DNA of 37,648 nucleotides from Hyphomicrobiales bacterium (lineage in GTDB: Bacteria; Pseudomonadota; Alphaproteobacteria; Rhizobiales; Rhizobiaceae). Position 1 is the first letter of the stretch; each line of letters begins with the position of its first letter. The DNA lies in the NCBI GenBank assembly GCA_021775495.1, contig JAJFHT010000400.1, forward strand, positions 1 through 37,648, in the 5' to 3' direction. The position numbers and the translations under genes are program-made. A model generated the notes under the pieces. The model saw only the letters and a list, made by a program, of their open reading frames with translations. It did not search any database and was not told the origin of the DNA. Shown piece by piece: positions 1 through 37,648 of this stretch.

Positions 1-710
1 TCGTTCTTGCTGGTTTTATCGATTGGATTTGTCGCAACGTGGCGGCCGTCGCGAAATACCGTCACCCGGTCGCAGATCTGCATGACCTCGTCCATGCGAT
101 GCGAAACATAGAGAATCGAGGCGCCACCTCGCTTCAGTTCATCAATGACGGCAAAAAGCTTTTCAGATTCGCCGCCGGTCAAAGAAGCAGTTGGCTCATC
201 CATGACGAAAAGGCGCACCGGATTGTCTTTGGTGTCGGAGATCGCACTGGCGATTTTCACCAACATCTGGTCACCGGGGCTCAGCCGAGCGATTTTCGTG
301 CCCGGATCGATATGATCGACACCCAATCGTTGGAGCGCCGCCCGTGCATTTTCGTTCAGCCGGTTCCAATCGACCGAAAATCCAAATCTGACAGGATACG
401 GTGTCGCGAGCGACATGTTCTCGGCGACTGATAGATGCGGAACAATGTTGAGCTCCTGGTGGATAAAGCGGAATCCGAGGGCAAACGCATCCTGGGCGTT
501 CCGGAGCGTTGCAGGCGCACCATCGATCTCAATCCGGCAACTGTCCGGAGAAACGATCCCGGCGAGGACTTTGATCAACGTGCTCTTGCCTGCACCGTTT
601 TCCCCCATCAGGGCGTGCACTTCTCCGCGTGCGACGTCAATCGACGCATCGAACAGAGCTTGGGTACGCCCATAGTTTTTGGAAACATTTGAAAGGGCAA
701 GAAACGTCAT
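1..710 (-). CDS. CUT2 sugar ABC transporter ATP-binding protein (RbsA/MglA type), C-terminus beyond window
   Basis: This is the N-terminal 236 residues of a cytoplasmic ATPase that powers uptake by a ribose-type importer; the gene runs off the left edge. The first nucleotide-binding half is visible: Walker A GENGAGKST near residues 36-44, the family's LSPGDQ-type signature, and Walker B RLFVMDEPTASL followed by the H-loop YVSHRMDEV. CUT2 ATPases are normally about 500 residues with two such halves, so the second half and probably the permease lie outside. The ATG at 710-708 is chosen because the fold starts immediately (MTFLALSNVSKNYG); no strong ribosome site is visible. It follows the binding-protein gene by 69 bases on the same strand, so the two are probably one operon. 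The substrate cannot be read from this subunit. Confidence 0.93.
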   Translation of the reverse strand, partial: MTFLALSNVSKNYGRTQALFDASIDVARGEVHALMGENGAGKSTLIKVLAGIVSPDSCRIEIDGAPATLRNAQDAFALGFRFIHQELNIVPHLSVAENMSLATPYPVRFGFSVDWNRLNENARAALQRLGVDHIDPGTKIARLSPGDQMLVKIASAISDTKDNPVRLFVMDEPTASLTGGESEKLFAVIDELKRGGASILYVSHRMDEVMQICDRVTVFRDGRHVATNPIDKTSKN

Positions 711-779
711 GGTCCGACCGGCGGATCCCGAATCAACTACGAGGATGGCCGGCTCGGCCACCCTCACCATCTGATATGC

Positions 780-1712
780 TCATTGGTCTTTGGCGTTTGC
801 CGATGTCACCAGCTTTGTCGGCACATAAATCACCGACGCCTTGATGGTGTCTCCTTTCAACAGACGCGCAACAGCACCGGCGACGCTTTTGCCGATACCG
901 ACAAAGTCCTGGCCGACCGAGGCTTCAAAATTCCCGCCGGCCGCGATTGCATCGCGTGCTTGCGGATTGGCGTCGATTCCGACAATGACAATACCCTCAT
1001 CGCCGCGGCCGGCTGCTTCGATAGCCTGAAGTGCGCCAAGCGCCGGCTGATCCCAGGCAGCCCAAACAGCTGAAATGCTTCCCTTGTCCGGATTGGCGGC
1101 AAGCAGGGCTTCCATCTTGGCGCGGGAGTCGGCGATGCCGCCGTCCTGGACATCCGGCGTGATGCGATCGATGACCTTGATATCGGGATGATTTGCAAAA
1201 ACCGCATCCGCAACAACACCTCGAATCTGCACCGGAGGAAATGCGTCGAATACAAACATGACTACATTACCGGCACCATTGATGCGATCGGCGACATAGA
1301 CCGAGGTTTCTGCCGCCATGGCGTAGCCATTGCTGGTGACATTGGTCGCCAGCAGCGGGTTGGCTGCCGCATCCATTCCGACAACCGGAATACCTGCGGC
1401 CTTTGCGGTTTCAAGACCGGCCGCGACCTGCGCCGGGTCGACATTGATGACAATCGCATCAACCTTTTGCGTCACCGCGTCTTCAATCCGGCTGATAACC
1501 GCGGCTACATCGCCGGCGGTATCAACGACATTCAACTCCCAGCCCTTTACCTTTGCTTCGGCTGTAAAGCCCTCCAGATAAGCCTGCGTGCCCGGCTGCG
1601 CCAGGTAAGGCGTAATGACTGCGACCTTGTCGGCCGCGGCCTGTCCGATCATCAGCGTCATCAAACCCGCGATCACGACCGCAAACCGATTCAATCTCTT
1701 CAAGAACATCAT
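780..1712 (-). CDS. Periplasmic sugar-binding protein of a CUT2 ABC transporter
   Basis: A secreted solute-binding protein of the Peripla_BP_4/RbsB family, 310 residues, that should deliver a sugar-like ligand to the transporter whose ATPase lies just downstream. The N-terminus is a signal peptide (basic MMFLKRLNR, hydrophobic core, probable cleavage after GQAAA near residue 27), followed by the family's first beta strand KVAVITPY. The typical hinge and ligand motifs appear as AVWAAWDQPALGALQAIE and IVGIDANPQA. Two adjacent ATG codons (1712 and 1709) are possible; the GGAGG on the minus strand is better spaced for 1709. It lies 179 bases downstream of the FGGY kinase gene, so it may be in the same operon or have its own promoter. 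Ligand identity is unknown; context suggests the substrate of the kinase and TrpA-like protein. Confidence 0.92.
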   Translation of the reverse strand: MMFLKRLNRFAVVIAGLMTLMIGQAAADKVAVITPYLAQPGTQAYLEGFTAEAKVKGWELNVVDTAGDVAAVISRIEDAVTQKVDAIVINVDPAQVAAGLETAKAAGIPVVGMDAAANPLLATNVTSNGYAMAAETSVYVADRINGAGNVVMFVFDAFPPVQIRGVVADAVFANHPDIKVIDRITPDVQDGGIADSRAKMEALLAANPDKGSISAVWAAWDQPALGALQAIEAAGRGDEGIVIVGIDANPQARDAIAAGGNFEASVGQDFVGIGKSVAGAVARLLKGDTIKASVIYVPTKLVTSANAKDQ

Positions 1713-1821
1713 ATCCTCCCTGTCGATGTTGCCGTTTTCCTGTTCGCCACCCTATCCGAAGCTCAACTCTGTTTTCGAGCCAATCCGCGGAGACGGGGCT
1801 GCTTTCATGCCGTTTTTCGCG

Positions 1822-1866
1822 GAAACTGGATAATACCGACGGCGGACGGACAACCAAATATGTTGT
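1822..1866 (-). promoter_or_regulatory. Candidate promoter and inverted repeat upstream of the binding-protein gene
   Basis: On the minus strand a TTGGTT box and a TATTAT box are separated by 16 bases, with TATTAT at 1835-1830. The upstream edge carries an inverted repeat, ACAAC (1850-1854) and GTTGT (1862-1866), separated by 7 bases. Together they could form a regulated promoter inside the operon. The boxes are only moderate matches. Confidence 0.3.
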
Positions 1867-1891
1867 TCCGGCCGATCATACATCCGATTTT

Positions 1892-3355
1892 TCAAACCGG
1901 CCCAGACAACGGCCGGGCATTGTTGTTTTGATAATAGGTCTGTTTGAAACGTTGGAATTTTGCGTCGTAATGCGCCTTGCGGCTTTTGTCGGGGGTATAA
2001 ACACGATCTATCGAGACCATTTTCGTGAACGCGTCACCCAGGGTCGGGTGAATGCCGCAGGCAACCGTAGCAAGGCCGGCGGCCCCCAATACACCCGGAT
2101 CCTTGACCGACACCCGTTTCAGCACCACCTGCAGAATATCAGCCCTGATCTGGTTCCAGCTGTCCGATTGAAAACCGCCGCCACCGCAATTCAGTTCCTG
2201 CGGCACGAGCGCTGCTGAATTCTGCAATGTTTCCAAAACCCATCGAGCGGAAAAGGCGACACCTTCGTAGACGGCACGCGCCAGTTCAGCCGGCCTTGTC
2301 CCGGCATCAAGATCAAGGAATATGCCGCGCGCATCGGCATCCCAGATTGGAGCACGCTCTCCCTGCAGATGCGGAAGGAACAGCGGCACGCTCCGGTCAT
2401 GTTCACATGTCGAAACCAGCGCGGCCATTGCTTCAGGCGAGATGCCGAGCAATTGGCAACACCACAGTTGTGATGCACCGCCTGATTGCGTCGGACCCAC
2501 ATGCAGCCTGATGTTCTCGCATTTCGGAAACGCTATGACACCCGGCGTCGGTTCAATCGTGTCGGACACAATACCCAGGATTTCGCTGGTACCACTGAGA
2601 TAGAATGCCGCTCCGGGTTCATGGACCCCGACGCCAAGCATCCCGCCCCAGGCGTCCATAGTGCAGATCGCAATGGGCATTCCCGACCCCGGCATGCCGT
2701 TCTGAATACGCCCGGCAATTTCGGTCATGCCTGAAAGTGGGGCTAAGCGGCCCGCAGCACCTTCCACCAGATCGAGCAATCCGTCGACATAATCAAGATT
2801 CTGATTGATCAGCCCAACACTTGAGATTGGATCGGTCGCAACCTTTCCGGTCAGCTTCAGCAGGCAATAGTCCTTCGGCAGCAGAACCTGGCTGGTCTTG
2901 TTCCAGATTTCCGGCCGATGTTCCTGCATCCATTTCATCCGGCTGAGGCAATGGCTGGCGTCGATGGGCAGAGGTGCGCCCCACCATCGCAGGCGATCGG
3001 CATCAGCCACCAGGCCGTCGAGTTCCGCCGCACAGCCGCTGGCCCGGCCGTCTTGCCAGACAATCGCCGGTGCAAGCGGCTGGTGATGCCGGTCGACGAA
3101 TACATGGGTGTTGACCTGCGAGCACAGGCCCATTGCTCTTACCCTTTTGAGGTCAAACGCACTGCCGAACTGCTCCAGCGCGGCAATGATGTTGTTCACC
3201 CAGTCGTCCGGGTTCTGCTCGACAATGCCACCGCTTTTTCGCTGGGTCGGGTACATCGAGGAATATCCGTCGAGCACGTTTCCTTCAGAAGAAAACAGCA
3301 TCGCCTTGACGGACGTCGTACCGACATCCACCCCGATGATCAGATCCTCAGCCAT
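1892..3355 (-). CDS. FGGY-family carbohydrate kinase (xylulokinase-like)
   Basis: A 487-residue cytoplasmic ATP-dependent sugar or polyol kinase of the FGGY family. Seen: the N-terminal phosphate loop DVGTTSVKAML (residues 10-20), the central TMDAWGG whose Asp234 matches the catalytic base, LPHLQGERAPIW (near 327-338) typical of xylulokinase-like members, and the adenosine-binding GGGG at 391-394. Length is normal for the family. The frame stays open further upstream, but ATG 3355 has a near-perfect ribosome site (AGGAGGG, 6 bases before) and starts directly at the fold; this start overlaps the end of the TrpA-like gene by 8 bases, so the two are translationally coupled. Inferred role: phosphorylating the sugar imported by the neighbouring transporter. 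FGGY kinases act on xylulose, ribulose, glycerol, erythritol and others, and the exact substrate cannot be read from the sequence. Confidence 0.93.
   Translation of the reverse strand: MAEDLIIGVDVGTTSVKAMLFSSEGNVLDGYSSMYPTQRKSGGIVEQNPDDWVNNIIAALEQFGSAFDLKRVRAMGLCSQVNTHVFVDRHHQPLAPAIVWQDGRASGCAAELDGLVADADRLRWWGAPLPIDASHCLSRMKWMQEHRPEIWNKTSQVLLPKDYCLLKLTGKVATDPISSVGLINQNLDYVDGLLDLVEGAAGRLAPLSGMTEIAGRIQNGMPGSGMPIAICTMDAWGGMLGVGVHEPGAAFYLSGTSEILGIVSDTIEPTPGVIAFPKCENIRLHVGPTQSGGASQLWCCQLLGISPEAMAALVSTCEHDRSVPLFLPHLQGERAPIWDADARGIFLDLDAGTRPAELARAVYEGVAFSARWVLETLQNSAALVPQELNCGGGGFQSDSWNQIRADILQVVLKRVSVKDPGVLGAAGLATVACGIHPTLGDAFTKMVSIDRVYTPDKSRKAHYDAKFQRFKQTYYQNNNARPLSGPV
1897..1916. repeat. Small GC-rich hairpin at the 3' end of the kinase gene
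   Basis: CCGGCC and GGCCGG form a perfect 6-bp stem around an 8-base loop, within the last codons of the kinase. On the minus strand it is followed by TTTGAAAAAT, which is not a convincing T-run. It may be a weak terminator or RNA-stabilising hairpin before the binding-protein gene. Confidence 0.3.
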
Positions 3356-4124
3356 CAAGAGCCCTCCTGACACTCGCCAGATAAGCTTCAAGGCACGAGG
3401 CACTTTGCAGGCTTGCGGCGACCACTTTGGAACCGATGACCACGCCGTCCGCGCCGCTGTCAATGGCCTGCCGGCATTGATCCGCGGTACCGATGCCGAT
3501 TCCAAGCAGGATCGGCTTGCTCACCCCCGCTGCGCGAAGTTTTGCCACCCGCGCAGCAGCAGAGCTGTCAAATCCTTCGTAAAGGCCGGTTTTGCCATTC
3601 GTGCATTGCAGCATGACATAGCCGGTCGCCTGTACGGCCTGCCGCACGTCGCTGGCATTGCAGGCATAGGGAACGAAAACGGTACTGCGCACACCGGCAT
3701 TTCTTGCTGCCAGTTCAATTTGCGCTTTACTCTCCGATCGTGTTTCAGGTGCGCACATCAGTGCATCAATCCCGCGCCAGTTGCCGTCAACCGCGCTGGC
3801 AAGGAATGCATCCGATGCGTAGGCAAAGACCAATCCGGCCATGCGGCCGTTAAATGTCTCAAGGCGCGCGACTGCCGCCCCTGCATCACACAGTATGCCG
3901 TTGCCGGTGGATCTCCACATTGATTGCCGAATGATCTCGCCATCAAGATAAGGATCATCTGACCGGATGCCGATTTCCACGATGTCGACCCCGCAGGATG
4001 CAAACACATCGAGCATTTCAACAGGCACCAGAGGATCACCGGCGGGAAAATAGCAGACGAGGACTTTCGGATGGGCGATCAGGGCACTGGTCAGCCGATT
4101 TTGTCCTGCGGAATAATGATGCAT
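3348..4124 (-). CDS. Tryptophan synthase alpha-chain-like (TrpA-fold) protein in a sugar operon
   Basis: A 258-residue TIM-barrel protein clearly related to TrpA, which cleaves indole-3-glycerol phosphate to indole and glyceraldehyde 3-phosphate. The match is to active-site features: VEIGIRSDDPYLDG carries Glu50 and Asp61, equivalent to the catalytic Glu49 and Asp60 of Salmonella TrpA. The phosphate-binding loops are also recognisable: CTNGKTG (174-180), GIGIGT (208-213) and GADGVVIGS (224-232). No trpB, trpF or trpC is near; the gene is fused by overlap to an FGGY kinase and follows an AraC regulator. I infer an aldolase-type step on a phosphorylated sugar derivative rather than tryptophan synthesis. 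The start is unsettled: ATG 4124 and TTG 4130 both lack a ribosome site, while a well-placed ATG at 4143 lies out of frame. Confidence 0.85.
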   Translation of the reverse strand: MHHYSAGQNRLTSALIAHPKVLVCYFPAGDPLVPVEMLDVFASCGVDIVEIGIRSDDPYLDGEIIRQSMWRSTGNGILCDAGAAVARLETFNGRMAGLVFAYASDAFLASAVDGNWRGIDALMCAPETRSESKAQIELAARNAGVRSTVFVPYACNASDVRQAVQATGYVMLQCTNGKTGLYEGFDSSAAARVAKLRAAGVSKPILLGIGIGTADQCRQAIDSGADGVVIGSKVVAASLQSASCLEAYLASVRRALDG

Positions 4125-4154
4125 ATGCAAAGGAATGCGTCATATCGAATACCT

Positions 4155-4169
4155 CATCAACAATTGATG
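4155..4169. promoter_or_regulatory. Candidate operator upstream of the TrpA-like gene
   Basis: CATCAA and TTGATG form a perfect 6-bp inverted repeat around CAA, 31 bases upstream of ATG 4124, in the short gap after the AraC gene. The position fits a regulator site overlapping the promoter. No convincing -35/-10 pair could be assigned. Confidence 0.35.
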
Positions 4170-4251
4170 TTCAGTATTTCCGTATGCCGTGACGATCTTC
4201 GCAATATCCGGATAAAACCCGCACGATCAGGACTGTATCTGACACCTGTCT

Positions 4252-5280
4252 TCAAGAATTTTTCAGCGTTGCTGATGGCCGCTCTCCGAACGCCTCATAG
4301 TAATATCTGGAAAAACGCCCCATGTGATTGAAGCCGCAACTGCCGGCAATTTCAGCAACGGATGAAGTTCCCCGCTTCAACCGGCTTCTTGCCTTCTTGA
4401 GTCTTTGTTCAAGCACATATTGCATCGGAGCCTGCCCGATGAATTGCTTGAAACCGTCAAACAGGGTCCGCTCGCTTGTCCCGGCGACCCGCGCCAGAAC
4501 CGATATGGAAAGATCTGATTGCAGGTTGTCGCGAATGTGCTGCACACAGCGTCTCACATGTCGCGGACGAACCTGCAAATGTTCGCTGTCGATCCTGCCC
4601 AATCCATTTCGTTCGAAATCACTGAACAGCGCATCAATAACAGCACCTGAAAGTGTGGTCTTTTCAAATCCCCAATCCGGCTGATTCACCGAATGCCGGA
4701 ACTCGTTCAGCAACTGCAGCATAAGATTTCGAATGCGCCAGCCCGACGGCGTGCTGAGATCGAGCGAGGGATGGAAGGATGGCCATGTATCATCATCGTC
4801 TTCAAGACCGGAACGCCAGCGCCGGATAAGGCTGTTTTTGTCGATCTTGAGCATGATCTGGGTCGTGCCGGGTCGCCAGTAGGAGGTGAATTTCCGGCCC
4901 GGCGAAAGAATTGTCGCCATGTCCGGCCTGGATCGGTAATTCGAGGAGCCGATGGCAATGTCGGTTCCGCCTGACAGTGGCATCTCCAGCATATAGAAGT
5001 TCTCGAACGCACCCGGATCGATCTCCACTCCTGCGCCGTATTGCAGAACATTAAAGCTGCCTTCCGGTACATCGGCACAAGCATGTCGAAAATCGAATCG
5101 GTCTGGTTCGCTGACACAATTCAGTTCATGGCGTTTGAACCGGTGTGTCATGATGTGCCGGGCTTTATCCCGGTCTCTGGTCGACACCGCACCAATGGCG
5201 GAATTCAGCATCGGCCAGGGACGAGGTACACCGAGGTCATCGTTCAGATCAGCAATGGCAAGCTCATGACGATCGTCCAT
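4252..5280 (-). CDS. AraC-family transcriptional regulator
   Basis: A 342-residue DNA-binding regulator. The C-terminal 100 residues form the AraC double helix-turn-helix: LSISVLARVAGTSERTLFDGF for the first and SSVAEIAGSCGFNHMGRFSRYY for the second, ending in FGERPSATL. The N-terminal part (about residues 40-220) resembles the cupin-like AraC_binding_2 sensing domain, with a RPGTTQIMLKID strand. It is divergent from nothing and lies upstream of the TrpA-like and kinase genes on the same strand, with 127 bases between, so it most likely controls this sugar pathway. Its own upstream region holds a striking 28-bp palindrome and a second inverted repeat. ATG 5280 gives a full-length protein; the ribosome site is weak. 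The inducer is unknown. Confidence 0.92.
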   Translation of the reverse strand: MDDRHELAIADLNDDLGVPRPWPMLNSAIGAVSTRDRDKARHIMTHRFKRHELNCVSEPDRFDFRHACADVPEGSFNVLQYGAGVEIDPGAFENFYMLEMPLSGGTDIAIGSSNYRSRPDMATILSPGRKFTSYWRPGTTQIMLKIDKNSLIRRWRSGLEDDDDTWPSFHPSLDLSTPSGWRIRNLMLQLLNEFRHSVNQPDWGFEKTTLSGAVIDALFSDFERNGLGRIDSEHLQVRPRHVRRCVQHIRDNLQSDLSISVLARVAGTSERTLFDGFKQFIGQAPMQYVLEQRLKKARSRLKRGTSSVAEIAGSCGFNHMGRFSRYYYEAFGERPSATLKNS

Positions 5281-5301
5281 GCTTCAGGCGCCAAATTTCC
5301 C

Positions 5302-5330
5302 TGTTGAAAGTGCGAGCACCTGATTCAACA
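5302..5330. promoter_or_regulatory. Inverted repeat upstream of the AraC gene
   Basis: TGTTGAA (5302-5308) and TTCAACA (5324-5330) are perfect 7-base arms separated by 15 bases, 22-50 bases upstream of the AraC start codon. The position fits autoregulation or a second regulator. It is separate from the larger palindrome further upstream. Confidence 0.35.
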
Positions 5331-5355
5331 CATATTGGCCGAAACATTCAACTTG

Positions 5356-5383
5356 GATCAATTCAGGTCAACCTGAAATGATC
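5356..5383. promoter_or_regulatory. 28-bp near-perfect palindrome, probable operator upstream of the AraC gene
   Basis: Two 13-base arms, GATCAATTCAGGT and ACCTGAAATGATC, flank a central CA; only one position fails to pair. The core TTCAGGT/ACCTGAA is perfect. It lies between the murein-peptidase gene, which ends at 5422, and the AraC gene, which starts at 5280. Chance occurrence of such a palindrome is very unlikely, so a dimeric regulator probably binds here. AraC proteins usually prefer direct repeats, so the binding factor may be another regulator. Confidence 0.6.
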
Positions 5384-5421
5384 AAACAGCATCCATTGCG
5401 TGAAGTTACATGAGAACGGAA

Positions 5422-6798
5422 TCAGCGCCGCATGAAGTTCAGAACACCCCACACGCTGACCGGATCAACCCGAACTCCGGCTTTGTAGGTTTCTATATGC
5501 ACATGTGGACCGGTCGACAGGCCGGTATTGCCCATGGTCGCGAACGGCGTGCCCTTTTTTATCCGGTCGCCGGGTTTGACCATGAAACCATCAACATGGG
5601 TGAACCAACCGACAACGCTATCGGAAAATTGAAGAACCACCGCTTTGCCCCAGCGCCAGTTGCCGCGAAACTGATCAGCAGTCTCCAACACCACGGCGTC
5701 ATCAGGTGCCAGGATCGGCGTACCGAGAGGCGCGGCAACATCGACGCCGGTATGATCGCGCTTGCCTTTTCGTTTGATACCGTAGGACGATGTCACCCAG
5801 CCACCCTCGATGAACGAGGTCGACTTCTTGGTCGCCCCCTCCGATGACATGGTCAGAGCCGAAAAGCTTCCGATCAGCGTCAGAACGGCGACACCGGCAT
5901 GCAGGGTCAGCCGTCTGGAGCGCCGGGTCGGCAGACCAAACCCGCCATTCAGAATTTTGGACACGCGCATTTTCTGACTCCTCAATTTGTGTAGCGAAAA
6001 CGGTACGGCAAGTGGGTTCGCCTTCACTCCGGCGGCAAATCGAAGCGCGGCAAGCAAAGTCTCCGCGTAGGATTTTCGAACATCTGCAGTCGCACATTGC
6101 AGAACTTCCGCGTCGGCTCGTAGTTCACAGGCCTGATGCCAGCGCGAAACAAGGTCACGCAAAAACGGGTTGAACCAGAACAGTGATCTGATCAGCGACA
6201 GAAGAATGCCGACGGTGGGATCACTCCGGCGCAGGTGTGCCTCTTCATGCGCAATGATCAGATTGATCTGTGCCGATGACAACCGACGCATCAATGCCAC
6301 CGGAATGACAATGACCGGACGCCATCCTCCTGCAGCAAATGGTGCAATGGCGCGGTGGGTTGTCGATATTGGCCAGCGGGACTGATGCGCGCGAAGAGGC
6401 AAAGCGCCGTCCACACATTCCCGCAATCGGCGCCAGGCAAGGCCAAGTCTGACCAGATGAACGATCACTCCGGCCAAATAAACCGGCAGAACAGTCGATG
6501 AAATCCAATCAAACTCAAACAGACCTGCATCAGTGGCAAATGATGTGATCGGGGCTGTGAGCACCATGATTGTGTCATGAGCTCCGCCAGGGGGGGAAAA
6601 TGACGCGTCCGAACCAGACACAGGAAAGCCAATACCACTGGCCGCCAGCACACTCGGCAGCACCAACACTGCCAGAAACGCCAGAAACGTTGATGGGTGA
6701 AAATGCACCGATCGCCCATGCGGTGCGATCGCCAATGAAATCAGCCAGACGACCGCGCCCCAGATCAAGCTGAATAGGATTACCATTGTCGGGGTCAT
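5422..6798 (-). CDS. Membrane M56 (BlaR1-like) protease fused to an M23 murein-peptidase domain
   Basis: A 458-residue fusion. Residues 1-310 are BlaR1/MecR1-like: membrane helices near 4-24, 37-55, 102-122 and 300-316, and the cytoplasmic zinc-protease motif HEEAH at 184-188 with ELRADAE (225-231) supplying the third ligand. Residues about 335-450 are a periplasmic M23/LytM domain with HTGVD (His349, Asp353), THVDG (His401) and GPHVHIE (His432, His434), the full zinc and catalytic set. In BlaR1 the outer domain binds beta-lactams; here a peptidoglycan-binding or cutting domain takes its place. The start codon overlaps the stop of the BlaI-type repressor gene (ATGA), as in bla and mec regulatory pairs. 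I infer that it senses or processes the cell wall and inactivates the repressor by proteolysis. M23/M56 proteins are known as an architecture, but I know of no functional description. Confidence 0.9.
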   Translation of the reverse strand: MTPTMVILFSLIWGAVVWLISLAIAPHGRSVHFHPSTFLAFLAVLVLPSVLAASGIGFPVSGSDASFSPPGGAHDTIMVLTAPITSFATDAGLFEFDWISSTVLPVYLAGVIVHLVRLGLAWRRLRECVDGALPLRAHQSRWPISTTHRAIAPFAAGGWRPVIVIPVALMRRLSSAQINLIIAHEEAHLRRSDPTVGILLSLIRSLFWFNPFLRDLVSRWHQACELRADAEVLQCATADVRKSYAETLLAALRFAAGVKANPLAVPFSLHKLRSQKMRVSKILNGGFGLPTRRSRRLTLHAGVAVLTLIGSFSALTMSSEGATKKSTSFIEGGWVTSSYGIKRKGKRDHTGVDVAAPLGTPILAPDDAVVLETADQFRGNWRWGKAVVLQFSDSVVGWFTHVDGFMVKPGDRIKKGTPFATMGNTGLSTGPHVHIETYKAGVRVDPVSVWGVLNFMRR

Positions 6799-7160
6799 TT
6801 TTTCTGGTCTTCGTCCAGAAGACGTTCGAGTTGCTCCAGTTCTTCAGGGCTGAGCAATTTGCTGCCGCCAAACGACGATGCCGGCAACGGGCCATCGATC
6901 TCGAGCACCGCCCGGGTGAACTGCCGGGTCAGGGCCGCCAGTGTGGAGACCTTGCCGATGCCGGCGCGGTAGATCCGCACGCCATGGCGTTCATCGGTTT
7001 TCAGCATTCCCTTCTCGACCATGCGGTCAATGGTCTTGCGAGTCGACGACAGCGACCAGTCGAGACTGTCCGCAATACGTTCGTGCAATTCCCGGGCGCT
7101 GAGCTCCGGTTCGGACCACAATGCTTTCAAGAGCGGCAGTTCGCTTGGGGACGGTTTCAT
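6795..7160 (-). CDS. BlaI/MecI/CopY-family transcriptional repressor
   Basis: A 121-residue winged-helix repressor. The fold begins at MKPSPSELPLLKALW and continues through LSARELHERIADSLDWSLS and TRKTIDRMVEKGMLK, the usual recognition helix and wing of the BlaI family; the C-terminal part should dimerise and be the target of the partner protease. The frame is open to a TTG at 7220, but ATG 7160 matches where family members start. Its stop overlaps the start of the M56-M23 gene, so the pair is one operon. It probably represses its own promoter through the operator-like repeats just upstream. The other target genes are unknown; none nearby is a beta-lactamase. Confidence 0.92.
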   Translation of the reverse strand: MKPSPSELPLLKALWSEPELSARELHERIADSLDWSLSSTRKTIDRMVEKGMLKTDERHGVRIYRAGIGKVSTLAALTRQFTRAVLEIDGPLPASSFGGSKLLSPEELEQLERLLDEDQKK

Positions 7161-7181
7161 GTCGGAAAGGTTCTCGTGTGA

Positions 7182-7210
7182 TACATGTCGCAATGATACG
7201 ACACTTGTCG
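7182..7210. promoter_or_regulatory. Candidate BlaI-type operator
   Basis: CGACACTTGTCG (7199-7210) is a CGACA/TGTCG inverted repeat with a 2-base centre, and TACATGTCG (7182-7190) is a related half. ACATGTCGCA and ACTTGTCGCA repeat the same pattern 18 bases apart. BlaI-family operators are typically TACA-N2-TGTA-like dyads, so this pair lying 22-50 bases before the repressor start is a good fit for autoregulation. Confidence 0.5.
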
Positions 7211-7263
7211 CACGAGTCAACAGGCAAGACCCGGCGCCTCAATTTTTTCCCGAAAAGACTGTA

Positions 7264-8211
7264 TTAACGCCGCTGTCCGGAGGCGCTGATACCGACAGCG
7301 GCCAGGATGATCAGCCCGGTGGTCAGATCACGGAAAAACGGATCCGCGTTCAAAATATTGAAGCCGTTATTGATCAGCGCCAGCAGCAGTACCCCGGCGA
7401 CACTCCGCCAGACCGCACCGGATCCACCATAGATGCTGGTACCACCGAGAATGACCGCCGCAATCGCCTGAAGCTCCATACCGATTCCCGCACCCGGTTG
7501 CCCCATCGAGATCCGCGATACCGAGATTGCTGCCGCCAGGCCTGCAGCCATGCCGGCGATGGCAAAGGTCGCGATCTTGATCCGGTTGGTGCGGATACCG
7601 GACAGAATTGCGGCTTCCTCATTGCCGCCAACGGAAAACACCTTGCGGCCAAAGGCTGTGCGGCTGAGGACGAAAGAAAAGAACAGCGCGAAAGCGACCA
7701 TCACGATCACCGCGATGAAGATGCCGCCGATCCGGTCGCGGCCAAGCCAGGTGAATTCGGCGATTCTGACCGGGATCAGCCGGCCATCGGCAATCAGTAT
7801 GGCAACACCCTTGAACACCATGCTGGTGGCAATGGTCGCCAGAAACGAATGGATGTTCAGGCTGGTGATGATGGTTCCATTGATGACGCCGAGTCCGAGC
7901 CCGATAAAAGGTGCGATCGCCAGGCCCAGGAACGGGTCGACATTCAACGCAATCCATGCCGCTGAAACACCCGCAACAGCAAAGATCGAGCCGACCGACA
8001 GATCAAAGCCGCCGCCGATTATCACCAGGGTCATGGCACTTGCCATGATTGCAAGTGGCGCATTCTGGTTAAGAATATTTTGCAGGTTTCTGAATGTCAG
8101 AAAGCTGTCGCTGAGGAAGCTGAGCGCGACGATCAAAACCGCGATCATGATCAGGACGGCATAGGCCTGAAAAAACCGTGCCAGCCGTGCGGACGATAGC
8201 GATTGAGTCAC
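7264..8211 (-). CDS. CUT2 ABC transporter permease (RbsC type)
   Basis: A 315-residue inner-membrane permease of the BPD_transp_2 family with about 8-10 hydrophobic segments. The hallmark stretches are visible: TLVIIGGGFDLSVGSIFAV (near residues 60-78), the cytoplasmic GRKVFSVGGNEEAAILSGI coupling region, and the ILGGTSIYGGSGAVWRSV loop. The GTG start overlaps the stop of the ATPase gene (GTGA), so the two are translationally coupled. It is the last gene of the five-gene leftward operon with binding protein, hydantoinase subunits and ATPase. Family members move pentoses, autoinducer-2 and other small polar ligands; here the hydantoinase genes suggest a cyclic amide or related nitrogen compound, which is inference. 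Confidence 0.93.
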   Translation of the reverse strand: MTQSLSSARLARFFQAYAVLIMIAVLIVALSFLSDSFLTFRNLQNILNQNAPLAIMASAMTLVIIGGGFDLSVGSIFAVAGVSAAWIALNVDPFLGLAIAPFIGLGLGVINGTIITSLNIHSFLATIATSMVFKGVAILIADGRLIPVRIAEFTWLGRDRIGGIFIAVIVMVAFALFFSFVLSRTAFGRKVFSVGGNEEAAILSGIRTNRIKIATFAIAGMAAGLAAAISVSRISMGQPGAGIGMELQAIAAVILGGTSIYGGSGAVWRSVAGVLLLALINNGFNILNADPFFRDLTTGLIILAAVGISASGQRR

Positions 8212-9779
8212 TGAGCGGCGCTCCCCTGTTCGCTGCTGTTCAAATCATCGGGATGAAACAGGTTCCACAGAACCTGCTTTGTCGTGGTTTTATCCGTGTC
8301 GACTTCATCGATCAGCCTGCCTTCATGAACCAGATAGGCCCTGTGCGCGAGACCGAGAACCTCTTCGATCTCTGATGAGATCAGCAGGACAGCAGTGCCT
8401 TTTTCCGCCAGATCGGCAATTGCTTCGTGGATGCGCTGACGTGCGCCGACATCAACACCACGACTTGGTTCGTCAAGAATGACGATCTTCGGGTTACGCA
8501 TCAGCCATTTGCCCAGCAGCGCCTTCTGCTGGTTGCCGCCGGAATAAAACGGTATCTCTCCGTCGACATTGGCCGGCGTGATACCGAAATAGTCGATCTG
8601 TTCCCGCACGCTGCTTTTTTCTGCGCCGGTCTGGATAATCCCGCCCGCAACACTGAAATGGTCCAGGTGCGGCAGGGTCATGTTCGCCCTGACCGGCAAG
8701 CTCATCACCAGGCCCTGTTTGCGCCGATCTTCCGGCACCATGACGATTCCACGGTCGGCAGAGCGTGCCGGTGAGCGTTCGTCATAAGGCCGACCGCCAA
8801 CCTCGACGCTGCCGGCAGTTGCCGAATCCGCGCCAAAAATAGCACGGGCGATTTCCGAGCGACCGCTGCCAACCAACCCGATCAGGCCTACGATTTCACC
8901 GGCGCCAACCGCCAATGAAACATCCGAAACCCCACTGGATGAAGTGAGATTTTCCACCTTGAGGATAACCTCGGTACTATCCGGTTCATGCACGTTTTTG
9001 GGTGGATACGGCGTTTCTGCCCGGTCGCCGCCGAGCATCGCCGAAACCAGCGAACCTTTTGTCTCGTCAGCCGCATCGCCGGTGCGCACCAGTTGGCCGT
9101 CGCGCAAAACGGTGATCCGGTCGCACACTGACAAAATGTCATCAAGGAAATGCGAGACGTAGATGATTGTCTTGCCGGCCTCGCGCAACCGCAACATTGT
9201 CTCATGCAATAGTCCGGCTTCATCTGCCGTGAGCGACGACGTCGGCTCGTCCATGACGATGACCCGGGCATCCTGCGCCAGTGCCCGCATGACCTCGATT
9301 TTCTGTTGATCGGCGATTGAAAGGCCGGAAACGATGGCTGCGGGATCAAGCTGGAAACCGCAGGCTGCCATGACGTCCGCCAGCCGGGCATTCTCAGTCC
9401 CGGCGAGAATGCCGAATCGCCGCTCCTCAATGCCAAGAAAGACATTCTGGGCAACGCTGAGAGCCGGAACCAGCTGCAGTTCCTGGTGCATCATCGCCAC
9501 ACCGCTGGCCAGTGCGACCGGAGGGCTCCAGTTCCTGGCAGGTTCACCGAAAACTTCGATCTCGCCTGTGCTGGCAGAATAATACCCACCAATGATCTTG
9601 CCGAGCGTGGATTTACCCGCGCCGTTCTCACCGATAAGGCCGTGAATCTCGCCGGCAGCAATATCCAGATCAATGCCACCCAGCACTTCGACGCCACCGA
9701 ACGATTTGCCGATCCCCCGCAGTCGGATGCATGGCTCGTTTTCGACGGTTTCTTGTGCCGCGCCCTGCATCTCAGGCAC
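8208..9779 (-). CDS. CUT2 ABC transporter ATP-binding protein (RbsA type)
   Basis: A full-length 523-residue ATPase with two nucleotide-binding halves. The first half has Walker A GENGAGKST, signature LSIADQQ, Walker B VIVMDEPTSSL and H-loop YVSHFLDDI. The second has the degenerate Walker A GLVGSGRSE that is usual in this family, signature YSGGNQQK and Walker B IVILDEPSRGVD. It energises the adjacent permease. The GTG at 9779 is 2 bases after the hydantoinase B stop; ATG 9770 is an alternative, and neither has a clear ribosome site, which suggests translation by coupling to the gene before. Placing hydantoinase genes between the binding protein and the ATPase shows transport and hydrolysis are expressed together. 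Confidence 0.94.
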   Translation of the reverse strand: MPEMQGAAQETVENEPCIRLRGIGKSFGGVEVLGGIDLDIAAGEIHGLIGENGAGKSTLGKIIGGYYSASTGEIEVFGEPARNWSPPVALASGVAMMHQELQLVPALSVAQNVFLGIEERRFGILAGTENARLADVMAACGFQLDPAAIVSGLSIADQQKIEVMRALAQDARVIVMDEPTSSLTADEAGLLHETMLRLREAGKTIIYVSHFLDDILSVCDRITVLRDGQLVRTGDAADETKGSLVSAMLGGDRAETPYPPKNVHEPDSTEVILKVENLTSSSGVSDVSLAVGAGEIVGLIGLVGSGRSEIARAIFGADSATAGSVEVGGRPYDERSPARSADRGIVMVPEDRRKQGLVMSLPVRANMTLPHLDHFSVAGGIIQTGAEKSSVREQIDYFGITPANVDGEIPFYSGGNQQKALLGKWLMRNPKIVILDEPSRGVDVGARQRIHEAIADLAEKGTAVLLISSEIEEVLGLAHRAYLVHEGRLIDEVDTDKTTTKQVLWNLFHPDDLNSSEQGSAAQ

Positions 9780-9781
9780 TG

Positions 9782-11494
9782 TCAGGCAGGTAAACGTGGC
9801 TCTGAGGCTGCTTCGTCAACGGTCAAATCCTCGGTTATCGAAACACCATATTGGTCTCTTGCTGCCTGCTTCGATACCAATCCCTGACGCACATCGGCAA
9901 GCACTTCAGCGAACGGACGCGCTTTTGCGTTGCCAAAACCGCCACCACCGCCGGTCGTTGTCTCGACAATCGTCCCCGCTTCAAATCCGCGCGCCCGCAT
10001 TTTCAACGGGTGCTCTACGGTTCCATCGGCAAGAGTGATCGTGTTCACCGGGCCTTTGCCGTCACTGCCGCCTTTCAGCCCCCATGCTGTGGTCTTTGAC
10101 CTTTCGAACCACAACGCTCCGAAACAATCTTCCAGCAACTTGTAGGTTCTCACCACACCGCAGCCGCCGCGCCAGCGCCCCGGCCCGCCGGAATCCTGGC
10201 GGATCGAGAATTCCTCGATCCGCACCGGGAATTTGGTCTCATAGACTTCGGCGGGAATGTTACGAAAGCCGCCATTGACCAGATTGACCAATGCGCTTTG
10301 CCCATCCGCGCCGACACCACCACCCCACCCCCCAGCGGTGGGCTCGATCGAAATCCATTGTCCACGTTTTTCGTCCATTGAGAAAAACGCCGCAACCATG
10401 GAATCGCCGTAGTGTGCAGCTTTGGCTTTTTCCGGCATGGCCTCGCTCATACACGAGATCATCAGGTCGGCGAGAAGTCCGAGCCCGGTGAAATACCATT
10501 CGCAAGCCGCCGGTTCCTTTGCATTGAGCATGCATTCGTCCGGGATCTTGACCGTCATCGTTTCAAACGATCCGCCGGTGATGGCGCGTTCCGGATTGAT
10601 CATTGTCTTGTAGGCCAGCCGTAACAGAGATCTTGTCTGAACCGCACCGCAATTGATCGATCCAAGCACCGGGCCCGATGTCCCGGCCAGGTCGATGATC
10701 ATGCGTTCGCCGTCGATGGTCAGCGACATCGCGACCTTTACCGGATCACTACCGACGCCGTCATCGTCCAGATAACCTTCGCGGCTGTAGGTACCATCGT
10801 TCAATGCGCCGATGGCCTCACGGTCAAGTCGCCGCGCTTGTTCGAAGATATTGTTGCAAGCATCGCGGTAGGTCTCGATTCCGATCCGGTTGAGCAATTG
10901 TCCCAGCCGTTTCTGCCCGGTGCGGATCGAGGCAATCTGCGCATTCAGATCGCCGATCGACATATCCGGCATACGCGTGTTGCGCTTGAGCAGGTCGTAC
11001 CATTCCTCGATCGGTTCGAACGCTTTGACAATCCGTGTCGGGCCAAGCCGAAGACCCTCGTGATATATTGACGTCGAGCCCATGGTCGAGCCGGGATCAA
11101 TCGCCCCGATATCATTCCAATGTGCGCGCGCGGCGCCAAAACCGACCAATATTCCCTCATGGAAAATCGGCCCTACGGCAGTGACGTCATGCAGATGCGT
11201 TCCCTGCAGATAACTGTCATTGAGGACAAATATGTCCCCTTCGGCCATGTCGTCTCCATAACGCTCCTGGACCAGGTGAACACAGGCATCAATGGCGCCG
11301 ATGAACAGCGGTACGCCGGTGGACTGACCAAGCATGTTGCCCTTTTCATCAAGCAGGGCCACGGCACTGTCACGGCCCTCGTAGATGACGGCGGAGAATG
11401 CCGAGCGCCAAAGCGAAGCGTTCATGTCCTCGGCACAGGAGATAACGAAATTTCTGACCACCTCAGTGGTGATGGGATCAGCCTTGCCGCTCAT
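9782..11494 (-). CDS. Hydantoinase B/oxoprolinase family protein, HyuB-like subunit
   Basis: A 570-residue protein of the hydantoinase_B family, the partner of HyuA in ATP-dependent opening of cyclic amides such as N-methylhydantoin or 5-oxoproline. Seen: the N-terminal DPITTEVVRNFVISCAEDM, GDIFVLNDSYLQGTHLHD (typical NDPY/GTHLxD region), GGWGGGVGADGQSA and the C-terminal FPVRIEEFSIRQDSGGPG and TTGGGGGFG stretches. Length is normal for the family. Its ATG overlaps the HyuA stop (ATGA), matching an obligate two-subunit enzyme. It sits between the binding protein and ATPase of a sugar-type ABC transporter. The true ring substrate is not readable; hydantoin, N-methylhydantoin, oxoproline, acetophenone-carboxylation-like or caprolactam-type reactions are all known in the wider family. 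Confidence 0.93.
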   Translation of the reverse strand: MSGKADPITTEVVRNFVISCAEDMNASLWRSAFSAVIYEGRDSAVALLDEKGNMLGQSTGVPLFIGAIDACVHLVQERYGDDMAEGDIFVLNDSYLQGTHLHDVTAVGPIFHEGILVGFGAARAHWNDIGAIDPGSTMGSTSIYHEGLRLGPTRIVKAFEPIEEWYDLLKRNTRMPDMSIGDLNAQIASIRTGQKRLGQLLNRIGIETYRDACNNIFEQARRLDREAIGALNDGTYSREGYLDDDGVGSDPVKVAMSLTIDGERMIIDLAGTSGPVLGSINCGAVQTRSLLRLAYKTMINPERAITGGSFETMTVKIPDECMLNAKEPAACEWYFTGLGLLADLMISCMSEAMPEKAKAAHYGDSMVAAFFSMDEKRGQWISIEPTAGGWGGGVGADGQSALVNLVNGGFRNIPAEVYETKFPVRIEEFSIRQDSGGPGRWRGGCGVVRTYKLLEDCFGALWFERSKTTAWGLKGGSDGKGPVNTITLADGTVEHPLKMRARGFEAGTIVETTTGGGGGFGNAKARPFAEVLADVRQGLVSKQAARDQYGVSITEDLTVDEAASEPRLPA

Positions 11495-13524
11495 GTTGCA
11501 CTCTCCGTCTTGGTCAGGGACAAATTACCGCCACCGATCACATCAGCCTTCCAGCCCGGCGGGACGAGCGTTGTTGCCGTACTCTCCTCAAGGATTGCCG
11601 GTCCAACCGTCGTCGACCCGACAGACAATCCGATGCGATCGATTATTGCTGTTTCCTGTTCGACACCGCTGAAATACACCTTGCGTGAACGTGGAGCGGC
11701 GCCTTTGCCGACTTCCGGATCAACGCTGTCCGGCCGGTCAAGTCTCCCGATTGCGGAGACACGCAGATTTGCGATTTCCACTCGCGCATCCGGACTGGAA
11801 TGGCCGTATTGCCGATCATAGGCTTCATCAAATGACGAGCGGACCGCCGCCATGTCGATCGGACCTTTCGGGAAGGAAATCGTCAGCACATATTCCTGAC
11901 CGTGATAACGGAAATCGGCACTGCGTTCGAAGTCGATCGCGCTGTCGTCCACTCCTTCATCTGCAAGATGTTCACGCCCCCTGGCTTCCAGCGCAACAAG
12001 CCGGCTTTCCAGGTCCTCCACCTTGAACTGATCCCAGAACCCATAAAGAGTTTCCTTGAAATCGTGCCGGACGTCGGTCTGCAGCATGCCCCATGCCGAG
12101 AATGCCCCGGGGTGAACCGGCACAATGACTTCAGCTATCTCCAGTTCTTCCGCCAGCGCCGCAGCTTGCGCCGGGCCTGCGCCACCGAAAGCCACAAGGG
12201 AAAAGTCGCGTGGATCGATGCCACGACGAATGGTAATCGTCCGGATGGCGTCGGCCATCTTGGCGTTGATGATATCAATGATGCCCTGGGCCATTTCCTG
12301 GGTGCTCATTTTGAATTGCGCGCCCATTTCTCCGACCGCTTTTTCGGCCAGTTTGCGGTCCAGTTGCAACGCGCCGCCGGAAAAATTCGCACCATCCAGC
12401 CGTCCCAGCACAAGGTTGGCGTCACTCACGGTCGGTTCGGTTCCGCCCAGTCCATAACAGGCCGGCCCGGGTTTGGAGCCGGCTGATTGCGGCCCGACAC
12501 GGGCAGCGTCTGCTTCAACCCAGGCAATCGAACCACCGCCAGCACCGATCACGTGAATGTCGACAACTGACATCTGGATCGGCAGTCCTTCCAGTTTGGT
12601 CTCTGTCGATGCAGATGGAAGCCCGTCAACGATCAGGCTCGCATCGAATGATGTACCGCCCATATCAACACAAATCAGGTTCTGGCGACCGGTCATCTCG
12701 GCCAGTGCGCGACCTCCGATGGCGCCGCCAACCGGGCCAGAAAGCAGCGTCTGCAGTGGCATCTGACTGGCCGAGGCGGCTGTCATCACGCCGCCATTTG
12801 ATTCCATTACATGCAGGTCCTGGCCCTTGGGCAGCCTGTCTTTCAGCTGGCCGACCAACGTTTCAAGGTAGCGCCGGACAACTGGTGCGAGGTAACCGTC
12901 CATCACCGTTGTCGAGGTGCGTTCAAACTCCCGCCACTCCGGCGAAATCTCGTGTGAAAGCGCGATCGATACACCCGGAAGACGCTCGCGAAGATAGGCC
13001 GCTGCAGCAAGCTCATGCTCGGGATTGCGGAAGGCAAACAGCAGGCAGATAGCAATTGCCTCGTAACCGTTCTGCTTCGTCGCCTCGACTAGTGCATCAA
13101 GTTCACTGACATCGATCGGCGTTACCACTTCGCCGTCGGCGGCGATCCGTTCTGAAATGGTGAATGTGTCTTCCAGAGCCACAAGCGGTTCGGGTTTGTT
13201 CCAGCGAATGGAAAAAATCTCACCGCGGTCATTGCCCTGGATGGTGTAGATATCGCGGAAATTTTCTGTCGTCAGCAGCGCCATTTTGGCACCGCGCCTT
13301 GTCAGCAAAGCATTCAGGCCAACGGTCGTGCCATGGACAAAAAAATCAATTTGCGCATCTGGTGAAATTGCAGATTGAATGCCCTCAATGACCGCAAGAG
13401 CCGGATCCTCGGGTGTCGACAGGATCTTTGCCGCACCACAGACGCCGGTCTGGCTGTTTTGAAAGACAATATCAGTGAATGTCCCGCCAATGTCAGCGGA
13501 GACTCGGTAATGGGTCGTAGCCAC
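11491..13524 (-). CDS. Hydantoinase A/oxoprolinase family protein, HyuA-like subunit
   Basis: The ATP-binding partner of the HyuB-like subunit. It begins with the actin-like nucleotide motif YRVSADIGGTFTDIV, has a hinge LICVDMGGTSFDASLIVDG, and the conserved FGGAGPAQAAALAEELE followed by VPVHPGAFSAWGML, all diagnostic of the Hydant_A_N and Hydantoinase_A domains. About 677 residues from the GTG at 13524, which has a GGAA nearby; a TTG at 13542 would add six residues and lacks a ribosome site. A strong hairpin separates it from the binding-protein gene upstream, a common way to give the binding protein higher expression. The pair should hydrolyse ATP while opening a cyclic amide in the cytoplasm. 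I did not assign a substrate. Confidence 0.93.
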   Translation of the reverse strand: MATTHYRVSADIGGTFTDIVFQNSQTGVCGAAKILSTPEDPALAVIEGIQSAISPDAQIDFFVHGTTVGLNALLTRRGAKMALLTTENFRDIYTIQGNDRGEIFSIRWNKPEPLVALEDTFTISERIAADGEVVTPIDVSELDALVEATKQNGYEAIAICLLFAFRNPEHELAAAAYLRERLPGVSIALSHEISPEWREFERTSTTVMDGYLAPVVRRYLETLVGQLKDRLPKGQDLHVMESNGGVMTAASASQMPLQTLLSGPVGGAIGGRALAEMTGRQNLICVDMGGTSFDASLIVDGLPSASTETKLEGLPIQMSVVDIHVIGAGGGSIAWVEADAARVGPQSAGSKPGPACYGLGGTEPTVSDANLVLGRLDGANFSGGALQLDRKLAEKAVGEMGAQFKMSTQEMAQGIIDIINAKMADAIRTITIRRGIDPRDFSLVAFGGAGPAQAAALAEELEIAEVIVPVHPGAFSAWGMLQTDVRHDFKETLYGFWDQFKVEDLESRLVALEARGREHLADEGVDDSAIDFERSADFRYHGQEYVLTISFPKGPIDMAAVRSSFDEAYDRQYGHSSPDARVEIANLRVSAIGRLDRPDSVDPEVGKGAAPRSRKVYFSGVEQETAIIDRIGLSVGSTTVGPAILEESTATTLVPPGWKADVIGGGNLSLTKTESAT

Positions 13525-13555
13525 GGTAATGTTTCCGATCAAAGCAGATGAAAAG

Positions 13556-13580
13556 GGCGAAGGCCGTTTTGGCCTTCGCC
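13556..13580 (-). terminator. Intercistronic hairpin between binding protein and hydantoinase A
   Basis: GGCGAAGGCC and GGCCTTCGCC form a perfect 10-bp stem around a 5-base loop, followed on the minus strand by CTTTTC. It lies 14 bases after the binding-protein stop. With only a short T-run it is likely a partial terminator or RNA-protecting hairpin that keeps binding-protein mRNA in excess. Confidence 0.65.
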
Positions 13581-13593
13581 AGCGAAGAGCTGC

Positions 13594-14589
13594 TTACTGC
13601 TCCCACTCACCAACGAAGTTGGGGTCAGCCTTCAGAACCGCCGCATCGATGATCGGAGGTTTCGGGCCGACGATGTCCATATTGATGTATTCTGGAACAT
13701 CCTGACCCTTGATCGACCTGACAACCACGTCGAGCGCGAACCGTCCCATGGATTTCGGGAAATAGGCCAGGGTCGCGTCCCAACGGCCTTCGCGGATCGC
13801 ATCGATAGCGATATTCGCTGCACCACCGCCGGACAGGAAGACATCGGCAACCTTGTAGCCCGCTGATTCAAGAGCGATTTCGACACCGACAAGATGCTGA
13901 TCGGCATTGGACAGAACAACATGCACGTCTGAGTTGGCCTGAAGGATATCGGTCATCGCGGTCAGCGATACGTCCGGGCTGTAACTGCCCTCACCGGTGG
14001 CCACGACCTTGATGTTGTCGTGCTTGTCCAGCACCGAGCGGAACGTCTCGTAACGCAGATTGTCGAACGGGAAAATCAACTGCCCGATCATGATCACCAC
14101 GTTGCAGGGATTGCGATCCTTGCAGACTTCCACGACCTCGCCGGCCTGCTCACGGGCACCATCAGCCGGAGGCGATGCGACCGTCGACGTGATGCCCTTG
14201 ACCTGGCGTTTCAGCGTCGTGAGGTCCGGGCCAATCGGAAACAATGTTGTAACCAGCGGCTTGCCGGCAGCTCCCACCTGTTCGACAGCACCGGCAATAC
14301 CGACCGTGTCGTTTGCAGCCAGGACAAACCCGTCGAATTTGCCGCTGGCGAGAACGTCTTCGATCTGACTGTACTGGTGCGCAGCGTTGAACTGCCCGTC
14401 GTAGATTTCGGTTGTGATACCGCCAATCTGTGCGGCCTTTTCTTCAATCCCGGCATAGATCGCCTGATTGAAGCCGTTCTGCGACGAGGCCGCGAAGAAC
14501 GCAATCTTGAGGTCCTCTGCCTGAACGCTTGCCACTCCCAGCGCAAACACTGCCCCAGCAGCGAGAAGCTTACCTACCGTTTTTAGCAT
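13594..14589 (-). CDS. Periplasmic substrate-binding protein of the hydantoinase-locus ABC transporter
   Basis: A 331-residue secreted binding protein of the sugar-binding Peripla_BP_4 family. MLKTVGKLLAAGAVFALG with cleavage after SVQA near residue 24 forms the signal peptide, followed by DLKIAFFAASSQNGFNQAIYAG, the usual first strand and helix. ASGKFDGFVLAANDTVG is the typical mid-domain strand. The ATG at 14589 is preferred over longer starts because GGGAGAGAG sits just upstream and the signal peptide begins there. It is first in the leftward operon, with the divergent GntR gene across a 172-base gap that contains an inverted repeat. The ligand is unknown; the fold says sugar-like, the neighbours say cyclic amide. 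Confidence 0.92.
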   Translation of the reverse strand: MLKTVGKLLAAGAVFALGVASVQAEDLKIAFFAASSQNGFNQAIYAGIEEKAAQIGGITTEIYDGQFNAAHQYSQIEDVLASGKFDGFVLAANDTVGIAGAVEQVGAAGKPLVTTLFPIGPDLTTLKRQVKGITSTVASPPADGAREQAGEVVEVCKDRNPCNVVIMIGQLIFPFDNLRYETFRSVLDKHDNIKVVATGEGSYSPDVSLTAMTDILQANSDVHVVLSNADQHLVGVEIALESAGYKVADVFLSGGGAANIAIDAIREGRWDATLAYFPKSMGRFALDVVVRSIKGQDVPEYINMDIVGPKPPIIDAAVLKADPNFVGEWEQ

Positions 14590-14653
14590 GATCTCTCTCC
14601 CGATTTGTCCGGATCCACAACCCGGCAAATTTTTATCGACCGGATCAGACTAG

Positions 14654-14673
14654 GCATAATGCAAACATTATGC
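14654..14673. promoter_or_regulatory. 20-bp inverted repeat in the divergent promoter region, probable GntR operator
   Basis: GCATAATG and CATTATGC are perfect 8-base arms around CAAA, midway between the divergent binding-protein and GntR genes. FCD-type GntR regulators bind short palindromes of this size in their own divergent promoters, so it is the best candidate site for the adjacent regulator, controlling both transcription units. Confidence 0.6.
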
Positions 14674-14761
14674 AATAAGTATTTCAAATTCGACGCCACT
14701 TGAACTTCCGGCGCATTTGTGGCTTTGCCCATCACGATGGCGAACGGAAAACGAGGAATCA

Positions 14762-15553
14762 TTGGAAAAACAAAAGACGGACGCAGGAAACGATAGCGGG
14801 ATGGCGCCGGAAGCCGGCACCCGCCCCGGCACGAAACGGCGTGTCAGAGGATCGACGGCGGTCTATCAGGTGCTGCGTGAGGACATTCTGTCTTTGAAAT
14901 GCGAACCCGGCTCGGCGCTCGACGAAGTGGCTCTGGCCGAGCGCTTCAAACTGTCCAGAACACCGGTACGCGAGGCGCTGTTGATGCTGGCCGGTGAGGA
15001 CCTGGTGAGATTCCTGCCGAATCGCAGCACCATTGTCATGCCGCACAATATGAGCAACGCCGACGAATATATGGATACCTTGTTGCTGCTGGCGCGCGCA
15101 CTCACCAGATTGGCCGCCATCGGCCGGACAGAAACAAATCTTCAGGAGATTCGTGACCGGCAATCGGATTACGCGGCGGCACTGAAAACGGGTGGTAACG
15201 AAACCATCATTGCCGCGGATCTGGCATTTCATCGGGCGGTTTCATCGGCAAGCGGCAACCAGTTCATGCACAATTTCTTCAGCCTGGCGCTCGACTACGG
15301 CCGGCGCATGATGCTGCTGCACTACTATCCGCATTTTGACGCCGGCGCGCGGCAATCAAGCCTTTCGGAGCATGACGACATCGTCGATGCGGTCGAAAGG
15401 CAAGATCCGGACGCCGCCGAAAATGCCGCAAGCCGGCATGTCTATTCCGGCCTGAGGGTTATCCAGAAATCACTTGAACCCAAGGTCGGTGCAAGCATTT
15501 CGCTCTCCGGCGCAGCGACTCGTTACAAGGAGGGCCATGCCAATGAGCACTGA
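14762..15553 (+). CDS. GntR-family regulator, FadR/FCD subfamily
   Basis: A 263-residue regulator with an N-terminal winged helix (STAVYQVLREDILSLK, then VALAERFKLSRTPVREALL) and an all-helical FCD ligand domain. The FCD metal-site pattern is present as ADLAFHRAVS, SEHDDIVDAV and ASRHVYSG. The TTG at 14762 has GAGG five bases upstream; ATG 14801 is the alternative and would remove 13 residues of an unconserved tail. Its stop lies inside the start of the M24 peptidase gene, so it is co-transcribed with it. It is divergent from the transporter-hydantoinase operon, with a 20-bp palindrome between, and should repress the locus until its organic-acid-like effector appears. Confidence 0.92.
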   Translation: MEKQKTDAGNDSGMAPEAGTRPGTKRRVRGSTAVYQVLREDILSLKCEPGSALDEVALAERFKLSRTPVREALLMLAGEDLVRFLPNRSTIVMPHNMSNADEYMDTLLLLARALTRLAAIGRTETNLQEIRDRQSDYAAALKTGGNETIIAADLAFHRAVSSASGNQFMHNFFSLALDYGRRMMLLHYYPHFDAGARQSSLSEHDDIVDAVERQDPDAAENAASRHVYSGLRVIQKSLEPKVGASISLSGAATRYKEGHANEH

Positions 15554-16658
15554 TGCTGCAACCAGATCGAAGCGGTTGGAAAAACTGCTCGGGGAAATGA
15601 ACCGCGCCGGCCTTGATGCGGTGGCCCTGGTCCCTGGAGCCAATTTCTATTTTGTCTCAGATGCACATTTTCATCTGATGGAACGTCCTACAGTCCTGTT
15701 CATCCGGTCCAATGGTGACATGCACGCGGTCATCCCGGAACTGGAGAAAACTAAATGGCAAAGCCTGCAGCCGGACGTCGAAACCGTCTACTGGCAGGAC
15801 AGCGATGGTTATGAGGATGCATTTGCGAAAGTCGCGGGCCGCTTTTCCGCCGGGCGCATGGGGGTCGAAGGCCAGACGATGCGGTTCTTCGAATCCGAGA
15901 CCCTGCGCAGCAATTTCGGCAACAGTCTTGTTGTCAACGCCCATGGTGACATCTCGCGCATGCGCCTGCACAAGGACGAAGCTGAAATCAGTTTGATGAA
16001 GCGGGCAATCGACATCAGCCAGGCTGCTCTTGGCGAGACATATGCATCCGTTACAGCTGGAATGACCGAGGCCGAAGTCAGGAAGATTCTCTGCAACAAC
16101 ATGATGGAGCATGGAGCGGAGGGATTTGCATTCGATCCGATCGTGTTGACCGGCGGTGCGTCCGCCGATCCACATGGATCACCCAGTGATCAGCGAATTC
16201 TCAAGAAAGGCGATCCCCTGCTGATTGATTTCGGTGCCGCCTATGGTGGTTACAACGCCGACATCACCCGCACGGTGTTCGTTGAATCGGTGAGCGACGA
16301 ACATCGCGCCATTTATGAGACGGTCCATGCCGCCAACCAGAAGGGCCGTGATGTGGCCCGTGCCGGTCAAAGCTTGCATGATCTCGATACCGAAGTATCG
16401 GGAGTTTTGCGGGCCTCGGATTTTGCCGACCTGATCGTCCACAAGACCGGCCACGGGCTTGGTCTTGACGTGCATGAAGCTCCGCAGGTGATGCAGGGCA
16501 ATATGGATCTCGCCGAACCCGGAATGGTGGTGACCATTGAGCCGGGCCTTTACCGTGCCGGCGACATCGGCGTGCGCATTGAGGACGATGTGCTGATCGA
16601 CGAGGATGGATCCACCTCGCTGACGGATTTCAACCGTGAACTGATGCTTGTCGGTTGA
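15543..16658 (+). CDS. M24-family metallopeptidase (Xaa-Pro aminopeptidase/prolidase-like)
   Basis: A 371-residue enzyme with a Creatinase_N domain (about 1-130) and a C-terminal pita-bread M24 domain. All five metal ligands can be placed: Asp229 and Asp240 in IDFGAAYGGYNADITRT, His304 in KTGHGLGLDVHE, Glu333 in TIEPGLY and Glu347 in VRIEDD. This makes metal-dependent cleavage of an Xaa-Pro or similar amide bond likely and argues against creatinase, which has lost these ligands. ATG 15543 follows AAGGAGG at good spacing; ATG 15537 is two codons earlier. It overlaps the GntR gene by 11 bases and its TGA overlaps the ATG of the GAF gene. In this locus it may cut the linear product made by the hydantoinase; that is inference. 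Confidence 0.93.
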   Translation: MSTDAATRSKRLEKLLGEMNRAGLDAVALVPGANFYFVSDAHFHLMERPTVLFIRSNGDMHAVIPELEKTKWQSLQPDVETVYWQDSDGYEDAFAKVAGRFSAGRMGVEGQTMRFFESETLRSNFGNSLVVNAHGDISRMRLHKDEAEISLMKRAIDISQAALGETYASVTAGMTEAEVRKILCNNMMEHGAEGFAFDPIVLTGGASADPHGSPSDQRILKKGDPLLIDFGAAYGGYNADITRTVFVESVSDEHRAIYETVHAANQKGRDVARAGQSLHDLDTEVSGVLRASDFADLIVHKTGHGLGLDVHEAPQVMQGNMDLAEPGMVVTIEPGLYRAGDIGVRIEDDVLIDEDGSTSLTDFNRELMLVG

Positions 16659-17221
16659 TGAGTGCGCTGACCGCACCAGCCACGAACGCGGCACTCGAAC
16701 AGGGCGCCAATGCCCTGTTCGACCTGCTGGCCGAGCACATTGAAGTCCAGGTGCAACCGCTCCTTTTCACAGTGTTGGCCCCTAGTCCGGGCGGTCGTCG
16801 GTTGCAACGACTCTATTCCAGCGATCAGCAGAATTTTCCACTGTCTGCGGCCGACACGGTTGAGGACAGCCGCTGGTTCCGCCGGCTTTTTGTCGACATG
16901 CAGCCGATCATCGCAAACGATCCGGAAACAATTCTATCCTGGCTGCCGGAATGGCAGTCGCTGATCGACATGGGCTTCGGCTCGCTGGTCAACATGCCGC
17001 TGGTCACGGCGGGCAAGGCAATCGGGCTGATCAATGTCATGGCTGCGCCCGGGCATTTTGGATCCAATCGTGTGGACGTCCTGAGGGCCGAGTGCCCCCT
17101 CGCCGCACTTGCCGTGATGGCAGCCCTGTCCGACATTCCGAGCATTTCATTCAGCGGCGCGGACCCGTCCGGCCGCGATCAATCAAGTGTGCCAAGGTCC
17201 TCCCACGACCCAAGCCCCTGA
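16658..17221 (+). CDS. GAF-domain protein coupled to the M24 peptidase
   Basis: A 187-residue single-domain protein. Residues about 12-155 read as a GAF domain: LFDLLAEHIEVQVQPLLFTVL, a middle with RLYSSDQQNFPL, and the end LVNMPLVTAGKAIGLINVMA followed by a final helix. There is no output domain, so it may be a free-standing small-molecule sensor or binding protein. Its start overlaps the M24 stop (TGATG), so it belongs to the GntR-M24-GAF unit. The last 14 codons overlap the end of the oppositely oriented PDZ/Sel1 gene, and the tail (about 160-187) is polar and unconserved-looking. Ligand and role are unknown. Confidence 0.85.
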   Translation: MSALTAPATNAALEQGANALFDLLAEHIEVQVQPLLFTVLAPSPGGRRLQRLYSSDQQNFPLSAADTVEDSRWFRRLFVDMQPIIANDPETILSWLPEWQSLIDMGFGSLVNMPLVTAGKAIGLINVMAAPGHFGSNRVDVLRAECPLAALAVMAALSDIPSISFSGADPSGRDQSSVPRSSHDPSP

Positions 17222-18744
17222 TCATCCTGAACCAGCGGATCCGATGCGTTTGCATCCGCAGACCCGGACGTTCCTGAAGCGGTTGCAGCCTTTTCGCGCG
17301 TAATTTTCGTCCGTTCAAAAAGATCATCGATCGACCGTCGGCTCTGAGGACCGATCGATCCGTCGATCTTACCGTCATAAACACTCTGTTCAGTCAGCAG
17401 TTTCTGGATATGCCGGCGAAAAGCCTTGCTCCAGCCGGATGCATTGGTCTTGATCTGTTTCAGCGCGAAAGTGTCGCCTTCCATCAAGGCCTGAACAAAA
17501 TAGCCAGCGGCACGTTCGTCGTTTTTTTCCACACCTTGCCCATTGGCGTGCAGCAGGGACATATTGTAGAGGCCGCTTTTGTTCCCGGATTCCAGTGCCC
17601 GATCATACCAGATGGCCGCCCTGGCATGATCCTGCAGCACACCATCACCGGTGTGGTAACGTACAGCCAGATCGGCCATCGCGTTGGCATATCCGGCCTC
17701 AGCAGACATCCGATACCACCGCACCGCCTCTTCGGCATTCTTCGCAACGCCTTCGCCATTCAGATACATATATCCAACTTGATGCATCATGGCGCTGTTT
17801 CCGGCGTCCGCCGCCCGGCGAAAATAGGACAATGCGAGTTTCAGATCTTTTTCACCGACCAGACCTGAATAGAATATACGTCCCATCATATCAGAGGCAG
17901 GCGCATGGCCACGATCAGCCGATTTTTGAAATAACGTTTTTGCCTTTGGCCGGTCCTTGTTCACATGCGTCCCCTGCCAGTGCAGGTTGGCAAGCGTGTG
18001 CTGCGCCGCTGCATCACCGCTGTCAACGGCGGCATCAAGCCATCGCATTGCCTTCTCGACATCCGGTGCGCCAAGCCTGTCGCCGACATATATGCCGTAG
18101 AGCCACAGCATTGCTCGCGTGTCACCGGCAGTCGCGGCGGCAAGATTGTCGGCGACAAATCCACCTGCGGTGACCGGGACAATGATGGTTCTGCCGCTGC
18201 GCATCACTTCAAACCGGGCGGCCTGCCCCGGCTTCAGGCGTTTCGTGTGCTCAAGGAATTCCAGAATGTTCGCGACGGGAACCGCATCGACCTTCACCAC
18301 GACGTCGCCCTTGATCAATCCCGCGCGATCAGCCGGACTGCCCGGTACAACTTCTTCCAGCCAGGCACCCCGCGCTGTATCCAGGCCTGCTCGCCTGGCC
18401 TGTTCCGCGTTCAGGTTTAAAACTCGGGCTCCAACATATCCAACGTCGTTTTCAGGTCCCGTTGAGCCGGGCTCAGCGGTAACCGGCTGTTCTTTCTGCT
18501 TCGGTTCAGGTTCGGATTTGGAGATCTCGCCGTTACCGGACAGTTTCTTTATCCGGACCCGAGCGAGCGGCGCGAAAGCACCATCAGGAAACGACTCCAG
18601 ATAGGCGCGGAATTCATCAACATCAGTGCTGTCCCTGATACTGTTCCAGAACGTGATTTCCGCGTCTGAGCCCTGTGCCAGGGCACCATACACCGGCACC
18701 TGCAACATCAGCACGATCAATGTGATTGCCACTGAACGCAGCAT
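17179..18744 (-). CDS. Secreted PDZ and Sel1-repeat protein
   Basis: About 521 residues from ATG 18744, chosen because it starts a clear signal peptide (MLRSVAITLIVLMLQ, cleavage near GALAQ) and has GGAAC just upstream; ATG 18789 would add 15 residues. Order: a short ITFWNSIRDSTDVDEFRAYL module (about 30-65) seen next to caspase-like and Sel1 proteins; a linker rich in Glu, Pro and Lys; a PDZ domain (about 100-195) with GAWLEEVVPGSPADRAGL; five or so Sel1 repeats (about 205-425) such as MYLNGEGVAKNAEEAVRWY; and a last segment with YDGKIDGSIGPQSRRSIDDLF that resembles a peptidoglycan-binding repeat. It is probably a periplasmic scaffold that recognises protein C-termini. Function unknown. Its 3' end overlaps the GAF gene by 43 bases. 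Confidence 0.88.
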   Translation of the reverse strand: MLRSVAITLIVLMLQVPVYGALAQGSDAEITFWNSIRDSTDVDEFRAYLESFPDGAFAPLARVRIKKLSGNGEISKSEPEPKQKEQPVTAEPGSTGPENDVGYVGARVLNLNAEQARRAGLDTARGAWLEEVVPGSPADRAGLIKGDVVVKVDAVPVANILEFLEHTKRLKPGQAARFEVMRSGRTIIVPVTAGGFVADNLAAATAGDTRAMLWLYGIYVGDRLGAPDVEKAMRWLDAAVDSGDAAAQHTLANLHWQGTHVNKDRPKAKTLFQKSADRGHAPASDMMGRIFYSGLVGEKDLKLALSYFRRAADAGNSAMMHQVGYMYLNGEGVAKNAEEAVRWYRMSAEAGYANAMADLAVRYHTGDGVLQDHARAAIWYDRALESGNKSGLYNMSLLHANGQGVEKNDERAAGYFVQALMEGDTFALKQIKTNASGWSKAFRRHIQKLLTEQSVYDGKIDGSIGPQSRRSIDDLFERTKITREKAATASGTSGSADANASDPLVQDDQGLGSWEDLGTLD

Positions 18745-18875
18745 TTTTGTTCCAACCGCCCCAGTCATTCCGCACCATGAACGGGACATTTTAACCCATT
18801 ACAGCCGTATGGCCATCGGCAATGATGCGTATATTCCGGTCAAATGTGCCTATCCGACCGGGCAATGCGGGAATG

Positions 18876-19814
18876 TCAGCCGTCATTTGCAGCCGCCGGA
18901 GTCGTCACCCGGGGAACTGCCTTCTGCGCCATGAAAACGCCGCCGGTCACCAGAACAAGCGCCAGGGCGTCATGCAGTTGGAATGCTTCACCAAGCAGCA
19001 TTACCGCGAGGAACACCCCGAAAAACGGCACCAGCATGATGTACATGCCGGCCCGGTTGGCACCGAGTTTTTCAGTACCGCGAATGTAGAACGACTGGGA
19101 CAGAATGGACGGGAATATGCCGGCATAGAGTACAACCAGAAATCCCTGCAACGTTGTCGGCCAGATCGCATCTCCCCGTACGGTCTCAAAGATCGCAGCG
19201 GGGATCGACGCAATGAATGCGCCTGTCACCAGGCAGGCGAAAAAACTCATCCAGTGCAAATCCGGTTTGTTGCGCAGGGCAACCGCATAACCGGCGTAAC
19301 ACAGGATCGCCGCCAGCATCAGCGCATCGCCGCGATTGAGCTGAAGATGGACAAGCGCTGTCCAGTCGCCACCGGAAATGGTTATCAGCACCCCGATCAG
19401 CGACAGACCGAATCCGACAATCTGCAGCCAGCGAATGGCAATATGAAACAGCACAAGATTTGCCACAAAGATCACCAGTGGCAGCGCCGCCTGCTCGATC
19501 GCGGCGTTGATGACGGAGGTGTATTGCAATGCCGAATAAAACAGCACATTGAAACCAGTGAATCCCGCCGCCCCCATGATCAACAGATAGGGAATGTGCT
19601 TTCTTATGATCTTCCAGTCGTCCCGAAGCGGTTTTCGCGCCACGTAACACACGATGACGATCGCGAAGACCCAGCGTGAAAACGTCAGCACCATCGGTGT
19701 CACGTGACCAAGTGCGAATTTGCCGGCGATTCCATTTCCGGCCCAAAACAGCGTTGTCAGCACCAAAAGCAGATGTGGCTGGTCGGCCAGTTTTCTGGGG
19801 AGGTTTGCCAGCAT
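18876..19814 (-). CDS. EamA/DMT-family membrane transporter
   Basis: A 312-residue inner-membrane protein of the drug/metabolite transporter superfamily, with ten predicted hydrophobic segments in two EamA repeats. The first repeat starts with LLLVLTTLFWAGNGIAGKFAL and the second near ALMLAAILCYAGYAVALRNK; VLYAGIFPSILSQSFYIRGTE is a typical late motif. Such proteins export or import metabolites such as amino acids or nucleosides; the substrate cannot be told. It is alone on its strand between the PDZ/Sel1 gene and the divergent acetate kinase gene. ATG 19814 begins just ahead of the first helix; the ribosome site is weak. Confidence 0.92.
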   Translation of the reverse strand: MLANLPRKLADQPHLLLVLTTLFWAGNGIAGKFALGHVTPMVLTFSRWVFAIVIVCYVARKPLRDDWKIIRKHIPYLLIMGAAGFTGFNVLFYSALQYTSVINAAIEQAALPLVIFVANLVLFHIAIRWLQIVGFGLSLIGVLITISGGDWTALVHLQLNRGDALMLAAILCYAGYAVALRNKPDLHWMSFFACLVTGAFIASIPAAIFETVRGDAIWPTTLQGFLVVLYAGIFPSILSQSFYIRGTEKLGANRAGMYIMLVPFFGVFLAVMLLGEAFQLHDALALVLVTGGVFMAQKAVPRVTTPAAANDG

Positions 19815-19830
19815 TGGATCATTGACTCAT

Positions 19831-19841
19831 ATTGTCACAAT
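19831..19841. promoter_or_regulatory. Small inverted repeat upstream of the EamA transporter
   Basis: ATTGT and ACAAT are perfect 5-base arms around a single C, 17 bases before the transporter start codon. It could be an operator overlapping the 5' untranslated region. It is short, so chance is possible. Confidence 0.25.
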
Positions 19842-19924
19842 TACCTGCCGCAATACCGGCCAGCAAATCGCTAATGGCTCCAAAAACGATTGAAAATCCG
19901 CAATCCTGCTGAACCGGATTGACT

Positions 19925-19952
19925 TTGACCGGTCATGTAAAATGACTACATA
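19925..19952 (+). promoter_or_regulatory. Probable promoter with embedded operator for the acetate kinase operon
   Basis: TTGACC (19925-19930) and TACATA (19947-19952) are separated by 16 bases, close to the sigma-70 pattern, 50 bases before the acetate kinase start. The spacer contains GTCAT (19932-19936) and ATGAC (19942-19946), perfect arms around 5 bases, so a repressor bound there would block RNA polymerase. Confidence 0.45.
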
Positions 19953-20001
19953 CCATTTGCGGCCATGAATGTGCTGCGTTGATTTATGGAGCACATCGCC
20001 A

Positions 20002-21180
20002 ATGGCAGGTCACATCCTGACCCTCAATGCGGGATCGTCCTCGGTCAAGTTCGCACTATTTTCCGACGAGCCGGAGCCGCAATGCCAATGGCGCGGGCAA
20101 GTCGAAGGACTTGGCGAAAACCCGGTTCTGTCGATGGAAGCCGGCAATAACGGCGAAAACGTAGAACGCAATCTCGATCCCGAAACGATTACCGATCCCT
20201 CGGCTGCGCTAAATGAAATATTTGCGATCTTTTCGGAACGCGCTCCCGGCGACAAACTGTCGGCCATCGGACATCGCGTCGTGCATGGCGGCGTCGATCA
20301 TACCGGCCCCGCAATCATCGACCAGACGGTTTATGCCGGCCTGGAAAAACTCAGCCCGTTCGCCCCGTTGCACCAGCCGCACAATCTTGCCGGCGTTCGG
20401 GCGGCACAGGCCGCCTATCCCGATGTACCGCAGGTCGCCTGTTTCGACACCGCCTTTCACCGCAGCCACCCGTGGGTCAACGACACATTCGCCTTGCCGC
20501 GCGAGCTCTACGACAAGGGCGTGCGGCGTTACGGATTTCACGGTCTGTCCTACGAATATATCTGCCGCGAACTGCACCGCACCGCACCGCATCATCACCA
20601 GGGCGGTGTCGTCATTGCCCATCTCGGCAACGGCGCATCGATGACGGCAACAAGAGGCGGCCAGAGTGTCGGGTCGACCATGGGTTTTTCGGCACTGGAC
20701 GGCCTGCCGATGGGGACCCGATGCGGTCAGCTCGACCCCGGCGTCGTGCTGTACCTGATGGATCAGGAAGGCATGGACGCCGAACAAATCCTCAACATGC
20801 TGTACCGTGAGTCCGGTCTGAAAGGCTTGTCCGGTCTGTCGCATGACATGCGAACGCTGTTGGCGTCGGGCTCGAAAGAAGCCATGCAGGCAATCGACTA
20901 TTATATCTTCCGAATACGCCGTGAACTGGGTGCCATGACGGCTATCCTCAACGGCCTCGATGCACTCGTCTTTTGCGGTGGCATCGGCGAGAATGCCTGG
21001 CGTATCCGGGAACGGGTTTGTGACGACCTGGACTGGCTCGGGCTTGAACTGGACGAAACGCGCAACCGGTCAAGCGAGCGCATTGTATCTTCCGACCGCA
21101 GCCGCGTGCGGGTGTTTGTCATTCCGACAGACGAGGAATGGATAATCGCCTATCATGCGGCGGCATTGCTTCGCGGGTGA
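20002..21180 (+). CDS. ackA: Acetate kinase (acetate/propionate kinase family)
   Basis: A 392-residue cytoplasmic kinase that interconverts acetate plus ATP and acetyl phosphate. The family motifs are complete: LTLNAGSSSVKF at the N-terminus, GHRVVHGG, FDTAFH, FHGLSYEYI, HLGNGASMTATRGGQSVGS, LPMGTRCGQLDPGVV and CGGIGENAWRIRE. ATG 20002 is chosen because the fold starts at once; longer in-frame starts lack support. No phosphotransacetylase or phosphoketolase gene is adjacent, so its partner must be elsewhere; propionate or another short acid is an alternative substrate. The lactonase gene follows after 8 bases, and DUF454 after that, so the three probably form an operon driven by the promoter just upstream. 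Confidence 0.93.
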   Translation: MAGHILTLNAGSSSVKFALFSDEPEPQCQWRGQVEGLGENPVLSMEAGNNGENVERNLDPETITDPSAALNEIFAIFSERAPGDKLSAIGHRVVHGGVDHTGPAIIDQTVYAGLEKLSPFAPLHQPHNLAGVRAAQAAYPDVPQVACFDTAFHRSHPWVNDTFALPRELYDKGVRRYGFHGLSYEYICRELHRTAPHHHQGGVVIAHLGNGASMTATRGGQSVGSTMGFSALDGLPMGTRCGQLDPGVVLYLMDQEGMDAEQILNMLYRESGLKGLSGLSHDMRTLLASGSKEAMQAIDYYIFRIRRELGAMTAILNGLDALVFCGGIGENAWRIRERVCDDLDWLGLELDETRNRSSERIVSSDRSRVRVFVIPTDEEWIIAYHAAALLRG

Positions 21181-21188
21181 GAACGAAC

Positions 21189-22202
21189 ATGAACAACCCC
21201 ATTGACGGATTTGTCGTTGACCGATCGGACATCCGATTTGTCGGCGAGGATTTGCAGCGGCCGGAATGTATTCTGGCCGAGCGCGACGGTAGCCTGTGGA
21301 GCGCCGATGCCCGCGCCGGGGTCGTTCACATAAGACCTGATGGCAGCCAGCAGCTGATCGCCCAGCAGCACCAGACGCTGTTTTCCGAAGCAAGCGACGA
21401 GGCCAGCCGCTTCACCGAAGGCACTCTGCCCAACGGGCTTGCCTTCGCCCGGGACGGCCGCATCATCATTTCCAACTTCGGCACCGATTGCCTCGAAATC
21501 ATGTCGCGTTCCGGCGAGACCAGCGTGCTGATCGACAATATTGACGGCAAGCCGATCGGCAAAGTCAACTTCGTATTGCGCGACAGTAAGGACCGACTGT
21601 GGCTCACGGTCTCCACATGCATCGACAACTGGATGCAGGCGGTCAGCCCCAAAATATCCGATGGATTCATCGCCCTGGTTGAGGGCGACCGGATCCGCGT
21701 CGTTGCCGACAATCTGGCATTTGCCAATGAAATACGACTCGATGCCGATGAGGAATGGCTTTACGCGGTCGAAACGACACGACGACGCATCACCCGATTC
21801 CGGGTTGAATCGAATGGTTCCCTGAGCAATCGCGAAATCTATGGTCCATCGGACCACGGCGCCTTCATCGACGGCATTGCCTTTGATGCCTTTGGCAACC
21901 TTTGGGGCACCCATGTCATGTCTGATCGGATATTTGCGATCACACCGCAGGGTGACCTGCGCATTCTTCTGAACGATGACAACCCCAAACCCAGCGCCCT
22001 GTTGATGCAGGCCTTCGAAAACGACGCTGCAACGCCGGATCATATGCTTGCCTGCGGCGGGACACTGGCACCATGGTTTGCCAGTGTCACGTTCGGCGGG
22101 CCTGATCTGAAAAACGTCTATATCGGCTCCTTGCGTGGCACCCGGATTCCCTGGTTCAGGAGCCCGGTCGCCGGGCTGCCGATGGTACACTGGAACGACT
22201 GA
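21189..22202 (+). CDS. SMP-30/gluconolactonase-family protein
   Basis: A 337-residue six-bladed beta-propeller of the SMP-30/regucalcin family, which hydrolyse sugar lactones with a divalent metal. The probable metal ligands are in place: Glu27 (RPECILAERDG), Asn180 (LAFANEIRLDADEEWLY) and Asp229 (FIDGIAFDAFGNLW). The repeated blade signature, aspartate-glycine followed by LW or LY, occurs several times. ATG 21189 lies 8 bases after the acetate kinase stop. No signal peptide is seen, so it acts in the cytoplasm. The lactone is not known; the fumarylacetoacetase-family hydrolase and LacI regulator a little downstream are the sort of genes found with non-phosphorylating sugar-acid pathways. Confidence 0.88.
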   Translation: MNNPIDGFVVDRSDIRFVGEDLQRPECILAERDGSLWSADARAGVVHIRPDGSQQLIAQQHQTLFSEASDEASRFTEGTLPNGLAFARDGRIIISNFGTDCLEIMSRSGETSVLIDNIDGKPIGKVNFVLRDSKDRLWLTVSTCIDNWMQAVSPKISDGFIALVEGDRIRVVADNLAFANEIRLDADEEWLYAVETTRRRITRFRVESNGSLSNREIYGPSDHGAFIDGIAFDAFGNLWGTHVMSDRIFAITPQGDLRILLNDDNPKPSALLMQAFENDAATPDHMLACGGTLAPWFASVTFGGPDLKNVYIGSLRGTRIPWFRSPVAGLPMVHWND

Positions 22203-22225
22203 ATGAATACGGAACCGAAAACGAC

Positions 22226-22594
22226 ATGACCCGGTTGCTGTGGCAACTCGCCGGTCTGACGGCACTCGGGCTGGGCATTCTCGGCATCGCCCTGCCCCTG
22301 CTGCCGACGACGCCTTTCATCCTGCTGGCGGTTTTCTGCTTCAGCCGCAGTTCCGAACGTCTGCACAGCTGGCTGGTCACCCACAAACGTTTTGGCCCGA
22401 TGATCGACAATTGGCACCAGCATCGCGCCATTTCGCGCCGGGCCAAATATCTGTCGGCAACGGCAATGATCGCCGTCTTTGCGCTGAGCCTTTTTCTTGG
22501 GGCCAACTCCCTTATTCTGACCATCCAGGCCATCGTTCTGGGCTGCGCGGCGACCTTTGTCCTGTCGCGCCCGCTGCCGCCGGAAGAGCAATAG
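22226..22594 (+). CDS. DUF454 (YbaN-like) small membrane protein
   Basis: A 122-residue inner-membrane protein of the DUF454/YbaN family. It has the family's opening hairpin LGLGILGIALPLLPTTPFILLAVFCF, a cytoplasmic segment with HSWLVTHKRFGPMIDNW and a second pair of helices (SATAMIAVFALSLFLG and a last one to about residue 113). The length is normal. ATG 22226 follows the lactonase by 23 bases. The function of the family is not known, so its link to acetate kinase and lactonase may be simple co-transcription. Confidence 0.9.
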   Translation: MTRLLWQLAGLTALGLGILGIALPLLPTTPFILLAVFCFSRSSERLHSWLVTHKRFGPMIDNWHQHRAISRRAKYLSATAMIAVFALSLFLGANSLILTIQAIVLGCAATFVLSRPLPPEEQ

Positions 22595-22649
22595 CCGCGC
22601 CCGCTATCACTTGCCGTCAGGTAATATTTTTCTCTCACATCGGCCTTTG

Positions 22650-22667
22650 TTTACCGTTTGGTAACCA
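22650..22667 (+). promoter_or_regulatory. Possible CtrA-type box upstream of the small hypothetical gene
   Basis: TTTACCGTTTGGTAACCAT resembles the alphaproteobacterial CtrA pattern (TTAACC, 5 bases, TTAACC-like); within it TTACC and GGTAA are perfect arms around GTTT. It lies about 50 bases before the start codon of the following gene. The match is imperfect, so it is only a candidate. Confidence 0.35.
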
Positions 22668-22717
22668 TGAACCCGTCAAGAATATCGCTTGTCATGCGAA
22701 TTCGGGGGGGTTTTTCC

Positions 22718-23095
22718 ATGAGTCGCGTACTAGCCGAAATGTTGAATGAGGCAGCATGTCCGCTGCCTGAAGAGCAACTGGCGCCATACAGCGCCAAGGG
22801 TGCAGTCGACACGTTGGCAATCGCCAACACGCTTCCAGAGGAGCGGCGTGCAGAGCTTGCCAGATTTTGTTACAACAAGACGCACCTGCTGGAACTATCA
22901 CTGCGCATCGCCGCAACCTGCGAATATGCCGCGCTCGACAAGGTGTTTGGCCGCATCGCGCCACAGGTTTTCGAACAATCGCGCGAAGTTGATAAAACGC
23001 TGCGCGATCTCAACAAGACTGCATTTCACGAACGCAAACAGGTAATTTCGCTCGCCGGCCCGGCCCGGGTTGTTGATACCGAAGACGAAGAATGA
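22718..23095 (+). CDS. Small hypothetical protein, unrecognised
   Basis: A 125-residue protein of unknown family. ATG 22718 is chosen because a run of seven G lies 7 bases upstream; the frame is open for 20 more codons. It has no signal peptide or membrane segment. Most of it looks helical: LPEERRAELARFCYNKTHLL, then LSLRIAATCEYAALDKVFG and SREVDKTLRDLNKTAFHERK, with two cysteines (one after ARF, one after AAT), and it ends in acidic DTEDEE. The alternating charged and hydrophobic pattern suggests a helical bundle. The gene is convergent with the LacI gene, 40 bases apart. A possible CtrA box upstream would place it under cell-cycle control. I cannot assign a function. Confidence 0.75.
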   Translation: MSRVLAEMLNEAACPLPEEQLAPYSAKGAVDTLAIANTLPEERRAELARFCYNKTHLLELSLRIAATCEYAALDKVFGRIAPQVFEQSREVDKTLRDLNKTAFHERKQVISLAGPARVVDTEDEE

Positions 23096-23135
23096 CCGGT
23101 TTTCAATCGGAATTGTCGCTGAGTCCCCTTCCAGG

Positions 23136-24185
23136 CTAACCAGGCCTGAAAACCGCCGTGCTGTCACGCACCACCAGCCAAGGCTCATGACGAGCCGGCT
23201 TGGTCTCCCCGCGTCGTCCTTCCATCAAATCGATCAGATGACGCGCTGCCGACGCGCCCAAAGCCCGGCGCGGCTGATGGATGGTTGTCAGTGCTGGAAT
23301 ATAGTGCTGGGCCACGTCAAGATCATCGAATCCGACAACCGAAACATCGTCCGGCACACTGACGCCAGCGCGATGCAATGTCGAGATGAAGGCGAACGTC
23401 ATACCGTCGCCGGCACAAAACACTGCCGAGGGCGGATTGCTCAATTCGAGCCAGGATTGCGCCGCCCGATGGCCCGATTCAAGTGAATAATCGCCACCGA
23501 ATATCCAGGCTTCGGACGGATCGATATGTCGCGCCTGAAGGGTACGCTTGAACCCTTCGAGCCGCTCGCGCCCGGGCAGATGATTAAGATGTCCGGAAAC
23601 ATGCCCGAACGTCCGGTGGCCAAGTTCATAAAGGTGCGAAACCGCCAGTTCAGCGCCCCTCAGATTGTCGACCAGAACGACCGGAACCGTCGGATCGGCG
23701 CTCCATTCTCCCGCCGTGACCATCGGCGGCAGGTTTGCATGGGCTGATCGCATTTCATTTAGCGAAATGGTCCCGTCAAGAATGACAATCCCGTCAGCGG
23801 TATTGTTACTGAAATAGGCTTGCAGTTTGGACTGCGACATTGACGGTTTCTGGGTGTCGGCGATCAGGACATTGATCTCCTTTTCGGCGCAGACCGTTTC
23901 AATGCCTTCCAGAATATTGGAGAAAAAAGGATTGCCGATATTGGGGACCAGGGCAACGATGGTGCCGGTCTGCTGCCGTCGCAGGTTGCGGGCCGACCGG
24001 TTTATCACATATCCGGTTGCGCGAATTGCGTCGGTGATACGCAATCGTGTCGGCTCTGACACCTGGTCAGGCAGGGAAATCGCCCTGCTGACGGACGCCG
24101 TCGAGACGCCGGCCACACGGGCCACATCCTGAATAGTTGGATTGGTCTTTTTGTGTTCTGTGTCCATCGCCCGCTGGCGGAGCAT
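23136..24185 (-). CDS. LacI-family transcriptional regulator
   Basis: A 349-residue regulator: the helix-turn-helix TIQDVARVAGVSTASVSRAIS sits near the N-terminus, followed by the hinge and a periplasmic-binding-like ligand domain with GTIVALVPNIGNPFFSNILEGIE and the closing DDVSVVGFDDLDVAQHYIPALTTI motif. ATG 24185 has GGGG four bases upstream; ATG 24167 is the alternative and would leave six fewer residues. It lies 56 bases after the fumarylacetoacetase-family gene on the same strand and may be co-transcribed with it. The ligand is probably a sugar or sugar acid, and the likely target is the hydrolase operon it belongs to. Confidence 0.93.
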   Translation of the reverse strand: MLRQRAMDTEHKKTNPTIQDVARVAGVSTASVSRAISLPDQVSEPTRLRITDAIRATGYVINRSARNLRRQQTGTIVALVPNIGNPFFSNILEGIETVCAEKEINVLIADTQKPSMSQSKLQAYFSNNTADGIVILDGTISLNEMRSAHANLPPMVTAGEWSADPTVPVVLVDNLRGAELAVSHLYELGHRTFGHVSGHLNHLPGRERLEGFKRTLQARHIDPSEAWIFGGDYSLESGHRAAQSWLELSNPPSAVFCAGDGMTFAFISTLHRAGVSVPDDVSVVGFDDLDVAQHYIPALTTIHQPRRALGASAARHLIDLMEGRRGETKPARHEPWLVVRDSTAVFRPG

Positions 24186-24241
24186 TACACCCCGCCATCA
24201 TTGTCCAGATTTCTGCCGCAAGGCCGGCATTGTAGGTCCAG

Positions 24242-25081
24242 TCAGGCGTCGGCGACAAATGTCTGTTTTTGTGTGCCCAGCCCGTCAATGCCAAGTTCCA
24301 CGACGTCACCGGGCTTCAGATAGGTCGGTGGTTTCATCCCAAGGCCAACACCAGGAGGCGTGCCAGTTGAAATGACGTCTCCGGGCAGCAAAGTCATGAA
24401 CTGGCTGAGATAGGAGACCAGATGGGCAACACCGTAGACCATGGTGCTTGTCGACCCGTCCTGCCGCCGCTCGCCATTGACGCTCAGCCACATGCGCAGG
24501 TTCTGCGGGTCGGCCACCTCGTCGGGTGTCACCAGCCACGGACCGATCGGACCGAACGTGTCGCAGGATTTGCCCTTGGTCCACTGGCCCTGCCGCTCGG
24601 CCTGGAATGAGCGCTCCGATACGTCATTGCAGACGCAGTACCCCGCGACATGATCCAGCGCCTCGGCTTCGGAAACATATTTCGCCGGCTTGCCGATAAC
24701 CACGCCGAGTTCGACTTCCCAATCGGTCTTTTCCGAGCCGCGGGGGATCAGGATATCGTCATTCGGGCCGCAGATCGCCGAGGTCGCTTTCATGAAAATG
24801 ATCGGTTCGCTGGGAACCGCCATGCCGGATTCGGCGGCATGGTCGGAAAAGTTCAGGCCGATGCAGATCAGCTTGCCGGTGCCGGCAACACATGGGCCGA
24901 AACGAACCTCGCCGGAGACCTTCGGCAGCGCGCCGATATCGGTCGCAGAGAGGCTGGAAAGATCGGTCAGCACGTCACCGCCAAGCTCACCGACGACGCC
25001 GGACAGATCGCGAACGGCACCGTCATTGTCGATTATGCCGGGTTTTTCCGCACCGGCGGCTCCAAAGCGCACAAGTTTCAT
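24242..25081 (-). CDS. Fumarylacetoacetate hydrolase-family protein
   Basis: A 279-residue metalloenzyme of the FAH superfamily that cleaves or hydrates beta-diketo or 2-keto acids. The metal site is visible: Glu122 and Glu124 in TDWEVELGVVIGK and Asp153 in YCVCNDVSERSFQ; GKSCDTFGPIGPWL and STGTPPGVGLGMKPP are the other conserved stretches. It closely resembles proteins often named ureidoglycolate lyase or 2,4-diketo-3-deoxy-L-fuconate hydrolase; the sequence alone does not separate these. AGGAG lies 7 bases before ATG 25081. The LacI gene follows it and the aminotransferase precedes it by 66 bases. With the LacI neighbour and the SMP-30 lactonase a little away, a sugar-acid pathway is plausible; tyrosine breakdown is less so because the rest of that pathway is absent. 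Confidence 0.91.
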   Translation of the reverse strand: MKLVRFGAAGAEKPGIIDNDGAVRDLSGVVGELGGDVLTDLSSLSATDIGALPKVSGEVRFGPCVAGTGKLICIGLNFSDHAAESGMAVPSEPIIFMKATSAICGPNDDILIPRGSEKTDWEVELGVVIGKPAKYVSEAEALDHVAGYCVCNDVSERSFQAERQGQWTKGKSCDTFGPIGPWLVTPDEVADPQNLRMWLSVNGERRQDGSTSTMVYGVAHLVSYLSQFMTLLPGDVISTGTPPGVGLGMKPPTYLKPGDVVELGIDGLGTQKQTFVADA

Positions 25082-25096
25082 CGTCGCATCTCCTGT

Positions 25097-25106
25097 TGAT
25101 CGATCA
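25097..25106. promoter_or_regulatory. Small palindrome before the FAH-family gene
   Basis: TGATCGATCA is a perfect 10-bp palindrome with a central CG pair, as in LacI-family operators, immediately upstream of the gene's ribosome site. It could be a target of the adjacent LacI protein. Short length makes chance possible. Confidence 0.3.
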
Positions 25107-25120
25107 TGTCCGAAAATTGC

Positions 25121-25136
25121 CGGGCTGATCTGCCCG
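25121..25136 (-). terminator. Weak hairpin after the aminotransferase gene
   Basis: CGGGC and GCCCG form a 5-bp stem around six bases, followed on the minus strand by CAATTTTC. It begins just after the aminotransferase stop and may end the oxidoreductase-aminotransferase transcript partly. The stem is short. Confidence 0.35.
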
Positions 25137-25147
25137 AATGGCTAGTG

Positions 25148-26365
25148 TCAGGAAGCGCTGCTTCCCATCACGCTCAAGATGGCCGCGGCAAGCTGGTCCA
25201 GATCGTTCTCCGGCAGACCCGCCACATTGATCCGGCTGTCGCCAACCATGTAGACGCCATGTTCGGCGCGCAGCTGTTCGACCTGTTCCGGCGTTGCACC
25301 CAACCGTGAGAACATACCGCGATGGTGTTTCAGGAAATCGAACCGGTCAGAATTCGATTGCCGCCGCAGAGCTTCCGCAAATCCCTCGCGCAGGCTCAGC
25401 ATGCGCAGCCGCATCGTTTCCAGTTCGTCTTTCCATTCGGTTGTCAGTTCCTGGCTCTGCAGAACCAGTTTGACCAGTGCAGCGCCGTGATCTGGCGGCA
25501 TGGAATACATGCCGCGGGCAACACCCAGAAGCTGGCCGATGGCGATGTGGGCTTCATCCGGAGACCGCCCGAGCACAAAGGCCGAACCGGTCCGTTCCCG
25601 GTAGACCGCAAAGTTTTTCGAACAGCTGGCCGCGACGGCCATTTCCGGCACCTTGGCCGCCATGCGGCGCATCCCGGCGGCGTCCTGTTCGAGCCCGTCG
25701 CCAAACCCCTGATAAGCAAGGTCGACAAACGGAAACAGCTCTTTTTCCAATACCAGTTCGGTCACCTGATCCCATTGCGCGGCGGTCAGATTGGCCCCGG
25801 TCGGATTGTGGCAGCAGCCATGCAGCAACACGATGTCACCGGCTTTCGCCGCACCAAGCACGGCAATCATTTCGTCAAATCGAACCGTGCCGGAGGCCGC
25901 ATCGAAATAGGGGTATTGTTTGAGATTGAGTCCGGCCGCGCCAAGCAGCGGCACGTGGTTCGGCCAGGTCGGATCGGACACCCAGGTCGTGGCGTCCGCG
26001 CGGGCCCGTCGCAGCAACTCGGCCAGAATCCGCAATGCGCCGGAACCTCCAGGCGCCTGCGCTGCTCGAATGCGGTCTTTCGGCACATCGTCGCCAAACA
26101 CCAGGTCGATCATCGCCGCATTGAACCCGGCGTCGCCCGCCGGTCCGACATAGGTCTTGGTCGTTTGCGATTTGTGCAGCTGTGCCTCGGCCTTGCGGAT
26201 GGCGCCCATGACAGGCGTGTTGCCAGATCCGTCCTTGTAGACACCGACACCGAGATCGACCTTGTCGGTTCTGGGGTCTTCGCGAAACGTCGCCATCAAG
26301 GCGAGAATGGCATCAGGCTTTGCAGCGCTAAGGGACTCAAACAACCTGCGGGTTCCGTTGTTCAC
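25148..26365 (-). CDS. Aromatic amino acid aminotransferase (class I, TyrB/AspC-like)
   Basis: A 405-residue PLP enzyme. The cofactor lysine is Lys250 in AASCSKNFAVYRERTG; the aspartate that pairs with the pyridine nitrogen is Asp215 in FPFVDLAYQGF, and CHNPTG (185-190) and GGSGALR (107-112) are the other family marks. The start is uncertain: GTG 26365 lacks a ribosome site, while TTG 26344 gives the usual MFESLSAAKPDAIL beginning and has GGAAC 7 bases upstream. It follows the indolepyruvate oxidoreductase gene by 22 bases in one transcript. The pair suggests transamination of Trp, Phe or Tyr to the aryl-pyruvate that the oxidoreductase uses. Aspartate specificity is possible from sequence alone. 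Confidence 0.93.
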   Translation of the reverse strand: MNNGTRRLFESLSAAKPDAILALMATFREDPRTDKVDLGVGVYKDGSGNTPVMGAIRKAEAQLHKSQTTKTYVGPAGDAGFNAAMIDLVFGDDVPKDRIRAAQAPGGSGALRILAELLRRARADATTWVSDPTWPNHVPLLGAAGLNLKQYPYFDAASGTVRFDEMIAVLGAAKAGDIVLLHGCCHNPTGANLTAAQWDQVTELVLEKELFPFVDLAYQGFGDGLEQDAAGMRRMAAKVPEMAVAASCSKNFAVYRERTGSAFVLGRSPDEAHIAIGQLLGVARGMYSMPPDHGAALVKLVLQSQELTTEWKDELETMRLRMLSLREGFAEALRRQSNSDRFDFLKHHRGMFSRLGATPEQVEQLRAEHGVYMVGDSRINVAGLPENDLDQLAAAILSVMGSSAS

Positions 26366-26387
26366 ATAGGGAAATTACGGGAGTGTC

Positions 26388-29300
26388 TTAGCGTGTCTTT
26401 TCCGGCTTCGCTATCCTCTTTGTCTTTTTGTTGAGTTTGGGTGACGCGCCTGGAATCGGCGTGCGACCTCCACCTGCAAGCAGACGCTCCACATTCCGGC
26501 GAACCTTGTGTACGGCCTGTTCCTTGACCGGTCCAAAACCTCGAATATCCAGCGGTGCCGCAGCGATCTCCGCCAAGTCGGCAAGGTCACCTTCACCCAT
26601 CCGGGCCAACAACTGCTCAACCACCTCCTCGTACCAGCCGATCAGTTGCCGCTCCATCCGGCGCTCATCAGTGTATCCGAACGGATCGAACACCGTGCCC
26701 CGCAATCGTTTGGCCGGGGCTAGAAGGCGGAACGCCTGTTTCATCCAGGGGCCGAACTGGCGTTTGCGCGGCCAGCCGCGTGCGTCGGTGTCGGTATTCA
26801 GCATTGGTGGCGCAAGGTGGTAGTTGATCTTGAAATCACCTTCGAACTCAGCGTTCAACTGACTCTGGAACGCCGGATCGGAATGCAGCCGTGCGACCTC
26901 GTATTCATCCTTGTAGGACATCAGTTTGAACAGTGATTTGGCGACCGCGCTGGTCAACGCCACCGATCCTTTGCCGCCCTCAGCCGCCCGAACGCGATCA
27001 ACCGTCCGCCGATACCGTTCAGCCCATGCAGCATCCTGATATTCACTCAGGAATGTCTGCCGCCGTTCAATCAGCTCATCTAGTGTTTCGGAAAGATCCG
27101 GCTTCGGATCGACGTGGGCCTCGACAAATGCAGGGTCGTCGGCCGCAAGCCGGCCCCAGGCGATGGCCTGATGGTTTTTGTTCACAGCCACACCATTCAG
27201 TTCGACGGCACGCGACAATGCCTCGAACGACACCGGCACCAGCCCGCGCTGCCAGGCAAAGCCGAGCAACATCATGTTTGCGAACACGCTGTCTCCGAGC
27301 AGTTTTTCAGCCGCGCGGTTGGCATCAAACACATCCATCTCACCTTCGGCGATGGTCTGCCGGATCGCATCGAGGCGCATTGTGACAGCAAGATCGGCAT
27401 CACGATTGCGGACCACATCGCCGGTCGGCATTTCCGCCGAATTGACGATGGCCCGGGTGCCGGGCCGATAGTGCCGCGATGCCTTCGGTGAGGAACTGAC
27501 AACCAGATCACAGCCGATCAGCGCATCGGCCGCTCCGTCATCGATCCGCACCTGATTGATCTCGCCCGGATCGCGGGCAATGCGCAGATAGCTGAGCACC
27601 GGACCGAATTTCTGCGCAAAGCCGGTGAAATCCAGCACGCTGGCCCCTTTGCCCTCCAGATGCGCCGCCATGGTGACCAGTTGGCCGACGGTGATGACGC
27701 CGGTACCGCCCACTCCGGTGACCAGCAGATCAAAGGGATGGTCGAGCGCCGAATGGTTCGGTTCCGCCAACTTTGCGGCATGCTCCAGAACGTCGACACC
27801 GGCACCGGATTTCTTTCGGCGTCTGGCGCCCTCCACTGTGACGAAGCTCGGACAGAAGCCGTTGAGACAGGAAAAGTCCTTGTTGCAGGTAGAAAGGTTG
27901 ATCTGCCGTTTGCGTCCGAACAGTGTCTCCTTCGGTTCGACGCTGAGGCAATTGGATTCGACCGAGCAGTCGCCGCAGCCCTCGCACACCAGATCGTTGA
28001 TATAGGCGAAACGCGGCGGGTCGGGCATTTCGCCGCGTTTACGCCGCCGCCGTTTTTCCGTGGCGCAGGCCTGCTCATAAATCAGCACCGATACGCCCGG
28101 AACCTCGCGCAGATCCCTCTGCACCGGATCAAGATCGCCGCGATGATGGATCGTCACGCCTGAGGGGAAGTCGGCGGCGCTGAATTTTTCCGGGTGGTCT
28201 GATACCAGCGCAATGCGCTCGATGCCCTCGGCCCGCACCGAATGCGCGATTGACTGCACGCTGACTGGCCCGTCCACCGGCTGCCCGCCGGTCATCGCCA
28301 CGGCGTCATTGTAAAGGATCTTGTAGGTGATGTTGGTCTTCGCCGCGATCGCCTGGCGGATCGCCATCGAGCCGGAATGATAATAGGTGCCCTCACCGAG
28401 ATTCTGGAAGACATGGCCGTTGCCGGTGAATTTTGAAGAGGCCGCCCAGTTCACCCCCTCGCCGCCCATCTGGATCAGCGAACTGGTATCGCGGTCCATC
28501 CAACTGGCCATGAAATGGCAGCCGATACCGGCAAGCGCTTTGGACCCCTCCGGCACCTTGGTCGAGCTATTGTGCGGACAGCCCGAACAGAAATACGGCG
28601 TGCGCGTTGCACCGGCAATACTGATCAGCGGCTCATGTGGCGGCACAAGCGCAGCGGCACGTTGTTCAAGATCGAGGCCAGGGAACATCGCATCCAGCCG
28701 CCGGGCGACGATCGGCGCCAGCGCTCGCGGCGACAATTCGCCGATCCAGGGCACCAGCCGTTCGCCGCTCTCATCGCGCTTGCCCACCATGCGCTCCGGC
28801 TTGTCACCGGGATAGTCGTAGAAATACTCCTTCAGCTGGCTTTCAACGATGCCGCGTTTTTCCTCCACGACCAGGATTTCCCGCTTGCCACGGACAAAAT
28901 CCAGCGCGTCGCGCCGGGCCAGCGGCCAGACCATGCCTACCTTGTAAATATCAAGACCGAGTTTGCGGCAGGCACCTTCATCAAGACCAAGCAGGCGCAG
29001 CGCTTCCATCAGGTCGAGATGCGCCTTGCCGGTGGTGACGATGCCATAGCCGGCATCGGCCAGATTATAGATCCTGCGGTCGATCGGGTTGGCTTCGGCA
29101 AAGGCGAACACCGCCTGTTTCTTGGCCTCCATCCGCTCCTCGATCTGCGGGCCCGGTAGATCCGGCCAGCGGTAGTGCAACCCGCCGGGCGGCAGTTCGA
29201 ATTGTGGGATTACAAAGGAACGCGGCGCCGGCAGGACCACCGATGAAGCCGATTCCACAGTTTCGGAAACCGCTTTGAATCCGGTCCACATGCCGGAAAA

Positions 29301-29885
29301 ACGCGACAACGCGTAACCATATTCACCGAAGGAAAGATATTCAGCGACGGAAGCCGGTGCCAGCGTCGGCATGAACCAGGCCATGAACGCGACGTCCGAC
29401 TGATGCGGCATGGAGGACGACACGCAGCCGTGATCGTCACCGGCCACAACCAGCACACCGCCATGTGGCGAAGACCCATAGGCATTGCCATGTTTGAGCG
29501 CGTCACCGGCCCGGTCGACACCCGGACCCTTGCCGTACCAAAGACCGAAAACGCCGTCCACCATCCGGTCGGGATTGGTCTCGACCTGCTGACTGCCCAG
29601 CACCGCCGTTGCCGCCAGATCCTCATTGACCGCCGGCAGGAACTCGATGCGGTTCTGCGAAACCAGGTCAGCTGCCCGCCACATCTCCAGGTCGACACCT
29701 CCAAGCGGCGACCCACGATAACCGGAGACGAAACCAGCCGTGTTCATCCCGCCCGCCTGGTCGCGCCGAGCCTGGTCGAGCACGATCCGAACCAGCGCCT
29801 GGGTGCCGGTGAGAAACACCCGGCCTTCCGTTCTGAGATAGCGGTCCTGCAATGCGTAAGCAGCATCGAACGAAGCGGCCGACAT
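26388..29885 (-). CDS. Indolepyruvate ferredoxin oxidoreductase, fused single-chain form
   Basis: A 1165-residue cytoplasmic enzyme that oxidatively decarboxylates aryl-pyruvates to aryl-acetyl-CoA with ferredoxin. Order: pyruvate:ferredoxin oxidoreductase-like domain (about 20-400), a TPP domain with FCSGCPHNSS (432-441) and GGEGVNWAASSKF, then NDAVAMTGGQPVDG (526-539), an iron-sulphur region with Cys634, 637, 640 and 646 and Cys667, 673 and 678, a gamma domain beginning GVGGTGV (724-730), and a C-terminal helical domain to the end. This is the aerobic long form that combines IorA and IorB. GGAGG sits 5 bases before ATG 29885. It is first in the operon with the aminotransferase, and divergent from an Lrp-type regulator. 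The preferred aryl-pyruvate cannot be told. Confidence 0.95.
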   Translation of the reverse strand: MSAASFDAAYALQDRYLRTEGRVFLTGTQALVRIVLDQARRDQAGGMNTAGFVSGYRGSPLGGVDLEMWRAADLVSQNRIEFLPAVNEDLAATAVLGSQQVETNPDRMVDGVFGLWYGKGPGVDRAGDALKHGNAYGSSPHGGVLVVAGDDHGCVSSSMPHQSDVAFMAWFMPTLAPASVAEYLSFGEYGYALSRFSGMWTGFKAVSETVESASSVVLPAPRSFVIPQFELPPGGLHYRWPDLPGPQIEERMEAKKQAVFAFAEANPIDRRIYNLADAGYGIVTTGKAHLDLMEALRLLGLDEGACRKLGLDIYKVGMVWPLARRDALDFVRGKREILVVEEKRGIVESQLKEYFYDYPGDKPERMVGKRDESGERLVPWIGELSPRALAPIVARRLDAMFPGLDLEQRAAALVPPHEPLISIAGATRTPYFCSGCPHNSSTKVPEGSKALAGIGCHFMASWMDRDTSSLIQMGGEGVNWAASSKFTGNGHVFQNLGEGTYYHSGSMAIRQAIAAKTNITYKILYNDAVAMTGGQPVDGPVSVQSIAHSVRAEGIERIALVSDHPEKFSAADFPSGVTIHHRGDLDPVQRDLREVPGVSVLIYEQACATEKRRRRKRGEMPDPPRFAYINDLVCEGCGDCSVESNCLSVEPKETLFGRKRQINLSTCNKDFSCLNGFCPSFVTVEGARRRKKSGAGVDVLEHAAKLAEPNHSALDHPFDLLVTGVGGTGVITVGQLVTMAAHLEGKGASVLDFTGFAQKFGPVLSYLRIARDPGEINQVRIDDGAADALIGCDLVVSSSPKASRHYRPGTRAIVNSAEMPTGDVVRNRDADLAVTMRLDAIRQTIAEGEMDVFDANRAAEKLLGDSVFANMMLLGFAWQRGLVPVSFEALSRAVELNGVAVNKNHQAIAWGRLAADDPAFVEAHVDPKPDLSETLDELIERRQTFLSEYQDAAWAERYRRTVDRVRAAEGGKGSVALTSAVAKSLFKLMSYKDEYEVARLHSDPAFQSQLNAEFEGDFKINYHLAPPMLNTDTDARGWPRKRQFGPWMKQAFRLLAPAKRLRGTVFDPFGYTDERRMERQLIGWYEEVVEQLLARMGEGDLADLAEIAAAPLDIRGFGPVKEQAVHKVRRNVERLLAGGGRTPIPGASPKLNKKTKRIAKPEKTR

Positions 29886-29919
29886 GATATCCTCCGGAAA
29901 GTGTCTGATCCGAAAAAGT

Positions 29920-29990
29920 TTACCCGATTCTGCTGAAATATTCTGCCGGATTACCCGACATAAGGAGACAATTTGGAAAATTTTACCATT
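29920..29990. promoter_or_regulatory. Divergent promoter region with repeats between the oxidoreductase and Lrp genes
   Basis: TTACCCGA occurs twice (29920-29927 and 29951-29958), 31 bases apart, which is three helical turns. Next to it TGGAAAATTTTACCA (29974-29988) has an 8-bp AT palindrome with GG and CC flanks, resembling AT-rich Lrp/AsnC sites. Both are candidates for binding by the adjacent Lrp protein. Confidence 0.45.
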
Positions 29991-30034
29991 TTATGATAGA
30001 TAATCGAAAAAAACTATCGAATTGGGATGGCTTC

Positions 30035-30496
30035 ATGGAAATGCTTCGCGTACAGGACCGCACTCTGTTGAACCTGCTGCAGGGAGATTGCCGCCTGTCC
30101 AATCAGGAACTGGCCGAGCGCGCCGGCATGTCGCCATCGGCCTGCTGGCGCCGCATCCGCCAGTTCGAGGCCGACGGGATCATCGACCGTTACACCGCGA
30201 TCCTCAATGCCGAAGCGGCGGGACTGAACTTCTCTGCGATCCTCCACATCACCCTCACCCGGCACAATGCCGAGGCGGTCGCAACCTTCATTTCTTCGGT
30301 GACGGCACGGCCCGAAGTGCTCGAATGCCTCGCCACCGCCGGCGAGGCCGATTATCACCTGCGCGTCGTTTGCACCGACAAGGATGCCTACAATCTGTTC
30401 CTGGAAGATTTCCTGTTCCGGCTGCCGGGTGTCGCCCATGTCAGGACCAATCTGGTCCTGAAAGAGATCAAGCTGGAGACCCGTCTGCCTGTGTGA
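30035..30496 (+). CDS. Lrp/AsnC-family transcriptional regulator
   Basis: A 153-residue regulator: helix-turn-helix CRLSNQELAERAGMSPSACWRRI then the effector domain with LNFSAILHITLTRH and LRVVCTDKDAYNLFLEDFLFRLPGVAHVRTNLVLKEI split by a short linker. ATG 30035 follows GGGATGG; an upstream ATG at 29993 is less well placed. It is divergent from the oxidoreductase-aminotransferase operon with a 149-base gap holding AT-rich and repeated elements, so it very probably activates that operon in response to an aromatic amino acid or its keto acid. Length is normal. Confidence 0.93.
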   Translation: MEMLRVQDRTLLNLLQGDCRLSNQELAERAGMSPSACWRRIRQFEADGIIDRYTAILNAEAAGLNFSAILHITLTRHNAEAVATFISSVTARPEVLECLATAGEADYHLRVVCTDKDAYNLFLEDFLFRLPGVAHVRTNLVLKEIKLETRLPV

Positions 30497-30613
30497 CTGG
30501 AGATTGTGTCACGGACCCGCGGCAAAACCGTGTTGGCGAGTTGACCGGGACGCCAATTCGGGCTTATCCATCGGCTTGAAAATATCGACAAACCATTTGG
30601 GCGATCCCATGCC

Positions 30614-30626
30614 TTGCCAATGGCAA
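30614..30626. promoter_or_regulatory. Small inverted repeat before the second EamA transporter
   Basis: TTGCC and GGCAA are perfect 5-base arms around AAT in the 191-base gap before the transporter gene. It may be an operator, but is short. No other feature is seen in the gap. Confidence 0.25.
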
Positions 30627-30687
30627 TGCGGTTGCCGCGTCATAAGACCACCGATTTTCCAGCCAAAGCAGAAAGCGAGTTCTTTCC

Positions 30688-31656
30688 GTGAGCCCCAACA
30701 CAAGAGGCGCGATTCTCGGCCTGCTCGGGTTTGGAATTTTCTCGATCCATGACGTGATCGTCAAATATCTTGGAGCGACCTACAGCCCGTTCCAACTCCT
30801 GTTTTTCAGCGTCATGTTCGCGTTCCCGATGATCTCGTTCATGCTGGTACGCGATTCACTGGCCGATACGATGCGCCCCCACCACCCCTGGTGGACCGCG
30901 CTCAGGACCGTCTCGTTGCTGATTTCCGGCGGATGCGGCTTTTACGCCTTTTCGGTTCTGCCGCTGACGCAGACCTATTCGATAATGTTTGCCGTCCCAT
31001 TGGTGATCACCTTGCTGGCCATTCCCATGTTGGGTGAAAAGGTTGGTCTGCATAGGGGCGGCGCGGTCCTGATCGGCCTCGTTGGTGTCCTGATCGTCGT
31101 GCGTCCCGGCGCTTCGGAATTCACATCGGGGCATGCAGCCGCTTTTGTTGCCGTGTTCTTCTCCTCACTGGCATCCGTCATTGTGCGGCGTGTCGGCAAA
31201 GAAGAACGAAATCTGGTCCTGCTGATGTTCCCGATGCTCGCCAGCTTTGTCGTCATGGGCGCGCTGATGCCGCTCGACTACAAACCCATGCCGCTGAACG
31301 ATCTGGTCGCGATTGCCGCCTTGTCGGTATTGGGCTTTGTCGCACTCAACTTCATGATCACTGCCTATCAGACCGGTGAGGCGGCTGTCGTGGCGCCGAT
31401 GCAGTATTCCCAAATGTTGTGGGCGACGCTCTATGGTTTTCTCATCTTCAGCGAGACGCCGGAGCGGCACACTCTGCTCGGTGCTGCCGTTATCATCGCC
31501 AGCGGCCTCTACATCGTATTTCGTGAAAGCAGAAAAAACGTATCGGACAATACACCGGTGCTGCGAGCACGAAGCAGGGTCACTACCGGAACCCTTCCGA
31601 ACCGGCGAAGCGATGCGGAAAATCGCGATGCTTCCGACCAGGGTCCATCCGGTTGA
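30688..31656 (+). CDS. EamA/DMT-family membrane transporter
   Basis: A 322-residue inner-membrane protein with ten hydrophobic segments in two EamA repeats. It opens with a cytoplasmic tail and GAILGLLGFGIFSIHDVIVKYLGA; FFSVMFAFPMISFMLVRDS, GGCGFYAFSVLPLTQTY and the late SQMLWATLYGFLIFSETP are typical of the family. The final 40 residues are polar and cytoplasmic. The start is a GTG without a strong ribosome site. It is not related to the other EamA gene in this window beyond the shared fold. Substrate unknown. It is separate from the glycerol-type transporter that begins 220 bases later. Confidence 0.91.
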   Translation: MSPNTRGAILGLLGFGIFSIHDVIVKYLGATYSPFQLLFFSVMFAFPMISFMLVRDSLADTMRPHHPWWTALRTVSLLISGGCGFYAFSVLPLTQTYSIMFAVPLVITLLAIPMLGEKVGLHRGGAVLIGLVGVLIVVRPGASEFTSGHAAAFVAVFFSSLASVIVRRVGKEERNLVLLMFPMLASFVVMGALMPLDYKPMPLNDLVAIAALSVLGFVALNFMITAYQTGEAAVVAPMQYSQMLWATLYGFLIFSETPERHTLLGAAVIIASGLYIVFRESRKNVSDNTPVLRARSRVTTGTLPNRRSDAENRDASDQGPSG

Positions 31657-31784
31657 ATCGCCTTGCGCACGGGAGGCCAGCAACTGGTTCAATCTGCGCA
31701 CTCTCAGCGGCACAGATTTCCGCGATCAAATTAATACATTGGATTCAACAACTAAGATGATCCTGACCACACGAATTATTACCT

Positions 31785-31803
31785 ACTAAAAAATTAGTTG
31801 ACA
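31785..31803 (+). promoter_or_regulatory. Candidate operator and -35 box before the glycerol-type transporter operon
   Basis: ACTAA (31785-31789) and TTAGT (31794-31798) are perfect arms around AAAA, and TTGACA, the consensus -35, lies at 31798-31803, overlapping the second arm by one base. A good -10 box was not found at the expected distance. This is the only clear control-like site in the 220-base gap. Confidence 0.35.
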
Positions 31804-31876
31804 AATCCGTTTTGATATCGCGTCCTTAAGTACGTCAGCGTCAGTTGATGAAATTCAAGTCCCCAGGAGGAGAAAC

Positions 31877-33613
31877 ATGCGCAAAATATTGCTTTGCACT
31901 GTGGCGGCGACGGCGATGCTCGCTCACGCCACGTCGGCATTCGCCGATGCGGCGGCAGCCAAGAAATGGATTGACCAGGAATTCCAACCATCGGTTCTGT
32001 CGAAAGCCGACCAGATGTCCGAAATGGACTGGTTCATCAAGGCCGCGGAACCATTCAACGGAATGGAAATCAACGTCCTGTCAGAAGGCATTCCGACCCA
32101 TTCCTATGAATCGGAAGTCCTGACCAAGGCGTTCCAGGAAATCACCGGCATCAAGGTCAATCACCAGATTCTCGGTGAGGGTGAAGTGGTTCAAGCCGTT
32201 CAGACTCAGATGCAGACAAAGCGCAATCTCTACGATGCCTATGTCAATGATTCCGATCTGATCGGAACGCATTCACGCCTGCAGCTTGCCTACAACCTGA
32301 CCGACTGGATGGCCGGTGAAGGCAAGGACGTGACCAATCCCGGCCTCGACCTGGCCGACATCATGGGAACCCAGTTCACCACCGGACCGGATGGTGACCT
32401 TTATCAGTTGCCCGACCAGCAGTTCGCCAATCTTTACTGGTTCCGCAAGGACTGGTTCGACAATGCCGACCTGCAAGCCAAGTTCAAGACAAAATATGGC
32501 TACGATCTTGGTGTGCCGGTCAATTGGTCCGCCTATGAGGACATCGCCGAATTCTTCTCAAAGGATGTGAAGGAAGTCGACGGTGTAACCATTTATGGCC
32601 ACATGGATTACGGCAAGCGCGCTCCCGATCTCGGCTGGCGCATGACAGATGCCTGGTTGTCGATGGCCGGTGCCGGTTCAAAGGGTGAACCGAACGGCGT
32701 GCCGATCGACGAATGGGGCATCCGTATGGAAGCCGGCAGTTGCAACCCTGTCGGTGCGTCTGTTACCCGTGGTGGCGCAGCCAATGGCCCAGCCGCTGTC
32801 TACGCCATCCGCAAATGGGATGAATGGCTGCGCAGCTATGCACCTCCGGGAGCTGCAAGCTTCGACTTCTACCAGTCGCTGCCGGCGCTCAGCCAGGGCA
32901 ATGTCGCCCAGCAGATCTTCTGGTACACCGCCTTCACCGCCGACATGGTCAAACCCAAGTCCGAAGGCAACAACACTGTCGATGATGACGGAAATCCGCT
33001 CTGGCGGATGGCGCCGTCACCGCACGGCCCTTATTGGGAAGAAGGCCAGAAGGTCGGTTATCAGGATGTGGGATCATGGACGATCCTGAAATCCACACCG
33101 GTCGACCGCGCCAAGGCAGCATGGCTCTATGCACAGTTCGTGGTGTCCAAGACCGTCGATGTGAAGAAGTCGCATGTCGGCCTGACCTTCATCCGCGACA
33201 GCTCGGTCAATCACGAGTCCTTCTCCGAGCGCGCCTCCAAGCTGGGCGGCCTGGTCGAGTTCTACCGCTCGCCCGACCGTGTCGCATGGTCGCCGACCGG
33301 CGTGAACGTGCCCGACTATCCGAAACTGGCACAGATCTGGTGGCAGCAGATCGGAGACGTCAACTCCGGCGCCTTTACCCCACAGCAGGCGATGGATCGC
33401 CTCGCCGAGGAAATGGACATCACCATGGCGCGCATGCAGCGGGCCGATGAGGGTGCCAATGTCTATGGCGGCTGTGGACCGCGCCTGAACGAGCCGAAGG
33501 ATGCTTCCGAATGGCTCGGCAAGGGCGGCGCCAAAGCCAAGCTCGACAACGAGAAACCGGCTGGCAAAACCGTCAACTACGACGAGCTGGTGGCTCGCTG
33601 GGCGAAAAACTAA
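31877..33613 (+). CDS. ABC transporter substrate-binding protein, GlpV-like (glycerol/polyol)
   Basis: A 578-residue secreted binding protein, much longer than ordinary sugar-binding proteins. The signal peptide is MRKILLCTVAATAMLA with cleavage after TSAFA near residue 23. The long insertions and stretches such as DWFIKAAEPFNGMEINVLSEG, YQLPDQQFANLYWFRKDWFD and the end TVNYDELVARWAKN fit the GlpV-type proteins of rhizobial glycerol transporters. AGGAGGAG precedes ATG 31877. It is first in an operon with two ATPases and two permeases, and its mRNA end carries two tandem hairpins, which should raise its expression. Glycerol is the best guess; sugar alcohols are alternatives. No glpD or glpK lies in the window. 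Confidence 0.88.
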   Translation: MRKILLCTVAATAMLAHATSAFADAAAAKKWIDQEFQPSVLSKADQMSEMDWFIKAAEPFNGMEINVLSEGIPTHSYESEVLTKAFQEITGIKVNHQILGEGEVVQAVQTQMQTKRNLYDAYVNDSDLIGTHSRLQLAYNLTDWMAGEGKDVTNPGLDLADIMGTQFTTGPDGDLYQLPDQQFANLYWFRKDWFDNADLQAKFKTKYGYDLGVPVNWSAYEDIAEFFSKDVKEVDGVTIYGHMDYGKRAPDLGWRMTDAWLSMAGAGSKGEPNGVPIDEWGIRMEAGSCNPVGASVTRGGAANGPAAVYAIRKWDEWLRSYAPPGAASFDFYQSLPALSQGNVAQQIFWYTAFTADMVKPKSEGNNTVDDDGNPLWRMAPSPHGPYWEEGQKVGYQDVGSWTILKSTPVDRAKAAWLYAQFVVSKTVDVKKSHVGLTFIRDSSVNHESFSERASKLGGLVEFYRSPDRVAWSPTGVNVPDYPKLAQIWWQQIGDVNSGAFTPQQAMDRLAEEMDITMARMQRADEGANVYGGCGPRLNEPKDASEWLGKGGAKAKLDNEKPAGKTVNYDELVARWAKN

Positions 33614-33663
33614 GCTTGCCTCCCAAGCTTGGTGACCGGCCGGGGCGCTTTGCCGCCCCGGCC
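33612..33663 (+). terminator. Tandem hairpins after the binding-protein gene
   Basis: AAGCTTG (33612-33618) pairs with CAAGCTT (33624-33630), starting in the stop codon. Then GGCCGGGGCG (33638-33647) pairs perfectly with CGCCCCGGCC (33654-33663) around a 6-base loop. No T-run follows, so this is more likely an RNA-protecting or partial termination element that keeps binding-protein mRNA above that of the downstream genes. Confidence 0.65.
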
Positions 33664-33668
33664 ACTCA

Positions 33669-33931
33669 AGGTCATAGCCTCATAAACAGGATCGAAATGG
33701 TATGAATCAATTTGTTCGGATACGAGGCGCGAGTTCGCAGGAAACCTTTCGGTTTTCAAGAGCTTGCAACGCTGTAGCCGGGCAAATTGATCATATCCGC
33801 AGGACGATGAAATTGCTGCAATCTGCTGCGTCAAAGCGCTTGAATGGGCGGCAAGCCCATTCTGCGCGCTTTTCCTCGCATATTTTTGCAGTTTCAACGC
33901 CATTTCGACCCTGTTTATGAGGCTATGACCT
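33669..33931. repeat. 263-bp intergenic element with 32-bp terminal inverted repeats
   Basis: The left end (33669-33700) and right end (33900-33931) are inverted copies of one 32-base sequence, starting AGGTCATAGCCTCATAAACA, differing at one position. Between them are smaller hairpins, among them GAATGGGC/GCCCATTC (33842-33862). No transposase is encoded. This is the structure of a non-autonomous element, like a MITE or a rhizobial intergenic mosaic element. No target duplication is obvious. A minus-strand frame and a short plus-strand frame run through it but I do not call them genes. The rest of the 378-base gap before the next gene holds only the hairpins listed separately and a GGGACCGG direct repeat. 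Confidence 0.75.
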
Positions 33932-33991
33932 GGCGGCAATCCCGGGACCGGTGGGACCGGCACGATCCCCGGCATGATCCAGTGAGTAGAC

Positions 33992-35071
33992 ATGACACTT
34001 GAAGTTCAGGGTATCAGCAAACAGGTGGCTGGTATCACACACATCAAGCCGACAACGCTGTCGCTGCTGCCCGGACACTTCAACGTCCTTCTGGGAGAGA
34101 CCGGCGCCGGCAAGACGTCGCTGATCAAGATGATGGCCGGGCTTGACCCGATCGCCTCGGGAAAAATCATCATCAACGGCCAGGACGTGACAAAGCTGTC
34201 GCCACAAAAGCGCAATGTCAGCCTGGTGCACCAGTTCTTCGTCAACTACCCCCACATGACCGTCTACGACAATATTGCCTCCCCCTTGAAGGTTGCAGGC
34301 ATGGCAAAGTCGGAAATTGCAGGACGCGTCGAGGAAGCGGCAAATATCCTGCAACTGACCCCGATGCTGAAACGCCGGCCGCATGAACTGTCCGGCGGCC
34401 AGCAGCAGCGCACGGCGCTGGCGCGCGCCATTGCCAAGGAAAGCAGCGCGGTGTTTCTCGACGAACCGCTGGCCAATCTCGATTACAAATTGCGCGAGGA
34501 ACTGCGCGACCAGCTGCCGGAGCTGTTTGCCGGCCGCGGCGCCGTCGTCGTATATGCCACTTCCGAGCCGGAAGAAGCGCTGCTGCTCGGCGGCCAGACC
34601 GGCCTGATGGAAGACGGCCGGGTGACCCAGTTTGGCCCGACCGCTGAAATCTACCGCAACCCGGCAAACCTGGTTTCAGCACAGGTCTTTTCCGACCCGC
34701 CGATCAATACCGCCCGGATCACCAAGACCGGAAACAAGGCAAAACTTGGCGGCCACGCGGAGTGGAAGCTGACCGGCGATCCTTCGAAACTTGCTGATGG
34801 CGATTACACCGTGGCCATCCGGCCGATCCATGTGTTTCCGGCCGGCAAACCCTCGGCCAAAAGAGTCGCCATCTCCGGCACAGTTCAGGTGACCGAACTC
34901 AGCGGTTCCGATTCCAGCGCGCATTTCCGTTTCGGCGGTGAATCCTGGGTATCGCTCGCATCGGGTGTGCACACTTTTCAGATCGGCGAGGAGCATGTGT
35001 TCTATCTCGATCCGTCTCATTGTTTCTATTTCACCGCCGACGGTGCCCTCGCGGCCAAGGGAGGACGCTAA
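33992..35071 (+). CDS. ABC transporter ATP-binding protein, GlpS-like
   Basis: A 359-residue importer ATPase of the CUT1/MalK group with a C-terminal regulatory OB-type domain (about 235-359). Seen: Walker A GETGAGKT (35-42), Q-loop Gln81, signature LSGGQ (133-137), Walker B AVFLDEP (Asp157, Glu158). The H-loop histidine that completes catalysis is missing: the stretch reads YATSEPEEA, with Ser191 in its place. The partner ATPase keeps its histidine but has lost the signature, so the two fit as an asymmetric pair. It starts with ATG 33992 after an intergenic element and has a weak ribosome site. It is followed 3 bases later by the second ATPase. Confidence 0.92.
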   Translation: MTLEVQGISKQVAGITHIKPTTLSLLPGHFNVLLGETGAGKTSLIKMMAGLDPIASGKIIINGQDVTKLSPQKRNVSLVHQFFVNYPHMTVYDNIASPLKVAGMAKSEIAGRVEEAANILQLTPMLKRRPHELSGGQQQRTALARAIAKESSAVFLDEPLANLDYKLREELRDQLPELFAGRGAVVVYATSEPEEALLLGGQTGLMEDGRVTQFGPTAEIYRNPANLVSAQVFSDPPINTARITKTGNKAKLGGHAEWKLTGDPSKLADGDYTVAIRPIHVFPAGKPSAKRVAISGTVQVTELSGSDSSAHFRFGGESWVSLASGVHTFQIGEEHVFYLDPSHCFYFTADGALAAKGGR

Positions 35072-35074
35072 GCC

Positions 35075-36175
35075 ATGGCCGGGATCACCCTGTCGCATCT
35101 GCGCCATTCCTACATGCCGGATCCCAAGTCCCGCGACGATTATGCCCTGCAGGAAATCAATCTGGACTGGGACGATGGCGGCGCCTATGCCCTACTGGGG
35201 CCTTCCGGCTGCGGCAAGACGACATTGCTGAACATCATATCAGGACTGGTGACCCCGTCGGAAGGATCGGTTCTGTTTGACGACCGCGACGTGACACGGC
35301 TGACGCCGGAACAGCGCAACATCGCACAGGTGTTCCAGTTCCCGGTGATCTACGACACCATGACGGTCTACGACAATCTGGCCTTCCCCTTGCGCAACCG
35401 CAATATCGCCGAGCCCGATGTCGACCGCCGGGTCCGGGAAATCGCCGAGATGCTGGAAGTCACCGACATGCTGAAGCTGCGCGCCTCCGGTCTGGCGCCT
35501 GACAACAAGCAGAAGATTTCGATGGGACGCGGCCTGGTGCGCGAAGACGTCAATGTCGTCATGTTCGACGAACCGCTGACCGTGATCGACCCACATCTGA
35601 AATGGAAACTGCGCTCCAAGCTGAAGGAGTTGCACCAGCGGGTGCGCGCCACCATGATCTATGTGACCCACGACCAGACCGAGGCGCTGACTTTCGCCGA
35701 CCAGGTCGTGGTCATGCAACTCGGCGAGATCGTCCAGATCGGCACGCCGGTGGAACTGTTCGAGCGGCCGAAACACACATTTGTCGGCCACTTCATCGGC
35801 TCTCCAGGCATGAACGTCATTCCCTGCTCCATCAAGGGCGACAAGGCTCATGTCGGTGAGCTGGAAGTGCCTTTTGAGGGGCCGGTCTCCGGGAAATTGA
35901 CAGGCAAAACGGAAATCGGCGTGCGGCCGGAATTCGTTTCACTGGTAAAAAAAGGCCTGCCGGCGACGGTACGCAAGGTCTCAGATATCGGCCGGCATAT
36001 AGTCGTTGAGAACATGGTCGGCGATGTGCGGGTGACCGCGATCGTCGAAGACAACCCGCCTGAAGTCGGCGAAGCCGTGCAGCTGTCTTTCGACAAAATG
36101 CAAACCCGCCTTTATTGCGACAGCTGGCTCGCCTCCCAGCCCGCCTCCACGGCCGGACGAAAGGCTGCCTCATGA
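35075..36175 (+). CDS. ABC transporter ATP-binding protein, GlpT-like, with degenerate signature
   Basis: A 366-residue ATPase of the same group. Walker A GPSGCGKT (42-49), Q-loop Gln88, Walker B VVMFDEP (Asp165, Glu166) and H-loop YVTHDQTEA (His199) are intact. The signature, normally LSGGQ, reads LAPDN at 140-144, followed by KQKISMGRG, so it cannot make the usual contact with ATP in the opposite subunit. The C-terminal regulatory domain (about 240-366) is present. It starts 3 bases after the first ATPase stop and its stop overlaps the first permease start (ATGA). The gene name glpT used in rhizobial glycerol operons should not be confused with the glycerol-3-phosphate antiporter. Confidence 0.92.
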   Translation: MAGITLSHLRHSYMPDPKSRDDYALQEINLDWDDGGAYALLGPSGCGKTTLLNIISGLVTPSEGSVLFDDRDVTRLTPEQRNIAQVFQFPVIYDTMTVYDNLAFPLRNRNIAEPDVDRRVREIAEMLEVTDMLKLRASGLAPDNKQKISMGRGLVREDVNVVMFDEPLTVIDPHLKWKLRSKLKELHQRVRATMIYVTHDQTEALTFADQVVVMQLGEIVQIGTPVELFERPKHTFVGHFIGSPGMNVIPCSIKGDKAHVGELEVPFEGPVSGKLTGKTEIGVRPEFVSLVKKGLPATVRKVSDIGRHIVVENMVGDVRVTAIVEDNPPEVGEAVQLSFDKMQTRLYCDSWLASQPASTAGRKAAS

Positions 36176-37035
36176 AAACCGAAAATCAGAAAGCCTGGTT
36201 CTTTGTGCTGCCGGTCCTGCTGCTGGTCGCCTTCAACGCGCTGATCCCGATGATGACGGTTGTCAATTATTCGGTGCAGGAGACCTTTGGCGACAATGTA
36301 TTTTTCTGGCAGGGGCTGGACTGGTTCCAGCAACTGATGCGGTCCGACCGGTTCCACGCGGCGCTGGGGCGCCAGTTCATGTTCACCGGTATCATTCTCG
36401 CCATCGAGATCCCGCTCGGCGTCATCATCGCGCTGTCGATGCCGAAGCGCGGCTTCTGGGTGCCGGTCTGTCTGGTGACGATGGCGCTGCCGATGCTCAT
36501 TCCGTGGAATGTCGTTGGTGCGATGTGGAACATATTCACCCTGCCCGATATTGGCCTGCTTGGCTATTTCATGAACAAGGTGCTGCACATCAACTACAAC
36601 ATGACACAGGATCCGTTCGCGGCCTGGGTCACCATTATCACCATGGATGTCTGGCATTGGACATCGCTGGTCGTGCTGCTCTCCTATGCCGGGCTGGTCT
36701 CGATCCCCGAGGCCTATTACCAGGCGGCGAAAATCGACGGCGCCTCGGCCTGGTCGGTGTTCCGCCACATCCAACTGCCGAAGATGAAGCAGGTGCTGAC
36801 CATCGCAGTGTTGCTGCGGTTCATGGACAGCTTCAACATCTATACCGAACCTTTCGTGCTGACCGGAGGTGGGCCCGGCAACTCCACCACACTGCTTTCG
36901 ATCGACCTTGTGAAGATAGCCCTCGGGCAATTCGACCTCGGCCCGGCGGCGGCGATGTCGCTGATCTATTTCGCGATAACCCTTCTGGTGTCATGGCTGT
37001 TCTACACACTGATGACCCGAAACGACGCCAATTAG
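36172..37035 (+). CDS. ABC transporter permease, GlpP-like
   Basis: A 287-residue inner-membrane permease of the BPD_transp_1 family with six helices, the first near residues 9-28. The EAA coupling loop that docks on the ATPase is EAYYQAAKIDGAS (180-192) followed by VFRHIQLPKM. MPKRGFWVPVCLVTMALPM and the final helix SLIYFAITLLVSWLF are typical. ATG 36172 is fixed by the ATGA overlap with the preceding ATPase stop. It forms the membrane channel with the second permease. No substrate can be read from it; the binding protein suggests glycerol or another polyol. Confidence 0.93.
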   Translation: MKTENQKAWFFVLPVLLLVAFNALIPMMTVVNYSVQETFGDNVFFWQGLDWFQQLMRSDRFHAALGRQFMFTGIILAIEIPLGVIIALSMPKRGFWVPVCLVTMALPMLIPWNVVGAMWNIFTLPDIGLLGYFMNKVLHINYNMTQDPFAAWVTIITMDVWHWTSLVVLLSYAGLVSIPEAYYQAAKIDGASAWSVFRHIQLPKMKQVLTIAVLLRFMDSFNIYTEPFVLTGGGPGNSTTLLSIDLVKIALGQFDLGPAAAMSLIYFAITLLVSWLFYTLMTRNDAN

Positions 37036-37045
37036 GAGCAGGGAC

Positions 37046-37648
<603 letters not shown>

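Follow-up and report, generated by a model that had tools for sequence, protein, structure and literature searches.

A conserved kinase–TrpA-like gene pair and its possible part in the bacterial catabolism of indolyl polyols

An operon that couples the gene of an FGGY-family kinase to that of a TrpA-like protein (TrpA1) is conserved but rare among bacteria. Its sequences suggest, with about an even chance of being right, that it serves the catabolism of a polyol C-linked to an aromatic group, indole-3-glycerol being the simplest candidate. The fuller reading, put somewhat below an even chance, is that of a dedicated bacterial pathway for C-linked indolyl polyols, comprising import, an 'indole-glycerol kinase', TrpA-type lyases, in most lineages a lysine-less TrpB that would act as activator only, and oxidation of the resulting indole. 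The original prediction had an imported plain sugar or polyol phosphorylated by the kinase and cleaved by the TrpA-like protein. Its mechanism, phosphorylation followed by retro-aldol cleavage to a triose phosphate, is still the best one available, but the plain sugar gives way to an indolyl polyol because the TrpA1 ring pocket is mostly hydrophobic, relatives carry a second TrpA (TrpA2) together with a TrpB that has lost its PLP lysine (TrpB*), and a putative indole monooxygenase co-occurs with or adjoins the operon.

Gene organization and distribution of the operon

The window analysed is a stretch of 37,648 nucleotides from a Hyphomicrobiales bacterium, in which the operon occupies one end of the contig:

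4252..5280, minus strand: AraC-family regulator; best NCBIfam profile AndR (anthranilate dioxygenase regulator), 130 bits, below the cut-off of 350
3348..4130, minus strand: TrpA1, predicted stand-alone TrpA-like retro-aldolase; Pfam Trp_syntA, 87 bits, E 1.3e-24
3348..3355, minus strand: 8-base overlap ATGGCTGA; kinase ATG at 3353-3355, TrpA1 stop at 3348-3350
1892..3355, minus strand: FGGY-family kinase, XylB-like; FGGY_N and FGGY_C domains, below the XylB equivalog cut-off
780..1712, minus strand: CUT2 (ribose-type) periplasmic binding protein; homologue in 13 of the 14 named loci
3..770, minus strand: CUT2 ATPase, N-terminal half only; gene interrupted by the contig end

The pair thus lies between an AraC regulator and a ribose-type transporter, as originally described, and the 8 bases shared by the kinase start and the TrpA1 stop agree with the overlap reported for it. 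TrpA1 could start at a TTG (4130) or at an ATG (4124), the latter being the likely start. The binding protein has assorted sugar-binding proteins as its nearest solved relatives, which name no ligand. Regarding the truncated ATPase, the end of contig C73 (locus L120) of the same genome carries a C-terminal ATPase half and a permease. The window half corresponds to reference residues 2-230 and the C73 half to residues 236-496, and since these halves of one ABC gene complement each other, the window start probably adjoins the C73 end; a search for exact overlaps of 10 to 200 bases between these two ends gave none. The window's genome appears to carry a reduced form of the operon (AraC, TrpA1, kinase and transporter), neither TrpB* nor TrpA2 having been found in its assembly. 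The earlier statement that no trpB or other trp gene is present holds for the window ORFs that were scanned but not for the operon family, whose other members carry TrpB- and TrpA-like genes past the transporter genes, that is, at the very point where the window contig ends.

The window protein alone retrieved no relative from the named genomes, and a six-sequence profile (A3, built from the window and five relatives) then retrieved 14 loci from them. TrpA1 is followed by the kinase in all 14, and the overlap ATGNNTGA is present in 15 of the 15 loci examined (the window and L056-L069). Conservation of the pair across genomes, proposed as a check, therefore extends to the 14 named loci, the window and a distant pair in genome G523, where the kinase and TrpA-like genes are accompanied by an SDR and a SorC-like regulator. 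AraC homologues lie upstream of TrpA1 in 11 of the 14 named loci; in L068 the homologue is downstream of the kinase, and L058 and L059 gave none at E 1e-8. Among 20 genomes of the G523 family, the TrpA-like gene occurs in G523 itself alone. With profile A6, no protein other than that of the window exceeded 137 bits in a class sample of 385 and a phylum sample of 398 genomes, which overlap and in which at most 6 candidates were scored per genome. The candidate at 137 bits, G1125, belongs to a canonical trp operon and was ruled out as a relative. When plasmids were searched by tblastn with TrpA1 and TrpB*, none of the matches listed (for TrpB*, 40 of 122 records) reached 60% identity. The annotated plasmid matches are trpA or trpB, and many carry no annotation. 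Two flanking genes considered as substrate clues were set aside, one for cyanuric acid amidohydrolase (L041) and one resembling methionine gamma-lyase (L048), because they fall outside the set of flank genes common to at least 3 loci.

The window kinase shares both FGGY domains with XylB and GlpK (FGGY_N, 122 bits against a cut-off of 28.8; FGGY_C, 99.9 bits against 27). It scores below the cut-off of every one of the 12 NCBIfam models that it matches, including the XylB equivalog (256.2 bits; cut-off, 380.25). Its substrate is probably a polyol that ends in a bulky aromatic group.

TrpA1, TrpA2 and the lysine-less TrpB*

The complete TrpA active site ascribed to TrpA1 is indeed present. The catalytic pair equivalent to E. 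coli Glu49/Asp60 is Glu50/Asp61 when numbered from the ATG (Glu52/Asp63 from the TTG), and the phosphate-site residues T183, G184, G213, G234 and S235 are in place. In the alignment, these residues and Tyr102 are kept in all 15 TrpA1 sequences. The window protein is only 35-42% identical to the relatives in alignment A7. The pocket that would hold the ring is non-polar or aromatic at Y22, M/F100, L/M127, F/L153, F/I212 and V/I232 in the 15 proteins, with two fixed changes, Y175M and L177Q (15/15), which could indicate a different aglycone or a polar group. P53, D56 and D130 are presumably the residues through which TrpA contacts TrpB; the window TrpA1 has P53R and D130P and keeps D56, and D130 is lost in all 15 sequences. 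The three TrpA1 proteins scored against the trpA equivalog TIGR00262 fall below its cut-off of 102.35 (window, 84.9; L062, 86.5; L068, 68.2). In addition, a canonical trpB-trpA pair is found on contig C153 of the same genome, which answers the question of a separate trpA beside trpB. The low TIGR00262 score and this housekeeping pair indicate that TrpA1 is, as judged from sequence, a paralogue and not the housekeeping TrpA. In the tree, TrpA1 and the G523 protein form a clade separate from canonical TrpA and TrpA2 (support 100/99).

The closest solved relative of TrpA1 by sequence is BX1, the maize indole-glycerol-phosphate (IGP) lyase, which also comes first in the fold comparison (TM 0.81), with an E-value tied with that of the tryptophan synthase entry 8b08 (TM 0.80). 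The two proteins share the TrpA fold and the catalytic Glu/Asp, and BX1 works without a TrpB partner. Stand-alone IGP lyases are also discussed elsewhere (PMC12727527). BX1 is biosynthetic and serves benzoxazinoid formation, whereas TrpA1, whose activity is predicted, shares its operon with a kinase and an importer and has the Y175M and L177Q changes.

TrpA2 and TrpB* genes follow in 13 of the 14 named loci, L058 having neither. TrpA2 retains P53, D56 and D130, the canonical TrpB contacts, in all 13 sequences, and that of L062 passes TIGR00262 (199 against 102 bits). In TrpB*, the lysine that forms the Schiff base with PLP (E. coli Lys87) is replaced by Tyr (13/13), Lys167 is lost (13/13), Asp305 is replaced by Ala or Ser (13/13) and Glu109 by Asp (12/13). 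Such a protein should be unable to make tryptophan by the known mechanism. L062 TrpB* nevertheless passes the trpB equivalog TIGR00263 (400 against 392 bits) and L068 TrpB* does not (324.5 bits); the one of the two scored that exceeds the NCBI trpB cut-off would, if TrpB* is a pseudoenzyme, be misannotated. The structure model of TrpB* was poor (mean pLDDT 65) and was left out of the analysis. A parallel is offered by the eudicot TSB-like pseudoenzyme, which activates TSA to give off free indole and in which the equivalents of Glu109 and Asp305 are Ala (mostly), Ser or Pro and Glu, respectively (PMC12727527). By analogy, TrpB* would be an allosteric pseudoenzyme that activates TrpA2. The same two positions are altered in both, but the substitutions differ and TrpB* has also lost the PLP lysine (K87Y). 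Unlike the plant protein, TrpB* is bacterial, and its gene lies beside that of a dedicated TrpA2 in an operon that also encodes a kinase and, in most loci, an importer.

Putative indole monooxygenases of the operon genomes

In four of the 14 loci (L060, L065, L067 and L069, from three species), a monooxygenase gene and an SDR gene adjoin the operon, and a flavin reductase gene is visible in L060, L067 and L069. The monooxygenase scores 208-217 bits against the NCBI StyA model, under its cut-off of 550, and it is called an indole enzyme on account of a residue fingerprint and of PDB 7z4x, which we take to be VpIndA1 of Variovorax. The fingerprint reads S46-Q48-M50-V/I73-I76-A96 (PMC13101512). 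S46, Q48, V73 and I76 are found in 11 of 11 proteins and M50 in 8, with Gln in the other 3, and A96 was not seen: K, R or L stands at residue 96 of the query, where the numbering may be shifted. The gene arrangement recalls that of the iif-type genes, with their SDR (iifB), oxygenase (iifC), flavin reductase (iifD) and AraC regulator (IifR) (PMC4577076). Those systems obtain indole from outside; here it would arise by TrpA-type cleavage.

The enzyme is encoded in 11 of the 14 operon genomes, counting the one that supplied the monooxygenase query, against 7 of 279 genomes in the order to which the window belongs (Fisher p ~4e-13, or 6e-11 at 9/12 without the genome of that query and with one Pacificibacter assembly in place of two), a comparison among non-independent genomes with a control order unmatched to the Phaeobacter, Pacificibacter and Sphingomonas members. 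It was not found in the other 3 operon genomes, nor in the window's genome. A downstream route through anthranilate dioxygenase had no support, AndAc exceeding its cut-off in none of 47 genomes, a set that contains 15 operon genomes.

Candidate pathway, alternatives and implications

In the pathway that we favour, the CUT2 ABC transporter would import an indole-3-glycerol-like polyol, and the FGGY kinase would phosphorylate the terminal hydroxyl of its glyceryl chain to give an indole-glycerol-phosphate-like compound. TrpA1, as a stand-alone TrpA-type lyase, would then cleave this compound by a retro-aldol reaction into glyceraldehyde 3-phosphate and indole. In most relatives, TrpA2 activated by TrpB* in a putative complex would add IGP-lyase activity and yield free indole instead of tryptophan, and in many of them the indole monooxygenase, with the SDR and the flavin reductase, would oxidize the indole. 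The AraC regulator may sense the substrate or indole. The sequences themselves show the gene content, the conserved order and overlap, the retained catalytic residues, the loss of Lys87 and the co-occurrence with the monooxygenase, whereas the substrate, every activity and the TrpA2-TrpB* complex are predictions. Against the pathway stand the low identity of the window TrpA1 to its relatives, its Y175M and L177Q changes, and the position of the monooxygenase gene, which lies next to the operon in no more than 4 of the 14 loci. As TrpB*, TrpA2 and the indole monooxygenase appear to be missing from the window's genome, the indole part is an extrapolation there; with its reduced operon, the steps assigned to TrpA2-TrpB* and the monooxygenase would be absent, and the aglycone is the least certain element.

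A plain sugar or polyol route is unlikely, though it deserves serious consideration. The kinase would phosphorylate a ketose that is imported or derives from a polyol, and the TrpA-like aldolase would release glyceraldehyde 3-phosphate and a small carbonyl compound. This reading accommodates a CUT2 sugar-type transporter next to an FGGY kinase, the polar residue that L177Q places in the TrpA1 pocket, the lack of an indole monooxygenase in G000 and G523, and the SDR and SorC-like regulator of G523, which also suit sugar catabolism. However, the rest of the ring pocket is mostly non-polar or aromatic, the nearest solved relative of TrpA1 is BX1, and the route offers no role for TrpA2 and TrpB* (13 of 14 loci) or for the indole monooxygenase (11 of 14 operon genomes).

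That monooxygenase also speaks against tryptophan salvage, a rather improbable reading in which imported indole-3-glycerol would be rephosphorylated to IGP and cleaved, with canonical TrpB turning the indole into tryptophan. The canonical trpBA of the window's genome and its lack of an indole monooxygenase are what salvage would lead one to expect, but the fuller operons of relatives include a lysine-less TrpB, and AraC control with a dedicated importer would fit catabolism better. Least probable of all is a eudicot-like diversion of the cell's own IGP by TrpA2-TrpB* towards free indole for signalling or pigment, the transporter and kinase serving some other purpose. The plant TSB-like protein provides a precedent (PMC12727527), TrpA2 keeps the canonical contact residues and the monooxygenase could yield indoxyl or indigo; yet the constant core of the operon is TrpA1 and the kinase, and neither L058 nor the assembly of the window's genome has TrpA2 and TrpB*.

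Returning to indolyl polyol catabolism, indole-3-glycerol was not found as a growth substrate in the literature searched, and the passages of PMC2447367 contain nothing on its excretion. Neither the kinase–TrpA-like pair nor a lysine-less bacterial TrpB is described in the titles and abstract openings surveyed, a literature with few papers from subscription journals and no bioRxiv preprints, and both may be new.

If the pathway exists as proposed, TrpA and TrpB homologues would have a catabolic role, tryptophan synthase being in effect run for catabolism. Bacteria would possess a tryptophan synthase pseudoenzyme, its PLP lysine gone in 13 of 13 sequences, as an independently reached counterpart of the plant TSB-like protein, and it would allow a direct test of the minimal TrpB needed to switch TrpA on. 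A compact kinase–lyase pair would free indole from a polyol precursor, and indole-linked polyols would constitute a class of nutrients for Alphaproteobacteria.

The TrpA1-kinase operon and its distribution

The window carries a stand-alone TrpA-like gene, which together with its operon homologues is called TrpA1:

3348-4130, minus strand: TrpA1, a TrpA homologue (Pfam Trp_syntA, 87 bits)

Its score of 84.9 lies below the NCBI trpA equivalog cut-off of 102.35. An AraC regulator is located upstream and an FGGY kinase comes next, the kinase ATG and the TrpA1 stop having 8 bases in common. The genes downstream of the kinase encode a CUT2 binding protein and, broken off by the contig end, an ATPase (reference residues 2-230). 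The complementary ATPase half (residues 236-496) forms the end of another contig of this genome, C73; a CUT2 permease gene comes after it, and then further genes, one of them encoding a YCII-domain protein. We infer a six-gene version in this genome (AraC, TrpA1, kinase, binding protein, ATPase, and permease), the adjacency of the window and C73 being presumptive. The original prediction had raised the question of a separate trpA beside trpB. Contig C153 of this genome does carry trpB and trpA as a canonical pair, and TrpA1 is therefore a paralogue.

Elsewhere in the window, a BlaI/CopY-like repressor and an M56 plus M23 peptidase protein (5422-7220) lie between two transporter clusters. The second of these is another CUT2 importer (7264-14628; permease 7264-8211, ATPase 8208-9779, binding protein 13594-14628), co-directional with HyuA/HyuB-type hydantoinase/oxoprolinase subunits (9782-13542) whose best NCBIfam model, caprolactamase, stays below its cut-off. 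At 24242-30496, a large POR/DUF6537 protein, presumably an indolepyruvate ferredoxin oxidoreductase, adjoins an Lrp/AsnC regulator, a class I/II aminotransferase, and an FAA hydrolase, possibly forming an aromatic amino acid degradation cluster.

Among 199 same-family genomes, the window's genome and four others have a TrpA1 match at E ≤3e-45; the remaining matches, among those listed, show 25-34% identity at E 8e-17 or worse, as does canonical TrpA. In a sample of 397 genomes of the order, with at most six candidates scored per genome in the first pass, matches at E ≤1e-30 were found in three (the window's own, G474, and G523); the four same-family TrpA1 genomes missing from this result were either outside the sample or overlooked by the first pass. 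A six-sequence profile searched against the named GTDB collection gave 14 loci, from the Rhizobiales isolates AFS011520 and AFS022961, Xaviernesmea rhizosphaerae, Martelella mediterranea, Martelella limonii, Rhizobium setariae, Mesorhizobium ephedrae, Devosia equisanguinis, an Ancalomicrobiaceae MAG, Phaeobacter sp. HF9A, Pacificibacter marinus (two assemblies), Sphingomonas formosensis, and a record named Marinicella sp. W31. Five of them are taken to be the loci of genomes G116, G014, G112, G474, and G159.

The pairing of kinase and TrpA-like protein proved to be conserved: the kinase follows TrpA1 in all 14 named loci (split over several frames in W31), as in the window, a distant TrpA-like gene is adjacent to a kinase in G523, and the 8-base overlap reads ATGNNTGA in 15/15 loci, window counted. 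An AraC gene is found upstream in 11 of the 14, and the binding protein, ATPase, and permease in 13, the exception being Sphingomonas. Thirteen loci, all except Xaviernesmea, also encode a second TrpA (TrpA2) and TrpB*, a TrpB homologue. The absence of trpB noted in the original prediction holds for the window, in whose genome assembly (94.9% complete) neither TrpB* nor a third TrpA was found, but not for these relatives. In the W31 record, the kinase and ABC genes seem split over several frames and TrpA1 clusters with Martelella, making the record name or the assembly quality doubtful. At the operon end in G116 (L041:44-2078) are a cyanuric acid amidohydrolase (44-1138; AtzD model 441.5, above the cut-off of 360) and a divergent gene that we take to be IclR-like, both outside the flank genes common to at least three loci.

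Two TrpA types and a TrpB homologue lacking the PLP lysine

In a midpoint-rooted tree of 95 TrpA sequences, a branch with support 100/99 separates the 15 TrpA1 and the G523 protein from canonical TrpA and from TrpA2, which forms a clade among the canonical TrpAs; the program warned that two long branches, those of the window and of Sphingomonas, join in this tree. Residues are numbered on the E. coli sequence. The catalytic Glu49 and Asp60 (Glu50 and Asp61 in the original prediction) and the phosphate-site residues Thr183, Gly184, Gly213, Gly234, and Ser235 are kept in 15/15 TrpA1, as is Tyr102. Most ring-pocket positions are non-polar or aromatic. All 15 TrpA1, however, share the changes Y175M, L177Q, and T24P and lack Asp130; Gln177, otherwise typical of TrpA1, occurs at the Leu177 equivalent in 1/66 canonical TrpAs (L096). 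TrpA2 keeps Glu49, Asp60, Pro53, Asp56, Tyr102, Asp130, Tyr175, and Phe212 (13/13), with Gly234 replaced by Ala in 12/13 and Ser235 by Thr in 10/13. The best PDB sequence match of the window TrpA1 is BX1, the maize indole-glycerol-phosphate lyase. BX1 also heads the Foldseek list for its AlphaFold model (mean pLDDT 89.8; TM 0.81), in an E-value tie with tryptophan synthase 8b08 (TM 0.80).

In TrpB*, the PLP lysine Lys87 is replaced by Tyr and Asp305 by Ala or Ser (both 13/13), Glu109 by Asp (12/13; Glu in Phaeobacter), and His115 by Asn (12/13). Glu350 and Lys382 are kept in all 13, and the three phosphate-loop glycines in 12, Sphingomonas having Asp at the first. A second TrpB match (39-42%) in each of the genomes G116, G014, G159, and G474 is taken to be canonical TrpB. 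One TrpB* (L062:10409-11593) scores 399.7, above the TIGR00263 cut-off of 392.45, so that automatic annotation would name it tryptophan synthase beta; that of Sphingomonas, at 324.5, falls below. According to PMC12727527, a plant TSB-like pseudoenzyme changed at the Glu109 and Asp305 equivalents activates TSA, leading to indole release. The same two positions are altered in TrpB*, although the substituted residues differ. By this analogy, TrpB* may be a bacterial case of such a pseudoenzyme, independently reached.

Monooxygenase genes associated with the operon

An SDR and a StyA-family monooxygenase recur beside the operon in L060, L065, L067, and L069. A flavin reductase can also be seen in L060, in L067 (by family scan), and in L069; in L060 and L067, the SDR/monooxygenase genes are co-directional and lead into AraC, TrpA1, and the kinase. 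Three scored flank monooxygenases reach 208-217, below the NCBI StyA cut-off of 550, and give 617-629 bits with PDB 7z4x versus 122-151 with the styrene monooxygenase entries 3ihm and 9qi9. Entry 7z4x, titled only a putative oxygenase flavoprotein, is presumably an indole monooxygenase. Of the fingerprint for such enzymes in PMC13101512, S46, Q48, V73, and I76 are found in 11/11 monooxygenases and M50 in 8/11; at A96 there is K, R, or L, the numbering possibly being shifted.

The gene is present in 11/14 operon genomes (E ≤1e-169; query's own genome among the 11) versus 7/279 genomes sampled from the window's order (E ≤1e-100), with Fisher p ~4e-13, or 6e-11 for 9/12 when one of the two Pacificibacter assemblies is left out along with the query genome, the genomes not being independent. 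For Hyphomicrobiales, with order membership taken from record names and, for W31, from its place in the tree, p is 2.5e-10 (8/10), or 4e-9 without the query genome (7/9), with the same non-independence. The genome search did not find it in L061 (W31), L062, L068 (Sphingomonas), the window's genome, or G523. Sphingomonas instead carries two other genes a few kb beyond TrpA2: one encodes an SDR that falls into the same NCBI subfamily (PRK08265), the other an FMO-like monooxygenase whose best model is trimethylamine monooxygenase (89 vs 675). Indole oxidation is known for bacterial FMOs (PMC6962290), and iifB is an SDR, iifC an oxygenase, iifD a flavin reductase, and IifR an AraC regulator (PMC4577076). 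AndAc exceeded its cut-off in 0/47 genomes (15 operon genomes including the window's, and 32 others), which counts against an indole link.

A candidate indolyl polyol route

The gene set fits a route for a C-linked indolyl polyol, which would be imported, phosphorylated at its free end, and then cleaved by a TrpA-type retro-aldol reaction. That the substrate is instead a plain sugar seems rather unlikely to us; this reading still stands mainly because of Gln177 in TrpA1 and the distant pair in G523, where the TrpA-like and kinase genes are adjacent:

L049:9404-14152, all in one direction: TrpA-like protein, FGGY kinase, and SDR, with a divergent regulator upstream, which we take to be SorC-like

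This TrpA-like gene occurs in 1/20 genomes of G523's family, and the set possibly serves a related route with another substrate. For the window, the kinase-lyase logic of the indolyl polyol route holds, but the aglycone is its weakest point, neither TrpB*, TrpA2, nor the indole monooxygenase having been found in its genome; tryptophan salvage or another aromatic ring are possible alternatives.

Judged by titles and abstract openings, in a literature search mostly outside subscription journals, no paper was found on the kinase and TrpA-like pair or on a bacterial TrpB without the lysine; the protein families are known, and it is their arrangement and role that appear undescribed in these sources. 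In the relatives, the two lyases of the indolyl polyol route may act on different diastereomers or chain lengths.
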